A stretch of DNA of 64,000 nt from Microbacterium flavescens (GTDB lineage Bacteria > Actinomycetota > Actinomycetes > Actinomycetales > Microbacteriaceae): assembly GCF_018588945.1 (NCBI RefSeq), contig NZ_JAFIWA010000002.1, positions 1-64,000 of the forward strand, read 5' to 3'. The notes under the pieces were generated by a model. That model was not told the DNA's origin, ran no database searches, and saw only the letters and a list, made by a program, of their open reading frames with translations. Numbering within the stretch: the first letter of the stretch is position 1; the number at the start of each line of letters is the position of its first letter. Position numbers and translations under genes: made by a program. Positions 1 to 64,000 of this stretch are shown here, piece by piece.

Positions 1-6
1 GACCGC

Positions 7-26
7 CCGCCCGGAGAACCGGGCGG
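7..26 (-). terminator. Hairpin after the Bax-inhibitor-like gene
   Basis: An 8-bp perfect stem (CCGCCCGG / CCGGGCGG) with a four-base AGAA loop lies about 25 bases downstream of the stop codon of the leftward gene that ends at 51. There is no strong T tract, as is common in high-GC actinobacteria. The position and stability suggest a transcription terminator. Confidence 0.6.
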
Positions 27-50
27 CCGTTCGAAGTGCGGGGTCTCGGG

Positions 51-959
51 CTAGTTGGAGCCGCGGACGATCGCGATGATGCGGAGGATCTCGATGTACA
101 GCCAGACGACGGTCACCATGATGCCGAAGCCGCCGAGCCAGCCGTACTTGCGGGGAGCGCCGTTGCGCACGCCGCGCTGGATCGAGTCGAAGTCGAGCAC
201 GAGGGAGTACGCCGCCATGATCACGACGAGGACGCCGATGATGAGGCCGATCGGGATGCCCATGATGGTGTCGCTCAGCAGGCCGAACGGGTTCGAGTTG
301 ACGCCGGTCCACATGAGGACGAGGTTCAGCAGCGAGAAGACGAGGTAGCCGACCATCGCGATCATGAAGACCTTGGTGGCCTTCTTGGACGCGCGGATCT
401 TGCCGCTCGCGAACAGAGCCAGCGTCACGCCGACGACCGAGAGGGTGCCGAGCGTCGCCTGGAGGACGATGCCCTCCCAGATCATCTCGAAGTAGGCCGA
501 GATGCCGCCGACGAAGAGGCCCTCGAATGCGGCGTACGCGAAGATCAGCGCGGGGCGAATCTTCTTGCGCGAGGTGAAGATCACGACGAGCGACAGGATG
601 AACCCGCCGAACAGGCCGACGATCCACGGCATGAGCGTGGGCTGGCCGGTCTCGGCGACGGGGGACATCGTCCAGACCCAGCCGGCGACGGCGGTGACCA
701 GCAGGATGCCGAACAGGCCGACGGTCTTCCAGATGGTGTCCTCGACCGTCATGCGGTCGGTCTCGACGGCGCCGGCGGCCGGGGCGGTGTACATGCCCTC
801 GAGCTGGGCCTGGGCCGCGGCATCCGTTCCCGCGTGCTGCGCGGTGGCGTACTGCGTCTGCGCAGCGGGCGGCGTCAGTCCGGGGCGACCGGGGTAGGTC
901 TTGGCGGCCTTGGAATCCTGAAAGGCCGGGTTGTTGAACGCGGGATTGTCGAGGGCCAC
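51..959 (-). CDS. Bax inhibitor-1/YccA-like multi-pass membrane protein
   Basis: About 302 residues. The first roughly 95 residues are hydrophilic and rich in Ala, Asn, Pro and Gln (starting ALDNPAFNNPAF). Seven hydrophobic segments follow, among them GLFGILLVTAVAGWVWTM, WIVGLFGGFILSLVVIF and GLIIGVLVVIMAAYSLVLDF. This layout matches the actinobacterial Bax inhibitor-1-like family, whose general role is as a membrane channel or stress-related protein; the substrate is unknown. I prefer the GTG at 959 because GGAG lies 10 bases upstream. A GTG at 968 would leave only one base after that GGAG. It stands alone, followed by a hairpin. The family call is firm and the function is not. Confidence 0.85.
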   Translation of the reverse strand: MALDNPAFNNPAFQDSKAAKTYPGRPGLTPPAAQTQYATAQHAGTDAAAQAQLEGMYTAPAAGAVETDRMTVEDTIWKTVGLFGILLVTAVAGWVWTMSPVAETGQPTLMPWIVGLFGGFILSLVVIFTSRKKIRPALIFAYAAFEGLFVGGISAYFEMIWEGIVLQATLGTLSVVGVTLALFASGKIRASKKATKVFMIAMVGYLVFSLLNLVLMWTGVNSNPFGLLSDTIMGIPIGLIIGVLVVIMAAYSLVLDFDSIQRGVRNGAPRKYGWLGGFGIMVTVVWLYIEILRIIAIVRGSN

Positions 960-1082
960 TGCTCTCACACTCCAAGTAACGAGGTCGACAGCACGGTGCT
1001 GTTGATCAACGATATCCGACCGCGTGGGTGCGGGGTGAGGCGGGGGCTGTGAGTGGGCTATGAGGGATGCCGCGGGGGAGGG

Positions 1083-1206
1083 CGTTTCGTCTCGCTTCGC
1101 TCGCTCAACGACCGGGAGCGGGGGGAGGGCGTTTCGTCTCGCTTCGCTCGCTCAACGACCGGCGACGGGGGAGGGCGTTTCGTCTCGCTTCGCTCGCTCA
1201 ACGAAC
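1083..1206. repeat. Three direct copies of an extragenic repeat (family A)
   Basis: Three near-identical 31-bp units occur at 1083-1113, 1130-1160 and 1176-1206, with core TCTCGCTTCGCTCGCTCAAC and a flanking CGTTTCG on the left and GACC on the right. They are spaced 46-47 bp apart and separated by G-rich spacers. The same unit recurs in both orientations at 40271-40400 and 55795-56030. All copies are intergenic. No protein is encoded here; the open frames through the repeats are artefacts of composition. Confidence 0.85.
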
Positions 1207-1223
1207 CGGAGAGGGCGCGCGGG

Positions 1224-1229
1224 TAGCCT
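1224..1229 (+). promoter_or_regulatory. -10 hexamer TAGCCT of a leaderless promoter
   Basis: TAGCCT fits the actinobacterial TAnnnT -10 consensus and lies exactly 6 bases before the ATG at 1236. This predicts transcription starting at or next to the start codon. No Shine-Dalgarno sequence is present, which agrees. Confidence 0.5.
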
Positions 1230-1235
1230 GAGACG

Positions 1236-2246
1236 ATGCCGCGCCGCACCCCGCTCGTGATCGGGCACCGCGGCGCGCCGGGGTACCGGCCCGAGCACTC
1301 GCGGTCGTCGTACGACCTCGCGCTCGAGTTCGGCGTCGACGCCGTCGAGCCCGACATCGTGGTCTCCGCCGACGGCGTGCTCGTCGTCCGGCATGAGAAC
1401 GAGATCTCCGGCACGACCGACGTAGCCGACCGGCTCGAGTACAAGGACCGCCGCACCACCAAGACCGTCGACGGCGCCGAGCTGAGCGGCTGGTTCGCCG
1501 AGGACTTCACGTGGGACGAACTGTCGACCCTCCGCTGCCGCGAGCGGCTGCCGAAGCTCCGTGCGACCAGTGCCAGCTTCGACGACGCGCAGCCCGTGCT
1601 GCGGCTGCGCGACGTGCTCGACCTCGTCCGCGCCGCCTCGCTCGACCAGGGACGCGAGATCGGCGTCGTCCTCGAGATCAAGCACGCCACGTACTTCGCC
1701 TCGATCGGCTGGGACATCGCCGCCCTCATCGACGCCGAGCTGCGCGAGGCCGGCTGGGACGCGGGGCAGCTGCCGCTCACCATCGAGTCGTTCGAGTCGA
1801 CCGTGCTGTACGCGCTGCAGGAACGAGGCATCCCCGCGACCTATATCTACCTGCTCGAGGCGGCGGGCCGTCCGTACGACTTGCTCGCCGCGCAGGGCAA
1901 GGCCGCGCCGACGTACCGGGCGACGGCGAAGCCGGCCGGACTCGACGGCCTGGTCGGGCGGGTCGACGGCATCAGCGTCGACAAGCGCATGATCCTCGCG
2001 CCCGACAAGCTCGGCCGCCTCACGGGGCCGTCCCCGATCGTGCGCGACGCCCACGACCGCGGCCTCCGGGTCTTCACGTGGACGTGCCGACCCGAGAACA
2101 ACTTCCTGATCGGGCAATTCCGCGGCCGGGGCGGTGCGGCCGCGTTCGGCGACTGGGAGTCGGAGTGGGGAGTGATCCGGGATGCCGGTGTCGACGGCGT
2201 CTTCGTCGATCACCCCGACCTCGGCGTGGCGTTCTTCCGTTCCTGA
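1236..2246 (+). CDS. Glycerophosphodiester phosphodiesterase
   Basis: 336 residues. Members hydrolyse glycerophosphodiesters to glycerol-3-phosphate and an alcohol. The N-terminal signature HRGAPGYRPEHS (residues 10-21) supplies the catalytic His-Arg and substrate contacts. VEPDIVVSADGVLVVRHE holds the metal-binding Glu/Asp and second His, EIKHATY matches the downstream E-x-K motif, and FTWT near the end also fits the fold. No signal peptide is visible, so it is probably cytosolic. Its length is normal for the family. It is preceded by the repeat cluster, and the next gene begins 35 bases later. The ATG at 1236 has no ribosome-binding site but follows a TAnnnT box by 6 bases, so translation is probably leaderless. 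Confidence 0.92.
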   Translation: MPRRTPLVIGHRGAPGYRPEHSRSSYDLALEFGVDAVEPDIVVSADGVLVVRHENEISGTTDVADRLEYKDRRTTKTVDGAELSGWFAEDFTWDELSTLRCRERLPKLRATSASFDDAQPVLRLRDVLDLVRAASLDQGREIGVVLEIKHATYFASIGWDIAALIDAELREAGWDAGQLPLTIESFESTVLYALQERGIPATYIYLLEAAGRPYDLLAAQGKAAPTYRATAKPAGLDGLVGRVDGISVDKRMILAPDKLGRLTGPSPIVRDAHDRGLRVFTWTCRPENNFLIGQFRGRGGAAAFGDWESEWGVIRDAGVDGVFVDHPDLGVAFFRS

Positions 2247-2281
2247 CGGCTCCGCCGGGTGCGTATGAGATTGTGAGTCTC

Positions 2282-3307
2282 ATGACCTCCCCCGGCATCG
2301 TCGTCGAAGGAGTCCGTCGCGCGTTCGGCGAGATCCAGGCAGTGCGCAGCGTGTCGCTTCAGGCGCACGCGGGCCGCGTGACCGGACTCGTCGGGCCCAA
2401 CGGCTCCGGCAAGACGACCCTCCTCCTCATGCTCGCCTCGCTGCTCGCGCCCGACGCCGGTTCGATCCGCATCGACGGCGTCGACCCGGTCTCCGACCCG
2501 CACGCCGCACGCGCGCTCATCGGATGGATGCCCGACGCGCTCGGCGCGTGGGACTCGCTCACGTCGCGCGAGACGCTGGTCGTGACCGGACGGCTGTACG
2601 GGATGCCGCGAGCCGAGGCATCCGCTCGCGCCGCCGTCCTGCTGGCCGAAGTGGGCTTGACGGCGCTCGCCGACTCACCGGCGAAGGTGCTCTCGCGCGG
2701 GCAGAAGCAGCGGCTCGGCCTCGCACGCGCGCTCGTGCACGAGCCCCGCGTGCTGCTGCTCGACGAGCCCGCGTCGGGCCTCGATCCCCAGGCGCGCATC
2801 GACCTGCGCGTGCTCCTCCGCCGCCTTGCGGCCGAGGGGCGGACGATCCTGGTGTCGAGCCACATCCTGTCCGAGCTGGAGGAGGTCGTCGACGACGCCG
2901 TGTTCCTCGTCGCGGGTGAGACGGTCGACGCCGGTCGCGTCGAGGCGGCCGCCCGCCGGGCGCGCCCCTGGCGTGTGCGGCTCGACGGGGTCGAGGCATC
3001 CGATGCTCTCCCGCAGGTCGCCGCGGCGCTGCGCCTCCCGCTGGAATCGGTCGGCGTGGACCGGCGCGACATCGTCGTCGAGATCTCATCCGACGCGGAC
3101 GCCGTCGCCGCGCTGCGCGAACTCGTCGCCGCGGGACTCGCGGTCGTGGAGTTCGCCGCGGCGCAGGGCAGCCTCGAGCGGACGTTCCTCGATCTCGGCA
3201 AGGGCGTGCCGCCCCACGAGCTCGCAACCCCACCTGCCCCGCCGACGGAACCCGCGGCTCCCGCCGCAGACGGCGAATCGACGAACGACGAGGGGGCGAA
3301 GGCATGA
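2282..3307 (+). CDS. ABC transporter ATP-binding protein
   Basis: 341 residues, the ATPase of an ABC-2 type exporter. Visible motifs are Walker A GPNGSGKTT, the ABC signature LSRGQKQRL, Walker B VLLLDEPASGLD and the switch histidine in VSSHI. The C-terminal 100 residues form the accessory domain usual in this subfamily and end in a Pro/Ala-rich tail. The open frame extends far upstream, but homology begins at MTSPGIVVEGVRRAFG, so I take the ATG at 2282; a GTG at 2273 is an alternative. It overlaps the next gene, the permease, by four bases (ATGA), so the two are translationally coupled. The substrate is unknown. Confidence 0.92.
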   Translation: MTSPGIVVEGVRRAFGEIQAVRSVSLQAHAGRVTGLVGPNGSGKTTLLLMLASLLAPDAGSIRIDGVDPVSDPHAARALIGWMPDALGAWDSLTSRETLVVTGRLYGMPRAEASARAAVLLAEVGLTALADSPAKVLSRGQKQRLGLARALVHEPRVLLLDEPASGLDPQARIDLRVLLRRLAAEGRTILVSSHILSELEEVVDDAVFLVAGETVDAGRVEAAARRARPWRVRLDGVEASDALPQVAAALRLPLESVGVDRRDIVVEISSDADAVAALRELVAAGLAVVEFAAAQGSLERTFLDLGKGVPPHELATPPAPPTEPAAPAADGESTNDEGAKA

Positions 3308-4404
3308 GCGGCCAGCGACTCGCGACCATCTTCCGCCTCGAGCTGACCCAGCGCACCCGCAGCGTCGCCTGGTACGTGCTGCTCGGCGTCTTCGCGTGCC
3401 TGCTGCTGCTGGTCACGGTGCTGTCGTTCCTCGCATTCGGCGGGCTGCGCGACCAGCAGGGATCGGCCGTCTTCTCGACGATCGTCTACATCACGCTCCT
3501 GCTGATCGTCCTCGTCTCGCCGACGCTCAGCGGAAATTCCATCAACGGCGATCGGGATGCCGCGACCCTCGCCCCCGTGCAGGTGACGCTGGCGACCACC
3601 GGCGACATCCTGCTCGGCAAGTTCCTCGCCGCGTGGGTCACCGGTCTGGCCTTCGTCGCTGTGTCGGTGCCCTTCCTGGTGATCGCGACGCTCGCCGGTG
3701 GTGCGAACGCGGCGACGATCGCGGTGTCGCTGGCTGTGCTCGTCATCGAGGTGGGCGTGATCGCCGCCATCGGCGTGGGTCTCAGCGGCATCCTGGCCCG
3801 ACCGCTCTTCTCCGTGGCCACCACGTATCTCGTCGTGGCGTCGCTCGTCATCGGCACCCTCATCGGCTTCGGCCTGCTGGGGGCGACCATGCGCACCGAG
3901 CAGGTGAACACGTACCGTTCGCTCGACTGGGAGGCGTACCAAGGCGACGACTTCCCGTGCATGCCGGGCGAGGAGCCGTCCGAGAGCTACCCCTGCAACG
4001 ACGAGAAGCCCCTCGAGTGCGGCGAGTGGGAGACGTACGTCAACGAGGTTCCGCGGTTCGACCGCGTGTGGTGGATCCTCGCGGCCAACCCCTTCGTGAT
4101 CCTCGCCGACGCGACGCCGACGACCTTCGACCGCAGCGGCTACCCGGTCGACCTCTTCGGGCAGATCAAGGCCGGCGTGCGCATGGCGCAGGAGACGCCG
4201 GAGGCCGAGACGTCGTACGACGAGTGCAGTCCGCCGACGGTGGAGGAGAACCGCACGCCCGAGGACATCATCGGCGAGACGACCCCGAGCTGGTTCGTCG
4301 GCCTCGGGCTGCAGGTGCTGCTCGCCGCCGGGCTGCTGTGGTGGGCGTGGGCCCGCACCCGCACGCCGGCGCGCACGCTTCCGCCGGGGACCCGCATCGC
4401 CTGA
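3304..4404 (+). CDS. ABC-2 type transporter permease
   Basis: 366 residues, membrane partner of the ATPase immediately upstream, with a four-base start/stop overlap. Six hydrophobic segments are visible: VAWYVLLGVFACLLLLVTVL, IVYITLLLIVLV, a run around FVAVSVPFLVIATLA, AVLVIEVGVIAAIGVGL, YLVVASLVIGTLIGFGLLG and a last one at GLGLQVLLAAGLLWWAWA. Between the fifth and sixth lies a roughly 130-residue acidic loop with four cysteines (DFPC, YPC, LEC, DEC), probably exposed outside the cell and possibly disulfide-bonded. The large Cys-containing loop is unusual for a plain drug exporter and may bind a ligand. The substrate cannot be told. Confidence 0.85.
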   Translation: MSGQRLATIFRLELTQRTRSVAWYVLLGVFACLLLLVTVLSFLAFGGLRDQQGSAVFSTIVYITLLLIVLVSPTLSGNSINGDRDAATLAPVQVTLATTGDILLGKFLAAWVTGLAFVAVSVPFLVIATLAGGANAATIAVSLAVLVIEVGVIAAIGVGLSGILARPLFSVATTYLVVASLVIGTLIGFGLLGATMRTEQVNTYRSLDWEAYQGDDFPCMPGEEPSESYPCNDEKPLECGEWETYVNEVPRFDRVWWILAANPFVILADATPTTFDRSGYPVDLFGQIKAGVRMAQETPEAETSYDECSPPTVEENRTPEDIIGETTPSWFVGLGLQVLLAAGLLWWAWARTRTPARTLPPGTRIA

Positions 4405-4564
4405 TCGGAGGGCGGTAGGCGGGATCCTCCGTCACGCCAGTGGCCGCCGTTACGTCAGCGGGCGCGGCTCGTCAAGGCTCCTGCGATCGAGTGCTCGTCC
4501 GGCGAGGATCGGACGATCCACTCGAACGCACCATCGCATCGGCGGTGGGCACGGAAGGAGCATC

Positions 4565-4912
4565 ATGAGCGACTCGAACCTGGCCGACGACATCACCCCC
4601 GTCGGCAGCGACCAGACCGACGCCCAGCCGCTGCGCGACGGCGATACCTCCCTCGAGGCCGATCCGCAGCAGGATCCCGCCCAGGTCGAGTGGGACCGCA
4701 CCACGGCCCTCGACGAGGGCGCGACGCCGGAGGAACTCGACACGGAAACGGCAACCGGGGCCGATCCCGCCATGATCCCGGACGACCTCGATGAGATCCC
4801 GGCGGAGGACCTGCCTGGCCGCGGCGTTCAGCCCGAATCCCAGGGACTCTCGCCCGTCGATGCGGAGCTCGGCGAGGAGGGCCAGGGCGACCTCGCTCCC
4901 GAAGACCTCTGA
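4565..4912 (+). CDS. Small acidic protein of unknown function
   Basis: 115 residues, strongly acidic and rich in Asp, Glu, Pro and Gly, with no hydrophobic core, membrane segment or signal peptide. It is probably largely disordered. A good ribosome-binding site (GGAAGGAG, four bases before ATG) and strong codon bias support it as real. I do not recognise a named domain; similar short acidic proteins occur in related actinobacteria. The gene to its right is convergent, with its stop only six bases away. Confidence 0.75.
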   Translation: MSDSNLADDITPVGSDQTDAQPLRDGDTSLEADPQQDPAQVEWDRTTALDEGATPEELDTETATGADPAMIPDDLDEIPAEDLPGRGVQPESQGLSPVDAELGEEGQGDLAPEDL

Positions 4913-4917
4913 CGTCG

Positions 4918-5789
4918 TCAGCGCTCGAGCGCGGGGGAGCGGAAGAAGTCGACGAGCTTGTCCGGGTTCGCGATGGAGTGCACGCGCGACACCCGGCCAT
5001 CCTCGACCGTGACGCCCACGACCGCGGCCAGGATGCCGTCGAGCTCGATGCGGATGCCCGGCTGACCGTTGACCCACGTGGCGAGCGCGACGACTCGACC
5101 CCCGGCCTTCTCCCGTCCGCCGATGAGGGTGCGTGCGAGACGGTCGGCGCCGATGATCGGTCGCCGGGCGGCGCCTTGGACCTTCCCGCCGCCGTCGGCG
5201 ACCGACACGACGTCGGGAGCCAGCACGTCCATGAGCCCTTGCAGGTCGCCGTTGTTGAGCGCGGCGATGAGCCGGTTCACGACGTCCTGGTGCTCGCTCG
5301 GGGCAACGGTCATGCGCGGTCGTCGCGCGGCGACGTGGTTCTTGGCCCGGTGCGCGATCTGCCTGACCGTCGCAGGTGAGCGGTCGACGGCATCCGCGAT
5401 TTCGTCATACGGCATGTCGAACACCTCGCGCAGCACGAACACCGCGCGTTCGGCCGGACCGAGCGTCTCGAGGACCGTGAGCATGGCGAGCGAGACACTG
5501 TCGGCCAGCTCGACGTCGTCGGCGACATCGGGTGTCGTGAGCAGGGGCTCCGGCAGCCATTCGCCGACGTACTCCTCGCGCCGTCGCGACACCGTGCGGA
5601 GGTGGTTGATCGCCTGCCGCGTCACGATGCGCACGAGGTAGGCCCGAGGTTCGCGCACCAGGGCGCGGTCGACGGCCGCCCACCGCAGCCACGACTCCTG
5701 CAGCACGTCCTCGGCGTCGGCGGCCGAGCCCAGCAGCTCGTACGCGACGGTGAAGAGCAGGTTGCGGTGCGTGACGAACGGGTCGTCAT
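4918..5789 (-). CDS. SigJ-type ECF sigma factor with SnoaL-like tail (start disrupted)
   Basis: Sigma region 2 starts at DDPFVTHRNLLFTVAYELLG, continues through AEDVLQESWLRWA, and region 4 follows (LGPAERAVFVLREVFDMPYDEIADAV...VRQIAHRA). The last roughly 115 residues (HQDVVNRLIAALNNGDLQGLMDVLAPDVV) form a SnoaL/NTF2-like domain, as in the ECF41/SigJ group, where the tail tunes activity. The frame has no ATG, GTG or TTG before 5706, which lies inside region 2. The only well-placed ATG (5789) is one base out of frame: ATGACGACCCG would read M-T-D-P-F-V-T-H, the classic family start, if one base were restored. It directly follows the carboxymuconolactone-decarboxylase gene, the usual partner of this sigma class. 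Either a one-base deletion, a sequencing error or a non-canonical start is present. Confidence 0.75.
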
Positions 5790-5817
5790 GCGGCGCGGGG
5801 CACCCATGTCTGCGAGC

Positions 5818-6408
5818 CTATTCACCCGCGCCGACGGTGGGGCGCTCCGCAAGGGGTGCGAGGCCGCACGCGTCGGCGAAATGCTCTGAGCGGATGCCGA
5901 GCGCGATGTTCATGCGCGCCGACATGTTCATGAAGGCGACGCGCGCCGCGAGCTCGACCAGGGCCGGCGCGCCGAGTTCGGCGAGCAGCGCGTCGGACAG
6001 TTCGTCCGTGACCGCCGGAGGTGTCTGGCTGGCCGCCTCCGCGTACTCCATGACGAGGCGCTCGACAGGTCGGAACACCGTGGAGTCGCGCCAGCGGGGC
6101 ACCTCCCGCACCTTCGCCTCGTCGAGGCCACGATTGTGCGCCGTGAAGTAGTTGAAGTCGAGGCAGAAGCTGCAGCCGATGAACGCCGCGGCGGCCATCG
6201 CCGCATACGAGGCGAGGTTCGCGTCGAGCTCGTGCCAGTGCTCGGTCTTGCGGCCGATGCCCATCGCGTCCTTCATGACGGCGGGGTTGTTCCAGAGCAC
6301 CCCCACCGAATCGGGCACGCGGCCGATCATCTTGCGGGCTGCCATCTTGACGACGGCACCGTACAGGCCGTCGACCTCCGCGTTGGGGATGCGGGCGTTC
6401 ACGGTCAT
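5818..6408 (-). CDS. Carboxymuconolactone decarboxylase / AhpD-like protein
   Basis: About 196 residues. The segment FIGCSFCLDFNYFTAHNRG carries the CxxC pair and following His typical of AhpD-like alkylhydroperoxidase folds, so a redox role is likely. The open frame extends to 6450, but MTVNARIPNAEV at 6408 is preceded by GGAGGAG two bases upstream of ATG, a very strong ribosome-binding site, so I use that start. The SigJ-type sigma gene follows on the same strand in the same reading frame, separated only by the TAG. Genes of this family are the common companions and likely targets of ECF41-type sigma factors. Confidence 0.88.
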   Translation of the reverse strand: MTVNARIPNAEVDGLYGAVVKMAARKMIGRVPDSVGVLWNNPAVMKDAMGIGRKTEHWHELDANLASYAAMAAAAFIGCSFCLDFNYFTAHNRGLDEAKVREVPRWRDSTVFRPVERLVMEYAEAASQTPPAVTDELSDALLAELGAPALVELAARVAFMNMSARMNIALGIRSEHFADACGLAPLAERPTVGAGE

Positions 6409-6510
6409 GTCTCCTCCAGTGGTCCGGTTGATCCGTTGCACATGGGACACCGGCCGGAGCGCGGATGTGACACGGCGGCGAGAATTCAGGCGCCCGTGCG
6501 CGCCGCGGGA

Positions 6511-6543
6511 GCACCGCGCCGCGGGGGCACCGCGCCGCGGGGG
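6511..6543. repeat. Two tandem 16-bp GC-rich units downstream of a GGDEF gene
   Basis: The string GCACCGCGCCGCGGGGG occurs twice, overlapping by one base, in the gap between the AhpD-like and GGDEF genes. The embedded CCGCGG palindromes could fold, so it may help terminate the leftward GGDEF transcript. Otherwise I see nothing in the 6409-6559 gap. Confidence 0.45.
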
Positions 6544-6559
6544 AACAGCGTCGCGAGCG

Positions 6560-7864
6560 TCAGTCGGCGATGACGAACCGGTCGCCGCCGGCGCTCTTCG
6601 CGTGATACATCGCGACGTCGGCGCGTCGCAGCAGCTCGGACGGCAGCTCCTCGGCGCTCCGCGCCACCGCGATGCCGATGCTGGCCCGCAGCGCGGGACG
6701 CGTGGGGGCGCCCGCGTGCTCGCCGCGAAGAACTCCCAGGATGCGCTCGGCGATCTCCGTCGCGCCGCCGGTGTCGGTGACGTCGCACAGCACGACGAAC
6801 TCGTCCCCGCCGTATCGCGCGACGAGATCGGCTGAGCGCACGGCGCTGGCCAGTCGCTGGCCCGCTTCGCGCAGCATCCGATCGCCGACGTGGTGGCCGA
6901 GTCTGTCGTTGATGCTCTTGAAGTCGTCGAGGTCGATGAACAGCGCCGCGCAGTGCACCGAGCGCATGACCTCTTCCATCTCGGCCTCGAGCAGTCGGCG
7001 GTTGGGAAGCCCGGTCACGTCGTCGTGCGTCGCGGCGTGCGCGAGGCGCGCCTGCAGGCGAAGGGTGGCCAGCGACTGCGCCGCCTGGCCGGCGAGCGCT
7101 TCCGCCAGCGTGGAAGCCTCGTCGTCGAACAGGCGGTCGTGGTGGAACCAGCTGACGAACGCGCCGAAGTCGATCTCCTCGTGATGCAGCGGTGCGGCGA
7201 TGAACGCTCGCACCGAGGCCGCGCGCATGGCCGCTCCGAGCCCGGGGACCAGGCGCTCAGCCTCGTCCTCGTCCACGACCTTGATGATCCGCCGCGGCGC
7301 GCTGACCATCGCGATCAGCGCCTCCGCATCGAAGCGGCCCTCGAGTCCGTCGTAACCGGCGGCGATCACGCTGGTGCCGTCCGGCTGGTGCAGGTAGACG
7401 GTCGACTCCTCCGCGCGGTACGCGCGCGCCGTGGTGTCGGCGAGGATCTGTGCAAGACGGTCTTCGTTCGTCGCCGTGGAGAAGGCGATCGACGAGTCCA
7501 TCACCAGCTCGAGTCGGGTGCGCGTGCGGTCGGCGAGGGAGTACCTGCGACGCAGATCGCGGAGCGCACGGAATCGATCGGATGCCTCGGCCATCACGAG
7601 CAGGTCTTCGTCGGGGCGTCGGTGGCGGGTGGCCATGACGGCGCGGTCGGGATCCTGCGCGTGAACCATCACCCAGGGACCTCGGGCGTCGTCGAGGGTG
7701 AGGAGATCCTCGTTCGCGTGGACAAGGAACTCGTCGACGCGGCGCCCGGCCAGGGCCTCGGCGGGAACACCGGCCCACTCGGAGAACCATGGGTTGGCCT
7801 TCACGATCTCGCCGTTGTGATCGAGATGCACGATGCCGACCGGCAGCGGTGTCTGATCGTTCAA
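6560..7864 (-). CDS. Diguanylate cyclase, PAS-GAF-GGDEF
   Basis: 434 residues, predicted to make cyclic di-GMP from two GTP. An N-terminal PAS domain (about 1-100; GIVHLDHNGEIVKANPWFSEWAG) is followed by a short helical linker and a GAF domain (about 125-265). The GGDEF domain (about 275-434) has an intact active site GGDEF at 352-356 and an RxxD inhibition site (RSAD) five residues before it, so product feedback is expected. There is no membrane segment and no EAL domain. The start is TTG at 7864, with GGAG seven bases upstream. It is divergent from the RsbQ-like hydrolase gene and is built like the second cyclase at 8882-10246. Confidence 0.93.
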   Translation of the reverse strand: MNDQTPLPVGIVHLDHNGEIVKANPWFSEWAGVPAEALAGRRVDEFLVHANEDLLTLDDARGPWVMVHAQDPDRAVMATRHRRPDEDLLVMAEASDRFRALRDLRRRYSLADRTRTRLELVMDSSIAFSTATNEDRLAQILADTTARAYRAEESTVYLHQPDGTSVIAAGYDGLEGRFDAEALIAMVSAPRRIIKVVDEDEAERLVPGLGAAMRAASVRAFIAAPLHHEEIDFGAFVSWFHHDRLFDDEASTLAEALAGQAAQSLATLRLQARLAHAATHDDVTGLPNRRLLEAEMEEVMRSVHCAALFIDLDDFKSINDRLGHHVGDRMLREAGQRLASAVRSADLVARYGGDEFVVLCDVTDTGGATEIAERILGVLRGEHAGAPTRPALRASIGIAVARSAEELPSELLRRADVAMYHAKSAGGDRFVIAD

Positions 7865-8072
7865 CCCGCTTCTCCGTTCGTGCTCGCTCCGGAGCTGTTA
7901 CTGAACGATATCCCGACAGGGTGCTGGCACGCAGGTTGCCAGCCGATTTGCGCACGTGAGCCGGGATGCGCACGGGAGACGAGCGACTTCCTGCGGACAC
8001 GGGCTCGTTCCAGGGCGGTGACGTACGATCGCCCTAGGCGCGGCTCCCCCCGTCACGCCCGATTGGAACGCC

Positions 8073-8885
8073 ATGACCGCTGTGCGGACGACCGACGTTC
8101 TGCGTCGCAACAATGTCACCGTGTCCGGTGACCCTTCGGGGCGCGTGATGGTGTTCGCGCACGGGTTCGGCTGCAGCCAGGCGACGTGGAGTCTTGTCGC
8201 TCCTCAGTTCGAAGCCGACCACCGGGTCGTGCTCTTCGACCATGTCGGCGCCGGTGGCTCCGACAGCTCCGCGTATGACCGCGGCAAGTACGACTCCCTC
8301 GACGGCTATGCGAGCGATGTCCTCGAGATCCTCGACGAGCTCGACGTCACCGACGTGGTGTTCGTCGGCCATTCCGTTAGTGGGATGATCGGCGTCCTCG
8401 CTGCCAACCGCGATCCGAGCCGCTTCGGCGCGCTCGTCCTGATCGGACCGTCGCCCCGCTACACGAACGACGGGTCGTACGTGGGCGGCTTCGAGCCGGT
8501 CGACATCGACGCCCTGCTCGAGTCGCTCGACGCCAACTACCTCGGCTGGTCGCAGGCGACCGCGCCCGTCATCATGGGCACCCCGGATCGTCCGGAGCTG
8601 GGCGAACGGCTGACCGACAGCTTCTGCAGCATCGACCCGGAGATCGCCCAGCACTTCGCCCACGTGACCTTCCTCTCCGACAACCGCACCGATCTGGCGC
8701 GAGTGTCGGTCCCGACGCTCATCCTGCAGTGCACGGCCGACGTGATCGCGCCGGGCCCCGTCGGCGACTACGTGCACGCCGAGATCGCCGGCAGTCGCCT
8801 TGCGCTGCTGCAGGCCACCGGTCACGTGCCCATCCTCTCGGCCCCCGACGAGGTCGTCGCAGAGATGCGCGCGTACCTTCCGTGA
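8073..8885 (+). CDS. RsbQ-like alpha/beta hydrolase
   Basis: 270 residues, very close to Bacillus RsbQ throughout (for example FAHGFGCSQATWSLVAPQFE, VGHSVSGMIGVLA, SLDANYLGW, QCTADVIAPGPVGDYVH). The catalytic triad is Ser101 (GHSVSG), Asp223 and His251. RsbQ is thought to supply a small hydrophobic ligand to the PAS domain of its partner RsbP. Here the partner is the PAS-containing cyclase whose GTG overlaps this gene's stop by four bases. The match to RsbQ in sequence and genetic coupling is strong; the ligand is unknown. No sigma-B phosphatase partner is visible nearby, so the output is inferred to be cyclic di-GMP. Confidence 0.9.
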   Translation: MTAVRTTDVLRRNNVTVSGDPSGRVMVFAHGFGCSQATWSLVAPQFEADHRVVLFDHVGAGGSDSSAYDRGKYDSLDGYASDVLEILDELDVTDVVFVGHSVSGMIGVLAANRDPSRFGALVLIGPSPRYTNDGSYVGGFEPVDIDALLESLDANYLGWSQATAPVIMGTPDRPELGERLTDSFCSIDPEIAQHFAHVTFLSDNRTDLARVSVPTLILQCTADVIAPGPVGDYVHAEIAGSRLALLQATGHVPILSAPDEVVAEMRAYLP

Positions 8886-10246
8886 CGGTTCAGGACTGGT
8901 TCCGCTCGGCGCCGTGCGGACTCGTGGCGACGACCGTCGACGGCGAGATCGTCGATGCGAACCCGACGTTCCTGTCGTGGACGGGCTACCCTCTCGACGC
9001 CGTCGTGGGCCGGCCCTTTGCCGCGCTGCTCGACCCCGGCAGCAAGCTGTTCTTCGAGACGCGGCATTCGCAGATCATGCACCTCCGGGGCGAGGTCCAC
9101 GAGGTGGCGCTGACGCTCGTCAAGGCCGACGGCACGACGATGCCCAGTCTGATCAACTCGACGCGCGACGACGACGCCGGCATCATCCGCACTGCCGTGT
9201 TCAACGCGGCCGAGCGCATCCGCTACGAGCGGGAGCTGGTGACCGCCCGCCGAGCCGCCGAGACGTCGGAGGAGCGGGTGCGCATCCTGCAGGACGTCTC
9301 CACAGCATTCGGCGTGAGTGCCACCGATGAAGACGTCGCCGAGTCGTTTGCCTCGGTCGCACGCACCGCCTTCGCCGCACGCGAGACCGCGGTGCTGCTG
9401 ATCCAGGAGGATGGCGAGCTCGAGCTCGTCGGCGGGACGAATCCGCTCGCGGGCAAGGTCAGCCCGGTCCCCGAGCTGCGGAAGACCCTCGATGTCGCCG
9501 TCGTCACGGCTGGACCGGAGGAGAGGGACTTCCCCCAGGTCGCCGAGGCGCTCCGCGCTGAGCGACTGGCCTCGCTCACGGTCACCCCTCTCGTCGCCGA
9601 CGGCGTGCGCCTGGGCATCCTGGTCTGCTTCTTCGCGCGGCGCACCGAGTTCGACACTCAGTTCTTCGACCTCCTGGAGGCGCTCGGCCGGCAGGCTTCG
9701 CAGACGCTCACGCGCGTTCGGCTGCAGCGCCGGCTGGCGTTCCTCGCCCTTCACGATCAGATGACCGGCGTCGCGAATCGGCAGATGCTGCAGCTCACAC
9801 TCGACGACGCCATCACCCACGCGAGCGACACGGGTGAGCCGCTCGCCGTCATGTTCCTCGACGTCGACGACTTCAAGAGCATCAACGACGCCTTCGACCA
9901 CGCCACCGGCGACCTGGTGCTCGTCGAGCTCGCCACCCGGCTGCAGACGGGAGTGCGCTCCGGCGACGTCGTGGGCCGCATCGGCGGCGACGAGTTCGTC
10001 GCGGTCTGCGCGGGAACCGACGCGGAGGCAGCGGCATCGATCGCAGCACGCATCCTCGACATCTGCGGTCAGCCGGTCGTGGTCGCGGACGGCATCGTCT
10101 CGCCCTCCGTCAGCATCGGCATCTCGCTGTACCGGCCGGGCGTCGATTCGCCGCCCACCCCCGAGCAGCTCCTCGTGCGCGCCGACGCGGCGATGTACGA
10201 CTCGAAGCGGCAGGGCAAGAACCGCCACTCCTTCAACGAGGCCTGA
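8882..10246 (+). CDS. Diguanylate cyclase, PAS-GAF-GGDEF, coupled to RsbQ-like hydrolase
   Basis: 454 residues. A PAS domain (about 1-115; WFRSAPCGLVATTVDGEIVDANPTFLSWTGYPLD) is followed by a short coiled linker, a GAF domain (about 140-285) and a GGDEF domain with intact GGDEF at 368-372 and an RxxD site (RSGD) just upstream. The open frame runs further upstream, but the GTG at 8882 overlaps the hydrolase stop as GTGA and begins the recognisable PAS sequence. This is the RsbQ-PAS sensing pair with a cyclase output in place of the RsbP phosphatase. It shares its whole architecture with the divergent cyclase at 6560-7864. Confidence 0.93.
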   Translation: MTVQDWFRSAPCGLVATTVDGEIVDANPTFLSWTGYPLDAVVGRPFAALLDPGSKLFFETRHSQIMHLRGEVHEVALTLVKADGTTMPSLINSTRDDDAGIIRTAVFNAAERIRYERELVTARRAAETSEERVRILQDVSTAFGVSATDEDVAESFASVARTAFAARETAVLLIQEDGELELVGGTNPLAGKVSPVPELRKTLDVAVVTAGPEERDFPQVAEALRAERLASLTVTPLVADGVRLGILVCFFARRTEFDTQFFDLLEALGRQASQTLTRVRLQRRLAFLALHDQMTGVANRQMLQLTLDDAITHASDTGEPLAVMFLDVDDFKSINDAFDHATGDLVLVELATRLQTGVRSGDVVGRIGGDEFVAVCAGTDAEAAASIAARILDICGQPVVVADGIVSPSVSIGISLYRPGVDSPPTPEQLLVRADAAMYDSKRQGKNRHSFNEA

Positions 10247-10359
10247 AAAGCGAGCGGATGCCGCGGTCCGGCGTGCCGCGGCGCCGGAGGCCGATGCGCA
10301 CATCGCTTCCGCTTACCGCCGTCTCGGGGTAGACCAGAGGTGAGAGGACGGAGGACGGT

Positions 10360-10935
10360 ATGAACGCAGAACACCCGAGGGCCAGTGCGATTGAGAAGCT
10401 GGAGACGGCAGAGTGCTGGGCCCTGCTCGAGGCGACGTCCTTCGGCCGGCTGGCAGTCATCAACGCCGACGGCACGCCCGACATCTTCCCCGTGAACTAT
10501 GTGCCGCATCACGGTTCGCTCTATGTGCGCACCGCGAGGGACGCGAAGTTCATCCACATCGCACGGCATCCGGCGGTCGCGTTCGAGATCGACGGTCATG
10601 ACGACGACGACCGGTGGAGCGTGGTGGTGCGCGGAGACGCCGAGCGCGTCACCCGGGAGGACGAGATCCGCGAGAGCGGCGTGATGACTCTGGCGTCGTG
10701 GAGCCCGACCCCGAAGTTCTTCGTGATGAAGATCGCCGCGCGCGCCGTCACCGGCCGGCGGTTCCCCAAGACCGAGGGCCGCATCGACCACCCCCGGCCC
10801 TTCGAAGGGCATGCGGCTCCGGCGCCGGCTGCAGAAGGGGAGGCATCAAGCGCGAGCACGCGCCCGCAGCCGATTCCGCATCGCGGTCCGCTCACGACTC
10901 GGAGCAAGCCCCACACGCCGGAGGAGTCGGTCTAG
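10360..10935 (+). CDS. Pyridoxamine 5'-phosphate oxidase-like flavin-binding protein
   Basis: 191 residues with a split-barrel fold: ECWALLEATSFGRLAVINADGTPDIFPVNYVPHHGSLYVRTARDAKF is the usual flavin-binding start of PNPOx-like (pyridox_ox_2) proteins. The C-terminal 50 residues are Pro/Ala/Ser-rich and probably disordered. Substrate and cofactor (FMN or F420) cannot be decided. The start is ATG 10360 after GGAGGACGGT. Its stop codon overlaps the convergent YkvA-like stop within a TCTAGA palindrome, so the two genes end on top of each other. Confidence 0.85.
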   Translation: MNAEHPRASAIEKLETAECWALLEATSFGRLAVINADGTPDIFPVNYVPHHGSLYVRTARDAKFIHIARHPAVAFEIDGHDDDDRWSVVVRGDAERVTREDEIRESGVMTLASWSPTPKFFVMKIAARAVTGRRFPKTEGRIDHPRPFEGHAAPAPAAEGEASSASTRPQPIPHRGPLTTRSKPHTPEESV

Positions 10936-11171
10936 AGCGACTGACGCGCCGGAAGGGATGCCTGCCAGCGGTGCTTCTCGCGCGTGAGGAGGACGGCGAA
11001 GATCGCCCAGATGCTGACGTCGTCGGCGAAGCCGAGTGGTCCGAGCACGAGCTCAGGGATCAGGTCGAGGGGCACGAACGTATACACGGTCGCCGCGAGC
11101 GCGGCCACCCACGTCGTAGGCGCGACACGGTGCTCGCGCGCTTTCACTGACCGGAGGAACTTCCACCACAT
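10932..11171 (-). CDS. YkvA family (DUF1232) small membrane protein
   Basis: 79 residues. The central stretch TVYTFVPLDLIPELVLGPLGFADDVSIWAI carries the family hallmark Y-x-x-x-P-x-D-L-I-P and G-x-A-D-D. There are one or two membrane-associated helices. The function of the family is unknown. The gene ends by overlapping the convergent PNPOx-like gene by four bases. Confidence 0.85.
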   Translation of the reverse strand: MWWKFLRSVKAREHRVAPTTWVAALAATVYTFVPLDLIPELVLGPLGFADDVSIWAIFAVLLTREKHRWQASLPARQSL

Positions 11172-11278
11172 GCCGTCCAGTGTGCGCCACCGCGCGCGGG
11201 CTGGGTCTCAACACCAGCAAATGCACAGGCAAACGCAATGCCACCGTTGCCGGTCGCTCAATGATCGGCGGCGCGCGC

Positions 11279-11812
11279 TCAGACCGTGGCCGGATCGGTC
11301 GACGGAGGAAACCGCCGGAGCACCTCAGCCTGCACGCGCCGATGGGTCTCGGCGGTGAACGAGACCAGCCGGACGTCTTCGACCTGCGTCGGCGTTGCGG
11401 CGATCGTGTCGACCGCCGCGTCGATCGCGTCGTCGAGGGGCCAGGCGTACACACCGGCGCTGATGAGCGGGAAGGCGATGCTCCGCGCGCCGAGTTCGTC
11501 GGCGACCGCCAGTGATCGCCGATAGCAGGAGACGAGCAGCGACCGGTCGCGCTCACCGGCGGCGTGATTCGGGCCGACCGTGTGGATGACCCAGGTCGCA
11601 GGCAATGCGCCCGCGGTCGTCCATCCGGCGTCGCCGGTGCGGAGGCCGTCGGGGAACCGCGCGATGCAGTCCTCGAGGATCGCCGGTCCGCCGGCTCGGT
11701 GGATGGCCCCATCCACCCCGCCTCCGCCGCGCATCTGACGGTTCGCCGCGTTGACGATGGCGTCGACGTGCTGCTCGGTGATGTCGCCCTGGACGGCCGT
11801 GAGGTTGACCAC
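11279..11812 (-). CDS. Macro domain protein (O-acetyl-ADP-ribose deacetylase type)
   Basis: About 178 residues, a single macro domain. Motifs are VQGDITEQHVDAIVNAANRQMRGGGGVDGAIHRAGG (nucleotide-binding Asp, catalytic Asn and Gly-rich loop) and FPLISAGVYAWPLDDA (second loop). Such proteins hydrolyse O-acetyl-ADP-ribose or remove ADP-ribose from proteins or nucleic acids. The open frame reaches 11848, overlapping the neighbour by 22 bases; the GTG at 11812, giving MVNLTAVQGDIT, fits the family better and removes the overlap. It follows the YigZ-like gene on the same strand and is probably co-transcribed with it. Confidence 0.88.
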   Translation of the reverse strand: MVNLTAVQGDITEQHVDAIVNAANRQMRGGGGVDGAIHRAGGPAILEDCIARFPDGLRTGDAGWTTAGALPATWVIHTVGPNHAAGERDRSLLVSCYRRSLAVADELGARSIAFPLISAGVYAWPLDDAIDAAVDTIAATPTQVEDVRLVSFTAETHRRVQAEVLRRFPPSTDPATV

Positions 11813-11826
11813 GGTCCGAGTCTGCC

Positions 11827-12504
11827 TCAGCGCGGCGGCGAGGCGCACGACTTATCCCGGGGGATGCTCATGATCCGCTCCTCGCCGAGCGTCAGGCGAA
11901 CGGCGCCCGATGATGCGGCAGCGAGGTCGGTGGTCAACTGATCGACATCGGCTGCCGAGACCCAGAGTGCGAGCTCCGCCTGCGCCCCGTACGTGGTCGA
12001 TTCCAACGCCGCGTCGTGACGCGAGACCCACTCACGCAGGAGATGGTCGTAGCGGCCGGCATCAGCGTGGGGTACGAGAACCGTGGCGCGCACGAGCGCC
12101 TGCCGTGGCACGAGACCTGCCGCATCGAGAGCTTCCGACGCTGCCTGCGCGTACGCCCTCGCCAGGCCTCCGGTGCCGAGCTTCACGCCCCCGAAGTACC
12201 GCGTGACCACCACCAAGACGTCGGTCAGTTCGCGGCGGCGCAGCACCTCCAGAAGCGGGGCACCGGCGGTGCCCGCGGGCTCACCGTCGTCTGACGACCG
12301 AGCATGATCGCCGAGTTGACCGGTGATGAGTGCGACGCAGTTGTGGCTGGCAGTCCAGTGGCGCCGCCGGATGGAGGCGATGATCGCCTCGGCCTCTGTC
12401 GCTTCCTGCAGAGGAAAGACGTGTGCGAGGAAGCGCGACTTCTTCACGACGAGCTCGTGCTCGACCGACGTCGCGATGGTGGACGGATACCGGCGAGTGG
12501 TCAT
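11827..12504 (-). CDS. YigZ/IMPACT family protein
   Basis: About 225 residues. The N-terminal IMPACT domain shows VKKSRFLAHVFPLQEATEAEAIIASIRRRHWTASHNCVALI, SDDGEPAGTAGAPLLEVL and VVVTRYFGGVKLGTGGLARAYAQAA, the family signatures. A C-terminal ferredoxin-like domain follows. Its molecular role in bacteria is unresolved; the yeast homologue YIH1 is linked to translation control. I chose the ATG at 12504 (MTTRRYPSTIAT) because family homology begins there; 12510 and 12546 are in-frame alternatives, the last overlapping the patatin gene by 20 bases. It lies between the patatin and macro genes, all leftward. Confidence 0.88.
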   Translation of the reverse strand: MTTRRYPSTIATSVEHELVVKKSRFLAHVFPLQEATEAEAIIASIRRRHWTASHNCVALITGQLGDHARSSDDGEPAGTAGAPLLEVLRRRELTDVLVVVTRYFGGVKLGTGGLARAYAQAASEALDAAGLVPRQALVRATVLVPHADAGRYDHLLREWVSRHDAALESTTYGAQAELALWVSAADVDQLTTDLAAASSGAVRLTLGEERIMSIPRDKSCASPPR

Positions 12505-12526
12505 GGCCATCGCGTTCGCACTGTGG

Positions 12527-13312
12527 TCATTCGCCGGCGCGGTCATCGACGGGGTCGCTGGTCGCGGACGAGTCGAGTGCTTCGCTCGCGGCGCGCCGCC
12601 CTTCGGCGATCAGGCGGGGCACATCCCGCATGGTCCACTGCGCCATCCGCTCCATCTCGGGCTGGATCAGCAGGATCGTGGGATCCGCGACGAGCTCGGC
12701 GATCTTCGTGGTGGACCGCATCATCCTGGCGTTCTCCCACTTCGCGTGGAGATGGACGACGATCACTCGATCAGCGCCCAGCTCCCGCGCCGACGCGTGA
12801 GGCACGTTGTCGACCATGCCGCCGTCGGCGAGCAGGCGGCCGCCGAGACGCACGGGCGGCAGGATTCCCGGCACGGCGATCGTCGCGCGCAGCGCGGCGC
12901 TCAACGGCCCCTTGTCGATGGTGACCGCCCGGCGCGTTCGCAGATCCGTGGCAACGGCGCCGAACCGACGCGGCAGATCCTCGATGCGCGGATCCTCGCC
13001 GAGCAGGCCCTGAATGGCGTCCATGACGACCCGGGTGTCCAGCAGCCCCCAGCGCGGCTGGAAGCTCCATCGTGCGATGCGGCTCCAGCGGAACCGCAGC
13101 GCGATCCGCTCGAGCGTCCCACCACTGAGTCCTGCGGCGTACGCGGCTCCGACGAGCGCGCCTGAGCTCGTCCCGGTGACAATTCCAGGACGGATGCCTC
13201 GTTCCTCGAGCACCTGCAGAACTCCCACGTGCGCTGCGCCGAAGGCGCCCCCGCCGCTGAGCGTGATGCCCAGGCGAGGGTCGTCCTTCGGTGCTGGAGT
13301 CTCGGGCGGCAC
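12527..13312 (-). CDS. Patatin-like phospholipase / serine esterase
   Basis: 261 residues. The oxyanion-hole loop GGGAFG, nucleophile elbow GTSSG and catalytic DGG (LLADGGMVDNVPH) are all intact, so it should be an active acyl hydrolase. No signal peptide or membrane segment is seen. RssA-like bacterial patatins are the closest match in size. The GTG at 13312 lies 6 bases after TACCGT, supporting a leaderless start. The gene is followed by the YigZ-like gene, with a possible short overlap. Confidence 0.9.
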   Translation of the reverse strand: MPPETPAPKDDPRLGITLSGGGAFGAAHVGVLQVLEERGIRPGIVTGTSSGALVGAAYAAGLSGGTLERIALRFRWSRIARWSFQPRWGLLDTRVVMDAIQGLLGEDPRIEDLPRRFGAVATDLRTRRAVTIDKGPLSAALRATIAVPGILPPVRLGGRLLADGGMVDNVPHASARELGADRVIVVHLHAKWENARMMRSTTKIAELVADPTILLIQPEMERMAQWTMRDVPRLIAEGRRAASEALDSSATSDPVDDRAGE

Positions 13313-13318
13313 GTCGTG

Positions 13319-13324
13319 ACGGTA
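13319..13324 (-). promoter_or_regulatory. -10 hexamer TACCGT of a leaderless promoter (patatin gene)
   Basis: Read leftward, TACCGT is followed by exactly 6 bases and then the GTG at 13312. It matches the TAnnnT-N6-start pattern seen at many genes in this window and supports the chosen start. Confidence 0.5.
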
Positions 13325-13332
13325 CCACCGGG

Positions 13333-13375
13333 GCTCTGTGAGTCAGAGCGGCACCTGGCTCAGCGAACTGCTGAG
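13333..13375 (-). terminator. Tandem hairpins after the HEPN/helicase gene
   Basis: Two adjacent 6-bp stems with 5-base loops (GCTCTG/CAGAGC at 13333-13349 and CTCAGC/GCTGAG at 13359-13375) lie just downstream of the leftward stop at 13384. No T tract follows. They may end the long transcript before the patatin promoter. Confidence 0.45.
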
Positions 13376-13383
13376 GGCAGGAG

Positions 13384-16300
13384 TCAGAAGTGATCGACGG
13401 CTCTCACGAGCCCGCGCTCGTCGCGCTCGATGCGCCCGGTCTCCAGTCCGCGGCACAGGCCATCGGCGAGGCGTGACGACACTCCCTCGGTGAGGCGCTT
13501 GCCACCGAAGAGGGCGAGCGCCCGACGCTTGAGTTCGTCTTCGTTCATGCCTCCGCCCAATTCGGCGACCACCGCCATGGCGTTCGCGATCTCTTCCAGC
13601 GGAACGTGATCGAAGTTTCGCCCATCTCCAGGCTGGCTGCGGCGAACGTCCTGCCACCCCACCGGATCGATGCCCGTGGGCCACGCGCATGATCTGTCGG
13701 TCGTACGAAGATATTCATGCGGGAGACACCGAAGGATCGCGTCGGCGCGCGCGCCTGAGACGCGGTTGAGGCCGAAGGCCTCCGCTGTGAGCCGCGCCAG
13801 TCTCATCTTGTGGATCGGGCCTTCCTTCTGCACGATATCGCGGAGAACCGCACGAACCGCCTGTACCGCCGAATCGTGTGGGAGACGGTCGAGGGTGCCG
13901 GTCGTGCCGAACCGCTTCGGCTCCCACTCGACGTACTGGCGAAGCCGAGGGTGCCGGAGCTCAGTCTGTCGGACTGGGGTCGCAAACCGTCCGGCCGCGG
14001 AACGCACGGCTGCCGGCTCAGGATCGTCGGCGCGCGGCGTCACGACGGGCTCGGACGGAACCGGGGCGTCGGCGGCAACTTCGCCGGCATTCTCCGGTAC
14101 GGACCGTGGAAGCTGCCGTTCCGCGCTCGCCTCCACGACTGCGGCACTCAACCGAGCGAGCGTCTCCTCGCGCTGCTGTAGCCACTCCGGCAGCCAGACG
14201 CGCTCGACGCCCGGCCATTTCATGAGGCCCTTGAGCACATCGACAGGCAAGCCATCACGATCGGCTACCGTGCGACGCGCACGCCAGCTCTCACCGTCGA
14301 GGAGAACAGCGACGAGCGGCCGCGTGGGCTCAGCGGCATCCGCAATCGAAATGTCGACGCGGAAGTCCGACAGACCGATGTCGGTGGACACGGCGAATCC
14401 CCGGTAGCGCAACTCGTCTGCGATCTCGTCTCGGTGCCGATCGATGAGCCGCTCGCGATGCGCACTGTCCGTCGCGGATTCCACACCTGACGCGGCGAGC
14501 TCCAGGTAGCCCTTCAGGTGCTTGATGCCGATAGAGGCGGTTTCCTCCGCACGCAGTTCGGACGGGTCGAAGCTCGCGAACAAGATCACCTGCCGACGAG
14601 CGCGAGTGATCGCGACGTTGAGTCGGCGTTCGCCGCCCGCGCGCGAGAGCGGACCGAAGTTGAGGGGGATGCTTCCCCGTTCGTTCGCGCTGAACGCGAC
14701 GGAGAACAGGATCGTGTCGCGTTCGTCACCCTGCACGTTCTCGAGGTTCTTCACGAACAGCCCGTCTCGCTCGTCGAGAGCGTGAGCGATCCGCGCATCC
14801 GGTGCTTCACGCAACAGAGTCTCGATCAAGGTGCGCTGTTGCGCGTTGAAGGTGATGACCCCGATCGAGGGCGTCTCGTCAGGCGACGCCGCGAATCGCT
14901 GCGCGACCTCTCGGACGATCGCCTCGGCCTCCGCGGCATTCGTTCGCAGGTCCCGGCCGCGGCCCGACCGATTGAAGTGCCCGCTTACACGCACGAGCGA
15001 TATGCCGTGATCAGGATGGGTCGCGGACTCGACCGTGGGCCAAGGCGCTGGGAACGACGAAAGCCGGCTGTCGTAGTAGGCATGGTTGCTGAAGGTGATG
15101 AGCGCCTCGTCCTGGCTGCGATAGTGCCAGGACAGCCACTTCCGCGGCACTCGCGCCTGCACGCACTCCGTCAGAATCGATTCCTCGTCCGCGACGACAT
15201 CGGCCACGGCCGAGGTATCCGATTCGATATCGGTGCTGATCTCGGCGAAGCTCGACGGTGGCATCTGCTTGCTGTCTCCGACCACGACGACGGAGGTGCC
15301 ACGGCCCATTGCGCCGACGGCGTCAGCGACTCGAATCTGGGATGCCTCGTCGAACACCACGATGTCGAACATCCTGGCCTTGGCGGGAAAGAAGCGGGCG
15401 ACCGACTCGGGGCTCATCAGGACGCACGGGGCGATCTGCGTGATGAGTTCGCCGTAGTGCTCGAAGAGGGCACGCACTGTCATTCCGCCTCGCTGGCGCG
15501 CGAGCTGACGCTTGAGCTCGCCCATCATGCCGCCTTCGTAGGCGGGATCGATCCGACGCTTCGCGATGATCTCGGCGGGAATCCATCGAGGGAGTGCCCC
15601 GCGGATCGCTGCTGCGCTCGAGGTGAACCGGTCGATCGTCCGGTTGTGCGCGGGGACGTCGAAGGCCGCCATCGCCTGCGAGTCGGCACGCTCGACGACG
15701 GACGCCTGGGCAATTCCCTTGTCGAGAGCGAGCGAAGCGAGATCTGCGGGGACTTCGCCGGTGAGCAGCGCGTCATGAGCACTCGTCATGCCGAACCGGA
15801 GGAGTGGTTCGAGATGGCGCCGGAACGCGACCCAGCGATCGAGTGTGACGGGGCCGCTGGTGGTCAGGCTGCGTGCCCCCGTGGTGGAAACCCACGCAGA
15901 GAAGAACCCGGCTTCCCGCGCCCACGTCGAGAAGACGTCAGCTCCATCGCCCGTTGGCTCGGTGACGCCGCACGCCGCGACGAGTGCGCGCCATGCTGTG
16001 GAGAGCTGCGTGAGCGAGCCGGCCAGGTCGCCGTCGGGACGATTGCTGCTGTAATACCGGCGGAAAGCCTGCCGTAGGTCGGGTCGCCCATCGCTCGATG
16101 AAAGCTCGGACCCCAACCACACTGCCCAGGAGAGCGCGGCTCTTGTAGGCTCGGCGTCGTCCCGCAGGTAGGGGTTCCACTGCGCTGACACGAGCGGGAG
16201 CGGCAGGGTTGCCAGCTCGGACCTCAGCGAGCGGATCTCGTCGGCGGTGCGCGTCACTTCAACGGTCAGGGGTGTGATCTCGCGCGGAGGAAACTTGCGG

Positions 16301-19300
16301 GGCTCCACACGGAGAGCGGCGCCGAAGCCGGCGAGAACGCCGCGCTGGCGCTTGCGGCGCCCGAAGAACCCTGATGTCTCGGCAGCAACGGCGGCCTTAT
16401 GCACGGACTCCACATCGCCGTCGAGCGCCTCGGGGCCGACGGACGCGAACCAGGTGCGTTCGACAGTGCTGGCGTTCAGTCGTTCCTGAAGCGCGGGAAC
16501 CTCGCCCGACAGCGTGCGCGCGTGGAGCGCGTCGATCGCGTCGAGTGGATGCCGCGGTGCAGTGGCCAGTGTGGCCCATCGGTCGAGTTGCGCCGGCGAC
16601 GAGACGAGTGCAAGCAGGTCGGCATCGGGTCGACGTGACAGCAGGTCGGAGAGGACCGAATCGAACTCTCGTGCGGCAGAGTGGACCTCGGCCGTGTCGA
16701 GGGTCGATGCCCCGGACACCGGGACGAAGCCCCACGGGTGGAGCGGCGTCGGGTGTGCCAGATCGGCTGTCTCCGGCAGCGTTCGAAGCAGATCCCGAAG
16801 GTAGTCGAACTGCTCCTCGGTGCCCGTCGCGACGAATGAGCTCGGAACTTCGAGTGCCTCGACGTCGTCCGCCGAGGCGAGAAGCTGCGCTCGCGCCGAG
16901 TAGAGGGACATGCCCGCGGAGTTGGGCTCGTGCAGTCGCTTGGCGTACCTGAGCAGCGATCCGCGGCTGGTTGCAGCCGCCTCCGTGTCGGCCTTGAGCG
17001 CCGCGGCGTCGGGTCGGGCGATCGCATCGATCGCCGCCCGGATCTGCGTCCGCACCGCATTCGGGCGTGCGCCCTTGTCATGCAGGTCGAGCGAGAAGGC
17101 ACCGAGGCCTACGGCATCCAGCCGATCCTTGACGACGTCCAGCGCCGCGCGCTTCTCAGCGACGAACAGTACACGCTTGCCGTTCGCGAGCGAGTGTGCC
17201 AGCAGGTTGGTGATGGTCTGCGACTTTCCTGTGCCGGGGGGACCCTCGAGCACGAACGTGCGAAGAGCCTCGGCCTCGGCGACGGCTTCAAGCTGCGAGG
17301 AGTCGGCTGGCACGGGAACGGCGTTGTTCAGGGCGTCGAGGTCGACGGCGGTGGGGGCGTCGAACGGGTCGACGTACTCGGCCGTCGGCGTGTCGATGAG
17401 GTGCTTGACGAGGGAGTTGCTCGCCAGCTCGTTCCAGTTCTCGTCGAGATCCTTCCAGAGGCGGTACTTTGCGAACTGCAGAATCGAAAGATCGACCGTG
17501 TCCTCCACCGTGAACGGCAGTCGTGCCGACGCCAAGGCGCGTCGCGTCGCCGCGAACGTTGCGGGCAGATCGATTCCAGAGTCGTCCTTTGCAGGGTTCG
17601 CGAGACCTGGGATGTTCAGCCCGAAACTTAGTCGGAGCTTCTCGAGGAGGCAGTAGTTAGGGGTGGACTCACCTGCTTCGTCGAGGCTGAGGCGGAACGT
17701 CTTGCCCCCGCCCGACGCCTCCAGGGCCACGGGGACGAGGACCAGCGGCGACCTCAGCTCGCGGTCGTTGAACGTCCAGCGCAGCATCCCGAATGCCAAG
17801 TAGAGGTTGTTGGCTCCGGTTTCTTCGACGATCGTCCGGGCCTTGTAGGCGAGTGCGCGCAGTCGGGTCGTATACGTCGCCTCGGTAACCCCGACGTAGA
17901 CTTGCTTGCGCTCGGTGAGCATTGCCGCGCGCGCCTGCTCGGGGAGGTCGTGACCGAATCGGATGCCGCGACTGCCGTCGACCGTGGGTATCCGGTCGCT
18001 CGGCACGAGCGTGACGGTCGTGCCGTTGTTGATCATGTCCTCGAACGCCGCCAGCGACGGCTGCGGAACCGCCAGCGGGTACCCGGACTTCTCGCCGTAG
18101 TTGACGAGGCGATTGCGCAGGCTCAAGTCGAGCAGCGCGTTCTTCCATTGCGCAACGCGCGGCGGGACAGGGCGACCGCTGCTGCCGGTCACCGGGTCCG
18201 ACGACGGCGCGTAGTGCAGAGCATCCGGGGCCTGCGCGACGGCGTACTCGGAGATCGTCACCTCGCCGGACTCGGTCATCGTCCGGCTGGGCAGAGGATA
18301 GATCCTCGCCAAGCGTGCTTGCATGACGTCGGTGACGCCCAGGACAGCAGAGATGTCACCCGACAGCGTCGCGACGTGCGGTTGCCGCCGCGCGTCGGCG
18401 AAGGGCTTCGATGTCGCGCCCCCCGTGAGGAAAGTGGTCTCGATGACCTCGATCTGCCCGATGCCGACGTAGTTCACCACCTCTGCCGCATCCAGCTGTG
18501 CCGGACCGTCGAGACTGGCGTCATCTCGCCAGTAACCGAGGAAGATGTGTCCCTTCAACAGCCAGAGGGTCGAGTTGATCCCGACCTCCTCGAGCGCGGC
18601 GGCGAGCGTGACAGTCGTGTCCAGGCATGTCCCGAGCCTGCCCTCGAGCACGTCCGCCGGCGTGCGTACCTTCTGCCCCTCGAGTCCCCAGCTCGCTGGA
18701 GGCTCTGCGTAGCGGATGTCGCGGGCGCGCATGCTCTCGTAGATCGCCTCCACGATCGCGTCAACTCGTTCCCGCGAACCCTGCTGGTAACCATCGAGAG
18801 CGGAGTTGCCCGTTGCGATCTGCAGTCGATCGGATGCTTCGAGGATCAGCGGTGCGATCGCCGGGGAGTTCGGCTGCACGAACGATGCGAGAAGCTCGAG
18901 ACTCAGTTGCGGCGGATTTGCGCGCCATTGGTTCGCAGCGAGCACGGTCACTTCGGTGTCGATGAACGTCACTACTATGCCGGCCCCGTCGCGCAGCGTG
19001 ACCCGGATCACACCCTGCACCGGGTGTTCGACGGCCAGCATGCGAGCAGGATCGAGCACCAGATCGGCGTTGCGGAGCGTTGTCGGCGTGGTGCCGTCCA
19101 GGTCCACGATGACCACCCTCGGGTCGCCCAGCGAACCGAGCTGGCAGATCGCCTCGACCTCGACCGACGCGGCCCGCAGTTCGGGTCCGCGGTAGTCCAC
19201 GACCACCTCGTCCACGATCGCGATGGAGTTGCGTGCGTGGGCATAGCTCAGATCTGGAAGCGTGCTCACGGTGATCGTCGCGCTGCCGGCTGGGTCGACC

Positions 19301-19881
19301 TTGGCGGCATCCCCGAACACGGGCGCGACAGGCGACGGGGGAGGTGCAGTTTGCGACGGTGCTGCGGGAACCTCGGGCGCGCCCATCGCTGATCCCGAGT
19401 CGGATGCTGCCGCCGGAATGGTCGCGCTGGACTCCATGGCCATGGCCGCCAACACCGGACCCTTGAGTGCGTGCACACCGTCGGCCTGGGCATTCGCTCC
19501 CAACTCTCGCAGCAGCATTTCTGCGGAGTCGAGCGCGCGATAGGTCTCAGCGACGGAGAAGTCCTCGTTGTGCGCCCACTTGTTGCGTACGTTCCGTAGT
19601 TCGCTCGCCCAGTTCTGCGCTTGCCGACTGGCGATACCCGCGAACGGATACCCGAGCGACCCGAATGACTCGGTGAACGCGCGCAGAATCAGGGAGACGT
19701 CTCGGGGGTTGTATCGGCCGAGCCCGCGGCCGGCCTGACGATCCTTCTGCGTGAGGATGTCGGTCCACTCAGCGACGGACGGCGCGAGCTCGTGGAACCG
19801 ACCGGCGACCACGGGGCCAAGGCCCGCACTTAGCGCGACGAGCGCCTTCTCAATGTGGCTTCGCGCATCGAACTCGTGCAT
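13384..19881 (-). CDS. Hhe-type defence protein: HEPN, transglutaminase-like, DUF4011, SF1 helicase, Vsr-like nuclease, DUF3320
   Basis: 2165 residues. Order: Swt1-type HEPN domain (about 1-135) with the RNase motif R99-N-x3-H104; beta-rich region; transglutaminase-like papain-fold domain with Cys419 (GTCLDTT) and His445 (KGHIFLGYW); DUF4011 from about 570 (WKNALLDLSLRNRLVNY); SF1 helicase with Walker A GPPGTGKS (Lys886), Walker B FDEAS (Asp1511), QGDE and the motif VI segment NVAITRARRQ; a Vsr/DUF559-like nuclease region (about 1810-1910); DUF3320 (about 1990-2045). HEPN-DUF4011-helicase-Vsr proteins were shown to be antiphage (Hhe). The added transglutaminase-like domain between HEPN and DUF4011 is notable. 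GAGGAG lies four bases before the ATG. It is divergent from the tubulin-like operon. Defence role inferred. Confidence 0.88.
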   Translation of the reverse strand: MHEFDARSHIEKALVALSAGLGPVVAGRFHELAPSVAEWTDILTQKDRQAGRGLGRYNPRDVSLILRAFTESFGSLGYPFAGIASRQAQNWASELRNVRNKWAHNEDFSVAETYRALDSAEMLLRELGANAQADGVHALKGPVLAAMAMESSATIPAAASDSGSAMGAPEVPAAPSQTAPPPSPVAPVFGDAAKVDPAGSATITVSTLPDLSYAHARNSIAIVDEVVVDYRGPELRAASVEVEAICQLGSLGDPRVVIVDLDGTTPTTLRNADLVLDPARMLAVEHPVQGVIRVTLRDGAGIVVTFIDTEVTVLAANQWRANPPQLSLELLASFVQPNSPAIAPLILEASDRLQIATGNSALDGYQQGSRERVDAIVEAIYESMRARDIRYAEPPASWGLEGQKVRTPADVLEGRLGTCLDTTVTLAAALEEVGINSTLWLLKGHIFLGYWRDDASLDGPAQLDAAEVVNYVGIGQIEVIETTFLTGGATSKPFADARRQPHVATLSGDISAVLGVTDVMQARLARIYPLPSRTMTESGEVTISEYAVAQAPDALHYAPSSDPVTGSSGRPVPPRVAQWKNALLDLSLRNRLVNYGEKSGYPLAVPQPSLAAFEDMINNGTTVTLVPSDRIPTVDGSRGIRFGHDLPEQARAAMLTERKQVYVGVTEATYTTRLRALAYKARTIVEETGANNLYLAFGMLRWTFNDRELRSPLVLVPVALEASGGGKTFRLSLDEAGESTPNYCLLEKLRLSFGLNIPGLANPAKDDSGIDLPATFAATRRALASARLPFTVEDTVDLSILQFAKYRLWKDLDENWNELASNSLVKHLIDTPTAEYVDPFDAPTAVDLDALNNAVPVPADSSQLEAVAEAEALRTFVLEGPPGTGKSQTITNLLAHSLANGKRVLFVAEKRAALDVVKDRLDAVGLGAFSLDLHDKGARPNAVRTQIRAAIDAIARPDAAALKADTEAAATSRGSLLRYAKRLHEPNSAGMSLYSARAQLLASADDVEALEVPSSFVATGTEEQFDYLRDLLRTLPETADLAHPTPLHPWGFVPVSGASTLDTAEVHSAAREFDSVLSDLLSRRPDADLLALVSSPAQLDRWATLATAPRHPLDAIDALHARTLSGEVPALQERLNASTVERTWFASVGPEALDGDVESVHKAAVAAETSGFFGRRKRQRGVLAGFGAALRVEPRKFPPREITPLTVEVTRTADEIRSLRSELATLPLPLVSAQWNPYLRDDAEPTRAALSWAVWLGSELSSSDGRPDLRQAFRRYYSSNRPDGDLAGSLTQLSTAWRALVAACGVTEPTGDGADVFSTWAREAGFFSAWVSTTGARSLTTSGPVTLDRWVAFRRHLEPLLRFGMTSAHDALLTGEVPADLASLALDKGIAQASVVERADSQAMAAFDVPAHNRTIDRFTSSAAAIRGALPRWIPAEIIAKRRIDPAYEGGMMGELKRQLARQRGGMTVRALFEHYGELITQIAPCVLMSPESVARFFPAKARMFDIVVFDEASQIRVADAVGAMGRGTSVVVVGDSKQMPPSSFAEISTDIESDTSAVADVVADEESILTECVQARVPRKWLSWHYRSQDEALITFSNHAYYDSRLSSFPAPWPTVESATHPDHGISLVRVSGHFNRSGRGRDLRTNAAEAEAIVREVAQRFAASPDETPSIGVITFNAQQRTLIETLLREAPDARIAHALDERDGLFVKNLENVQGDERDTILFSVAFSANERGSIPLNFGPLSRAGGERRLNVAITRARRQVILFASFDPSELRAEETASIGIKHLKGYLELAASGVESATDSAHRERLIDRHRDEIADELRYRGFAVSTDIGLSDFRVDISIADAAEPTRPLVAVLLDGESWRARRTVADRDGLPVDVLKGLMKWPGVERVWLPEWLQQREETLARLSAAVVEASAERQLPRSVPENAGEVAADAPVPSEPVVTPRADDPEPAAVRSAAGRFATPVRQTELRHPRLRQYVEWEPKRFGTTGTLDRLPHDSAVQAVRAVLRDIVQKEGPIHKMRLARLTAEAFGLNRVSGARADAILRCLPHEYLRTTDRSCAWPTGIDPVGWQDVRRSQPGDGRNFDHVPLEEIANAMAVVAELGGGMNEDELKRRALALFGGKRLTEGVSSRLADGLCRGLETGRIERDERGLVRAVDHF

Positions 19882-20036
19882 CGCGCTCCTCGCTGGGTCC
19901 GTCTACTGGAGCATCGAGTGCGCCGCCGGCCAGACGTCAGCGCTCATTGTGATGTCCGGGACTCCATACTCTCGCATAGGCGTGTGACAGCACACGGGCG
20001 TCGAGCGGACATGACTCTGCTTTTGCTGAAGGTCAT

Positions 20037-20053
20037 CTCAGGAATACCCTGAG
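20037..20053. promoter_or_regulatory. Inverted repeat in the divergent control region
   Basis: CTCAGG and CCTGAG flank the pentamer AATAC, about 110 bases before the first gene of the rightward operon and 155 bases from the leftward HEPN/helicase start. It could be an operator shared by both transcripts. It is the clearest palindrome in the gap apart from the leader hairpin. Confidence 0.35.
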
Positions 20054-20080
20054 CGCCGAGGGCGCGTCTGTGGCTCCTCC

Positions 20081-20086
20081 TAGACT
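20081..20086 (+). promoter_or_regulatory. Possible -10 hexamer TAGACT ahead of the tubulin-like operon
   Basis: TAGACT matches TAnnnT and is the best -10 candidate between the divergent genes. It lies just upstream of a strong hairpin and about 60 bases before the first ATG, so transcripts would carry a structured leader. No convincing -35 is visible. Confidence 0.35.
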
Positions 20087-20092
20087 GCGAAT

Positions 20093-20112
20093 GCGGTCCC
20101 CGGGGGGACCGC
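20093..20112 (+). terminator. Leader hairpin with weak T-rich tail, possible attenuator
   Basis: A perfect 8-bp stem (GCGGTCCC/GGGACCGC) with a 4-base loop is followed by TTCTTCGT. It lies between the presumed promoter and the first gene of the operon at 20149. It could attenuate transcription, protect the mRNA or simply terminate stray upstream transcripts. Confidence 0.4.
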
Positions 20113-20148
20113 TTCTTCGTATGACCGAAGAGCGAAGGGAACCGTCGC

Positions 20149-20574
20149 ATGTCGAAACTGCAGCACCCGGCGCGTCGAGCGCCGAGTGCACCTCCGCGTT
20201 CGCATGCGTCCGTTTCGCCGTGGCCGGTCATCTTCGGATGCGCGGCGACAGCCGCGAGCCTCATCATCGCCGTCCTCGTGGCTGTGTTCCTCAGTGCTCC
20301 GAGTACCGGATTGGGAATCGAGATCCCGATCGTGCGATCCGAGTATGCCTGGCTCAGCTTGCTGGGGTGGCTGCTGACGCCTGTCGCCGTGATCGCATGC
20401 TACGGCTGGGATGTCATCGGCCAGAGAAACGGGTTGCGACGCAATCGCGACATCGTGCTGCAACCGGCTTGGACAACCGTTCTCCTCACGCTGTCCGGCG
20501 TCGGAATCCTCATCGGCGTGTGGCACATCTTGAACCTCAGCGTGCCGCTCTCGGAGTGGATGGGCTTCGCATGA
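20149..20574 (+). CDS. Small three-TM membrane protein, first gene of the tubulin-like operon
   Basis: 141 residues. A basic, Pro/Ser-rich N-terminus (about 25 residues) is followed by three hydrophobic helices: PVIFGCAATAASLIIAVLVA, LSLLGWLLTPVAVIACYGW and a last one around VLLTLSGVGILIGVWHIL. No named domain is recognised. An AAGGGA ribosome-binding site lies eight bases before the ATG. Its stop overlaps the ATG of the vWA gene (ATGA), so it is coupled to it. It may act as a membrane adaptor or assembly factor; this is only inferred from position. Confidence 0.8.
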   Translation: MSKLQHPARRAPSAPPRSHASVSPWPVIFGCAATAASLIIAVLVAVFLSAPSTGLGIEIPIVRSEYAWLSLLGWLLTPVAVIACYGWDVIGQRNGLRRNRDIVLQPAWTTVLLTLSGVGILIGVWHILNLSVPLSEWMGFA

Positions 20575-23294
20575 GGCGAATCATTGGACTCGGCGTTGCG
20601 GCGGGCTTGATCGCGGGCGGCTTGGCGATCGGCGGCGCCGCCGCGCAGACGACCGTGGCAACGGACGAGGCGCTCCTCTCGCAGAATGGCCAGGCTGCGA
20701 TAGCGGATCTCCGCACTTGCCTCGCATCCGAGGACACGCTGAATGTCTATTACTTGATCGACAGCTCTCAGTCTCTAGACAGACTTGACGGCCAGGCCTC
20801 GGGAACGGGCTCGGATCCCGACAATGTGCGCGCTCCAATCCTTGCCAACAGCCTCGAAGAGCTCGGGCGCCTGAGCGAGAACGCCACGGTGAACTGGGCG
20901 GCCGGATTCTTCAGCACGGAGTTCTCTGCCGAGATCGAGTGGCACGAGTGGCAGGAGGGTGGACCCGAGGAGCTTGAGGCGGCGATCGAGGAAGAGGTCC
21001 CGTCGGGCTACACGAACTGGTCGGCCGCACTGAAAGGCGCGCAAGACGAGCTCGCGGGGCGAAGCGGATGCCGACTGCTGGTCTGGCTCACCGACGGCGT
21101 ACTTGATCTCCCCGACGGCGAAGGCGACACGACCCTGACGGCCGCCGAACGGGCTGAGCTCGACGGGCTCTGCAGCGCAGACGGCGCCTTCAACGAATTC
21201 CGCAGCGACGGGGTGGTGGTGATCGGTGCGCTCCTCTCCAAGACCGCGCCGCCGACGGCGAGCTCCGAGATGCAGAGACTCGTGGAGGGTGAGAACGCGG
21301 CAGGCGAAGTCTGCCAACTCCACCCCATGCCCGACGCGTATGCCCACGGTGCCTTCGTCGAGGCAGATGCGCCCGACTCGCTCCGCCGAGTCTTCCTCCA
21401 GTTGGGGGCGCAGGTTGGCGGAGGGTTCCCGCGCCCCTTCGACGAAGACGGATCCTTCTGGATTGACCCCGGCGTCGCGAGTTTCCGCATCATCCTCAGC
21501 GGCGATTGGACGCTGCATCCGCCCGAAGGCTCAGAGATGGAAGTCGCCACGGCGGCGGCTCCGTCCGGGTGGATGGAGTATGACGGGGAGTGGACGATTG
21601 ACGTCGGCACCACCACACCGGAAACCCATGGCAAGTGGAGGCTCGAGCGCGGCTCCGACGACGCCCCGGCGCTGTTCCTCTACAGCGGGCTCGCCATTCG
21701 GTTCGATGACACGACGACGATCGTAGTAGGCGCTGACGGCGAAGCTTCCGTGACTCTCGATGGTCAGGTACTCACCGCCGACGGTACTCCCGCCGATCTC
21801 AGCGGCCTGGATCACACATTGACGGCGACAATCGTGACCGAGGACGGGGCTCCTACGCAGCCGTTCATCTCGCTCGAGAATGCAACGGTGAATTCCGCGA
21901 ACGGCGCAATCAGCATTCCGATGCCCGATCTCGGCGAGGCGAATACAATCGGGGTCGAGGCGAAGATAGACCCGCTCGTCACGGTGGACCATGGCCTGAA
22001 GCTCGCGCCCGTCACGACGCAGAAGGAGTCCGTCGAGATCGTCGAGCCGGGCGACTACCCGCGTGTCACGGCTGTTGAAAAGGTTCAAGACCTCATCGGG
22101 GCGCGCGGTGAGGCGGTGTTCAACATCACGGTCGAGGCGCCTGCCGAGGGCGGCGAGGTCTGCTTCGAGGATCCGACGATCGACAGCGACCCCGCTGGGC
22201 GTGACGCCGGTAGCTGGAACTGGGACGTCCTGCCGTCGGGCTGTACGCCGGTTTCGGCGGACGGTGAGCAGTTCACTGTGACCGCGGGAAACACCACGGC
22301 AGCGGACACCGACGTTGTGGCCACACTGCCGGTCAGGTTGTTCGCGGCAGAGTCGGAGGCGAGCCCAGATGTCTATCCCGAGCAGAACCAGAACGTCCCT
22401 CTTGCGTTCCACTCGAGTCATCCGCTCAACCAGGGCGCCATCTGGCCACTCGCCCTGCTGCTCCTTGCCGCGGGAGTCCTCCTCCCACTCCTCGGCCTCT
22501 GGCTCGTCAACCGACTCACCGCTGGACTCGACGTCGACAACTCCCTTCAGCGGGGAGCGTTCGCGGTGAAGGTGCAGCCGTCGGGCGTCAGCTTCGTGGA
22601 TGCTCCGACCAGCGACACGGCCCTGTCGGAGCGGTTCCGCTACGTCACGGCCACCGAGAAGGTCCGGGTGCTCGATGACCCGGACGTGGGGCGGATCAGC
22701 CCGGTCGTGCCGTGGTTCCCCCTCATTCCGCCGTGGTACCGGATCCAGCCGTCCAGCGGTCGCAGCATCGCGGTCGCGCGGACAGCGTCGCGATCGGGCG
22801 GAAGTGGTGAGGTGCGAGCCGACGGTTCCGTACGATTCGCTCAGCTCCCGTTCGACGGGTTCTGGATGCTCGTCGTGTCCGATGCGGAGTTGGCGCGCAC
22901 CCAGGCGGGCGACCCGGTGAACGGAAACGTGGTCATCTATCACCGCGCGTCCTCGGACGGTCCCGCTCAGTATCGCGAACGCCTCACCCTCATCACGTCG
23001 GACACCAAGCTCCGCGACGCGGTCGACCGTGCTCGAGCACGTGGCGCGCAGGGGGCGACGGCCATTCCCGCCGCGACGACTCCAGCGAAGAATCCAGGGA
23101 AGGCGCAGCCAGCAGCGCCCGCTCGCGAGTCGGCTCCAGCAGACGCCGGCCCGCCGCCGCGGCCGGGCTCTGGGGCATCCAGCCCGGGTTCCCCCCCGCC
23201 GCGACCGTCAGGGTCGCAGTCGGGTTCGGCTGCCCCACCTCCGCCTCCGCCCTCACGCTCCAGCGGGCCGCCCCCGCGCCCGAGCGATCGCTGA
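20571..23294 (+). CDS. Secreted vWA-domain protein with single TM and proline-rich cytosolic tail
   Basis: 907 residues. A signal peptide (about 1-27, MRRIIGLGVAAGLIAGGLAIGGAAAQ) leads into a von Willebrand A domain with MIDAS motif DSSQS (Asp64), a Thr in SGYTNW and Asp175 in WLTDG, so metal-dependent ligand binding is likely. A long beta-rich extracellular region follows to about 620. The membrane segment is about 623-648 (IWPLALLLLAAGVLLPLLGLWL). The cytosolic part includes a roughly 170-residue folded region and ends in a Pro-rich tail with PPPRPG, PPPRPS and PPPRPS. The open frame extends upstream, but ATG 20571 overlaps the previous stop and starts the signal peptide. Its partner is unknown. 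The topology suggests sensing or adhesion outside linked to the GTPase inside. Confidence 0.88.
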   Translation: MRRIIGLGVAAGLIAGGLAIGGAAAQTTVATDEALLSQNGQAAIADLRTCLASEDTLNVYYLIDSSQSLDRLDGQASGTGSDPDNVRAPILANSLEELGRLSENATVNWAAGFFSTEFSAEIEWHEWQEGGPEELEAAIEEEVPSGYTNWSAALKGAQDELAGRSGCRLLVWLTDGVLDLPDGEGDTTLTAAERAELDGLCSADGAFNEFRSDGVVVIGALLSKTAPPTASSEMQRLVEGENAAGEVCQLHPMPDAYAHGAFVEADAPDSLRRVFLQLGAQVGGGFPRPFDEDGSFWIDPGVASFRIILSGDWTLHPPEGSEMEVATAAAPSGWMEYDGEWTIDVGTTTPETHGKWRLERGSDDAPALFLYSGLAIRFDDTTTIVVGADGEASVTLDGQVLTADGTPADLSGLDHTLTATIVTEDGAPTQPFISLENATVNSANGAISIPMPDLGEANTIGVEAKIDPLVTVDHGLKLAPVTTQKESVEIVEPGDYPRVTAVEKVQDLIGARGEAVFNITVEAPAEGGEVCFEDPTIDSDPAGRDAGSWNWDVLPSGCTPVSADGEQFTVTAGNTTAADTDVVATLPVRLFAAESEASPDVYPEQNQNVPLAFHSSHPLNQGAIWPLALLLLAAGVLLPLLGLWLVNRLTAGLDVDNSLQRGAFAVKVQPSGVSFVDAPTSDTALSERFRYVTATEKVRVLDDPDVGRISPVVPWFPLIPPWYRIQPSSGRSIAVARTASRSGGSGEVRADGSVRFAQLPFDGFWMLVVSDAELARTQAGDPVNGNVVIYHRASSDGPAQYRERLTLITSDTKLRDAVDRARARGAQGATAIPAATTPAKNPGKAQPAAPARESAPADAGPPPRPGSGASSPGSPPPRPSGSQSGSAAPPPPPPSRSSGPPPRPSDR

Positions 23295-23326
23295 CGTCCC
23301 CCACCCACTCCAGAAAGCGAACATCC

Positions 23327-26300
23327 ATGCTCAGGCCCTTCCTCATCATCGGAGTCGGTGGTTCCGGCGGAAAAACTCTCCGCGGCATCACCTACCAACT
23401 GCAGCTGAAGCTTCAGCAGGTCGGGTGGACGTCGGGCATCCCCGCCGCATGGCAATTCCTCCACTTCGACACACCTACCGCGCAGGACGGCGCAGACTTC
23501 CCCGCGCCGTTCCTTCCGGCCCAGCAGTACAAAGGTCTGGTCTCCACAGGAGCGACGTACAACACTGTCTACCGATCGATCGAGAGCTCGCACTCAACCA
23601 ATCGGCGCGTGCACCGCGACATCCAGCGTCAGCTTCCCGATCAGCGCTATGTCAAGGTCGACGTCACCAAGGGAGCAGGTCAGTTCCGCGCCGTGGGTCG
23701 AGCTGTCGCACTCGGCGCGACCAAGGAGATCGCTGCCGCAGCACGCGGCGCCATCGGTCGGCTGAGTGACGCGTCAGCGCTCGCTGAACTGCGGACGCTC
23801 GGTCAGCGGCTCAAGGTGCGTGGCGAGGGCAGCGACACCAGCCCCACCGTCATCGTCATATCGTCCATCGCCGGTGGATCTGGAGCCGGCCAGTTCCTCG
23901 ACGTCATTGAAGTGGTCAAGTCCACGGCGAAGCAGCACCCCTGGTCGAACCAGGTGTTCAGCATCCTGTACGCGCCTGACGTCTTCGACCAGATAAACGG
24001 CAGCGCCGGCATGCCGGGAAACGCGTTGGCGGCGATCACCGAAACCATGAACGGGTTCTGGTCGAATGCCCCGTCCGACTCGACTCTCGAGCTGTTGAAG
24101 AGCCAGGGGGTGGCGCCGTCGTACGGCGACGCGATGGACCGCGTGGGTGCTGCCTATCCGTTCATCGTCGGTCGGAGCAACAGCAAGGTCACCTTCGAAG
24201 ACCAGACCGCCGTCTACAATGCCGTCGCCACCAGCCTCACGGCGTGGATCACCGACGAGCGGGTGCAGGACGACATGGTCGCCTACTCGTCGGGCAACTG
24301 GCAGGCTCGTGTCGGGGCGAACGTACTCGCTGACCGGTCGGGGCTCGCGAGCCCTGTGCACAACGCACCGCCGTTCTCTTCTATGGGCTTCGGACGCGTC
24401 ACGCTGGGACGTGAGCGGTTCCTCGAGTACTCGGCGGAGCGCTTCGCGCGGTCGGTGATCGATCGGATGCTGTTCGCGCACACGGAGGGGGATCCGCAGT
24501 TCGAGCAGAAGACCGAGCGCGAATGGATCGAGTCCGGGGCTGACAAGTCGTATCAGCGGTTCCTCAACGATCTCAAGCTGAACGAAGAGACCGAGGAGCA
24601 CAACCAGGTCATCGACGCATTGCGCGCCGACGCCACACTCGAACAGATCAAGGCCGAGCTGGAGAGCGGAGTAGGGCAGCGCCTCGGGAACAGCGGTGGC
24701 TTCGACAAGTCCGGTGGGCTCGAGCTCTCTGTGTGGACCGATCGCATGATGCGCGAGTACGCGAACCGGTCCCCGGAGATGCTCCTGCGCGACCAGCGCG
24801 ATCGCCAGGTGCGCCTCGAGCAGTGGACCAAGCACATGCCGTCCCACATTCTCCATACCGTCGCCACCTACACATCAGACGTGGGCCTTCCCGTCGCCGT
24901 CGCGATGCTAGGCCGCCTCGACCGTACGCTGCGCAGCGCCGCCGATGGGCTCGAGGGTGAGTCGCGCCAGTTCGACCAGTGGGTCCAGGACCTACCATCG
25001 CTGGTCGCCGATGAGTTGCGGCACGCACCGAACCAGACGTCCATCCGCCCAGACCAAGACGTCATCTCGCACGCCATCGAGCGACTGGCACAGGCGTTGG
25101 GGTGGGCGAGCGAGTCCCGCCTCCGGCGGAGTGCGGCGAAGCTGCTCAACGAACTGCGGGCGGATTTCCTTGGCCCGCTTCGCACCCACCTCGAGGGGGC
25201 TTTGGAAGCGCTCCGGCAGCGTGTCGGCGACACGCGCACGACAGATCAGCGCACCAACGAGTTCCAGTTCTGGCCGTCCCGGATCGATGCCACCGTGCCC
25301 CGCAAGTACGAGCCGGCACCGAACGAGCGGCTCCTCGTCGACCACCGGGAGTATCCCGCAGAGTTCGAGCGACTGGTCCGAGCAAGCGTCGAAGGCGACG
25401 AGTCGCGCTATCAGAACGCGATCCTCGACATCATGACCCAACTGCTCATCGGCGACGCCCCCGATTCGGTTCGAGAAGACGATCCCACCTCTTGGACGCT
25501 CATCGCCAGCACGCGGACGTGGAAGACGAGCGTGAGCGCGGATCCGGACTCGTCCTTTGCTCCGCAGACCCCTCACTTCCGTATGGAGACCGAGCCCGAG
25601 GTCTACCTAGAGCGTGCCCGACTCTGGATGCGGCGCGAGGGGATGCCGTTCCAGGCATACATCGGGGAGGACCTGCTCACGTACTTCGACGAGAACGGCA
25701 ACCCGCCGGACGTCTTCGCGAAGCGTCGGGATCGCTATCGAGAGCAGCTGCAGGCCGCGCTCGGCGCGAGTGAACCGCTCGTGAAGTTGAACTCCGGCCT
25801 CCTCAGAGCCGTGCACGACAAGGCGGTCAACGAGGACACCAGTCTGGTCATCAGTTCCATTCCGTTCCGCGAGGGAACCACGATGTACACCGTAACGAAG
25901 GCGGTGCTCGCGGAACTCGGCTTCTGGGATGACGCGACCTCCGAGTCGTGGTTCCGCGACGCGCGGGTCGACGGCATCGAGGTCTTCGCGATGTCGGGGT
26001 TCCCCTACCAGCCGATCGTCATGGACTCTGTCATGGAGCCCATCGCGCGGGGCTGGCTCAGCCAGTCGGGGACTCAGGACAGCCGCGAGGCGTTCTGGCA
26101 GTTCAAGCGCTCGCGTCTGCTGGGCGAGTCCATCCCGGCTGATCAGCGGGTCATCGCTTCGATGATCCGAGGCTGGTACGTGGCCAAGACGCTCAATCGT
26201 CTCGACATCAAGAGCACCGCGGGCGAGCGTGGTCCGGAGCTGCTGGTCTGGGACCCCCACTCACGGAAGCACGTCGGCTTCCCGCATCCGCTCCTCACGG

Positions 26301-26740
26301 CGCGCAATGCCCTGCCGGTGGACTACCCGGGCGCCGTCATGCAGTCGCTCACCATCGCGATCGCACTGTGTCAGGTGGACGGTACTCTCGACTCGCTGCG
26401 TCCCTACCAGGTGCTCGCAGCATTGGGTGGGGAGCAGAACGCTCCTGCGCCCGTGCTCACGAACTGGCTGCAGCACGGCATCGTCGATGGGGGCGCGCCC
26501 CCGATGAAGAGCGATCGCGCGGGAACGGCCGACAGCACACTCGAGGAGCGTAGGGAGATCGTCCGTCGCTTTCTGTCGAAGGAGCTCGAGCGTTTCCGTT
26601 CCGATGTTGAGGAGCAGGATGACACGGTGCTGGTCTCCGACTACCCGGTGACGTGGGAGCTGCGCGAGTACATCACGGATGCGCTCGAGGGTCTCATGTC
26701 GACGGTGATGGCCACCCGTTCCGACGATTCGGGGATCTAG
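23327..26740 (+). CDS. Tubulin/FtsZ-like GTPase (Tubulin_2 type)
   Basis: 1137 residues. The N-terminal GTPase domain begins with FLIIGVGGSGGKTLRGI (residues 6-21, nucleotide-binding loop) and contains SSIAGGSGAGQFLDVIEV, whose GGSGAG (183-188) stands in for the tubulin signature GGGTGSG. About 800 further residues, largely helical and charged, have no domain I can name. The length is far above FtsZ (about 400). Related FtsZ-like proteins have been proposed to remodel membranes and often neighbour vWA and membrane proteins, as here. It starts 32 bases after the vWA gene, and its TAG shares a base with the next GTG. GTP use and polymerisation are inferred from the family only. Confidence 0.85.
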   Translation: MLRPFLIIGVGGSGGKTLRGITYQLQLKLQQVGWTSGIPAAWQFLHFDTPTAQDGADFPAPFLPAQQYKGLVSTGATYNTVYRSIESSHSTNRRVHRDIQRQLPDQRYVKVDVTKGAGQFRAVGRAVALGATKEIAAAARGAIGRLSDASALAELRTLGQRLKVRGEGSDTSPTVIVISSIAGGSGAGQFLDVIEVVKSTAKQHPWSNQVFSILYAPDVFDQINGSAGMPGNALAAITETMNGFWSNAPSDSTLELLKSQGVAPSYGDAMDRVGAAYPFIVGRSNSKVTFEDQTAVYNAVATSLTAWITDERVQDDMVAYSSGNWQARVGANVLADRSGLASPVHNAPPFSSMGFGRVTLGRERFLEYSAERFARSVIDRMLFAHTEGDPQFEQKTEREWIESGADKSYQRFLNDLKLNEETEEHNQVIDALRADATLEQIKAELESGVGQRLGNSGGFDKSGGLELSVWTDRMMREYANRSPEMLLRDQRDRQVRLEQWTKHMPSHILHTVATYTSDVGLPVAVAMLGRLDRTLRSAADGLEGESRQFDQWVQDLPSLVADELRHAPNQTSIRPDQDVISHAIERLAQALGWASESRLRRSAAKLLNELRADFLGPLRTHLEGALEALRQRVGDTRTTDQRTNEFQFWPSRIDATVPRKYEPAPNERLLVDHREYPAEFERLVRASVEGDESRYQNAILDIMTQLLIGDAPDSVREDDPTSWTLIASTRTWKTSVSADPDSSFAPQTPHFRMETEPEVYLERARLWMRREGMPFQAYIGEDLLTYFDENGNPPDVFAKRRDRYREQLQAALGASEPLVKLNSGLLRAVHDKAVNEDTSLVISSIPFREGTTMYTVTKAVLAELGFWDDATSESWFRDARVDGIEVFAMSGFPYQPIVMDSVMEPIARGWLSQSGTQDSREAFWQFKRSRLLGESIPADQRVIASMIRGWYVAKTLNRLDIKSTAGERGPELLVWDPHSRKHVGFPHPLLTARNALPVDYPGAVMQSLTIAIALCQVDGTLDSLRPYQVLAALGGEQNAPAPVLTNWLQHGIVDGGAPPMKSDRAGTADSTLEERREIVRRFLSKELERFRSDVEEQDDTVLVSDYPVTWELREYITDALEGLMSTVMATRSDDSGI

Positions 26741-29700
26741 TGGCCGATCGTTTCTGGCCCGGCGCGAAGGCGAGCATCGTCTTGCTTCCCAGTGGGGAGC
26801 AAGGAGAGAGGCTGCTGGATCTCGCGGCGGAGTGGACTCAGATGGGTCTTCTTGGGCCGGCGCTCTGGGTGCTCCCCGAGCGCGTGGGTGACGGAGTCGC
26901 GGGCCCGCCGCGCATTACCGCGGTCGTGCTCGGCATCGATGTCGACCTGGAAGTCCGTCGCGTCGAGGTGGACCTGTTCGAGGCGCTCGCCCGCGAGGTC
27001 CTCACGGTCGTGAGGCTTGTGAAGCTTCGGTCGGCTGCGCCGTCGCGTGAAATGGACGCTTTGCAGGATGCGATCGCCGAGCGCGTTCGCGAATACGTCC
27101 GCAAGTCGATGCCGATGCCGAACCCCGGCACGACGGTACTTGACCAGACGGCGGAGCTGAAGCACGCGACGCTCATCTGCGCGCCGACCGAGTTCCAGTT
27201 GCAGCAGCGTGTGGACTGGGCATCCTCGGAGTTCGGAGTCGTCGTCGTGGCCTCGCCCGAGGACCGATCGAGCCCGTGGTCAGGTGACGCTTTCGTCCGC
27301 GACGACGATCGATTCGTGGGTTTCACGCTTCTCCACGTCGTCAGCGTGGCGGGGCTGTGGCGTGGACTGCCGACTGGCAGCTTCGAGCTGGTGCGCCGAG
27401 AGGAATCGGGCCACAGAAGCGTCTGGCTCTCACGCGTCTTCATCAACGCCGTCCTCGCCGGTGCACTCAGCCGTCGGGCTGCTGCCCAGGTATTGACCGA
27501 GGCCGCGCGATCCGATTCGGCCTTGGTCGACCCCGGCTTCAGCGCCCCACCCGTCGGCACCGTCTTCATCCAAGACGGCCAGGTCAGCGGCTACATCGAT
27601 GAGATGGTTCAGGGGGCGATGTCGCTCGACGGCGGCGCGCTGGAGTTCAACGAACCAGCCGTGACAGCGGAGCCTGCGCGGGACCGGTCCAACGCCGGGA
27701 CGGAGAGCGTCCGGTTCGTCTCGTTCAGCGCAGACAAGCTAGCTCGGGTACCGGTGTGGACCTGGCGCTGGCTGACGTCGGCCGCGTACCGTCGCGTCAC
27801 CAAGGCCCTTCACTCCGACGAAGGGTCCACGGAACTCGTCGGGTACGAGTCGCATGTGTTCGACACCCGTGAGCTCGAGCTGATCGCAGACGCCGAGCGC
27901 ATCGTCATGGACGAGCAGCGCGCCAGGGCTGAAGCCGGTGCGCCCGCCTCTGTGTCTCACATCAAGTCGACACCGAGACTTTGGGCGCGGTTGAGAGAAC
28001 TCGTCTTCGGCTCACTCGATGGCAGTGCCGATCTCAGCGACCTTGGGTTCGCACCGATCGAGGATGCCGTTCCCATCTTCGGACGTGTCAGCGATGTGCT
28101 CGCACTGCCTGAACACCCGTGGCTCCCACCGCGAAGTCTCGTTCCCCACGACTTCCCGGAGCGGGTCGACTGGTACGTGCTCGCGCTGGAGGACCCGCGC
28201 GAGCGCCTTGTGGACGCTGCGGCGGACGCCAGCGCAGCGCGAGACGCCGCGCAAAGGGAGGTCACCACGCTGCAGCAGGATGTGGAGCGTTTGAAGGCCG
28301 AGCTCTCAACTCCGATAGCCTCGCCGGTCGAGGCACCCCCTTCAGCAACGCCCGCCGCTGCAGGGACGGAGTCCGGGCCTGCGGCACCGCCTCCGCCGCC
28401 GGCACCCCCGGCCGGTGATGCTCCGGAAACGCTGGCACTCAAGACGTCCATCGCAAGGGTCGAAACCAAGCTGGGAGAGGCGACGGCCGAATTCGCACGA
28501 TTCTCCATCGAAGCCGAGCGGTTCGAGGGTGGCGTCAACGCGTTCGACGAGTGGGCCTCCACGCAAGATCGGACGTTCGTTTGGCGCCTGTTGACACGCC
28601 TGGGTGGCGAGCGCCGCGCAGCGGAGCAGAAATCCGCCGAATTCAGTGAGCAGATCGACTCGCTTACCATCCCTGAGCCCGGTGAGCTGATCAGACTCCG
28701 CAGCCGATTCCACCGAGTCGTGGTTCCGACGTGGCTCATCGGCGCAGTGGTGGCGGGCCTCTCCGTCTATGAACTGGTTCGTCGAGCGATCCGCGGCGAC
28801 GACATCGCGTCTGAAATCGAACTGTGGACGATCCTGGGCGCGACCGTCGGGGTCGTCGTCATCATCAGCGTGATCGCCCTGATCGCCTACCACCGAGGGT
28901 GGTCCCGTTTCCAGCGCCGGATCAATCTCGAACGGCACAGGCTTGCGCAGCTCGGAACCAATTCGCGGACCGCGCGGCAAGAGGCGTCTCGGCTGGCTTC
29001 GCTGCATCGTCAGACCGTCGATTGGCTCGTCCTGCTCTCCCGCGCGATCCATCGACCGTGGCACGTGCCCGAGCAGTGGACTGCCAAGGACGACCTCGAG
29101 GTCGCGCGCTCCCGCATGCCGTTCGCCGTCCAGGTAGCCACGGTCGTCGATGACGACCACGCCAGCGCAACCCGGCTGCGAGGCGTGATGACCGAGCATC
29201 TCTTCGTGCGGGGCTGGCGCCACGACGCGTTCACCTCGCTCGTGCGCGAGATCGCTATCGATCGCGGCATGCTGTCGAGTTCGTTCGGTCCGCACACGCT
29301 CGACGAAGACCTTCCGCACGCGTCGAACCACAGTCGGCGCATGCTGCTGGCCGCGATCGACGATGAGCACGTCCTGACGCGAGTCGCCGGGCCACGTCTG
29401 GAAGAACTTATGAAGGCCGCCCATCGGGATGAGGGTCAGGTCACCCGTCCCCGCGTGCAGCCCGTCGTCGATGATCCGCTCCATGTGATCGCCCGCGGCC
29501 CCAACGGCGAGCCCATCGCCACCGATCGCGCGTGGGATGACTTCCTTCTGGGATCGCTCGCCGGCCGCACCGACCCCATGACTCCGCTGAGCGCGACCGT
29601 GCTCACCGAGATCGAGTTGGGGGAGCGGCACCACGAGCGCGTGCAGAGTCATCTGGTGTTGCCCGAACGACTCGCGGCGAAGCTCGCCTACTCAAAGGAC

Positions 29701-29901
29701 ACCCCCGTGCAGGTCGTCTCGTTCCCGGATGATTCCACCGGGGTGGTCGACCTGAGTTGGAGGGTCGACATCGCTGGACCGGTCCCGATTCGCGCGATCC
29801 ACCTGTGGGATCGGACGTCGCGGCCGCGCAATCCCGAGAGCTCGGCGGTGCCCACCACGAACACAAGCGGGGATGCCGAAGAGATCGACACCGGCATCTG
29901 A
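26740..29901 (+). CDS. Large two-TM coiled-coil protein of the tubulin-like operon
   Basis: 1053 residues, not assigned to a known family. The N-terminal 480 residues look globular and cytosolic. A coiled coil (about 490-530) and a Pro/Ala linker with PAAPPPPPAPPAG follow, then a second coiled coil. Two membrane helices lie near 663-681 (TWLIGAVVAGLSVYELV) and 693-716 (TILGATVGVVVIISVIALIAY), then about 330 soluble residues. Both ends should face the cytosol. The GTG at 26740 overlaps the GTPase stop by one base (TAGTG), indicating tight coupling; the longer upstream frame is the GTPase gene read in another frame. It may anchor the tubulin-like protein to the membrane, which is an inference. 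Confidence 0.82.
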   Translation: MADRFWPGAKASIVLLPSGEQGERLLDLAAEWTQMGLLGPALWVLPERVGDGVAGPPRITAVVLGIDVDLEVRRVEVDLFEALAREVLTVVRLVKLRSAAPSREMDALQDAIAERVREYVRKSMPMPNPGTTVLDQTAELKHATLICAPTEFQLQQRVDWASSEFGVVVVASPEDRSSPWSGDAFVRDDDRFVGFTLLHVVSVAGLWRGLPTGSFELVRREESGHRSVWLSRVFINAVLAGALSRRAAAQVLTEAARSDSALVDPGFSAPPVGTVFIQDGQVSGYIDEMVQGAMSLDGGALEFNEPAVTAEPARDRSNAGTESVRFVSFSADKLARVPVWTWRWLTSAAYRRVTKALHSDEGSTELVGYESHVFDTRELELIADAERIVMDEQRARAEAGAPASVSHIKSTPRLWARLRELVFGSLDGSADLSDLGFAPIEDAVPIFGRVSDVLALPEHPWLPPRSLVPHDFPERVDWYVLALEDPRERLVDAAADASAARDAAQREVTTLQQDVERLKAELSTPIASPVEAPPSATPAAAGTESGPAAPPPPPAPPAGDAPETLALKTSIARVETKLGEATAEFARFSIEAERFEGGVNAFDEWASTQDRTFVWRLLTRLGGERRAAEQKSAEFSEQIDSLTIPEPGELIRLRSRFHRVVVPTWLIGAVVAGLSVYELVRRAIRGDDIASEIELWTILGATVGVVVIISVIALIAYHRGWSRFQRRINLERHRLAQLGTNSRTARQEASRLASLHRQTVDWLVLLSRAIHRPWHVPEQWTAKDDLEVARSRMPFAVQVATVVDDDHASATRLRGVMTEHLFVRGWRHDAFTSLVREIAIDRGMLSSSFGPHTLDEDLPHASNHSRRMLLAAIDDEHVLTRVAGPRLEELMKAAHRDEGQVTRPRVQPVVDDPLHVIARGPNGEPIATDRAWDDFLLGSLAGRTDPMTPLSATVLTEIELGERHHERVQSHLVLPERLAAKLAYSKDTPVQVVSFPDDSTGVVDLSWRVDIAGPVPIRAIHLWDRTSRPRNPESSAVPTTNTSGDAEEIDTGI

Positions 29902-29904
29902 CCG

Positions 29905-30840
29905 ATGAGCTTACCTCCACCACGCCCCGGCGCCGCCGGCGCGTCCCCGCCGCCGCGCCCGACTACGGGCTCGGTCGGCGCATCTCCGCCCCCGGGCAGG
30001 CGTCCCGCGCCGGAGACGTCAGCGCCTGCGGTCGCACCGGCGCCAACGAGACCTCGATGGGCGCTCGCAGGCGGACTTGCTGTGATCACGCTGGTGGTCG
30101 GAGTACTCATCGGGTTCTTGCTGGGGTCGGCCGGCAGTGGTGTCACCGCATCGCCTGCAACCACTTCAGCGGCGCCGAGTTCGGCGACGGCGCCGCCATC
30201 CGTGACGAGGCTGGCGACACCGTCGCCGGACGCGGTTCCCTCGCCCACGCCGACGGCCGCTGCGACGCAGGGAGCGACCGACACCGTCGCGCAGACGCGA
30301 TTGCTGCTCAACGACATACCGATCGTCGACGGACGCTCAGAGGCTCGTTACTACCGCGATGCTTTCGGTGAGACGTGGTACGACGTCGATGGGAACGGAT
30401 GCCGCACGCGAGACGACATCCTCGGGCGCGACCTGACGAATCCGACGTTCAAGCCCGGAACAAACGAGTGCGGGGTGAAGAGCGGCGTACTCACCGATCC
30501 CTATAGCGGCGTCGTCGTCGATTTCGTGTCTGGGTGGGACACCTCGCAGCTTGTGCCCGTCGATCACATCGTCGCGCTGGCATGGGCGTGGCGCCAGGGC
30601 GCCGACGACTGGACGGCCGCACAGCGACTGAAGTTCGCGAACGATCCGATCAATCTTGTCGCAACGACCCGAGAGATGAATGACGAGAAGTTGGATCACG
30701 GTCCCAGCCAGTGGCTGCCGCCGCTGCAGGCCAGCCGGTGTGACTACGTCGTGCGGTGGGTGACGGTCCTCGGCGTGTACGAACTGGGCGTCAATGCGGC
30801 GGACAAAGCTGCGGCAGAGTCGGTCCTCGATCAGTGTTGA
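29905..30840 (+). CDS. Membrane-anchored HNH nuclease (GmrSD/DUF1524-like)
   Basis: 311 residues. A Pro-rich N-terminus with PPPRPG, PPPRPT and PPPGRRP (about 1-45) is followed by one membrane helix (about 51-73, WALAGGLAVITLVVGVLIGFLLG), a Ser/Thr/Ala/Pro linker and a C-terminal nuclease domain. LVPVDHIVALAWAW (Asp220-His221), ANDPINL (Asn250) and EMNDEK (Asn259) are the HNH residues of the GmrSD C-terminal/DUF1524 group. With a single N-terminal helix after a Pro/Arg tail, the nuclease probably faces outside. It starts three bases after the previous gene and ends the operon. The tail repeats match those in the vWA protein. Nuclease activity is inferred from intact residues. Confidence 0.87.
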   Translation: MSLPPPRPGAAGASPPPRPTTGSVGASPPPGRRPAPETSAPAVAPAPTRPRWALAGGLAVITLVVGVLIGFLLGSAGSGVTASPATTSAAPSSATAPPSVTRLATPSPDAVPSPTPTAAATQGATDTVAQTRLLLNDIPIVDGRSEARYYRDAFGETWYDVDGNGCRTRDDILGRDLTNPTFKPGTNECGVKSGVLTDPYSGVVVDFVSGWDTSQLVPVDHIVALAWAWRQGADDWTAAQRLKFANDPINLVATTREMNDEKLDHGPSQWLPPLQASRCDYVVRWVTVLGVYELGVNAADKAAAESVLDQC

Positions 30841-30950
30841 TCCCTCGGCGTGAGATGGCTGTTTAACGAACGTTCGGACTCGACTGCGAGGGAATCGATG
30901 CGATCCGAAGACACCGTTGCGGATGGCGCCATCGCACGTAACGATGGCCT

Positions 30951-31463
30951 ATGCCTGCGGACTCTGCAACGCTCAAGCTCATCGACGACGCGCTCGCCCG
31001 AGATGAGACCCGGATCGGCGATGTATTCCGGGGAAAGAGAGCGGGGCTGACGAACGCGCAAGTCGCGAAGACGGCTGGCGCGACAACCCATGGCTGGGTC
31101 ACGAACTACAACGGCTACATCGAGAGCATAAGGACTGCGAAGGTTCCCGATGGGGACAATCGTCGACAAGAAACTCGACGGGCTGTGGAGTCGTTTCTGG
31201 ATCGACACCGGCGGGAGCTCAACGGTGAAGCGCGCTCGTGGCTGAATCGAGTCATCGCGGATCTGTCCCTGGCAGGCGGGAACCGTCCAGAGGTGAATGA
31301 TCGCGAATGGGTCGGTGGCGCGGACGGGGGCAGTGGCCACTTCCAGACGATTCAAGTTGACGCAGAGGTCTACCAGCTACTTGTTGATCGCAGATCACGG
31401 GACGACCGGACCCTGAATGACACCCTCGGCCGGTTGCTTTCGCGCGACTCGTGCGGATTATGA
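30951..31463 (+). CDS. Protein of unknown function with RHH-like C-terminal segment
   Basis: 170 residues, no named domain. The N-terminal third (LIDDALARDETRIGDVFRGKRAGLTNAQVAKTAGATTHGWVTNYNGYI) resembles a helix-turn-helix or DNA-recognition segment seen in restriction-associated proteins. The C-terminal FQTIQVDAEVYQLLVDRRSRDDRTLNDTLGRLL resembles the short strand-helix-helix of ribbon-helix-helix antitoxin-like proteins. No clear ribosome-binding site is seen and the start is uncertain. It lies 110 bases after the HNH nuclease gene on the same strand and may be an island regulator; this is a guess. Confidence 0.6.
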   Translation: MPADSATLKLIDDALARDETRIGDVFRGKRAGLTNAQVAKTAGATTHGWVTNYNGYIESIRTAKVPDGDNRRQETRRAVESFLDRHRRELNGEARSWLNRVIADLSLAGGNRPEVNDREWVGGADGGSGHFQTIQVDAEVYQLLVDRRSRDDRTLNDTLGRLLSRDSCGL

Positions 31464-31467
31464 GCGG

Positions 31468-31668
31468 ATGCCGGATCCGTCCGGCCTGCTCGACCAGCCC
31501 CTCACCATCCGGGAGTTGCGTGGCGTGCATGAAGCGGTCGCGGGTGTGTGACTGCTGCCCGACTCGGTCCGGCGGTCGATGCTCCCGCAACTGGAGGCGA
31601 CGGGCGAGGTGGCGCGATCGGGTCGTGGACGACCCGCGGAGCTGTACCGGAGGGTCGACCACTTGTGA
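31468..31668 (+). pseudogene. Remnant of a NUDIX-associated (NrtR-like) winged-helix domain
   Basis: Reading from the ATG at 31468 gives a 66-codon frame broken by a TGA at 31549-31551. The two halves, DQPLTIRELRGVHEAVAGV and SVRRSMLPQLEATGEVARSG followed by GRPAELYRRVDHL, line up with the C-terminal winged helix of NUDIX regulators of the NrtR type (F-T-L-x-E-L-x-x-v-y-E ... GRPA-x-LYR). The catalytic NUDIX half is missing. Most likely this is a decayed fragment. Confidence 0.55.
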
Positions 31669-31713
31669 CGGCGGACGCTGGGCGTCCCGCGGGTTCGTCG
31701 CTCGGCTCGGATC

Positions 31714-31719
31714 TACACT
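31714..31719 (+). promoter_or_regulatory. -10 hexamer TACACT of a leaderless promoter
   Basis: TACACT lies 6 bases before the ATG at 31726, matching the TAnnnT-N6-start pattern. It supports that ATG as the start of the next gene. Confidence 0.5.
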
Positions 31720-31725
31720 TCGCGT

Positions 31726-32493
31726 ATGGGCGGACGCTCTCAGATCGACACGACCTTTGACGTGCGTACGGACTCTTCGGGGAAGGACCCAGACAGTCAC
31801 AGCGCGACGCTCCGCCGGTACCACCGACTGCTGTGGAGTAAGCCGCTGCCGGACGGATCCCCATTCGACCTCGACGCGCGGCTTCGGCACAGTTCGGAGA
31901 AAGGGGTCTTCTGGCTCGCGAGCGATGCCATCACACACACGTACTCGACTTGGTCAAGGCCAGCGCGTTTGGTCGCAGTCCTGCGCGAGGTACCTCCCGC
32001 GGAGTTGACGGCTTTCTACGATCTCGGCTGCACGGTGGGTGCCTACACGGTCTTCCCTTATGCGATCCAGATCGATGGCAAGTGGCGGCGGTCGATCAAC
32101 CAGGCTCGAGGAATGCACCATCAGGTGCGGGACCGATTCGACCTCACTCTTGAGTGCATACGACGTCACTACGATGGCGGCGAGCCGAGCCCACTGAGTG
32201 ATGTGCTCGCGGACTACTCCGACTTCTTTCGACTCTTCGACAGCTTCCGCGGGTACGTCCAGCACTTCCTCCTGGAGGATCTGGTCGAGCACGACTATCG
32301 ATCAGTGAAGTTCCTCAAGGGCTTCGACGCCTTCGCCGGTGACGCGCTCCCTGTCGGCGATATCGCGGAGTACCGGGAGTACATGATGCGCTCGATGGAC
32401 TTCATCCGCGCGCGCAACGTGCGGATCGATCGCTTCGCGTCGGCGTTGGAGGCGGGTGACCCCGGTGAGGTCCGATACACCCCCAAATTCTGA
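31726..32493 (+). CDS. Protein of unknown function (possibly DUF6994 family)
   Basis: 255 residues, soluble, rich in aromatic and charged residues. The segment TTFDVRTDSSGKDPDSHSATLRRYHRLLWSKPLPDGSPFDL near the start looks like a conserved family opening that I associate with DUF6994, but I cannot verify this. No catalytic motif is obvious. A leaderless promoter precedes the ATG. It is the last protein gene before the tRNA at 32545-32620 and lies at the right edge of the accessory block. Confidence 0.75.
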   Translation: MGGRSQIDTTFDVRTDSSGKDPDSHSATLRRYHRLLWSKPLPDGSPFDLDARLRHSSEKGVFWLASDAITHTYSTWSRPARLVAVLREVPPAELTAFYDLGCTVGAYTVFPYAIQIDGKWRRSINQARGMHHQVRDRFDLTLECIRRHYDGGEPSPLSDVLADYSDFFRLFDSFRGYVQHFLLEDLVEHDYRSVKFLKGFDAFAGDALPVGDIAEYREYMMRSMDFIRARNVRIDRFASALEAGDPGEVRYTPKF

Positions 32494-32544
32494 GCCGCAC
32501 GACTCCGTCGAGGATTCCGCAGCACGCATTTTCCTCAAAGAACG

Positions 32545-32620
32545 TGGACGCGACGGCGGGAGTCGAACCCGCAACACGCCCGGGTATGAGCCGGTGCCCG
32601 GGACCACCCGGATCGCCGCG
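32545..32620 (-). tRNA. Atypical tRNA with CAT anticodon (tRNA-Met-like), CCA encoded
   Basis: A 76-base cloverleaf can be drawn on the minus strand: acceptor stem CGCGGCG / CGTCGCG (7 bp, one G-U), discriminator T, encoded CCA, T arm GCGGG-TTCGACT-CCCGC, anticodon loop CTCATAC (anticodon CAT), variable loop CGTGTT. The D arm is unusual, with stem CCGG/CCGG and a loop of only 6 bases (GTGGTC). The first anticodon-stem pair is A-G. It lacks the initiator GGG/CCC anticodon-stem pairs. It could be an elongator Met, a lysidine-type Ile2, or a non-standard tRNA. Confidence 0.65.
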
Positions 32621-32719
32621 ATGACCACACGCTAGCCGCGACCGACGACATATGCCCGAAGCGTTACCCATGGTTGCGCCGCGCGTCGGCATGTGACGGG
32701 GGCCGGGCGCGGCATCCGA

Positions 32720-33196
32720 TCACATCTCTGCGAGATAGGCGCGCAGGTGCTCGACGACGAACGCGTGGTCGTCGGCCTGGGGGAGCCCAGAGACGCCGGC
32801 GGTGCCCACGACGCCCACGCCGGCGATGGTGATCGGGATCACGCCGCCGTGCGCCGCGTACAGCTGCGGGTCGAGCCGGGCGTCGATGTCGAAGTCCTTG
32901 CCGACCGCGCGGAACGACTGGCCGACGCCGTACGACGAGCGGCCGTACCGGCGGGCGACCCGGGTCTTCCGCTCGAGCCAGCTGTCGTTGTCGGCGCTCG
33001 ATCCGGACAGGGCGGTGTGGAAGACGCGGGCCTCGCCGAGGGTGATGCCGATGACGACCGGCAGGCCGGCTTCCTCGGCGGCTGTGCGCATCCGTGAACC
33101 GAGGATCCAGGCATCCGAGAGATCGAAACGGGGCAATATCAGCTCGCGCTCGTCGGCTTCGATGCGGTCGAGGATGCCCTGCGCGTCGTCGCTCAT
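32720..33196 (-). CDS. UPF0303 / heme-binding HbpS-GlcG-like protein
   Basis: 158 residues. Segments ADERELILPRFDLSDAWILGSRM, VIGITLGEARVFHTALSGSS and a C-terminal AAHGGVIPITIAGVGVVGTAGVSGLPQADDHAFVVEHL match the UPF0303 group, related to heme-degrading or heme-binding HbpS/GlcG proteins. The role is uncertain. The open frame reaches 33247, but the ATG at 33196 lies 7 bases after TACGCT, so I take it as a leaderless start. It lies alone between the tRNA and the divergent subtilase. Confidence 0.85.
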   Translation of the reverse strand: MSDDAQGILDRIEADERELILPRFDLSDAWILGSRMRTAAEEAGLPVVIGITLGEARVFHTALSGSSADNDSWLERKTRVARRYGRSSYGVGQSFRAVGKDFDIDARLDPQLYAAHGGVIPITIAGVGVVGTAGVSGLPQADDHAFVVEHLRAYLAEM

Positions 33197-33203
33197 GGGG
33201 ACG

Positions 33204-33209
33204 AGCGTA
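33204..33209 (-). promoter_or_regulatory. -10 hexamer TACGCT of a leaderless promoter (UPF0303 gene)
   Basis: Read leftward, TACGCT is followed by 7 bases and then the ATG at 33196. There is no Shine-Dalgarno sequence in between. Confidence 0.45.
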
Positions 33210-33420
33210 TCGCCGCGTAAGAGGCGGTTCGCTGTGCATCCGGACAAGTCAGCCGCCGCTAACGGGGGGTCGGCTGTGCGGTCTGCTCAACCTGAGAATT
33301 CACCGTTGACTTGATATGGATTGCCACATACGGTCGCCGAAGTATCTCGCTTCCCAACCCCCAGTCCGAAGCGGGATCATCCACACCTCCAACCCCCAGT
33401 ACGGAGAAAGTAGGACCCCC

Positions 33421-36400
33421 TTGTACCGACGTGTATTGGCGGTCGCCGCTGTCGTGGCGCTGTCACTCCCCGCAACCGCGGCATTCGCCGCGACAGACGA
33501 CGACCCGTCGTCGAAATTCGAGAAGGCCGAAACGCGAGGTGCCATCAGCGCCACCGTCGAGCCGATGAGCGCCAATGCGAGCGGAGACGTCACCGTCGTC
33601 GTCGAGCTCGCCGGCGACCCGGTAGCCGTGGTCGAGGCAGAGAAGGGCCGCGAGCTCAGCAAGGCCGAACGCACGGCCATCAAGAAGTCGCTCGAGAAGG
33701 TCCAGCAGCCCGTCGTGGGCGCGGTCGAGGCAGAGGGCGGCGCCGTCGAGGCCACGATGCAGTCTGCGTACAACGGCGTGCAGGCGACCATCCCGGCCGA
33801 GTCCGTCGACACCGTGGCAGCGCTGCCCAACGTCGTCGCCATCCACGCGGCCCGCACGTACTCGATCGACAACGCGGTCTCCGTCCCTTACCTGGGCGTG
33901 CCCCAGGTGTGGCAGAACACCGGATACACCGGCGAGAACATCAAGGTCGCCATCATCGACACCGGCATCGACTACACCCACGCCAACTTCGGCGGCCCGG
34001 GCACGGTCGAGGCCTTCGAGGCGGCGAACGCCGCCGAGACCGAGGCCGCCGACCCGGCGTACTTCGGCCCGAACGCCCCGCGCGTCAAGGGCGGCTGGGA
34101 CTTCGTCGGCGACGACTACAACGCCAATGACGACGCCAGCGTCCCGATGCCCGACGCCAACCCGCTCGACTGCAATGGTCACGGCAGCCACGTCGCCGGC
34201 ACCACCGGCGGCAGCGGCGTGACGGCCGACGGCGCGACCTACACCGGCGCGTACGACGAGTCCACCGCGTCGCGGCAGTGGAAGATCGGCCCCGGCGTCG
34301 CGCCTGAGGTCGACCTCTACGCCCTGCGCGTGTTCGGCTGCGAGGGCTCGACCAACGTCACCACCGCCGCCATCGACTGGGCCGTCGCCAACGACATGGA
34401 CGTCATCAACATGTCGCTCGGCTCGAGCTTCGGCCGTGCCGACGACCCCGAGGCCGTCGCCGCCGCCAACGCCATCGGCGCGGGCGTCGTCGTCGTCGCC
34501 TCGGCCGGCAACGCCGGACCGGCTCCCTACATCGCGGGCTCGCCCGGCAACGGCGAGGGCGTGATCTCGGTCGCGGCCGTCGACAGCACCGAGAGCTTCC
34601 CGGGTGCCACCGTCACCGTGAACGGCGTGGCCGTCCCGGCGATCAACGCCAACGGCGCTGACCTCACGGGTCTGCCCGGCATGACCGTCGTGCGTCTGGT
34701 CGACAACCCCGCCACGAGCGAGAACGAGGCGCTCGGCTGCTCGACCGATGCTTACACGAGCAACGGTGTCGCGCCGGGTCTCAACCAGCTCGCCGTCTCC
34801 GAGCGCGGCACCTGTGCCCGCGCCGCGAGGGCGATCTTCGCCGAACAGGCCGGTGCCGCTGCTGCTCTCATGGTGAACAACACGAACGACTACCCGCCGT
34901 TCGAGGGTGCCATCACCGAGAACCCCGACGACGGCACGCCGTTCGTCGTCACCATCCCGTTCCTCGGTGTGCGCATGTCGGACGGTGCGAAGTTCGTCTC
35001 GGGCGCTCCGGCGACGATCGCCGCCGCCGACCTGCAGAACCCCGGTTTCCGCGGCTACGCGTCGTTCTCGTCGAACGGCCCGCGCAGCGGTGACAGCGGT
35101 GTGGCAGTGGATGTCGCGGCCCCGGGCGTCTCGATCGTCTCGACGGGCGTCGGCACGGGCAACGGCCCGGCCACGATCTCGGGCACGTCGATGGCTGCCC
35201 CGCACGTCGCGGGCGTGGCTGCTCTCACCGTCCAGGCCCACCCGGGCTGGAAGGCCGGCGAGGTCTCGGCAGCCGTTGTGTCGTCGGCCGACCCGGAGAA
35301 GGTCGCGGGCCAGCAGATGACCCGCGGCGGTGTCGGACTCGTAGATGCCGCGCAGGCCGTGGCGACCACCGTCACCGCGACCGGCGACGCGTTCCGCACC
35401 GACAGCGGCTGGCTCCGTGAGACGGCGCTCAACTTCGGGTTCCAGGAGTCGTGGCTCGGATTCGCCGGGCTGAAGACCATCACCCTCACGAACCACGGCG
35501 ACAAGGCGGTCACCTACAAGGTGAGCTCCGCACCCTCGGCCCAGTCCGAGAACGCGAAGATCACGTTCAACCGCACCTCGGTGAAGGTTCCCGCCAAGGG
35601 GAAGGCGACGGTCATCGTCGCCCTCGCCGCGGCGGCCGGATCCGTGGGCTCGTCCACGGTCGACCCGTTCGCCCAGTACGAGTTCTCGGGCGACGTCGTC
35701 CTCACGTCGGACTCGTCCACGCTGCGCGTGCCGTACCTCCTCGTTCCCCGTTCGGACAGCCGTGTCGCCTCGTCGACCAGCGCGCTGTTCGGCAAGAAGG
35801 AGCAGGTCGCGGATGCCGAGAAGTCGGTCAAGCTGACCAACAAGATCGGCGCCCTCGCAGCCGGAGCGGACTTCTACACGTGGGGTCTCACCGACGGCAA
35901 GGACGTGCCGAAGACGATCGGTGACACCGGGTTCGACCTGGCGTCGGCGGGCGTGCAGTCGTTCGCCCAGTCCGACGGCGACCAGCTGCTCGTCTTCGCG
36001 GTCAACACCCACAAGCGGTGGTCGAACGCGGCCAGCAACGAGTTCGACGTCGTGATCGACCGCAACGGCGACGGGAACGCCGAGGCCATCGTGTTCTCGG
36101 CCGACTCCGGTCTGGTGCGCGCGGGTTCGGCCAACGGTCGTTCGGAGGTCTTCATCAGCACGCCGCAGGGTCTGCTGGCGGCCGGCTTCTACGCCACGGC
36201 GCCGACCGACAGCAGCACCATCCTGCTGCCGGTCTTCGCGAGCGACCTGGGTCTGACCTCCGCCGCCGGCTCGTTCGGCTACACGGTCGCCAGCTACTCG
36301 ATCACCAACTCGGCCGGCTCCGACGAGATCGAGGGTGTCGCGAACTACAACCCGTGGTCGCCGGCGCTCGAGAACGGCCAGTACGTCGAGGTGCCGCGCA

Positions 36401-36531
36401 ACGGCAGCGCGACGGTGCCGGTCGCCGTCGACGGTGACGCGTACGCGACGCAGAAGCCGCTCGGTGTGATGGCGGTCGTGCTCGACAACAAGTCCGGTAC
36501 GAGCGAGACGGTCCTCGTCAAGACGAAGTAA
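33421..36531 (+). CDS. Secreted subtilisin-like serine protease (S8) with PA domain
   Basis: 1036 residues from the TTG at 33421. A signal peptide (LYRRVLAVAAVVALSLPATAAFA) is followed by an inhibitor I9-like propeptide (to about 145) and the peptidase S8 domain. The triad is Asp180 (AIIDTGIDYTH), His254 (NGHGSHVAGTT) and Ser590 (SGTSMAAPHVAG). A protease-associated (PA) domain sits between His and Ser, around 400-530. The C-terminal 400 residues hold Fn3-like and other beta domains. It lacks an LPxTG or membrane anchor, so it should be released. The open frame starts earlier at 33316, but AGGA lies before this TTG and the signal peptide begins there. It is a single gene with a strong terminator. 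Confidence 0.93.
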   Translation: MYRRVLAVAAVVALSLPATAAFAATDDDPSSKFEKAETRGAISATVEPMSANASGDVTVVVELAGDPVAVVEAEKGRELSKAERTAIKKSLEKVQQPVVGAVEAEGGAVEATMQSAYNGVQATIPAESVDTVAALPNVVAIHAARTYSIDNAVSVPYLGVPQVWQNTGYTGENIKVAIIDTGIDYTHANFGGPGTVEAFEAANAAETEAADPAYFGPNAPRVKGGWDFVGDDYNANDDASVPMPDANPLDCNGHGSHVAGTTGGSGVTADGATYTGAYDESTASRQWKIGPGVAPEVDLYALRVFGCEGSTNVTTAAIDWAVANDMDVINMSLGSSFGRADDPEAVAAANAIGAGVVVVASAGNAGPAPYIAGSPGNGEGVISVAAVDSTESFPGATVTVNGVAVPAINANGADLTGLPGMTVVRLVDNPATSENEALGCSTDAYTSNGVAPGLNQLAVSERGTCARAARAIFAEQAGAAAALMVNNTNDYPPFEGAITENPDDGTPFVVTIPFLGVRMSDGAKFVSGAPATIAAADLQNPGFRGYASFSSNGPRSGDSGVAVDVAAPGVSIVSTGVGTGNGPATISGTSMAAPHVAGVAALTVQAHPGWKAGEVSAAVVSSADPEKVAGQQMTRGGVGLVDAAQAVATTVTATGDAFRTDSGWLRETALNFGFQESWLGFAGLKTITLTNHGDKAVTYKVSSAPSAQSENAKITFNRTSVKVPAKGKATVIVALAAAAGSVGSSTVDPFAQYEFSGDVVLTSDSSTLRVPYLLVPRSDSRVASSTSALFGKKEQVADAEKSVKLTNKIGALAAGADFYTWGLTDGKDVPKTIGDTGFDLASAGVQSFAQSDGDQLLVFAVNTHKRWSNAASNEFDVVIDRNGDGNAEAIVFSADSGLVRAGSANGRSEVFISTPQGLLAAGFYATAPTDSSTILLPVFASDLGLTSAAGSFGYTVASYSITNSAGSDEIEGVANYNPWSPALENGQYVEVPRNGSATVPVAVDGDAYATQKPLGVMAVVLDNKSGTSETVLVKTK

Positions 36532-36547
36532 CCGTCCGCAGGCGCGC

Positions 36548-36581
36548 GAGGGCGGCACTCCCGAATGGGGGTGCCGCCCTC
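36548..36581 (+). terminator. Strong hairpin terminator of the subtilase gene
   Basis: Arms GAGGGCGGCAC and GTGCCGCCCTC, extended by one T-G pair and CCC/GGG, make about 15 bp of continuous stem with a GAAT loop, 17 bases after the stop codon. It may also serve the convergent lipoprotein gene that ends at 36633. Confidence 0.8.
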
Positions 36582-36632
36582 GTCGTCTGCGTCGTCTGTC
36601 GTCCTGGCGGTCGGATCGAGCGGATGCCTCGC

Positions 36633-37037
36633 TCAGGCCTCGCAGAGCACGGGAGAGTCGCCGCGGCCGAACCGGTAGTCGTAGGTGGTCCCGTCGACCT
36701 CGACGACGACTCGCATGCCGTCCACGACGGCCTGCGTGTACGACATCCCCGGCTTCGGGCAGCCGAGGGCGCCGTTCGGCCACGACACGGCCTCCGCGCT
36801 CACGAGGACCGGCTCGCCCTCGGCCCCGTCCGCGGCGAGGGCCGCGGTGATGGCGTCCCACTTCTCCGGGGGCACGTCGACGGGCGTGCCGGTCGGCGCG
36901 AGGGGTCCGGGCGTGGTCGTCTCGAACGCGGGTCGGCTCGACGACGGGGTGGGATCGGTCATGGGTCCTCCGGTGGCACAGGCGGTGAGTGCGAGCAGGA
37001 GCAGGCCTCCGGCGCCCGCGAGGATGGGTCGGCGCAT
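36633..37037 (-). CDS. Small lipoprotein of unknown function
   Basis: 134 residues. A lipoprotein signal (MRRPILAGAGGLLLLALTAC) has a clear lipobox, LTAC, with Cys20. A Thr/Pro/Ser-rich spacer follows, then a roughly 75-residue domain with WPNGALGCPKPGMSYTQAVVDGMRVVVEVDGTTYDYRFG that holds two conserved-looking cysteines. Similar small lipoproteins occur in actinobacteria without known function. GAAGGAG lies four bases before the ATG at 37037, which settles the start against the longer frame. Confidence 0.85.
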   Translation of the reverse strand: MRRPILAGAGGLLLLALTACATGGPMTDPTPSSSRPAFETTTPGPLAPTGTPVDVPPEKWDAITAALAADGAEGEPVLVSAEAVSWPNGALGCPKPGMSYTQAVVDGMRVVVEVDGTTYDYRFGRGDSPVLCEA

Positions 37038-37116
37038 GTCACTCCTTCGGTCGGCGCCAGCGTAGGTGCGGGTCCTGCAAGTGCGCTGAGCCCGGGCCGC
37101 GCCGCCGCGACGCCAG

Positions 37117-38133
37117 TCAGTCCTGCCCCATCCGCGAACGGGTGGCCACGACCCGGGGCGGCGGCGGGGGAGCATCGATGGCACGCAGCATCCGCTCGAG
37201 AGACTCCCTGAGCTGCGAACGAGAAGGTTCCGCGAGATCGGTCGTGTACTCGACGCCCTCGGGGATCCACATCAGCCCGTACATCGTCTCGCGCCAGTCG
37301 GCTCCGCCGACCGGCCAGCGGGTGTGCGTGTCGTCCTCGGCCTCGGCGCCCTGACCCCACTGCCCGAAGAACTCGCGCATCGTGTCGAGCGGAAGCTCCA
37401 TGACGGCATCCGCCTCCACCTTCTGGCGCACCCACGATCGCGCGACGAAGATGAACTCCTCGATCTGCTCGGGCGTGAGCGGCCTGGGTTCGAAGAGCAC
37501 GCGCGTGTGCTCCACACCGGCGAGGCGGTCGACGCGGAAGGTGCGCCAGTCCTCCTTGTCGAGGTCCCAGCAGAGCAGGTACCAGTGCCGGTCGGCGGGG
37601 GCGAGCGCGTGCGGCTCGATGCGTCGCCGGGTGACCTCTCCCGAAGCGGCCGTATAAGAGAAGCGCACGCGCTCGTGGTCGCGGCACGCCAGGGCGAGCT
37701 CGCCCAGCACCTCGCTCGACACCGCGGCGCCGGCGTTGATGCCGGTCGGCTGCACCGCTTCGGCGAGCGCGGTGACGCGTCGACGCAGGGGCGCGGGCAG
37801 CACCTGCTCGAGCTTCGCGAGGGCGGTGATGGTGGTCTCGGGTCCGGAGACGAGCCGCTGGGATGCCGCCACACGCAGCCCGATCGCCATCGCGACGGCC
37901 TCCTCATCGGTGAGCAGCAGCGGCGGCACGGCACTGCCGGCCTCGAGGCGGTAGCCGCCCGCGGCACCCGGCGAGGACTCGATGCGGTAGCCCAGGTCGC
38001 GCAGGCGCTCGACGTCGCGGCGGACGGTGCGCTCGGTGACGCCGAGCCGGCCGGCCAGTTCCGAGCCCGGCCAGTGCCGGTGCGTCTGGAGCAGATTGAG
38101 CAGCGAGAGCGCTCGCGTGGTCGTGTCGGACAT
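37117..38133 (-). CDS. WYL-domain transcriptional regulator with DeoR-type HTH
   Basis: 338 residues. The N-terminal helix-turn-helix (about 1-60, WPGSELAGRLGVTERTVRRDVERLRDLGYRIES) is followed by a WYL sensor domain (about 145-220, RVRFSYTAASGEVTRRRIEPHALAPADRHWYLLCWDLDKEDWRTFRVDRL) and a WCX-type C-terminus. Such regulators respond to small ligands or nucleic acids. The gene is divergent from an ABC exporter only 62 bases away, with two palindromes in the gap, so the exporter is the likely target. The ATG at 38133 is preceded by GAGGAC. Confidence 0.92.
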   Translation of the reverse strand: MSDTTTRALSLLNLLQTHRHWPGSELAGRLGVTERTVRRDVERLRDLGYRIESSPGAAGGYRLEAGSAVPPLLLTDEEAVAMAIGLRVAASQRLVSGPETTITALAKLEQVLPAPLRRRVTALAEAVQPTGINAGAAVSSEVLGELALACRDHERVRFSYTAASGEVTRRRIEPHALAPADRHWYLLCWDLDKEDWRTFRVDRLAGVEHTRVLFEPRPLTPEQIEEFIFVARSWVRQKVEADAVMELPLDTMREFFGQWGQGAEAEDDTHTRWPVGGADWRETMYGLMWIPEGVEYTTDLAEPSRSQLRESLERMLRAIDAPPPPPRVVATRSRMGQD

Positions 38134-38137
38134 GTCC
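38128..38137. promoter_or_regulatory. Palindrome GGACATGTCC over the WYL-regulator start
   Basis: A perfect 10-bp palindrome covers the start codon of the WYL regulator. It shares the GGACA half-site with the larger palindrome at 38156-38174, so both may be bound by the same regulator, giving autoregulation. Confidence 0.35.
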
Positions 38138-38155
38138 TCAACAATGCCCCAAATC

Positions 38156-38174
38156 GCGGACAGGATCTGTCCGC
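38156..38174. promoter_or_regulatory. Candidate WYL-regulator operator
   Basis: GCGGACAG and CTGTCCGC form a perfect 8-bp inverted repeat around GAT in the 62-base gap between the divergent WYL regulator and ABC exporter. It lies 9 bases upstream of the exporter's -10 box. This is the expected place for a repressor or activator site. Confidence 0.55.
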
Positions 38175-38183
38175 TATCGCTTC

Positions 38184-38189
38184 TAGCTT
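38184..38189 (+). promoter_or_regulatory. -10 hexamer TAGCTT of a leaderless promoter
   Basis: TAGCTT lies 6 bases before the ATG at 38196. The candidate operator sits immediately upstream, over the spacer and -35 region. Confidence 0.5.
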
Positions 38190-38195
38190 GGGAGC

Positions 38196-39263
38196 ATGGC
38201 GAACGAACCGATCATCGAAGCGCACGGCCTGACCAAGCGCTTCAGCGTCAAGAAGAAGACCGTCGAGGCGGTCACCGATCTCACATTCCAGGTCGCGCGA
38301 GGAGAGCTCGTCGCGTTCCTGGGTCCCAACGGCGCGGGCAAGTCCACGAGCCTGCGCATGCTCACCACCCTCATCCCGCCGACCGCCGGCACCGCGCGGG
38401 TCGTCGGCTTCGACATCCTGAAGCAGCCCGCCGAGGTGCGCGCACGCATCGGGTACGTCGGCCAGCTGACCAGCGGCAGCTTCTCGCAGCGCGCCCGCGA
38501 CGAGCTGCTGAGCCAGGGAGCGTTCTACGGCCTGTCCAAGGCGGCGAGCCGCGCGCGGGCCGACGAGCTCATCGAGTCGCTCGATCTCACGGGCTTCGCG
38601 AATCGCTCGGTGCAGCAGCTGTCGGGGGGACAGAAGCGGCGTCTCGACGTCGCGCTCGGGCTCATGCACGCGCCGCCGCTCATCTTCCTCGACGAGCCGT
38701 CGACGGGCCTCGACCCGCAGAGCCGCGCGAACCTGTGGCAGCACATTCTCGACCTGCGCCGGAAGTACGGCACGACGGTCTTCCTCACCACGCACTACCT
38801 CGAGGAGGCCGACCGCTACGCCGAGCGCGTCATGGTCATGGACAAGGGGCGGGTCATCGCCGACGACACCGCCACCGCGCTCAAGGCGAACCTGGCCGGC
38901 GATGTGCTGACCTTCGGCTTCGCCTCTGAAGCGGATACCGCAGCCGCCGTCGCGGTCGTGCAGCGCCTCACCGACCGCGAGGTGCGTCGCGAGGGCGGCG
39001 CCGAGGTCACGCTGACCGCACCCGACGGCGATGCCCTGCTGCCGACGGCGGTGCGGGCGCTCGACGCGGCGGGCATCCAGGTGCGGCGTGCGACCGGCGT
39101 GCCGCCCACCCTCGACGACGTCTTCCTCGCACTGACCGGACGCACGCTGCGCGAGGCCGGCGAGGGCGAGGCGGAAGAGAGCGAAGAGACAGCGGATGCC
39201 TCGGCCGAGGCATCCGCATCCGTCACGGAATCCGTGAGCGAAGCGACAGGAGCGAGCCGATGA
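38196..39263 (+). CDS. ABC transporter ATP-binding protein (daunorubicin-resistance type)
   Basis: 355 residues. Walker A GPNGAGKST, signature LSGGQKRRL, Walker B LIFLDEPSTGLD and switch His in LTTHYLEEAD are intact. A DrrA-like C-terminal domain follows (KANLAGDVLTFGF...), then an acidic Glu/Ala/Ser tail of about 40 residues. Members energise drug or lipid export with an ABC-2 permease, here the next gene, which overlaps by four bases (ATGA). Divergent from the WYL regulator. The substrate is not deducible. Confidence 0.93.
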   Translation: MANEPIIEAHGLTKRFSVKKKTVEAVTDLTFQVARGELVAFLGPNGAGKSTSLRMLTTLIPPTAGTARVVGFDILKQPAEVRARIGYVGQLTSGSFSQRARDELLSQGAFYGLSKAASRARADELIESLDLTGFANRSVQQLSGGQKRRLDVALGLMHAPPLIFLDEPSTGLDPQSRANLWQHILDLRRKYGTTVFLTTHYLEEADRYAERVMVMDKGRVIADDTATALKANLAGDVLTFGFASEADTAAAVAVVQRLTDREVRREGGAEVTLTAPDGDALLPTAVRALDAAGIQVRRATGVPPTLDDVFLALTGRTLREAGEGEAEESEETADASAEASASVTESVSEATGASR

Positions 39264-40057
39264 CCACCATCCAGGAAGAAGCGCGACCCGACACAGTCGT
39301 GCGGGCCAACCCCGCCCGCGACACGTGGAACGTGCTCACGCGGGAGCTCAAGCCGGTCGTCCGCGATCCGTTCACGCTGATCTTCAGCCTGGTGCAGCCG
39401 CTCGTCTTCCTCGGCCTCTTCGCGCCGCTGCTCATCGGCTCGTCGGGCGCGCCGGTGGGGGAGACCCTGCAGTGGTTCGTGCCGGGCGTGCTCGTGATGA
39501 TCGTGCTGTTCGGAACCGGCGCGACCGGGTCGAACCTGCAATACGAGATGATGACGGGCTCGCACGAGCGCACCCTCGTCGCCCCGCTCGCACGGTCGTC
39601 GCTGCTGGTCGGCCGCGCGCTCAAGGAGATCGCGCCGATCGTCGTGCAGGCGCTCATCATCGTGCTGATCGCGTGGCCGTTCGGGTTCACCATCAACGTG
39701 CCGGGGCTGGTCATCGGCCTGGCCCTTCTCGCGGTGTTCGGCGTCGGGCTCGGCTCGCTGTCGTACACCCTCGCGCTGAAGACGAAAGACCGCGAGTGGC
39801 TGTTCTGGGGCGTGCAGCAGACGCTGATCTTCCCGCTGCTGATCCTGTCGGGCATGCTCCTTCCTCTCGACGACGGACCCGCCTGGATGAAGGCGGTCTC
39901 GACCGTCAACCCGGTGAACTGGGTCGTGCAGGCCGAGCGAGCCCTGTTCGCCGGTGACCTCGGCGCCGTCGAGGTGCTGTGGGGCTGGGTCGCGGCGCTG
40001 GTGCTGGCGGCGCTCGGCCTGTGGGCCGGGATCCGGGCGATGCGCAAGAGCAGCTGA
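39260..40057 (+). CDS. ABC-2 type transporter permease
   Basis: 265 residues, membrane partner of the preceding ATPase with an ATGA overlap. A roughly 30-residue cytosolic N-terminus is followed by six hydrophobic segments (LIFSLVQPLVFLGLFAPLLIG, FVPGVLVMIVLFGTGATG, IVVQALIIVLIAWPFGF, GLVIGLALLAVFGVGLGSLSYTL, TLIFPLLILSGMLLPL, LVLAALGLWAGI), typical of DrrB-like exporters. It is the last gene of the pair; repeats follow. Confidence 0.92.
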   Translation: MTTIQEEARPDTVVRANPARDTWNVLTRELKPVVRDPFTLIFSLVQPLVFLGLFAPLLIGSSGAPVGETLQWFVPGVLVMIVLFGTGATGSNLQYEMMTGSHERTLVAPLARSSLLVGRALKEIAPIVVQALIIVLIAWPFGFTINVPGLVIGLALLAVFGVGLGSLSYTLALKTKDREWLFWGVQQTLIFPLLILSGMLLPLDDGPAWMKAVSTVNPVNWVVQAERALFAGDLGAVEVLWGWVAALVLAALGLWAGIRAMRKSS

Positions 40058-40084
40058 GCCGGACTCCCAAGCGTCCGCGGGCGC

Positions 40085-40141
40085 CGAGTTGCCAGTTGAG
40101 GAGGGGACGCGCGAGCGAAACCCACCACAGCTGGCAACTCG
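40085..40141. repeat. Extragenic inverted repeat
   Basis: CGAGTTGCCAG at 40085-40095 pairs perfectly with CTGGCAACTCG at 40131-40141, enclosing 35 bases. It stands 27 bases after the permease stop, so it may act in termination or be a mobile palindromic repeat similar in size to those at 43541 and 54087. Confidence 0.6.
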
Positions 40142-40270
40142 CCCGCCTCGGCCCGCCTGGGCGGGCGGAAGCTGCCTTGCGGCGGGATCGGGTCCGGCCC
40201 AGAGTGGGTGGATGGCCGTCGCACGCTGGCATCCTCCGTCCCTATAGCCCCCGGCTGACCCAACCCGACG

Positions 40271-40400
40271 CGTTTCGTCTCGCTCGCTCGCTCCCTCGCT
40301 CAACGGCCGGGGGCTGGCCCAACCCGGGTCGTTGAGCGAGCGAGCGAGACGAAACGCCGCAGACCCCCGGGTCGTTGAGCGAGCGAAGCGAGACGAAACG
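40271..40400. repeat. Family A repeats, one forward and two inverted copies
   Basis: Copies lie at 40271-40307 (forward, expanded in the CTCG part), 40328-40355 and 40371-40400 (reverse complement). The opposite orientation lets forward and reverse copies pair into a long hairpin. Together with the inverted repeat at 40085 they fill most of the 386-base gap between the exporter permease and the glycosidase-like gene; I see no gene in it. Confidence 0.8.
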
Positions 40401-40431
40401 CCGCGCGTCAAAAGCACTGGTCACGGCGGGG

Positions 40432-40437
40432 TACCTT
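40432..40437 (+). promoter_or_regulatory. -10 hexamer TACCTT of a leaderless promoter
   Basis: TACCTT lies 6 bases before the ATG at 40444, directly after the repeat cluster. Confidence 0.5.
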
Positions 40438-40443
40438 TATCGA

Positions 40444-43400
40444 ATGACGCAGGCGACACGGCGAGGCATCCTCGCTGTCGTCACCGGTCTCGTGCTGCTG
40501 GCCCTCGGCGCCGGACTCGGCGCCGTCGTAGGCGACGCGCTCGGCATCCGCACCGAGCCGGCCGCGCAGATGGAGCCGGCCGCTCCGACCGCGCCTGACC
40601 TGGGTCCCGTCGTGCCGGCACCGTCGTGGACGACGGTAGACGCTCCCGAGAGCCCCCGCTTCGACGCCGCCATCGAGAGCCTGCTCGCCGCGAGCGCTGA
40701 TGCCCCTGAGCGCGACGGCGAGGCCACGCTGACCGTCGTCGTGGCTGCGGACGGCGACGAGGACGACGAGACCTATCGGCTCTCGGGCACCGCCACCGCT
40801 CTCGTGATCGAGGCGGCCGGCGAGAGCGGGGCCGTGCGGGGCATCTACGACCTTGCCCACCAGGTGCGCACCGGTCAGTCGGTCGCCGAGCACCTCGGCG
40901 AGGAGATCACGTCGGCGCTGCCGTTCCGCATGGTCGACATGGGCGCCGTCGGCGTCGAGCCCGACCCTGCCGCATGGGAGCCGGGCACCGACTACTCGCA
41001 CGCGTCCAAGGCGTTCGCCCAGGTGCTGCTGCCCGAGTCGCCGTACATCGACGAAAATGCGCTCGACGAGGCCTTCGCCGACTTCGACGAGTTCGTGCGG
41101 CACTCGCTGGCCAACGGCTACAACGCCGTCGCCTTCCCCGGTTTCGTGGAGTTCGTCGCGTTCGATGAGGTCGCCGACGGAGCCGTCTACACACCGGGCG
41201 ACGAGCATCGCGCCCAGGCGCTGGCGCTGCGCGACGCGTTCGGACCGTTCTGGCAGCACGCCGACGAGCTCGGCATGGACGTCTTCCTGCGCACCGACAT
41301 GCTGACGCTCACCACTCCGCTCGAGGACTACCTCGTCGACACGTTCGGCTCGCTCGACACCGAGAATCCCGCGCTGTGGGACGTCTACGCCGCCGGACTC
41401 GACGAGCTCTACGCCGCCGAGCCCGCGCTCGACGGAATCCTCATCCGCATCGGCGAGGCCGGCGAGGTGTACGACGTCGAAGGCTGGGACTACTACTCGC
41501 AGCTCGCTGTGCGCACCCCGAAGGCTGTGCGGACGATGCTCGAGACGCTCAGCACGCAGGCCGAGGCATCCGATCGGGAAGTGATCTTCCGCACCTGGAG
41601 CGTGGGTGTCGGCGCCGTCGGCGACATGCACACCAACTCGGCCTCATACGAGGAGGTGCTCGGCGGCATCGACTCGCCCGCGCTCATCGTGTCGACCAAG
41701 TACACGCTCGGCGACTTCTACAGCTGGCTGCCCCTCAACGACACCCTCGAGCAGGGTGCGCAGCGGCGCATCGTCGAGTTCCAGAGCAGGCGCGAGTTCG
41801 AGAACTTCGGCGCGTTCCCCAACGACCTCGGCCGCGAGTACCAGTACGCCCTGCAGACGCTGCTCGAGGCGAACGACAACATCGAGGGAGTCTGGGTCTG
41901 GACGCAGGACGGCGGTCCCTGGCGCGCCGGTCCCATGACCCTCTATCTCAAGGCGGGGTTCTGGCAGCTGTACGAGCTCGACACCGTCGTGGCCTCCGCG
42001 CTCGCCCGCGACCCCGAGACCGACGTCGCGGATGTGACGGCGAGCTGGGCAAGGCAGTGGTTCTCGGACGACCCCGCCACGGTCGCGGCCATCGTCGAGG
42101 CGATGGGCCAGTCCCGCGAGGCGATCGAGCAGGGCCTCTACATCGAGCAGTTCGCCGACCAGCGCGTGTTCGCAATCGGGCTCGAGCCGCCGCCCATGAT
42201 GTGGATCTTCGAGTGGGACATCCTCACCGGCGACTCCGCCGTGCTCGATGTGCTCTACGCGATCGCGCGCGATGCGACGGGCGGCGACATCGAGCAGGCC
42301 ATCGCCGGCGGCGACGAGGCTGTCGCGACGGTCGAGCTCATGCGCGAGACGGTGGCGGGGACGGATGCCTCGACCTGGCGCGACCCCGCGCTGCGCGACG
42401 CTTTCACCGAGACGCTCGACTACGAGGCCGATGTGCTGCGGCTGCTCGCGGCGTATCGTGCCATGATCCTGCACCTGGGGCAGTGGCACGACACGCTGTC
42501 GTCGGAGGCCTACGCCGCCTGGGACGCCGACCGCGCCGAGTTCGAGGCGCTCGCCGCCGCGCACATCGAGGCGTACGAGGGCGACCTCGACTATCCGGCG
42601 TACAACCTCACGGCTGCGCAGCTGGGCGTGGAGCGCGCCGAGCGCGACCTCTCGATGTCGTGGCTGGCGCGCGGGCTGCTCGTGCTCGCGCTCGCGTGGG
42701 TCTTCATCGGCATGCTCGCCGCGCGCACCAGCCTGGTGCGCCGTCCCGGGGCCGCGGCCGCCCGCGCCTCGTGGATCGCGTCGACACGGCCGTGGCGGGC
42801 GCGCGAGTCGACGCTCGGCATGCTCGAACTCGACCGCTGGCTGCTGCTGATCGTCCCGGCCGCGCTGCTCGTCGCGACGCGGGCGGTGCAGACGTCGTTC
42901 CTGTCGTGGACGCACCTCGCGATCGTGTTCGCGGCGTGGGCCGTGTTCGCGCTCGTCGTGCGCATCCTCGTCGGCCGCCGGTCGCCGTGGCCGGTCATCG
43001 CGGCCGTGGGCGGGGTCGTGGTGCTTCGCTGCATCGTGACGCTGACGGCGCTGTCGTTCACGGGTCCGGGCGGCTACTGGTTCGCGTTCTGGACCGAGCC
43101 GGTGTTCCGAACCGCCTACATCGCGGTCGCCTTCGCGCTGTTCGTGTGGGTGTTCGTCGCCGCGGGCTGGGCGCTGGCGATGCAGGTGCGGGCGCGGCGC
43201 GCGACCGGCTACGTGCTGGCCGGTGTCGGCGCCGGGTTGGCGCTGCCCGCGCTCGTGATCGGAGTGTTCGGTCTCGAGCGGGCGCTGACCCTCTGGAACG
43301 ACGAGATGGGCCTGCTGCCGTGGGGTCTGGCGCGCATCCTCGGCATCACGACGTACCTCGAGATCCCGCCCGAGACGCCGTGGATCGCCGCCGCGTTCGG

Positions 43401-43503
43401 CGGTGTGCTCCTGCTCGCCGGGGTGCTGCTCGCGATGCCGTGGCAGCGGCGGGAGGACGAGGCATCCCGCCCCGCCTCGATCGCGGCGGACGACCTCAGC
43501 TGA
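40444..43503 (+). CDS. Large membrane protein with extracellular glycoside-hydrolase-like domain
   Basis: 1019 residues. An N-terminal membrane helix (about 8-30) is followed by a Pro/Ala linker and roughly 680 extracellular residues. GAVRGIYDLAHQVR resembles the N-terminal domain of GH67/GH20-type enzymes. The stretch PFRMVDMGAVGVEP, SLANGYNAVAFPGFVEF and EANDNIEGVWVWTQDGGPW suggest a TIM-barrel glycosidase. About seven membrane helices follow (from about 735). There is no close match I can name, so substrate and even catalytic activity are open. The gene is alone, with a leaderless promoter, repeats before it and a palindrome after it. Confidence 0.75.
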   Translation: MTQATRRGILAVVTGLVLLALGAGLGAVVGDALGIRTEPAAQMEPAAPTAPDLGPVVPAPSWTTVDAPESPRFDAAIESLLAASADAPERDGEATLTVVVAADGDEDDETYRLSGTATALVIEAAGESGAVRGIYDLAHQVRTGQSVAEHLGEEITSALPFRMVDMGAVGVEPDPAAWEPGTDYSHASKAFAQVLLPESPYIDENALDEAFADFDEFVRHSLANGYNAVAFPGFVEFVAFDEVADGAVYTPGDEHRAQALALRDAFGPFWQHADELGMDVFLRTDMLTLTTPLEDYLVDTFGSLDTENPALWDVYAAGLDELYAAEPALDGILIRIGEAGEVYDVEGWDYYSQLAVRTPKAVRTMLETLSTQAEASDREVIFRTWSVGVGAVGDMHTNSASYEEVLGGIDSPALIVSTKYTLGDFYSWLPLNDTLEQGAQRRIVEFQSRREFENFGAFPNDLGREYQYALQTLLEANDNIEGVWVWTQDGGPWRAGPMTLYLKAGFWQLYELDTVVASALARDPETDVADVTASWARQWFSDDPATVAAIVEAMGQSREAIEQGLYIEQFADQRVFAIGLEPPPMMWIFEWDILTGDSAVLDVLYAIARDATGGDIEQAIAGGDEAVATVELMRETVAGTDASTWRDPALRDAFTETLDYEADVLRLLAAYRAMILHLGQWHDTLSSEAYAAWDADRAEFEALAAAHIEAYEGDLDYPAYNLTAAQLGVERAERDLSMSWLARGLLVLALAWVFIGMLAARTSLVRRPGAAAARASWIASTRPWRARESTLGMLELDRWLLLIVPAALLVATRAVQTSFLSWTHLAIVFAAWAVFALVVRILVGRRSPWPVIAAVGGVVVLRCIVTLTALSFTGPGGYWFAFWTEPVFRTAYIAVAFALFVWVFVAAGWALAMQVRARRATGYVLAGVGAGLALPALVIGVFGLERALTLWNDEMGLLPWGLARILGITTYLEIPPETPWIAAAFGGVLLLAGVLLAMPWQRREDEASRPASIAADDLS

Positions 43504-43540
43504 CCCAGCTCGGGGGCGAAGCCGCCCTCGCCACCCCTTG

Positions 43541-43600
43541 TTGAGTGTCCAGGACGTGCCGCGCGCTCGGCCGGAGTGACGGCGTGTCCTGGACACTCAA
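43541..43600. repeat. Extragenic palindromic element (family B), copy 1
   Basis: TTGAGTGTCCAGGAC at 43541-43555 pairs perfectly with GTCCTGGACACTCAA at 43586-43600. Two mismatched positions inside are followed by a further GCCG/CGGC pairing. A second copy with the same outline and the same 60-base length lies at 54087-54146. It sits between two convergent gene ends (43503 and 43610). Confidence 0.8.
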
Positions 43601-43609
43601 CGGGCGGGG

Positions 43610-43984
43610 TCAGGGGTCGACGGTCATCCGGAGCTGGGCGTTGCGCAGCAGTGCGACCCCGCCCAGGATCAGCAGCAGCAGTCCGCCGGCGAGGACGACG
43701 ACCCCGATCACCCACCCGGGGTGCAGGTCGGCGGGCGACAGAGTCCGCAGCCACTCGCTGATGGCGGAGAGACCGGATGCCTCGGCCAGCGTCCACAGGG
43801 CGGTTCCGGCGAGCACGGCGAAGACGGCGCCCCAGACGATTCCGGCCCAGCGGACCCGGGGGGAGGAGGGCGTCTGCAGCGATTCCACGTCGGCGGCGGC
43901 ATCCGCGTACGGAGCGTACGTCAGCGGCGGTGGCGTGAAGGACTGCGTCGGTGAGGGGAGGGGCGCGGTGGGTTCGTTGTCCAT
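43610..43984 (-). CDS. Small two-TM membrane protein next to PspC-domain gene
   Basis: 124 residues. A Pro/Thr-rich N-terminus is followed by two hydrophobic helices (WAGIVWGAVFAVLAGTALWTL and GWVIGVVVLAGGLLLLILGGVALL). No named domain. It starts 11 bases after the PspC-domain gene on the same strand, so it is probably in the same transcript and part of the envelope-stress group. The open frame runs further upstream inside the PspC gene, but the ATG at 43984 is the natural start. Confidence 0.78.
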   Translation of the reverse strand: MDNEPTAPLPSPTQSFTPPPLTYAPYADAAADVESLQTPSSPRVRWAGIVWGAVFAVLAGTALWTLAEASGLSAISEWLRTLSPADLHPGWVIGVVVLAGGLLLLILGGVALLRNAQLRMTVDP

Positions 43985-43995
43985 GGTGAGTCCGT

Positions 43996-45579
43996 TCAGG
44001 GCTGGTAGATGGAGACGGAGACGGTGCCGGATCGCTGGTCGAGGATGACGGTCTGCCGGGTGGGCGGCTCGGCAGAGTCGGCCGGCGTGTTGTCGATGCG
44101 CTGGCGCACCACCGTGCGGCCGTCGGCGCTCGCGGCCCCGTCCCACTGCCCGTCGGCGACGGGCTCGCCGGTCTCTCCGTCGAGCGTCGACCATTGCACG
44201 CCGTCGGGACTCGTGACCTGCAGGGTGAGGATGACGTCGCCTCCGACCCAGATGTCGGTCGAACCGCTGCGCTTGTCGACCCGGATCGTCTCGCCTGAGG
44301 CGCCGTCGGTTCCGCCGAGGTCTCCGATGTCGATGGAGAGGTGACCCCAGACCTGGGTGAAGTCGCGCGGATCCCACGATCCGACGACCGTGTCTCCGAA
44401 GACGATGCCGCGAGTGACGGGCACCGCCGCCGTGCTCGTGCCGGCGATCAGGAGGGCGACCGTCAGGAAGGCGAGGAATCCGCTGCGACGGCGGATCGTC
44501 CCTGCGACGATCATCGCGATCGCGACGACCAGCGCCGCCGCGAAGAGCCCGACGGTGACCGCGACGAGCAGCTCGTCAGGCTCCACGGCGCTCCGCCACA
44601 GTGACGTGATCGCCCCGACGATGAGCGCGGCTCCCATCGTGAAGACGACGTACCCGAAGCTCGTGCGCGGGTTCGAGGCGCGACGGATGCGGCGCTGCGC
44701 CGCGGCCTCCGCGGTGAAGGTCGCCATGGCCGCGGCCCGCTCGGCCCTGGACTGATCGCGTGCGGCGCGCTCGGCATCCTGCTGCTGCTGTCGCCACGCC
44801 TGGTCCTGGTTCTTCCACGCCGCATGCTGCTCACGCCACGCGGAGATCTCGGCATCCGTCGCCACTCCTGCCGGCGCGGCCGGCTCGAGCGGCGGGGGAG
44901 TCAGGGCGGATCCGGCGGCCGACGGTGCTGAGTCGTCGGCGCTCGCCGGATCCGCCGTCGCGCGGACGCCCGAATCGTCCTGCGCGGATTCGCCGGAGTC
45001 GCTCGGATCCGCGGAAGCCCTTCGCGGATCCGTCACAGGCGCGACGCCGGACGTGGGAGCGCGGTGCGATGACGACCGCGCGATGAGGTAGATGATCCCG
45101 CCGATGGCGGCGACGGTGACCAGGGTCCAGAACCCGCCCCACGGCGACCAGTCGAAGAACGGGCCGAACGGCAGCGCGGCGGCGAAGAACCACGGCACGA
45201 CCGGGAAGATGCCGATGAGCAGCATGAGGCCGATGCCGACCATCGCGGGGTCGAAGCGACGATCGACGAGCTCGCGCAGGTGGAGACGGCCCGAGAGGTC
45301 GGGCAGCAGCGCCCAGGCGATGCCGTAGACGAGGAACATCGGAAGGCCGAACAGCGCCGCGACGACGAACACGCCGCGAACGATGATGGGGTCGATGCCC
45401 AGGCGGGCGGCGAGGCCCGCGCACACCCCGCCGATCCAGCCGTCACCGCGGGCGATGCCGAGGTCGGTCAGCCAGGCGAAGAAGCGGTCCCACGAGGAGG
45501 GACGCCCACCGGGCGGGGGCGGCGGTGGTCCGGGATCGGCGAGAGGTGCAGCATCGTGTGCGGCAGAGGCATCCGTCAT
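43996..45579 (-). CDS. PspC-domain membrane protein
   Basis: 527 residues. After a Pro-rich start, a PspC domain (about 30-100, WIGGVCAGLAARLGIDPIIVRGVFVVAALFGLPMFLVYGIAWALLP) leads into further membrane helices. A long Ala/Asp/Ser linker and a charged Gln/Glu-rich helix follow, then four more helices and a C-terminal beta-rich domain, probably outside (toastrack-like adhesin/DUF fold). Such proteins sense envelope stress. GGAGG lies nine bases before the ATG at 45579. It is divergent from a kinase that also starts with a PspC domain, which suggests that the two interact. Confidence 0.88.
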   Translation of the reverse strand: MTDASAAHDAAPLADPGPPPPPPGGRPSSWDRFFAWLTDLGIARGDGWIGGVCAGLAARLGIDPIIVRGVFVVAALFGLPMFLVYGIAWALLPDLSGRLHLRELVDRRFDPAMVGIGLMLLIGIFPVVPWFFAAALPFGPFFDWSPWGGFWTLVTVAAIGGIIYLIARSSSHRAPTSGVAPVTDPRRASADPSDSGESAQDDSGVRATADPASADDSAPSAAGSALTPPPLEPAAPAGVATDAEISAWREQHAAWKNQDQAWRQQQQDAERAARDQSRAERAAAMATFTAEAAAQRRIRRASNPRTSFGYVVFTMGAALIVGAITSLWRSAVEPDELLVAVTVGLFAAALVVAIAMIVAGTIRRRSGFLAFLTVALLIAGTSTAAVPVTRGIVFGDTVVGSWDPRDFTQVWGHLSIDIGDLGGTDGASGETIRVDKRSGSTDIWVGGDVILTLQVTSPDGVQWSTLDGETGEPVADGQWDGAASADGRTVVRQRIDNTPADSAEPPTRQTVILDQRSGTVSVSIYQP

Positions 45580-45693
45580 GCTTCGATCCTCCGACGCCTG
45601 CGCACCGCCTCGCCATGGGGTGATCCCCTGAGCGGACCCTGATCTTCGCTCCCGGGGTGCGGCACGCGCGAGTGAGGGTGGTTGGATTGCGGC

Positions 45694-46893
45694 ATGTCCT
45701 CGTCCGCCCTGCCCGCCGCACGCGACCGCGCGCCGCTGCGCCGCCCCCGCGCGTGCGCCGTGTCGGGAACGTCGGAGGCCCTCGCCGCGCACCTCGGCTG
45801 GGGGACGACCGCCGTGCGGATGATCCTCGTGCTGCTCACCCTGCTCTGGGGTGCGGGTGCGCTGCTGTACGCGTGGATCTGGGTGTTCACTCCGTGGCAG
45901 GAGGGGGATGCCGCGCCCACGCGACGCGTGCCCCTGGCGTGGATTCTCACCGGCGCGGCCGGCGTGGGGCTCGTCGCGACGTCCGCGGCGCTCATCAGCA
46001 CCGCATCGGCGCAGCTGCCCATGACCACGCAGCCCGGCTGGTTCGTGTGGGTCGCCTTCACGACCGCGTGCGCGGTGGCGGCGGGGATGTGGGCGACCTT
46101 CGTCGATCGCGACGATCCGGCTCGCGGACCCGGGCACGAGCTGGCGGTGCGGCTCACCGTGACGGGCGTCCTCGTCGCGCTCGTCGTCATGCAGGTCGCG
46201 ATCCTGCAGGAGACCGGGCTCGTCGCCTTCCTGTTCGCCGTCGCGATCATCGTGGGCATCGCGGCGGTCTACTCCTCGACCCTGATTGCGAAGTGGCGCG
46301 CGCTCTCGGGCGAGCGCGTGCGCCGCATCCGGGAGGAGCAGCGTGCCGAGATGGCGGCGCACCTCCACGACTCGGTGCTGCAGACGCTCGCCCTGATCCA
46401 GAACCGCGCCGGAGCGTCCAGCGAGGCGGCCCGGCTCGCCCGCGCCCAAGAACGCGAGCTGCGCTCGTGGCTCTACGACGGCGACGCCCCCGCCGACAGC
46501 GACCTCTCCACCGACCTGCGCGACTACGCCGGCGGTCTCGAGCTCGACTTCCCGGTGCGCATCGACGTGGTCTCGGCCGGCCTGTCCACCGAGCGCGCGA
46601 GCGGCGAGATCGCCGCGGCTGCCCGCGAGGCGATGCTCAACGCCGCCCGCCACGCCGGCGGCGAGGTCTCCGTCTACATCGAGGGCACCACGACCGGCGT
46701 CGACGTGTACGTGCGCGACCGCGGGCCGGGATTCTCGCTGGACGCCGTGACCGGCGATCGCCTGGGCGTCCGCGAGTCGATCATCGGGCGCCTGCGCCGG
46801 GTGGGAGGCTCGGCGACGGTGAAGCCGGGTGCGGGCGGCGTCGGAACCGAGGTCCATCTGCACTACGCCGGAGAGGAGGCCCGACGTGGGTGA
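45694..46893 (+). CDS. Sensor histidine kinase with N-terminal PspC domain
   Basis: About 399 residues. The N-terminus (about 22-70, SEALAAHLGWGTTAVRMILVLLTLLWGAGALLYAWIWVFTPW) is a PspC domain. Three or four more membrane helices follow. The HisKA_3-like dimerisation region has phospho-acceptor His225 (AAHLHDSVLQTL), and the ATPase part shows NAARHAGG and a G-rich DRGPGFS. It should phosphorylate the LuxR-type regulator whose GTG overlaps its stop by eight bases. The ATG at 45694 begins homology; the few codons before it lack support. It is divergent from the PspC-domain gene. Confidence 0.93.
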   Translation: MSSSALPAARDRAPLRRPRACAVSGTSEALAAHLGWGTTAVRMILVLLTLLWGAGALLYAWIWVFTPWQEGDAAPTRRVPLAWILTGAAGVGLVATSAALISTASAQLPMTTQPGWFVWVAFTTACAVAAGMWATFVDRDDPARGPGHELAVRLTVTGVLVALVVMQVAILQETGLVAFLFAVAIIVGIAAVYSSTLIAKWRALSGERVRRIREEQRAEMAAHLHDSVLQTLALIQNRAGASSEAARLARAQERELRSWLYDGDAPADSDLSTDLRDYAGGLELDFPVRIDVVSAGLSTERASGEIAAAAREAMLNAARHAGGEVSVYIEGTTTGVDVYVRDRGPGFSLDAVTGDRLGVRESIIGRLRRVGGSATVKPGAGGVGTEVHLHYAGEEARRG

Positions 46894-47560
46894 CACCCTG
46901 CGCGTCGTGCTCGTCGACGACCATTCCATCTTCCGCTCCGGACTGCGGGCCGACCTCGATCCGTCGGTCGAGATCGTCGGGGAGGCGGCCGATGTGGCCG
47001 GTGCTGTCGCGGCCATCGCCGAGCTGCAGCCCGACGTCGTGCTGCTCGACGTGCACCTGCCCGGCGCTGCGGATGCCGGCATCCCGGATGCCAGCGGCGG
47101 CGAAGCCGTGCTGCGTCGCTCTTCGCCGCTGGCCCCTCAGACCCGCTTCCTGGCATTGAGCGTGTCGGATGCCGCGGAAGACGTCGTGCGCGTGATCCGC
47201 GCCGGCGCCCGGGGGTACATCACCAAGGGCTCGTCGGGCGACGAGGTGAGCCGCGCGGTGCACGCCGTCGCAGGAGGAGATGCCGTCTTCTCCCCGCGCC
47301 TGGCGGGATTCGTGCTCGACGCGTTCGGCGCCGTGGCGGGCGAGACGGCGACCGCCAACGACGAGTTGGATCGACTGTCGGCGCGGGAGCAGGAGGTCAT
47401 GCGCCTCATCGCGCGCGGCTACGCGTACAAGGAAGTCGCGGCGGAGCTCTTCATCTCGAACAAGACCGTCGAGACGCACGTCTCGGCCGTGCTGCGCAAG
47501 CTGCAGCTGTCCTCGCGGTACGAGCTCACCGCGTGGGCCTCGGAGCGCCGCCTGCTCTGA
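46886..47560 (+). CDS. LuxR-family response regulator
   Basis: 224 residues. A receiver domain with acidic pocket DD (11-12), phospho-acceptor Asp55 (VVLLDVHLPG) and Lys in ITKGSS is followed by a LuxR helix-turn-helix (LSAREQEVMRLIARGYAYKEVAAELFISNKTVETHVSAVLRKL). The receiver has a nonstandard insertion after the phosphorylation site (AADAGIPDASGG). The open frame is longer, but the GTG at 46886 has GAGGAGG six bases upstream. It overlaps the partner kinase by eight bases. Its targets are probably the divergent PspC genes. Confidence 0.94.
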   Translation: MGDTLRVVLVDDHSIFRSGLRADLDPSVEIVGEAADVAGAVAAIAELQPDVVLLDVHLPGAADAGIPDASGGEAVLRRSSPLAPQTRFLALSVSDAAEDVVRVIRAGARGYITKGSSGDEVSRAVHAVAGGDAVFSPRLAGFVLDAFGAVAGETATANDELDRLSAREQEVMRLIARGYAYKEVAAELFISNKTVETHVSAVLRKLQLSSRYELTAWASERRLL

Positions 47561-47638
47561 CGCGGGCCCCGCTCACCGGTCTGGGCCGCCCGCTAGAGTG
47601 AGCGCGTTCGTGCTCTTCGACGTGGGATCGGGGTTCTC

Positions 47639-48787
47639 GTGAGCAAGCGTGTCGTGGTGCTGGGGGCCGGGTTCGGCGGGCTGGAGCTCGCGTCGACGCT
47701 CGCCGAGGAGTTCGCCGGCGAGATCGAGGTGGTGCTCATCGACCGCACCGAGGGGTTCGTCTTCGGCTTCTCGAAGCTCGACGTCATGTTCGGGCGCACG
47801 TCCGCCGAGCAGGTCTTCCATCGGTACGCCGATCTGGTGAAGCCGGGCGTGACCTTCGTGCACGCGGAGGTGACCGCGATCGATGCCGGGGCGAAGCAGG
47901 TCGAGACGACGGCGGGCACGTTCGCGGGCGACTTCCTCGTCATCGCGCTCGGCGCCGACTACGACATCGGGCGCACGCCCGGGCTCGCCGAGATCGGGCA
48001 CGAGTTCTACAGCGAGGCCGGCGCGTTCGCGCTGCGTGACACCCTCGCCGCGTTCGAGGGCGGCGACGTCGTCATCGGAATCACGGCCGGACCGTTCAAG
48101 TGCCCGCCCGCCCCCAGCGAGACGGCGCTCATGCTCGACGAGCGGTTGCGGGAACGCGGCATCCGCGACTCGTCCACCATCTCGCTGGTGATGCCTTTTC
48201 CGCGGCCGATTCCGCCGTCACGGGATGCCTCGGCCGCGCTCCTGGCCGCGTTCGAGGAGCGTGGCATCGAATGGCATCCCGAGACCAACGTGCGTTCGCT
48301 CGACCCCGGGTCCCGGGTCGCGAAGCTCGGTGACGGATCGCAGCTGCCGTTCGACCTCTATCTCGGAGTGCCAGTGCATCGAGTCCCCGCCGTGGTCGAG
48401 GCATCCGGTCTCACCGTCGACGGCTGGGTACCTGTCGACCCGGCCACGCTGGAGACGCCGTGGCCGGACGTCTTCGCGGTGGGCGACTGCGCGGCGGTCG
48501 GCACCCCGCGTGCGGGCGTGTTCGCCGAGCGCCAAGCGGCGACGGCAGCCCGTCAGATCGCCGCGCGCGTGCGCGGAGCCGCGGGCGGCGAAACCTATGA
48601 TGGCCGAGGCATCTGCTACATCGAGTTCGGCGGCGACGAGGTCGGGATCGTCGAGGTCTCGTTCTTCGAAGGCCGCCCGAACGGGTCGCTGCAGGGCCCG
48701 TCGCGCGAGCTGGCCGCGAACAAGCACGAGTTCGGAGCCTCCCGTGTGCGCCGCTGGTTCGACCGGGAGTGGGCACCGCTCGGCTGA
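47639..48787 (+). CDS. FAD-dependent oxidoreductase, sulfide:quinone reductase-like
   Basis: 382 residues. The N-terminal FAD-binding motif VVVLGAGFGGLE (GxGxxG), a second nucleotide motif further on, and VFAVGDCAAV near 280 are typical of pyridine-nucleotide-disulfide and NDH-2/SQR families. FKCPPAPSE around 155-165 has the Cys-Pro-Pro-x-Pro sequence of SQR/flavocytochrome sulfide dehydrogenase. Only one or two cysteines of the usual redox set are apparent, so true sulfide oxidation is uncertain. The start is GTG 47639. It is not tightly linked to its neighbours. Confidence 0.85.
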   Translation: MSKRVVVLGAGFGGLELASTLAEEFAGEIEVVLIDRTEGFVFGFSKLDVMFGRTSAEQVFHRYADLVKPGVTFVHAEVTAIDAGAKQVETTAGTFAGDFLVIALGADYDIGRTPGLAEIGHEFYSEAGAFALRDTLAAFEGGDVVIGITAGPFKCPPAPSETALMLDERLRERGIRDSSTISLVMPFPRPIPPSRDASAALLAAFEERGIEWHPETNVRSLDPGSRVAKLGDGSQLPFDLYLGVPVHRVPAVVEASGLTVDGWVPVDPATLETPWPDVFAVGDCAAVGTPRAGVFAERQAATAARQIAARVRGAAGGETYDGRGICYIEFGGDEVGIVEVSFFEGRPNGSLQGPSRELAANKHEFGASRVRRWFDREWAPLG

Positions 48788-48815
48788 GCGGGGGGCGGGT
48801 GTCGCCGCGCGCGCC

Positions 48816-48821
48816 TAGACT
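48816..48821 (+). promoter_or_regulatory. -10 hexamer TAGACT upstream of pcrA
   Basis: TAGACT lies 9 bases before the ATG at 48831, so the mRNA would have no leader or one of only a few bases. Confidence 0.45.
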
Positions 48822-48830
48822 TGTCGGGCC

Positions 48831-51290
48831 ATGACCGACGCCCCCTTTCCTCTCATCGTCGGCGGAGATCGCGGCCCCCAGCAGGCCGGCGCACGCCCCG
48901 ACGAAGACCTCCTCACCGGGCTGAACCCCCAGCAGCGCGAGGCCGTCACCTACCGCGGTCCGGCGCTGCTCATCGTCGCCGGCGCGGGCTCGGGTAAGAC
49001 GAGCGTGCTCACGCGCCGCATCGCGTCGCTTCTGCGCGCACGCGAGGCGTGGCCCAGCCAGATCCTGGCCATCACCTTCACCAACAAGGCCGCGGGCGAG
49101 ATGCGCGAACGCGTCGAGCAGCTCGTCGGCGACACCGCGCGCGGCATGTGGATCTCGACGTTCCACTCGGCGTGCGTGCGCATCCTGCGCCGAGAGGCCG
49201 AGCAGTTCGGCTTCACGAAGGCGTTCACCATCTACGACTCGGGCGACTCGCGCGCGCTCATCAAGCGGCTCGTCAAAGAGCACGAGGCCGACGCCTTCGG
49301 ACTCACGCCCGCGGCGACGCAGAGCAAGATCTCCAAGCTCAAGAACGAGTTGGCGGATGCCGAGTCCTACGCCCGCTCGGCGAACATGAGCGACCCCGCC
49401 GAGCGCGTGTTCGTCGAGCTGTTCGCGGCGTACCAGCGCGAGCTGCAGCGCGCGAACGCCTTCGACTTCGACGACCTCATCGCGCAGACGGTGTTCCTCT
49501 TCCGCGCGTTCCCGCAGGTCGCCGACGTCTACCGCCGGCGCTTCCGGCACATCCTGGTCGACGAGTACCAGGACACGAACCACGCGCAGTACGCGCTCAT
49601 CCACGAGCTGACGCGGCCCATCGGCTCCGACGCCGGTCCGATCGCGTCCTCCGGCGGCATGATGATCTTCGAGCCCGAGCCGGCCGACGATCCCGAGCAC
49701 GCGGGCGCCTCGCTCACGGTGGTCGGCGACTCCGACCAGTCGATCTACGCGTTCCGCGGCGCCGACATCCGCAACATCAGCGAGTTCGAGCGCGACTACC
49801 CCGGCGCGAAGGTGGTGCTGCTCGAGCAGAACTACCGCTCGACGCAGAACATCCTGTCGGCGGCGAACGCGGTCATCAGCAACAACTTCGACCGCAAAGA
49901 CAAGAAACTGTGGACCGACGTCGGTGCGGGCGAGCAGATCGTCGGGTTCACCGGCTACTCGCAGCACGACGAGGCGCAATTCGTGGCCGACGAGGTCGAG
50001 GTGCTGCGCAAGGCCGGCATCGACTACTCGCAGATGGCCGTCTTCTACCGCACCAACTCGCAGTCCCGTGCGCTGGAGGAGATCTTCATCCGGTCGGCCG
50101 TGCCGTACAAGATCATGGGCGGCACGAAGTTCTACGAGCGCGCCGAGATCAAAGACGCCCTCGCCTACCTGGTCGCGGTGTCGAACCCCGCCGACGAGAT
50201 GGCGATGCGGCGCATCATCAACCGTCCCCGCCGCGGCATCGGCGACGTCACCGTCGAGGCGATCTCCCGCTACGCGCAGGAGGAGCAGATCACCTTCCGC
50301 GATGCGCTCGCCAACGCGTCGGCTCTCGGTGTCGGCCCCAAGATCCAGACGGCGATCGCTCATCTCGACGCGGTCCTGGCCGAGGCATCCGCTCTCATGC
50401 TTCCCGCCACCGGCGAACTCGCGCCGCCGACCGCGGTCGCCGAAGGGCTCCAGCTGCTGCTGAGCAAGAGCGGGTACTACGACGCGCTGCGGGCGAGCAA
50501 AGACGCGCAGGACGAAGCGCGCATCGAGAACCTCGACGAGCTCGTCGCCGTTGCGCGGGAGTTCGCGCGCAACAACCCCGAGGGCACGGTGATCGACTTC
50601 CTCGCGGAGGTCGCGCTCGTCTCCGACGCGGATGATCTCGAGGATGCCTCGGGTTCGGTCTCGCTGATGACCCTGCACACCGCGAAGGGCCTCGAATACG
50701 ACGCGGTGTTCGTCACCGGTGTCGAGGAGGACCTCATCCCGCACCGCATCTCGGCGAACGAGCCCGGCGGACCCCAAGAGGAGCGACGGCTGTTCTACGT
50801 GGGCATCACGCGCGCCCGTAAGCGGCTTTACGTCTCTCTCGCGATGACCCGGGCGCAGTTCGGCGAGGTGACGGTCGCGATGCCGAGCCGGTTCCTGCAG
50901 GAGATCCCGGCCGAGCTGCTCAACTGGCGACAGTCGCCGGGCGACGTGAACTCGCGCGGGGGCACGCAGTCGCGCGCGCTGAACGCGCGCCGCGCGTCGG
51001 GCTCCGGCTACGGCGGATCCGGCAAGCGCTACGGCGACGACCTCGTGCCGCTCGCGAAGCGCGAGCCGAGTGGCAACCTCGAGCGGTTCGCGAACCGCAT
51101 CCCCGCGAAGGTGCGAGACAACGGCGACATGCAGCTTGCGCCGGGCGACCGCATCCGTCACGACGACTTCGGTGAGGGGCGCGTGGACGCGGTCACCGGC
51201 GAAGGTGCGAAGCGCGTGGCCCACGTACGGTTCGACAAGGTCGGTCCGAAGAAGCTGCTGATCAAGATCGCGCCGATCGAGAAGCTGTAG
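48831..51290 (+). CDS. pcrA: ATP-dependent DNA helicase PcrA/UvrD
   Basis: 819 residues, a 3'-5' SF1A helicase for repair and removal of proteins from DNA. Motifs: Q-motif LNPQQREAV, Walker A AGAGSGKT, motif Ia TFTNKAAGEMRERV, motif II VDEYQDTN, motif III VGDSDQSIYAFRGA, motif IV FEQNYRST-type LEQNYRST, motif V MTLHTAKGLEYDAVF and motif VI YVGITRARKRLY. The C-terminus (GDRIRHDDFGEGRVDAVTGEGAKRVAHVRFDKVGPKKLLIKIAPIEKL) is the Tudor-like RNA-polymerase-binding domain. There is a short insertion after motif II (around 265-300, acidic and Gly-rich). The length is normal. It is apparently transcribed alone. Confidence 0.96.
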   Translation: MTDAPFPLIVGGDRGPQQAGARPDEDLLTGLNPQQREAVTYRGPALLIVAGAGSGKTSVLTRRIASLLRAREAWPSQILAITFTNKAAGEMRERVEQLVGDTARGMWISTFHSACVRILRREAEQFGFTKAFTIYDSGDSRALIKRLVKEHEADAFGLTPAATQSKISKLKNELADAESYARSANMSDPAERVFVELFAAYQRELQRANAFDFDDLIAQTVFLFRAFPQVADVYRRRFRHILVDEYQDTNHAQYALIHELTRPIGSDAGPIASSGGMMIFEPEPADDPEHAGASLTVVGDSDQSIYAFRGADIRNISEFERDYPGAKVVLLEQNYRSTQNILSAANAVISNNFDRKDKKLWTDVGAGEQIVGFTGYSQHDEAQFVADEVEVLRKAGIDYSQMAVFYRTNSQSRALEEIFIRSAVPYKIMGGTKFYERAEIKDALAYLVAVSNPADEMAMRRIINRPRRGIGDVTVEAISRYAQEEQITFRDALANASALGVGPKIQTAIAHLDAVLAEASALMLPATGELAPPTAVAEGLQLLLSKSGYYDALRASKDAQDEARIENLDELVAVAREFARNNPEGTVIDFLAEVALVSDADDLEDASGSVSLMTLHTAKGLEYDAVFVTGVEEDLIPHRISANEPGGPQEERRLFYVGITRARKRLYVSLAMTRAQFGEVTVAMPSRFLQEIPAELLNWRQSPGDVNSRGGTQSRALNARRASGSGYGGSGKRYGDDLVPLAKREPSGNLERFANRIPAKVRDNGDMQLAPGDRIRHDDFGEGRVDAVTGEGAKRVAHVRFDKVGPKKLLIKIAPIEKL

Positions 51291-51347
51291 CGGCGGTCGC
51301 GTCCCACCGCCTGGGGACAGTCGCGGTCGGCGTTCCTGCGCCCGGGT

Positions 51348-51353
51348 TAGGCT
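51348..51353 (+). promoter_or_regulatory. -10 hexamer TAGGCT of a leaderless promoter
   Basis: TAGGCT is 7 bases before the ATG at 51361, and there is no Shine-Dalgarno sequence between them. Confidence 0.5.
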
Positions 51354-51360
51354 CGAACGC

Positions 51361-52401
51361 ATGGCCCTGTTCTCGCGCCGATCCAAAGACTCCCCCGAAA
51401 CGCCGGCTGACGAAGCCGCGCCCGACGAGGCGGTCGACGCGACGCCGGCAGCTCCCGAGGTCGAGTCCGAAGCGGATGCCGCAGCCGACGCCGCGGCCGC
51501 GGCATCCGTCTCCATCTCCGTCTCGTCGTACAGCGGACTCGGTGCGTCGGCGCCCGCGGCCAAGCCCACGCTGCAGCCGCGCAAGACGGCGCGCGCCGCG
51601 ACGAAGGTCGCACCGCGCGCGACCGAGACGGTGCCGGGGCTGAAGGACAACGTGCTGCTTCGCGAGGCCCTCGCGCGGGTGGCCGACGGCACGGCGCCGC
51701 AGGCGCTCCTCGACGTCGCACGGCAGTGTCTGCAGGGGCACCTCTTCCTCCGCATCAAGGGTGACGCCCGCGCGCTGCTCGCCGAGGGCAAGGAGCTTCC
51801 CCTCGCGATGGTGAAGGTCGGCGACCGGTCGTTCGCGCTGGCGTACTCGAGCGGCGCCGCGCTACAGGCCAGCGTGCGCGGCGACGGCGATGCCGACACG
51901 TCCGCCCTGGGCCAGCCGGTGCTGTCGGTCATCAAGCACGTGCTTGCTGGTCCCTACGAGGGATTGATCATCGATCAGTCCTCGGCTCCGGCTCGCGCCG
52001 TCCTGCCGAAGGACCTGCTCAAGAAGATCCTCGAGAAGGTCGACGAGCAGCTGACCGTCAAGACGCTGCTCGCCGGCGAGCGCACGCCCGAGACCGCCGC
52101 GGCCGTGGCGCAGGCGCTCACCACGGCACCGCTGTGGGTCGCCGTGGGCAAGCTCGACGACGGCCGTCCTGGGATCGCCGAGGGGCGCGCCGAGGACGGC
52201 TCCCGCTACCTCGAGGTGTACTCGCACCCGCTCGAGGTCGCGGTGATGGGACGCGGCGATCAGGCCGCACCTGTGACGGGTGCCCAGCTGGCCGCGGCGC
52301 TCGGCGACGCGGGCCTGGCGGGTGTGCTCGTCGACCCCGCTGGCCCGTGGATCCGCCTGTCGCGCGCCGACCTCGCCCCGCTGTTCGCCACCGCCGCCTG
52401 A
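51361..52401 (+). CDS. SseB-like protein
   Basis: 346 residues. The first 95 residues are Ala/Glu/Pro-rich and disordered. An SseB N-terminal-like domain follows (about 97-220, NVLLREALARVADGTAPQALLDVARQCLQGHLFLRIKG...LPLAMVKVGDRSFALAYSSGAALQASV). The C-terminal 110 residues (VAVGKLDDGRPGIAEGRAEDGSRYLEVYSHPLEVAVMG) look like a second copy of the same fold. SseB proteins in enterobacteria relate to serine sensitivity or secretion, but the actinobacterial role is unknown. The stop codon lies in the first unit of a 13-bp tandem repeat. Confidence 0.8.
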   Translation: MALFSRRSKDSPETPADEAAPDEAVDATPAAPEVESEADAAADAAAAASVSISVSSYSGLGASAPAAKPTLQPRKTARAATKVAPRATETVPGLKDNVLLREALARVADGTAPQALLDVARQCLQGHLFLRIKGDARALLAEGKELPLAMVKVGDRSFALAYSSGAALQASVRGDGDADTSALGQPVLSVIKHVLAGPYEGLIIDQSSAPARAVLPKDLLKKILEKVDEQLTVKTLLAGERTPETAAAVAQALTTAPLWVAVGKLDDGRPGIAEGRAEDGSRYLEVYSHPLEVAVMGRGDQAAPVTGAQLAAALGDAGLAGVLVDPAGPWIRLSRADLAPLFATAA

Positions 52402-52468
52402 CGCCTCTGTCTGACGCCTCTGTCTGACGCCTCTGTCTGACGCCTCCGCCTGACGCCTCCGCCTGACG
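52398..52468. repeat. 13-bp tandem repeat starting over the SseB-like stop codon
   Basis: Five units of CTGACGCCTCTGT or CTGACGCCTCCGC follow at 52398-52462, plus a partial sixth. Each unit holds a TGA, and because 13 is not divisible by 3 the repeat closes all three reading frames. The first TGA is the SseB-like stop codon. Confidence 0.85.
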
Positions 52469-52557
52469 CAACGGCGGAGATCGTCAGCGCCACGCCGGGC
52501 CGAGGCATCCGTCGCCCGCGTGTCGTGGATGATCTCCGATGTTGCGCACGAGGGGTC

Positions 52558-52586
52558 TTGACGCGGCATCCGCTTCATTCTATCTT
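52558..52586 (+). promoter_or_regulatory. Promoter of the ArsR operon
   Basis: TTGACG (52558-52563) and TATCTT (52581-52586) are separated by 17 bases, the best sigma-70-type promoter in the window. The operator palindrome starts two bases after the -10 box. Confidence 0.7.
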
Positions 52587-52587
52587 G

Positions 52588-52609
52588 TTATCAATCCAAC
52601 GCTTGATAA
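52588..52609. promoter_or_regulatory. Candidate ArsR-family operator
   Basis: TTATCAA (52588-52594) and TTGATAA (52603-52609) are a perfect inverted repeat with an 8-base spacer. It covers the predicted transcription start, 13 bases before the ATG, as expected for self-repression by the ArsR-like product. Its A/T content stands out strongly from the surroundings. Confidence 0.7.
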
Positions 52610-52621
52610 AGGAGTCGGTTG

Positions 52622-52999
52622 ATGAGCGAACAGGATGCCGCGCTGGACCGGGCGTTCGCCGCGCTGGCCGACCCGATCCGGCGTGCGATCGTCGCCCGGC
52701 TCAGTCGCGGGGCGGCGACGCTGGGCGAGCTCGCCGAGCCGTTCGACATCTCGCTGCAGGCGGTGTCGAAGCACATCACCGTGCTCGAAGATGCCGGCCT
52801 GGTGTGGCGCACGCGCGAGGCGCAGCGCAAGCCGGTTCATCTCGACGCCGCCGCGCTCGAACGCCTGACCGCCTGGATCGATCGGTACCGGCTCGACGCC
52901 GAGCGGGCGTACCGACGGCTCGACGCCGTGCTCGCCGCCGCGGCATCCACTCAGACCCCTCGCAGAAGAAGCACCCGTACGAAGGAGAAGGAATCATGA
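52622..52999 (+). CDS. ArsR-family transcriptional regulator
   Basis: About 125 residues. The winged helix-turn-helix (about 10-85, FAALADPIRRAIVARLSRGAATLGELAEPFDISLQAVSKHITVLEDAGLVWRTREAQRKPVHLD) matches the metal-independent ArsR group usually paired with SRPBCC (AHSA1) proteins. No metal-binding cysteines are present. The tail is Arg/Lys-rich. GGAG lies seven bases before the ATG. The gene overlaps the SRPBCC gene by four bases and is preceded by a strong promoter and operator. Confidence 0.93.
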   Translation: MSEQDAALDRAFAALADPIRRAIVARLSRGAATLGELAEPFDISLQAVSKHITVLEDAGLVWRTREAQRKPVHLDAAALERLTAWIDRYRLDAERAYRRLDAVLAAAASTQTPRRRSTRTKEKES

Positions 53000-53472
53000 G
53001 CAATCCGCTGATCGTCGAAGCCGTCCCGGGTACGTCGTACGCCGACATGACCCGCGAATTCGACGCGCCCGTCGAGGCGGTGTTCCGCGCCCACGCCGAC
53101 CCCGAGCTGTTCACGCAGTGGATCGGCCCCGGCGAAGAGCGCACCGAGATCACCCACTGGGATTTCCGCACTGGCGGCGGCTACCGCTTCGTGCAGCGCG
53201 ACGCCGACGGCGAGTACGGCTTCCGCGGCGTGTTCCACACCGTTCGCGAGAACGAGCTGATCATCCAGACCTTCGAGTATGAGGGCTGGCCCGACGAGGT
53301 GAGCGTCGACTGCATCCGCTTCGAGGCGCTGCCCGACGGACGCACGCGGCTCGTCGACCACAGCGTCTTCTCGACGATCGAGGTGCTCGAGAACATGGTG
53401 GCGGAGGGCATGGAGCGCGGTATACGCGAAGGCTACGAGAAGCTGGACCGCCTGCTCGAAGGCGGGGCGTGA
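52996..53472 (+). CDS. SRPBCC (AHSA1-like) domain protein
   Basis: 158 residues, START-like fold binding hydrophobic ligands. Motifs: MTREFDAPVEAVFRAHADPELFTQWIGP, TGGGYRFVQRDADGEYGFRGVFHTV and TRLVDHSVFST, as in AHSA1/SRPBCC proteins next to ArsR regulators. GGAGAAGG lies before the ATG, which overlaps the regulator's stop (ATGA). The ligand is unknown. It is the middle gene of a three-gene operon. Confidence 0.92.
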   Translation: MSNPLIVEAVPGTSYADMTREFDAPVEAVFRAHADPELFTQWIGPGEERTEITHWDFRTGGGYRFVQRDADGEYGFRGVFHTVRENELIIQTFEYEGWPDEVSVDCIRFEALPDGRTRLVDHSVFSTIEVLENMVAEGMERGIREGYEKLDRLLEGGA

Positions 53473-53473
53473 C

Positions 53474-54070
53474 ATGGGCAAGGTCGTCAGCTCGGCCTCG
53501 ATGTCGCTCGACGGCTTCGTGGCCCACGAGAACAACGACCCGGGTCGCCTCTTCGACTGGTACGAGGTCGGCGACGTCGAGGTCCTCACCGCCAGCGAAC
53601 CGGCTTCGTTCCACCTGACGCCCGAGAGCGCCGACTACTGGCGGAGCTGGGTGGAGCAGATCGGATGCCTCGTCGTCGGTCGTCTTCTCTTCGACATCAC
53701 CGACGGGTGGAGCGGCGAGCATCCGCTCGGGGTGCCGTTCGTCGTGCTCACTCATGAGGCGCCGACCGACTGGGCGCACGCGCACACCGGCAATGCCCAC
53801 TTCGTGACCGAGGGCATCGAGGCCGCCGTGGCTCTCGCGCAGGAGATCGCCGGAGACCGGGCCGTCGCCCTAGCGGCCGGCACCATCGCCGGGCAGGCGC
53901 TCGCCGCCGGGCTGGTCGACGAGGTCGCCATCGATCTCGTGCCGGTCGTGCTCGGCACCGGCCACCGCTACTTCGAGGACGTCGAGCCGGCCGCCGTGCG
54001 GCTGGCCGACCCGACGACCGTGATCCGGAGCGCCCGCGTGACGCACATGGTCTTCCCGGTCGAGCGGTGA
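53474..54070 (+). CDS. Dihydrofolate reductase / RibD C-terminal family protein
   Basis: 198 residues with the DHFR-like fold: KVVSSASMSLDGFVAHENNDPGRLFDWY, VVGRLLFDITDGW, and a C-terminal LAAGTIAGQALAAGLVDEVAIDLVPVVLGTG. These YwjB/RibD-like proteins bind NADPH but often have unknown substrates. It starts one base after the SRPBCC stop, so it belongs to the ArsR operon. A long perfect hairpin follows (54087-54146) and may end the transcript. Confidence 0.9.
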   Translation: MGKVVSSASMSLDGFVAHENNDPGRLFDWYEVGDVEVLTASEPASFHLTPESADYWRSWVEQIGCLVVGRLLFDITDGWSGEHPLGVPFVVLTHEAPTDWAHAHTGNAHFVTEGIEAAVALAQEIAGDRAVALAAGTIAGQALAAGLVDEVAIDLVPVVLGTGHRYFEDVEPAAVRLADPTTVIRSARVTHMVFPVER

Positions 54071-54086
54071 CCTTCGCGCTTCGCGA

Positions 54087-54146
54087 TTGAGAGTCCAGGA
54101 CGCGCCGTCGCCGGGATGACCCGCACGGCGCGTCCTGGACTCTCAA
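54087..54146. repeat. Extragenic palindromic element (family B), copy 2
   Basis: Two perfect 22-base arms (54087-54108 and 54125-54146, beginning TTGAGAGTCCAGGAC) enclose a 16-base loop. Copy 1 at 43541-43600 has the same length and outer arms, with a compensating base change at position 6. It lies 17 bases after an operon and could act as a terminator as well. Confidence 0.85.
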
Positions 54147-54218
54147 CAAGGGGGAGCGAGGGGCGGGGGAGCGAGAGGGCCGGGGAGTGAGGGGGTGCGG
54201 GATGTCGCGCCCCGCGCC

Positions 54219-54224
54219 TAGGGT
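54219..54224 (+). promoter_or_regulatory. -10 hexamer TAGGGT of a leaderless promoter
   Basis: TAGGGT is 6 bases before the ATG at 54231. Confidence 0.5.
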
Positions 54225-54230
54225 CGAGGC

Positions 54231-55262
54231 ATGGCGTCGGAGCGCATCACCCTGACCATCCCCGGGCCCGACGGAGACCGCGAGATCGGGCTGTCGAGCC
54301 CGAACCGCGTGATCTGGCCCGAGCTCGGGATCACGAAGCACGAGCTGGCCGAGTACCTGCTGGCGGTCGCCGAGCCGTTCCTCGCAGCGAACGGCGACCG
54401 GCCCGTCTCGCTCGAGCGGTTCCCCGACGGTGTCGGCGGCGAGAAGTTCTACTCCAAGAACCCGCCGAAGGGGGCGCCGGGGTTCGTCGAGGCCCAGACC
54501 GTCACATACAACAGCGGGCGGAGGCATCCGCAGCTCATCCTCACCGAGATCGCGGCAGCCGTATGGGCCGTCCAGATGAACACCATCGTCTTCCACCCGT
54601 GGGCGACGCTCACGGCCAACACCGACAACCCGGTCGAGCTGCGCATCGATCTCGATCCTCAGCCGGGAACGGACTTCGCGGATGCCGCAGCCGTCGCACC
54701 CGCCCTGCGCGACGTCCTCGGTGAGGCGGGGCTCACGGCGTTCCTCAAGACGAGCGGCAACCGCGGCATCCACGTGTTCTGCCCGATCGAGCCGGAGTGG
54801 GAGTTTCTCGACGTGCGACATGCGGTCATCGCCGCCGGACGCGAGCTCGAGCGCCGGATGCCCGACAAGGTGACCATGAACTGGTGGAAGGAAGAGCGTG
54901 GCGAGCGCATCTTCATCGACTTCAACCAGGCCAACCGTGACCGCACGATGGCCGGCGCGTACAGTCCGCGCGCGCTGCCCGGTGCGACGGTGTCGACGCC
55001 GCTGACGTGGGACGAGCTGGCGGCGGGTGTGGACCCATCGTCGTTCACGGTGCGCACGGTGCCCGAGCGCTTGGCCGAGGTCGGCGATCCCTGGGCCGAC
55101 CTGCTCGCGAAGCCGGGTCGCATCGACACGCTCCTCGAGTGGTGGCAGCGCGACCTCGACGACGGTCTCGGCGAGCTGCCGTTCCCGCCCGACTTCCCCA
55201 AGATGCCGGGCGAGCCGCCGCGCGTGCAGCCGAGCCGCAAAAACGCCGAGAACTGGGACTGA
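54231..55262 (+). CDS. LigD-type DNA polymerase domain protein (PolDom)
   Basis: 343 residues. This is a stand-alone archaeo-eukaryotic primase-type polymerase of bacterial end joining. Motifs: SSPNRVIWPELGITKHELAEYLLAVA, ERFPDGVGGEKFYSKNPP, LRIDLDPQPG (catalytic Asp pair), TSGNRGIHVFCPI and IFIDFNQANRDRTMAGAYSPR. Family LigD proteins fuse this with ligase and phosphoesterase domains; here they are separate. A DNA ligase lies on the opposite strand 0.8 kb away. No Ku gene is in view. Leaderless start. Confidence 0.93.
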   Translation: MASERITLTIPGPDGDREIGLSSPNRVIWPELGITKHELAEYLLAVAEPFLAANGDRPVSLERFPDGVGGEKFYSKNPPKGAPGFVEAQTVTYNSGRRHPQLILTEIAAAVWAVQMNTIVFHPWATLTANTDNPVELRIDLDPQPGTDFADAAAVAPALRDVLGEAGLTAFLKTSGNRGIHVFCPIEPEWEFLDVRHAVIAAGRELERRMPDKVTMNWWKEERGERIFIDFNQANRDRTMAGAYSPRALPGATVSTPLTWDELAAGVDPSSFTVRTVPERLAEVGDPWADLLAKPGRIDTLLEWWQRDLDDGLGELPFPPDFPKMPGEPPRVQPSRKNAENWD

Positions 55263-55274
55263 GGCGATACCGCG

Positions 55275-55763
55275 ATGACGCGGCGTCCAGGAATCGCGGA
55301 CCGACTTATGGCACGGCTGCTGCGCGTGCGCTGGCTGATGCGCGCGCCGATTCCGCTCTACCGCGCGAGCCTGGGGTGGATGTTCGGCAACCGGCTTGTG
55401 ATGATCGAGCACCGAGGCCGCACGTCGGGCGAGCGCCGCTACGTCGTCGTCGAAGTCATCGGCATGGAGCGCAACGTGGTGCGGGTCGCGAGCGGGTTCG
55501 GTCGAACGTCGCAGTGGTACCGCAACCTCGCGGCGAACGGCGTGGCGTACATCAGCGTCGGCCCGTACCGCCGCGTGCGTGCGCAGCCACGGCTGCTCGA
55601 CGACGCGGCGTCGGCGGCAAGGCTGGCCGAGTACGCCTCAGCACACCCGGAGGCGTGGCGCCACCTGCATTCCGCGATGGAAGAGCTGCAGGGCGGCGAA
55701 CCGGAGATCCCGGTCGTCGAGTTCGTGCCGCCCGCCGACTCCGGGGTGCTCGAGGGCGAGTGA
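55275..55763 (+). CDS. Deazaflavin (F420)-dependent nitroreductase-family oxidoreductase
   Basis: 162 residues. A positively charged N-terminal helix, then RLVMIEHRGRTSGERRYVVVEVIG, VRVASGFGRTSQWYRNLAANGVAYISVG and a C-terminal part, all typical of Ddn/PNPOx-like F420H2-dependent reductases. The substrate is unknown. It starts 12 bases after the LigD-type gene and may be co-transcribed. A repeat cluster follows. Confidence 0.88.
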   Translation: MTRRPGIADRLMARLLRVRWLMRAPIPLYRASLGWMFGNRLVMIEHRGRTSGERRYVVVEVIGMERNVVRVASGFGRTSQWYRNLAANGVAYISVGPYRRVRAQPRLLDDAASAARLAEYASAHPEAWRHLHSAMEELQGGEPEIPVVEFVPPADSGVLEGE

Positions 55764-55794
55764 GGGCGGGGCGGGACGGGGAGCGGGCCGGCGG

Positions 55795-56030
55795 GTCGTT
55801 GAGCGAGGGAGCGGAGCGACCGAGACGAGACGTGCTTCGCGACGAAGGGGCGTTTCGTCTCGCTTCGCTCGCTCAACGACCGGGGGGCGAGGTTGCGTTT
55901 CGTCTCGCTTCGCTCGCTCAACGACCCGGGGGCGAGGTTGCGGGTCGTTGAGCGAGGGAGCGGAGCGACCGAGACGAAACGCGGTCCCCTTGCGCGGGGC
56001 GTTTCCTCTCGCTTCGCTCGCTCAACCACC
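55795..56030. repeat. Family A repeats, five copies in both orientations
   Basis: Copies at 55795-55832 and 55944-55981 are reverse-complement and carry an extra GGGAGCGGAGCGACC-type variant inside. Copies at 55851-55883, 55896-55926 and 56000-56030 are forward. Adjacent opposite copies can form long stems. They fill the 274-base gap between convergent gene ends; there is no gene here. Confidence 0.85.
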
Positions 56031-56037
56031 CGGGGCC

Positions 56038-57084
56038 TCAGTCGAGCACGTCGCCCAGGTCGTAGGCAGAGACCGTCTCGAGCTGGTCGTACGTGCACGA
56101 CGTCGGATCGCGGTCCGGACGCCAGCGCTCGAACTGCACGGTGTGGCGGAACCGCCACCCCTCGAGCTGGTCGTAGCGCACCTCGAGAACGCGCTCGGGG
56201 CGCAGCCGCACGAACGACGAGTCGGCGCGGCCGGCCTGGAACCGCGATTTCTCTCCCTCGGCGCGCATCACCTCGCCCGAGGCATCGCGTTCGACGAGCG
56301 GGTCGAGCTCGTCGATGAGCTCGAGGCGGCGGGCGTTGCTCCAGGCGGCGACACCGCCGACCGGGTACAGCGTGCCGTCGTCGTTGTAGAGGCCGACCAG
56401 CAGCGAGCCGACGCCGGCTCCGGACTTGTGGATGCGGTATCCCATCGCGACGACGTCGGCCGTGCGCGCGTGCTTGATCTTGAACATCGTGCGCTTGTTC
56501 GGTGCGTACGGCTGGGCGAGCGGCTTCGCGACCACGCCGTCGAGCCCGGCTCCTTCGAACTCCGACAGCCAGCGCTCGGCAAGGGCGGGGTCGTCGGTCG
56601 TGCGGGTCACGTGAACCGGATGGGGCACGCCGCCGAGCAGGTCGACGAGCTCGGCGCGTCGCACCTCGAACGGCTCGGGCTGCAGATCGCGATCGCCGCG
56701 GACGAGCAGGTCGAACGCGATGAACATCGCCGGCGTCGTCTCGGCGAGCATGTTCACGCGGGACTCCGCCGGATGGATTCGCTGGCTCAGCGACTCCCAG
56801 TCGAGGCGCTGCGCTCCGGGCTCTCCCTTCGGCACGACGATCTCGCCGTCGATGAGGCACGGCTCGGGCAGCAGGCGCGCGAACGCCTCGACGAGTTCGG
56901 GGAAGTACCGGGTGAGCGGCTTCGCACCGCGCGACCCGATCTCGACGTTCTCGCCGTCCCACGACACCAGGGCGCGGAATCCGTCCCACTTCGGCTCGAA
57001 GCTCAGGCCACCCTCCACCTTGGCGGGATCGGGCACAGCGGGCACGGACTTCGCCAGCATCGGCGCGGGGATGTCGTACGGCAT
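56038..57084 (-). CDS. ATP-dependent DNA ligase (LigC-type)
   Basis: 348 residues. Motif I EPKWDGFR has the adenylated Lys32; motif III FIAFDLL, motif IV GLDGVVAKP and motif V FKIKH follow. An OB-fold C-terminus ends with RHTVQFERWRPDRDPTSCTYDQLE. Actinobacterial LigC ligases of this length act as backup nick-sealing or end-joining enzymes. It faces the LigD-type polymerase gene across the repeat cluster, which fits a split end-joining kit. The ATG at 57084 lacks an obvious ribosome-binding site. Confidence 0.93.
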   Translation of the reverse strand: MPYDIPAPMLAKSVPAVPDPAKVEGGLSFEPKWDGFRALVSWDGENVEIGSRGAKPLTRYFPELVEAFARLLPEPCLIDGEIVVPKGEPGAQRLDWESLSQRIHPAESRVNMLAETTPAMFIAFDLLVRGDRDLQPEPFEVRRAELVDLLGGVPHPVHVTRTTDDPALAERWLSEFEGAGLDGVVAKPLAQPYAPNKRTMFKIKHARTADVVAMGYRIHKSGAGVGSLLVGLYNDDGTLYPVGGVAAWSNARRLELIDELDPLVERDASGEVMRAEGEKSRFQAGRADSSFVRLRPERVLEVRYDQLEGWRFRHTVQFERWRPDRDPTSCTYDQLETVSAYDLGDVLD

Positions 57085-57149
57085 GGACCCATCCTGCCGT
57101 GCGCCTCGGACGCGGGACAGGTTCAGGCGGGTGTCGAGCCTTGCAGCGT

Positions 57150-57221
57150 GCCACTGTCAGGAGACACGCCGTGACGGGCACGCGGGAGGGTCCGGGCACC
57201 GGCATGTCACCTGACACTGGC
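57150..57221. repeat. Imperfect extragenic inverted repeat
   Basis: GCCACTGTCAGG (57150-57161) pairs with CCTGACACTGGC (57210-57221) with one mismatch. It lies in the 172-base gap between the ligase start and the AI-2E-type transporter stop. It is similar in size to other extragenic palindromes here but different in sequence. Confidence 0.5.
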
Positions 57222-57256
57222 GCGCGCGACGCCCGTCCGAGGCCCCAGCCCCCGGT

Positions 57257-58411
57257 TCAGGACTCGATCGGATGCTTCGGCCTGGCCCAGCGGGCGGGGA
57301 GATCGGGCCCGTCCCAGACCTGGATGACGCCCCACGCCGCGGCCGCGATCGGCACGGCCAGGACGGCGCCGACGATGCCGCCGAGCACGGCGCCGACGGT
57401 CAGGGCGACCAGGATCACGAATGCGTGCAGCTTCATCGACCGGCCCATGAGGAACGGCTGCAGGAAGTTGCCCTCGAGCTGGTTGACCAGCACCACCACG
57501 CCCACCACGAAGAGCGCGTTCACCCAGCCGTTGGCGACGAGGGCGACGAGGGCGGCGAGGATGCCGGCCACCGTGGCGCCCACGATGGGGATGAACGCGA
57601 GCAGGAACACCAGCACGGCGAGCGGGATGGCGAGCGGCACCTGCAGGATGAGCAGACCGATCAGGATGCCGATCGCATCGACCGCCGCCACGGTGGCGGT
57701 GCCCCGCACATACGAGCCGAGCACCGTCGTCGTCTTGTCGCCGATGCGGCGCGCCCGCACGTAGTTCTCGCCGCGGAACGGCCGCAGGAGGAACTCCCAC
57801 ATCTGCGGCCCGTCCTTGAGGAAGAAGAACAGGATCGTCACCATGAGCACGAGTCCGGTGACGAAGTTGGCGACGGCTCCGACGCCGGCGAGGGCACCCG
57901 AGCCGAACTGCGCGCTCGTCACGAAGTCGGTGAAGGTCGCGACCCACTCATCGACCTGATCGGGCTGGAGGAATTCGAAGGGGAGCGACTGTGCCCACGC
58001 GACCAGGTCGTCGAAACCGGCCAGAGCCTGCGCGTACAGCTCGTCCCACTGGTCGCGGACCGCCCACACGATGAGCCAGCCGAGCAGCCCGAGGATGACG
58101 ACGATCGCCAGCATCGTGATGATGGTCGCGAGCATCGAGGGGACGCCGCGCCGCCGCATCCAATTCATCACCGGGTTGAACGCGCACGCCAGGATCAGGG
58201 CGATCACGAGCGGGATCGTCACGAGCGTGAGCGACTGGATCGCGAAGATGATCCCGGCGGCCACCGTGACGACGACGATGATCTGCAGCGCCCGGATCGC
58301 GAGCTTGCCGAAGCCGTCGGCCCACAGGCTCCAGGGCGCGCGACTGGCCTTCAGCTCGGCGTCGTGGGACTCCAGGCGCACGGTTCGCGGCTCGCTGCGG
58401 AAGAATCCCAT
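57257..58411 (-). CDS. AI-2E (YdiK/PerM) family transporter
   Basis: 384 residues with about eight membrane helices. The first two are close together (ALQIIVVVTVAAGIIFAIQSLTLVTIPLVIALILACAF), a long soluble loop lies around 120-210, and the C-terminal half carries LVLMVTILFFFLKDGPQMW and GNFLQPFLMGRSMKLHAFVILVALTVGAVLGGIVGAVLAVP, the family signature. Members may export autoinducer-2 or other solutes. The open frame reaches 58450, but the ATG at 58411 lies 6 bases after TACCCT. Confidence 0.9.
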   Translation of the reverse strand: MGFFRSEPRTVRLESHDAELKASRAPWSLWADGFGKLAIRALQIIVVVTVAAGIIFAIQSLTLVTIPLVIALILACAFNPVMNWMRRRGVPSMLATIITMLAIVVILGLLGWLIVWAVRDQWDELYAQALAGFDDLVAWAQSLPFEFLQPDQVDEWVATFTDFVTSAQFGSGALAGVGAVANFVTGLVLMVTILFFFLKDGPQMWEFLLRPFRGENYVRARRIGDKTTTVLGSYVRGTATVAAVDAIGILIGLLILQVPLAIPLAVLVFLLAFIPIVGATVAGILAALVALVANGWVNALFVVGVVVLVNQLEGNFLQPFLMGRSMKLHAFVILVALTVGAVLGGIVGAVLAVPIAAAAWGVIQVWDGPDLPARWARPKHPIES

Positions 58412-58417
58412 GCGCCG

Positions 58418-58423
58418 AGGGTA
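58418..58423 (-). promoter_or_regulatory. -10 hexamer TACCCT of a leaderless promoter
   Basis: Read leftward, it is followed by 6 bases and the ATG at 58411. Confidence 0.5.
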
Positions 58424-58473
58424 TGCGCGGTCGCTGTCCTGCCCCGGCACCTTGCCGGGGTTCCCAGGGTTTG

Positions 58474-59706
58474 CTAGGCGAACGCGCTCATGCCGGTGAT
58501 GTCGCGCCCGATCAGCAGCGCCTGCACGCTCTCGGTGCCTTCGTAGGTGTGGATCGCCTCGATGTCGGTCATGTGCTGCATGACGCCGTTCTCGAGCAGG
58601 ATGCCGTTGCCTCCGAGCAGGTCACGGGCCGTTGCGGCGATCCGCCGCGCGGCGCGGGTGTTGTGGTACTTCGCCAGCGACGCCTGCGTCGGCCGCAGAC
58701 CGCCGGATGCCTCGAGGTCGGCCAGGTGCCGGCAGTAGAGCTGCATCGCGGTGAGCTCCTCGAGCATCTGCGCGAGACGCTCCTGCACCATCTGGAACTT
58801 CGCGAGCGGCTTGCCGAACTGCATCCGCTGCTGCGCATACGACAGTGCGGCCTCGTAGCAGGCCGTGGCGTGGCCGAGCGCCGACCAGGCGACGCCGGAG
58901 CGGGTCGAGTACAGCACGGTCGAGGCATCCTTGAAGCTCTTCGTGCCTGGCAGGACCGCATCGAGGGCCACGCGCACCCCGTCGAGCGTGATGAGGGCCT
59001 GATGGATGCCGCGCAGCGACGCCTTGCCGCCGATCACGGTGCCGGTGTACCCGGCGGCGCTCTGCTCGACGAGGAAGCAGCGGACGGCGCCGTGCTCGGG
59101 TGCGTCGGCATCGTCGACACGCGCCCACACGAACGTGATGCCGCCGGAGGCGCCGTTGCCGATCCACTTCTTGGCGCCGTCCAGCACCCACTCGTCGCCG
59201 TCGCGGCGTGCGACCGTCTCGAGCGACACCGAGTCCGAGCCGTGGTCGGGCTCGGTGAGCGCGAAGGCCGCGGGCACCTCGCCGCGTGCGACGGGCTTCA
59301 GCCACCGCGCCTGCTGCTCCGGGCTGCCGAAGAGCGCCAGCGTCCGCAGCGCCAGGCCGCCTTGGACGGCGATCACCGTGCCGAGCGATCCGTCGCCGCG
59401 CGAGACCTCCATGTTGACGAGTCCTGCCGCCAGCGGGGAGAACCGCGTGAGGTCGGGGTGGTCGATGCCGTCGTTGAAGAGGTCGAGCTCGCCCATGCGC
59501 ATGACGAGGTCGAGGGGGTAGGTCGCGGCATCCCATGCGTCCTGCATCTGCGTGCCCACCTCGTCGACGTACGACTGCGCGCGCTCCCACACGGCGCGGT
59601 CATCGGCCGAGATGTCGGCGAACACCTGGTAGTAGTCGGTGCCGAGGCGCCGGGTGACGTCGTAGCCCGCGGCGCTCTGGCCGGGGCGGGGCTGGAACTC
59701 GGTCAC
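58474..59706 (-). CDS. Acyl-CoA dehydrogenase (glutaryl-CoA dehydrogenase-like)
   Basis: About 410 residues. FALTEPDHGSDSVSLETVARR, DGAKKWIGNGASGGITFVWAR, RMQFGKPLAKFQMVQERLAQML and a C-terminal LGGNGILLENGVMQHMTDIEAIHTYEGTESVQALLIGRDITG match flavin-dependent acyl-CoA dehydrogenases, closest to the glutaryl-CoA group. The Glu in YEGTES is the expected catalytic base. It would act in amino-acid or dicarboxylate breakdown. The frame reaches 59745, but the GTG at 59706 (MTEFQPRPGQ) has AGGAG seven bases upstream. Confidence 0.92.
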   Translation of the reverse strand: MTEFQPRPGQSAAGYDVTRRLGTDYYQVFADISADDRAVWERAQSYVDEVGTQMQDAWDAATYPLDLVMRMGELDLFNDGIDHPDLTRFSPLAAGLVNMEVSRGDGSLGTVIAVQGGLALRTLALFGSPEQQARWLKPVARGEVPAAFALTEPDHGSDSVSLETVARRDGDEWVLDGAKKWIGNGASGGITFVWARVDDADAPEHGAVRCFLVEQSAAGYTGTVIGGKASLRGIHQALITLDGVRVALDAVLPGTKSFKDASTVLYSTRSGVAWSALGHATACYEAALSYAQQRMQFGKPLAKFQMVQERLAQMLEELTAMQLYCRHLADLEASGGLRPTQASLAKYHNTRAARRIAATARDLLGGNGILLENGVMQHMTDIEAIHTYEGTESVQALLIGRDITGMSAFA

Positions 59707-59757
59707 GGTCGGACTCCTGACGCTGGGACTGAATGTCACCGTCAAGAGTACTCAGTC

Positions 59758-60507
59758 TCACGCGTTTCGTCTCGGGGTCCAGCCGGAGGGCAGCGGCCCG
59801 TCGGCGGCGGCCCGCTCGGCGTCGGCCGTCGCCGACCAGCCCTGAGCAGCATCCTGCCCGTCGAACCCGCCCCGTGCGACGCGGAACCCGACGTCGTCGT
59901 GATGCATGCGCGGAGCACCGCCCCGACGGGTCGACGCGCGGACGCTCCAGGCGTCGTCGGCGTAGCCCCCGCCCCGGAACACCCGGTAGGTGTCGTACCG
60001 AGCGGGATCGAGCAGGTCCCAGCACCACTCCCACACGTTTCCGAGGGTGTCGAAGAGCCCGTTGAGATTGGGGAGCTTGCCGCCGACGTCCTGCGGGGCC
60101 ATGACCCCGTCGGCGCTCGTCCAGGCGACGTCGGACAGCGGTCCGTAGTGGGGTCCGGTCGAGCCGGCACGGCACGCGAACTCCCACTCCGCCTCGGTCG
60201 GCAGCCGGAAGCCGTCGGCGTCGACATGCCAGGTCACGTCCTCGCCCTCGAAGGAGTACGCCGGATCAAGGCCCTCCCACTCCGACGCGGCGTTGCAGAA
60301 GCGGATCGCCCGAAGCCAGCTGACGTCGGTCGTCGGCCGGCGAGGGTGGCGGGATGCCTCCCCGATGATCTCGGCGAGCTGCTCCTCGGTAACGGGGTAG
60401 GCGCCGATCTCGAACGGCTCGAGGTCGACCGTGCGCCGCGCCTTGTTCCGGGCGTCGTGCAGGGTGACGGAGCCGCCGGCGATGCGGGCGAGTTCGAGCT
60501 CGGTCAC
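59758..60507 (-). CDS. SUMF1/FGE-fold protein lacking the FGE cysteines
   Basis: About 249 residues. The formylglycine-generating-enzyme fold is clear: FEIGAYPVTEEQLAEI, GFRLPTEAEWEFACRAG, NLNGLFDTLGNVWEWCWDLL, VFRGGGYADDAWSVRASTRRGGAPRMHHDDVGFRVAR. However, the RGGS-x-x-C segment of true formylglycine generators is RGGGYADDAW here, without the active-site cysteines. It is therefore probably not a sulfatase-activating enzyme and may bind ligands or catalyse something else. The GTG at 60507 has GGAAGG ten bases upstream; the longer frame is not supported. Confidence 0.85.
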   Translation of the reverse strand: MTELELARIAGGSVTLHDARNKARRTVDLEPFEIGAYPVTEEQLAEIIGEASRHPRRPTTDVSWLRAIRFCNAASEWEGLDPAYSFEGEDVTWHVDADGFRLPTEAEWEFACRAGSTGPHYGPLSDVAWTSADGVMAPQDVGGKLPNLNGLFDTLGNVWEWCWDLLDPARYDTYRVFRGGGYADDAWSVRASTRRGGAPRMHHDDVGFRVARGGFDGQDAAQGWSATADAERAAADGPLPSGWTPRRNA

Positions 60508-60645
60508 CGCGCCGTCGCCTTCCGCATAAGGGGTTCGTCCGCCCGGATGTAGGTCACGGTCCGAGCCTAAGGCGGTCGGTGATGTCGGGGCGCGGGGGTA
60601 TGGTGGCGGCACGCTCACCCTGACGTGGCGGATGGCGGATGCCTC

Positions 60646-61073
60646 ATGCCCTCGAAGCTCGGCAACATCACGTTCTACGCCGACGACCCGCACGGTCTGG
60701 CGCTGTTCTGGTCGGCGGTGTTCGGGTACCCGCCCGTCGAATGGGACGAGCCGCTCAAGAGCGAGCTCCTCGAGGCCGGCCTCACTGAAGCCGACCTCGC
60801 GAAGCGCGGCGTCGCCGAAGACCCGGAAGGCGTCGGTCCGCGGCTGTTCTTCCACCACGCCTCCGAGCCGAAGCGCGGCCGCAACCGGCTGCACCTCGAC
60901 ATCAGCGCGACACCCGGCGGTCGCCGTCGCGCGACGAGCTCGAGGCCGAGAAGGACCGCCTCGTCGCACTCGGCGCCGAAGTCGTCCGGCTCGTCGACCA
61001 GGAATGGGGGCCGTGGCCCGAGCTCTACTACCAGCTGCGCGATCCCGACGGCAACGAGTTCTGCCTGCAGTAG
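60646..61073 (+). pseudogene. VOC/glyoxalase-family gene with a frameshift
   Basis: From ATG 60646 the frame reads PSKLGNITFYADDPHGLALFWSAVFGYPP ... RLHLDISATPGG, a normal VOC-family start. At about 60920-60935 homology jumps to another frame, which reads RDELEAEKDRLVALGAEVVRL and then YYQLRDPDGNEFCLQ up to the TAG at 61071-61073. Joining both halves gives a complete roughly 142-residue protein. One missing base in a GC-rich stretch explains it, either true mutation or sequencing error. Confidence 0.8.
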
Positions 61074-61107
61074 AGCGCCGGGGCGCGGAACCAGCCGAGC
61101 GGATTCT

Positions 61108-63831
61108 TCAGACCCGAACGCCCTGCCGCGCGATGCGGCGGCGGCGGATCCACTTCTCCACCTCGACGAACAGCGGCACCACCACGGAGAGGCCGATGCA
61201 GATCAGCCACTCGTTCCCGCTGAGCGACACCGTGCCGACCAGCCTCTGGAGGAACCCGATCTCCACCGCCGCGACCGTCAGCGCCAGCGGGATGGCGAGC
61301 CACTTGATCGCGGCGAGGATCGGCGCCGCGAGGCCCGACTCGGGGTCGCGGCGCATCGCCAGACCGCCCAGGATCGCGCCGAAGGCGGCGACGACGAACG
61401 TCATCGTCACGGGCACGTTCGGCTCGGAGGGGCTGGCCTGGTCGGTGAACAGCAGCAGCGGGATCAGCGTCATGAGGAACAGCACCCCGCCGTAGACGAA
61501 CCAGAGCGTGACGGCCCCGCCGTTGGCGATGGTCTTCTTCGGGTCGCGCGGAGGCTTGAGCATGATGCCGTCGGGCACCGGGTCGAGGAGGATCACGATC
61601 ACCGGGAAGATCGAGATGAAGAAGTTCAGGAACAGGATCATGATCGGCGTGAGCGGCACGCCGCTGTTGATGTCGAAGACGCTCGCCACCAGGAACAGCA
61701 GCACGAGGGAGAACAGCTGCGACATCTGGTAGCGGACGTAGCTGACGATCTTCTCGTAGATCCCGCGGCCGAGCTGCACCGCCGTCACGAGGGTGCCGAA
61801 GTTGTCGTCGACCAGGATCATCTTCCCGGCCTGCTTCGTCACTTCGCTGCCCGAGCCCATCGCGACGCCGATGTCGGCCTGCTTGAGCGCGGCGGCGTCG
61901 TTGACGGCGTCGCCCGTCATCGCGACGACGGCGCCGTCCTCCTGCATCAGGCGTGCGAGGCGAAGCTTGTCCTCGGGAGTCACGCGTCCGAAGACGTGCA
62001 GGTTCGGCAGGGCGGCCTTGAGCTCGTCGTCGCTCATCGCCTGGATCTCGGCGCCGCTCGCGGCACCGGGTCCGAGCCCGAGCTTCGCGCCGATCGCGGC
62101 GGCCGTGATGGCGTGGTCGCCCGTGATCATCCGCACCTCGATGCCGGCCTCCAGTGCAACCCGCACCGCTTCCTTCGACGAGGGTCGCAGCGGGTCGATG
62201 ATGCCGACGAGCCCGACGAAGGTGAGGTCGGTGATCTCGGCCATGGGGTCTGCCGGCACCGGCGACCCGGGCGCGAAGCGACGCACCGCGAAGGCCAGCA
62301 CGCGCAGCCCTTGCTCGGAGAGCTTGCGGTTCGCGTCCAGCACGGCGTCACGCTGGGCCTCGATCGGCGCGGGACCGTCGGGCGTCATGACGGTCGAGCA
62401 GCGGTCGAGCACCACGTCGGGCCCTCCCTTGACGAGCGCGATGAGTCGCGTCGCACCGTCCTGCGGCACCTCGTGGAAGGTCGCCATGAACTTGTAGGCA
62501 GAGTCGAACGGCACCTCGGCGGCGCGCGGGTACTGCGCCCGCGTGAGCTCGGCGTCAGCGCCCATCTTGGCGGCGAGCACGACGAGCGCAGCCTCGGTCG
62601 GATCGCCGATCACCGCCCCGTCGTCCGAGACCGTGGCGTCGCTGCACAGGGTGAGCCCGAGCGCGAGGTGCGTGAAGTCGGGAACCGGCTGGCCGGCGAC
62701 CTGACGGATCTCGCCGGACTTCTCATACCCGCTGCCCGCGACGGTGAACCAGTCGCCCGCGAAGTACAGCGACTCCACCGTCATCTCGTTCATCGTGAGC
62801 GTGCCGGTCTTGTCGGAGTTGATCGCGCTGGTCGCGCCCAGCGTCTCCACGTCGGTGAGGTTCTTCACGACGGCCTTGTGCTCGGCGAGCTGCCGGGAGC
62901 CGTACGACAGCATCGCCTGCACGAACGACGGCATGCCCGTCGGGATCGCCGAGATCGCCATTGAGATGCCGAGCAGGATGACCGAGGCGATCGGCTGGTC
63001 GCGCACCAGGCCGAAGATGACGATGACGGCGACGGCGCCCCACGCGATCCACCCCAGCACGCCCGTGAGCGCATCGAGTTCGCGCTGGAGCGGTGACTTC
63101 GCCTGCTTGACGCCGGACAGCATCGACGCGATCTGCCCCATCTGCGTCGTCATCCCGGTGTCGGTGATCACGATCGTCGCAGTGCCCCGGGTCACCTGCG
63201 TGTTCTGGAACGCCATGTTCGCGCGGTCACCCAGCGTGGTCTCGGGATCGGCGATGGTCGCGGCATCCTTCGCGATCGGAGCGCTCTCGCCGGTGAGGGC
63301 CGCCTCCTGGGTCTCGAGGGTCGCCGAACGCAGGATGCGGCCGTCGGCGGGCACGATGTCGCCCGCTTCCAGGGCGACGATGTCGCCCGGCACGATGTCG
63401 GTCGCCGCGACCTGAAGGAGGCTCCCGTCGCGGATCACGCGGGCCTGCGGGATCTGCATCTTCGACAGCGCATCGACAGAGGCCTTGGCCTTCATCTCCT
63501 GGCTCGCGCCGAGGAACACGTTCAAGACCACGAGCGCGCCGACCACGATGCCGACGCTGACCTGCCCGATGAGGAGGCTGATCACCGCGACGATGACGAG
63601 CATGATGTTCATCGGGTCGGCGAGCTGGCCGAGCGACACCTGCCACAGCGAGGGCGCCTTCTCGGCCGCGATCGCGTTGGGCCCGTGCTCGGCGAGTCGC
63701 CGTGCGGCCTCGGCCTGGGTGAGACCCCGCTCGCGGTCGGATCCGAGTGCGGCCACCACCGCATCCGGCTCCTGCGTGTACCAGGGTGTCGCTCCGGTGG
63801 CGGCGGTCGGCGACGATTCCACGGTGCTCAT
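61108..63831 (-). CDS. Cation-transporting P-type ATPase (Ca2+-type, P2)
   Basis: 907 residues. Order: cation ATPase N-terminal domain; TM1-2; actuator domain with LTGESAPI; TM3-4, where the usual PEGLP is PTGMPSF; phosphorylation site Asp340 (SDKTGTLT); nucleotide-binding KGGPD; hinge MITGDHAITAAAIG and MTGDAVNDAAALKQADIGVAMG; then six more membrane helices. The architecture is that of SERCA-like P2 pumps, with calcium, Mn2+ or other cation as possible substrate. The changed TM4 ion-site motif makes the ion uncertain. Leaderless ATG at 63831. Confidence 0.94.
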   Translation of the reverse strand: MSTVESSPTAATGATPWYTQEPDAVVAALGSDRERGLTQAEAARRLAEHGPNAIAAEKAPSLWQVSLGQLADPMNIMLVIVAVISLLIGQVSVGIVVGALVVLNVFLGASQEMKAKASVDALSKMQIPQARVIRDGSLLQVAATDIVPGDIVALEAGDIVPADGRILRSATLETQEAALTGESAPIAKDAATIADPETTLGDRANMAFQNTQVTRGTATIVITDTGMTTQMGQIASMLSGVKQAKSPLQRELDALTGVLGWIAWGAVAVIVIFGLVRDQPIASVILLGISMAISAIPTGMPSFVQAMLSYGSRQLAEHKAVVKNLTDVETLGATSAINSDKTGTLTMNEMTVESLYFAGDWFTVAGSGYEKSGEIRQVAGQPVPDFTHLALGLTLCSDATVSDDGAVIGDPTEAALVVLAAKMGADAELTRAQYPRAAEVPFDSAYKFMATFHEVPQDGATRLIALVKGGPDVVLDRCSTVMTPDGPAPIEAQRDAVLDANRKLSEQGLRVLAFAVRRFAPGSPVPADPMAEITDLTFVGLVGIIDPLRPSSKEAVRVALEAGIEVRMITGDHAITAAAIGAKLGLGPGAASGAEIQAMSDDELKAALPNLHVFGRVTPEDKLRLARLMQEDGAVVAMTGDAVNDAAALKQADIGVAMGSGSEVTKQAGKMILVDDNFGTLVTAVQLGRGIYEKIVSYVRYQMSQLFSLVLLFLVASVFDINSGVPLTPIMILFLNFFISIFPVIVILLDPVPDGIMLKPPRDPKKTIANGGAVTLWFVYGGVLFLMTLIPLLLFTDQASPSEPNVPVTMTFVVAAFGAILGGLAMRRDPESGLAAPILAAIKWLAIPLALTVAAVEIGFLQRLVGTVSLSGNEWLICIGLSVVVPLFVEVEKWIRRRRIARQGVRV

Positions 63832-63837
63832 GGGCAG

Positions 63838-63843
63838 ACCATA
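63838..63843 (-). promoter_or_regulatory. -10 hexamer TATGGT of a leaderless promoter
   Basis: Read leftward, TATGGT is followed by 6 bases and the ATG at 63831. Confidence 0.5.
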
Positions 63844-63915
63844 CCGCCGCTCATCGGGCGCGGCGAGGGTGAAATCCGCGCTGCGAGGGTGATTTCGAAG
63901 AGCGGATGCCGCGGC

Positions 63916-64000
63916 TCAGTCGAGCCGCTCCCGCAGGCGCCGCGCCACCTCGGCGGTGGGCATCGAGCGGGGGAAGACCGCCACGACGACGTCGTCGGCC
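63916..64000 (-). CDS. C-terminal end of an unidentified protein (partial)
   Basis: The last 27 or so residues, ending FPRSMPTAEVARRLRERLD, are read leftward to a TGA at 63918-63916. The gene begins beyond the window, so the product cannot be named. Confidence 0.55.
   Translation of the reverse strand, partial: ADDVVVAVFPRSMPTAEVARRLRERLD

Follow-up and report, generated by a model that had tools for sequence, protein, structure and literature searches.

A five-gene operon of Microbacterium flavescens lies on the plus strand at 20149-30840 of the window, the whole stretch of 64,000 nucleotides analysed here from a genome of 3.4 Mb, and its genes form a real co-inherited system. We tentatively propose that the operon encodes a membrane-anchored, GTP-driven machine of the cell envelope directed against phages or incoming DNA, and that it represents a GAP1-less sister of the GAP1-N2 tubulin systems. 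Judged from sequence, what appears to be new is the joining of a tubulin/vWA/scaffold core lacking GAP1-N2 to an HNH protein, the core itself being already known.

Composition and conservation of the operon

The ORF calls give the following order on the plus strand. Gene 1 (20149-20574) encodes a small membrane protein of 141 amino acids with three transmembrane (TM) segments, assigned by hydropathy only; gene 2 (20571-23294) a vWA protein of 907 amino acids; gene 3 (23327-26740) an FtsZl1/Tubulin_2 GTPase of 1137 amino acids; gene 4 (26740-29901, GTG start) a two-TM scaffold-like protein of 1053 amino acids with a variable linker; and gene 5 (29905-30840) a predicted membrane-tethered HNH nuclease of 311 amino acids. 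Genes 1 and 2 overlap by 4 bases and genes 3 and 4 by 1 base, while gaps of 32 and 3 bases separate genes 2 and 3 and genes 4 and 5, respectively. These genes, their coordinates, overlaps and gaps, and their domains had been read from the letters in the first-pass annotation and were borne out by the ORF calls, Pfam, hydropathy and homology. Pfam gave only a sub-threshold match for gene 1 and no family for genes 2 and 4. PADLOC returned only weak matches for gene 5 (E 0.008-0.015), located outside the HNH domain. Upstream of the operon no Rfam match was obtained, and a search for sigma-70-like promoters found none, a result that says little at this base composition. A strong hairpin at 20093-20112, followed by a T-rich stretch, lies 36 bases before gene 1 and is a possible terminator or attenuator in the leader; its conservation was not apparent by eye in the relatives.

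A scan of genome contigs yielded 8 loci, and among 398 genomes from the family to which the organism of the window belongs 23 had a match, one of them a fragment. After flanks had been fetched and genes called, 24 distinct loci including the window were long enough to judge. This count leaves out L007 and L009 (short contigs), L031 (the fragment), L047 (the same DNA as L008) and the GAP1-type loci L050 and L051, and G309 was not among the fetched flanks. The vWA, GTPase and scaffold genes stand in the same order and on the same strand in all 24 loci, and the three-TM gene precedes the vWA gene in 23 (22 as called genes and L033 by tblastn). L049, in which no homologue of the three-TM gene was found, has at this position a TM gene of 115 aa that shows no recognisable similarity. 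The HNH gene directly follows the scaffold gene in 14 of the 24 loci and is an optional member. The first-pass annotation had regarded homologues occurring singly among unrelated neighbours as evidence against a system; in these 24 loci the GTPase never occurs without the vWA and scaffold proteins. The arrangement is conserved over several genera, which rules out a chance assembly.

The ten loci without an HNH gene after the scaffold (L002, L004, L005, L008, L038-L041, L044 and L048) carry various genes behind the core, including NYN and UPF0114 families by Pfam and MOSC-like and LLM-like genes recognised by eye from translations. In L004 and L005 a short TM protein, proline-rich in L004, occupies the HNH place and resembles the first portion of the HNH gene, with the nuclease domain missing. 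Related HNH genes occur elsewhere in L038 and as a second copy in L042, where the vWA and scaffold genes were called in pieces and the genome is 89% complete. In L032 (5408-5809) and L035 (5480-5884) an extra three-TM protein, weakly DUF6264-like, directly follows the HNH gene and is a possible sixth member of the operon.

This operon type was found in 19 of the 398 genomes of the family. Within the genus, 3 of 59 genomes carry the GTPase (that of the window, G797, which holds locus L002, and G106), each at a different place. The record of L003, whose GTPase is 77% identical to that of the window, is titled Planococcus sp. and is perhaps mislabelled. Loci L032-L036 of genus g46 have the same upstream neighbour gene (53-88% identical), and L004, L005 and L037 have a common upstream neighbour of the ABC-transporter type (68-83%), indicating that some copies stay put, which argues against easy mobility.

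A related arrangement is present in the GAP1-type loci. The GTPase is 26-28% identical to that of three family genomes (G234, G309 and G331), all of which carry GAP1-N2, and in L050 and L051 the order is a small TM gene, vWA, GTPase, a scaffold-like gene, another large gene and GAP1. The GAP1-N2 domain was absent from all 18 genomes tested among the 19 that have the present type, G094 being the remaining one.

Features of the encoded proteins

The GTPase matches Tubulin_2 (PF13809) over residues 6-378 with E=2.5e-40 and 139.3 bits (cut-off 27). We take Tubulin_2 to be the Pfam name of FtsZl1, and by its sequence the gene 3 protein is a member of this family. Loss of the GTP-site residues among homologues had been named beforehand as an observation that would speak against the proposal; we found the T1 loop GVGGSGGKT unchanged in all 24 operon loci and the T4 loop AGGSGAG in 23 of them, L049 having AGGTGSG. 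The corresponding loops in the two GAP1-type loci are GCGGSGG and AGGAGAS. The AlphaFold model of the GTPase was poor (mean pLDDT 54.5, alignment of eight sequences) and shows long helices at 435-634 with low confidence; Foldseek against the PDB returned nothing for it at E<=0.001, CetZ/tubulin-type chains appearing only at E of about 1.4-1.6, and a profile search against PDB sequences gave nothing useful. The model of the scaffold protein was similarly poor (mean pLDDT 54.6, also eight sequences), and neither Foldseek at the same threshold nor the profile search against PDB sequences found anything useful for it. Since both models are poor and the Foldseek searches were empty, we make no claim on the fold of either protein. 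A search of phage records and viral contigs found no relative of the GTPase, and a plasmid search found two distant relatives, on Rhodococcus megaplasmids (26%).

The two TM segments ascribed to the scaffold-like protein in the first-pass annotation were recovered by hydropathy only, at 660-678 (just under threshold) and 698-716. Its profile matched 2 of 396 genomes over the phylum, both in the genus of the window, and hhalign gave a weak match with the correspondingly placed gene of the GAP1-N2 tubulin loci (E=8.6e-6, probability 83).

The gene 2 protein begins with a hydrophobic, signal-like N-terminus, followed by a vWA and beta-rich region, one TM segment at 628-646 (by hydropathy only), a cytosolic domain and a proline-rich PPRP tail, in agreement with the signal-peptide vWA protein with one TM segment noted at first. 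Pfam did not match a vWA domain in this protein. We assign it to the vWA proteins because it contains a complete MIDAS motif (DxSxS...T...D; D64, S66, S68, T148 and D175), because its profile against the PDB matched the vWA domain of TRAP adhesins (E=7.8e-5) and because it is homologous to a protein that matches Pfam VWA_2 at its cut-off. The MIDAS residues and five cysteines of the ectodomain are invariant in 13 of 13 aligned homologues. The vWA and beta-rich region probably faces outside, as had been proposed. When vWA profiles were compared with those of the two GAP1-N2 tubulin loci, hhalign gave E=2e-28.

The HNH protein consists of a PPPRP N-terminus, the expected single N-terminal TM segment (54-72, by hydropathy only), a linker rich in S, T and P, and an HNH domain of the GmrSD_C family (PF07510, E=4.1e-12); phmmer against PDB sequences gave nothing useful. 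All 13 aligned proteins retain the catalytic DH and N motifs, and in each of them the nuclease domain contains four cysteines, no more and no fewer, at corresponding positions; the L049 protein, checked separately, has both features (14/14). The alignment left out L049, L038 and the second L042 gene. The four cysteines are as one would expect of an exported enzyme. Since the protein of the window has two Arg residues before the TM segment and none after it, the HNH domain is probably extracytoplasmic, which supports as probable the outward nuclease of the first reading.

The vWA and HNH proteins share a proline-rich motif. The cytosolic tails of the vWA proteins carry repeats of the PPRP/EPPRR type, and 22 such tails together contain 50 PP[RL][PR] motifs where shuffling of the tails predicts 8.6, with 12 of the 22 individually at 0.05 or below; since the motif was chosen after looking, these numbers are a guide and not a test. 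The tails of L033 and L042 (broken calls), L047 (a copy), and L049 and L051 (divergent) were left out, and that of L049 visibly lacks the motif. A PPRP-type motif is present near the N-terminus of 9 of 13 HNH proteins, its position being uncertain in L033, L034, L036 and L037 together with their start codons, and the proteins without it (L042, L043, L045 and L046) have almost no cytosolic N-terminus. The motif is also found in the small TM protein of L008 and L038 and at the N-terminus of the extra small TM protein of L032 and L035. As controls, none of 145 genes from elsewhere had the motif, and the two with it among 145 flanking genes were both the extra TM protein after HNH. From the motif common to vWA tails and HNH N-termini we infer a common cytosolic partner.

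Genomic island and defence neighbourhood

The operon lies in a variable island of 20.7 kb (11826-32544), defined by alignment to the relative G804, which ends at the 3' end of a tRNA-Met gene (32545-32620, minus strand). G804, which matches the right flank best, can be aligned to 1-11825, with gaps, and then from 32544 onwards, about 1 kb of unrelated DNA lying between the two parts; it has no copy of the GTPase anywhere in its genome. The right-flank matches of G799, G797 and G798 also begin at the edge of tRNA-Met, and in G797 the GTPase lies far from the tRNA-Met site, which is free of the operon. In L067 (13866-13891), 26 bases identical to the 3' part of tRNA-Met recur about 1.7 kb from the tRNA, a trace such as an integrating element might leave, and this tRNA gene may be an integration hot spot. 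In its left part the island contains a patatin-like phospholipase gene (12527-13312), which adjoins a gene for a ProA homologue of 2165 amino acids (13384-19881, minus strand; NCBIfam NF058533, 1761.9 bits, cut-off 1500). ProA is an anti-phage family, and this homologue, encoded divergently to the operon, is a companion of the operon in the island and stands outside it. Its Pfam domains are DUF4011, SF1 helicase domains, the MTES_1575 nuclease and DUF3320; the NCBIfam ProA model spans residues 212-2129, and an N-terminal HEPN_Swt1 domain lies before this stretch. Downstream of the operon are a 170-aa gene and, between operon and tRNA, a gene for a DUF6994 protein (31726-32493, E=5.5e-79). No integrase was seen among the patatin, ProA, operon, 170-aa and DUF6994 genes of the island.

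It had been suggested that enrichment in defence islands would support a defence system, and we therefore scanned the surroundings of the 23 other loci with PADLOC (E<=1e-10). Defence genes lie near at least 8 of the 23 loci: ZacABC, which we take to be the Azaca system, directly downstream in L042 and L043; DrmA/DrmB (DISARM) at L049; MzaD/MzaE at L034; an MzaC-like helicase match at L035; a type I methyltransferase at L003; SoFic at L038; and an MkoA-like helicase at L046. These are among the first 25 of 102 families matched in the flanks, and PDC-S07 (2), C3a156 (2) and one of three ZacC matches were not assigned to loci. The literature consulted on the ProA and Zac names contained no describing paper. 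The controls comprised 145 genes from 18 of 20 stretches in 15 of the same genomes, and their matches were SspH, HTH_VI, AriA, PDC-M01A and mad-type. When counted by gene, with mad types left out of both sets, defence genes made up at least 14 of the 145 genes in the flanks and 4 of the 145 controls (p=0.026), the 14 being a lower bound because 28 of the 145 flanking genes were scanned singly. Counted by locus, the comparison of at least 8 of 23 with at most 4 of 18 was not significant (p=0.50), and multi-gene defence systems were found at 4 or more of the 23 loci against none of 18 (p=0.12). The enrichment is modest and suggestive only.

Proposed working, alternatives and relation to known systems

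Based on these observations, we suggest the following mode of action, by which the operon may defend the envelope against the entry of DNA. First, the outward MIDAS-containing ectodomain of the vWA protein would sense an event at the surface, such as phage contact, wall damage or a tail protein. Second, its cytosolic domain and proline-rich tail, together with the two-TM scaffold, whose ends are predicted to be cytosolic, would couple this event to the FtsZl1 GTPase. Third, GTP-dependent assembly of the GTPase, perhaps into filaments linked to the membrane by the scaffold, would cluster the membrane complex; the superfamily of this GTPase is filament-forming. Finally, the one-TM HNH nuclease on the wall side would be gathered at the cluster and would cut DNA crossing the envelope. 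A nuclease outside the membrane would be harmless to the host genome, so self and non-self would be discriminated by place. The full form of this scheme, a cytoskeleton-based envelope immunity in which vWA-triggered assembly and proline tags gather the HNH protein at the injection point and phage or conjugative DNA is cut before it reaches the cytoplasm, we regard as rather unlikely when taken as a whole.

The main alternative is that the proteins remodel the envelope and have no part in defence, the HNH enzyme degrading extracellular DNA for nutrition or matrix turnover, which we consider conceivable, if on the improbable side. FtsZl1/vWA operons were so interpreted in the available text of the 2010 study (PMC2875224), and the common upstream neighbours of L032-L036 and of L004, L005 and L037, as well as the ten loci whose core has no following HNH gene, agree with such a role; the patchy presence in the family and the genus, and the position of the window operon in a variable tRNA island beside ProA, argue against it. 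A conflict mechanism in the style of GAP1-N2 systems, in which NTP-gated assembly would lead to membrane effectors or cell suicide with HNH as an exchangeable effector, seems clearly less probable. The vWA homology and GTPase identity given above point to it, as does the order of small TM gene, vWA, GTPase and scaffold-like gene shared with L050 and L051, with a variable last slot. However, the GAP1-N2 domain is missing from all 18 genomes of this type that were tested, the genes after the core in HNH-less loci are mostly ordinary-looking, and an extracytoplasmic nuclease could hardly kill the cell that makes it. Contact-dependent antagonism, with HNH as an exported toxin for neighbouring cells and the other proteins as its delivery apparatus, is very improbable: the probably outward HNH domain and the adhesin-type vWA match would suit it, but the HNH protein is anchored by a TM segment and bears a cytosolic tag, and its domain is conserved, not variable. 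Least probable of all, the HNH gene would be separate and merely follow a core that is a system of its own, which would fit its absence after the scaffold in ten loci and the related HNH genes elsewhere (L038 and the second copy of L042), but not its place directly after the scaffold in the other 14, its 3-base gap in the window and 1-base overlap with the preceding gene in L046, or the proline-rich motif common to HNH and the vWA tail.

The first-pass annotation considered the operon to be an undescribed system, and this claim falls for the tubulin/vWA core, which has been published twice. FtsZl1 proteins with vWA partners were described in 2010 by Makarova and Koonin, whose available text counts FtsZl1 among the most diverged members of the FtsZ-tubulin superfamily and proposes that the operons act in membrane remodelling (PMC2875224). 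As far as that text goes, the present operon resembles them in the N-terminal FtsZ-like domain with T1 and T4 loops, the MIDAS vWA partner and the TM partners in the operon; it differs in that Pfam recognises neither a protein kinase nor an OmpA or P-loop GTPase family in its five genes, and in two additions, the putative HNH nuclease tethered to the membrane and the large scaffold with two TM segments. In 2020 Kaur et al. described GAP1-N2 conflict systems of actinobacteria that contain a tubulin and a vWA protein of the membrane (PMC7159879, available text). The GAP1-N2 tubulin systems share with the present operon a homologous vWA membrane protein, an FtsZl1 GTPase with a long C-terminal part, a weakly homologous scaffold and, in L050 and L051, a small TM gene in first place, whereas the present operon has no GAP1-N2 and carries an HNH protein at its end instead. 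Pfam showed no DO-type GTPase, FNIII or HRDC family in the five genes and none at L050 either; in L050 the 353-aa gene after GAP1 has no P-loop pattern or Pfam family, and the GTPase of that system was not located. Since the core is shared with these loci, we regard the operon as a GAP1-less sister type, a reduced form related to predicted conflict systems, and since it lacks GAP1-N2, a defining feature, we do not file it as a GAP1-N2 system. Because the operon is small and self-contained, without GAP1 and with a clear enzymatic output, the function of a vWA/tubulin core becomes directly testable in it.

Zorya is an envelope-embedded sensor complex with nuclease effectors; PADLOC gave no match for genes 1-4. 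The type IV restriction enzyme GmrSD has the HNH domain family PF07510 of gene 5, whereas the gene 5 protein is TM-tethered, has four cysteines and is probably extracytoplasmic. GmrSD_C was the only domain Pfam found in the 311-aa protein, with no other GmrSD (ParB-like/DUF262) domain, and GmrSD has a ParB-type domain according to the available text of PMC12839542. Titles and beginnings of abstracts, in literature mostly without subscription papers or supplements, described no tubulin/vWA operon with an HNH nuclease and reported no experiment on FtsZl1 function, and word searches inside the available texts of PMC12839542, PMC13092281 and PMC10067837 found no tubulin/vWA/HNH operon.

The closest analogue in working is SNIPE, a membrane-bound nuclease of E. 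coli that cuts phage DNA during injection (Nature 2026, PMC13190303). The comparison is one of function and not of homology, and SNIPE is a single membrane-bound nuclease whose abstract names no tubulin-like or vWA partner. Since SNIPE, as its abstract presents it, indicates that cutting DNA where it enters can be protective, we would by analogy favour defence at DNA entry for the present operon. If its nuclease works at the membrane, the operon would stand beside SNIPE as a multi-protein actinobacterial example of entry-site cleavage.
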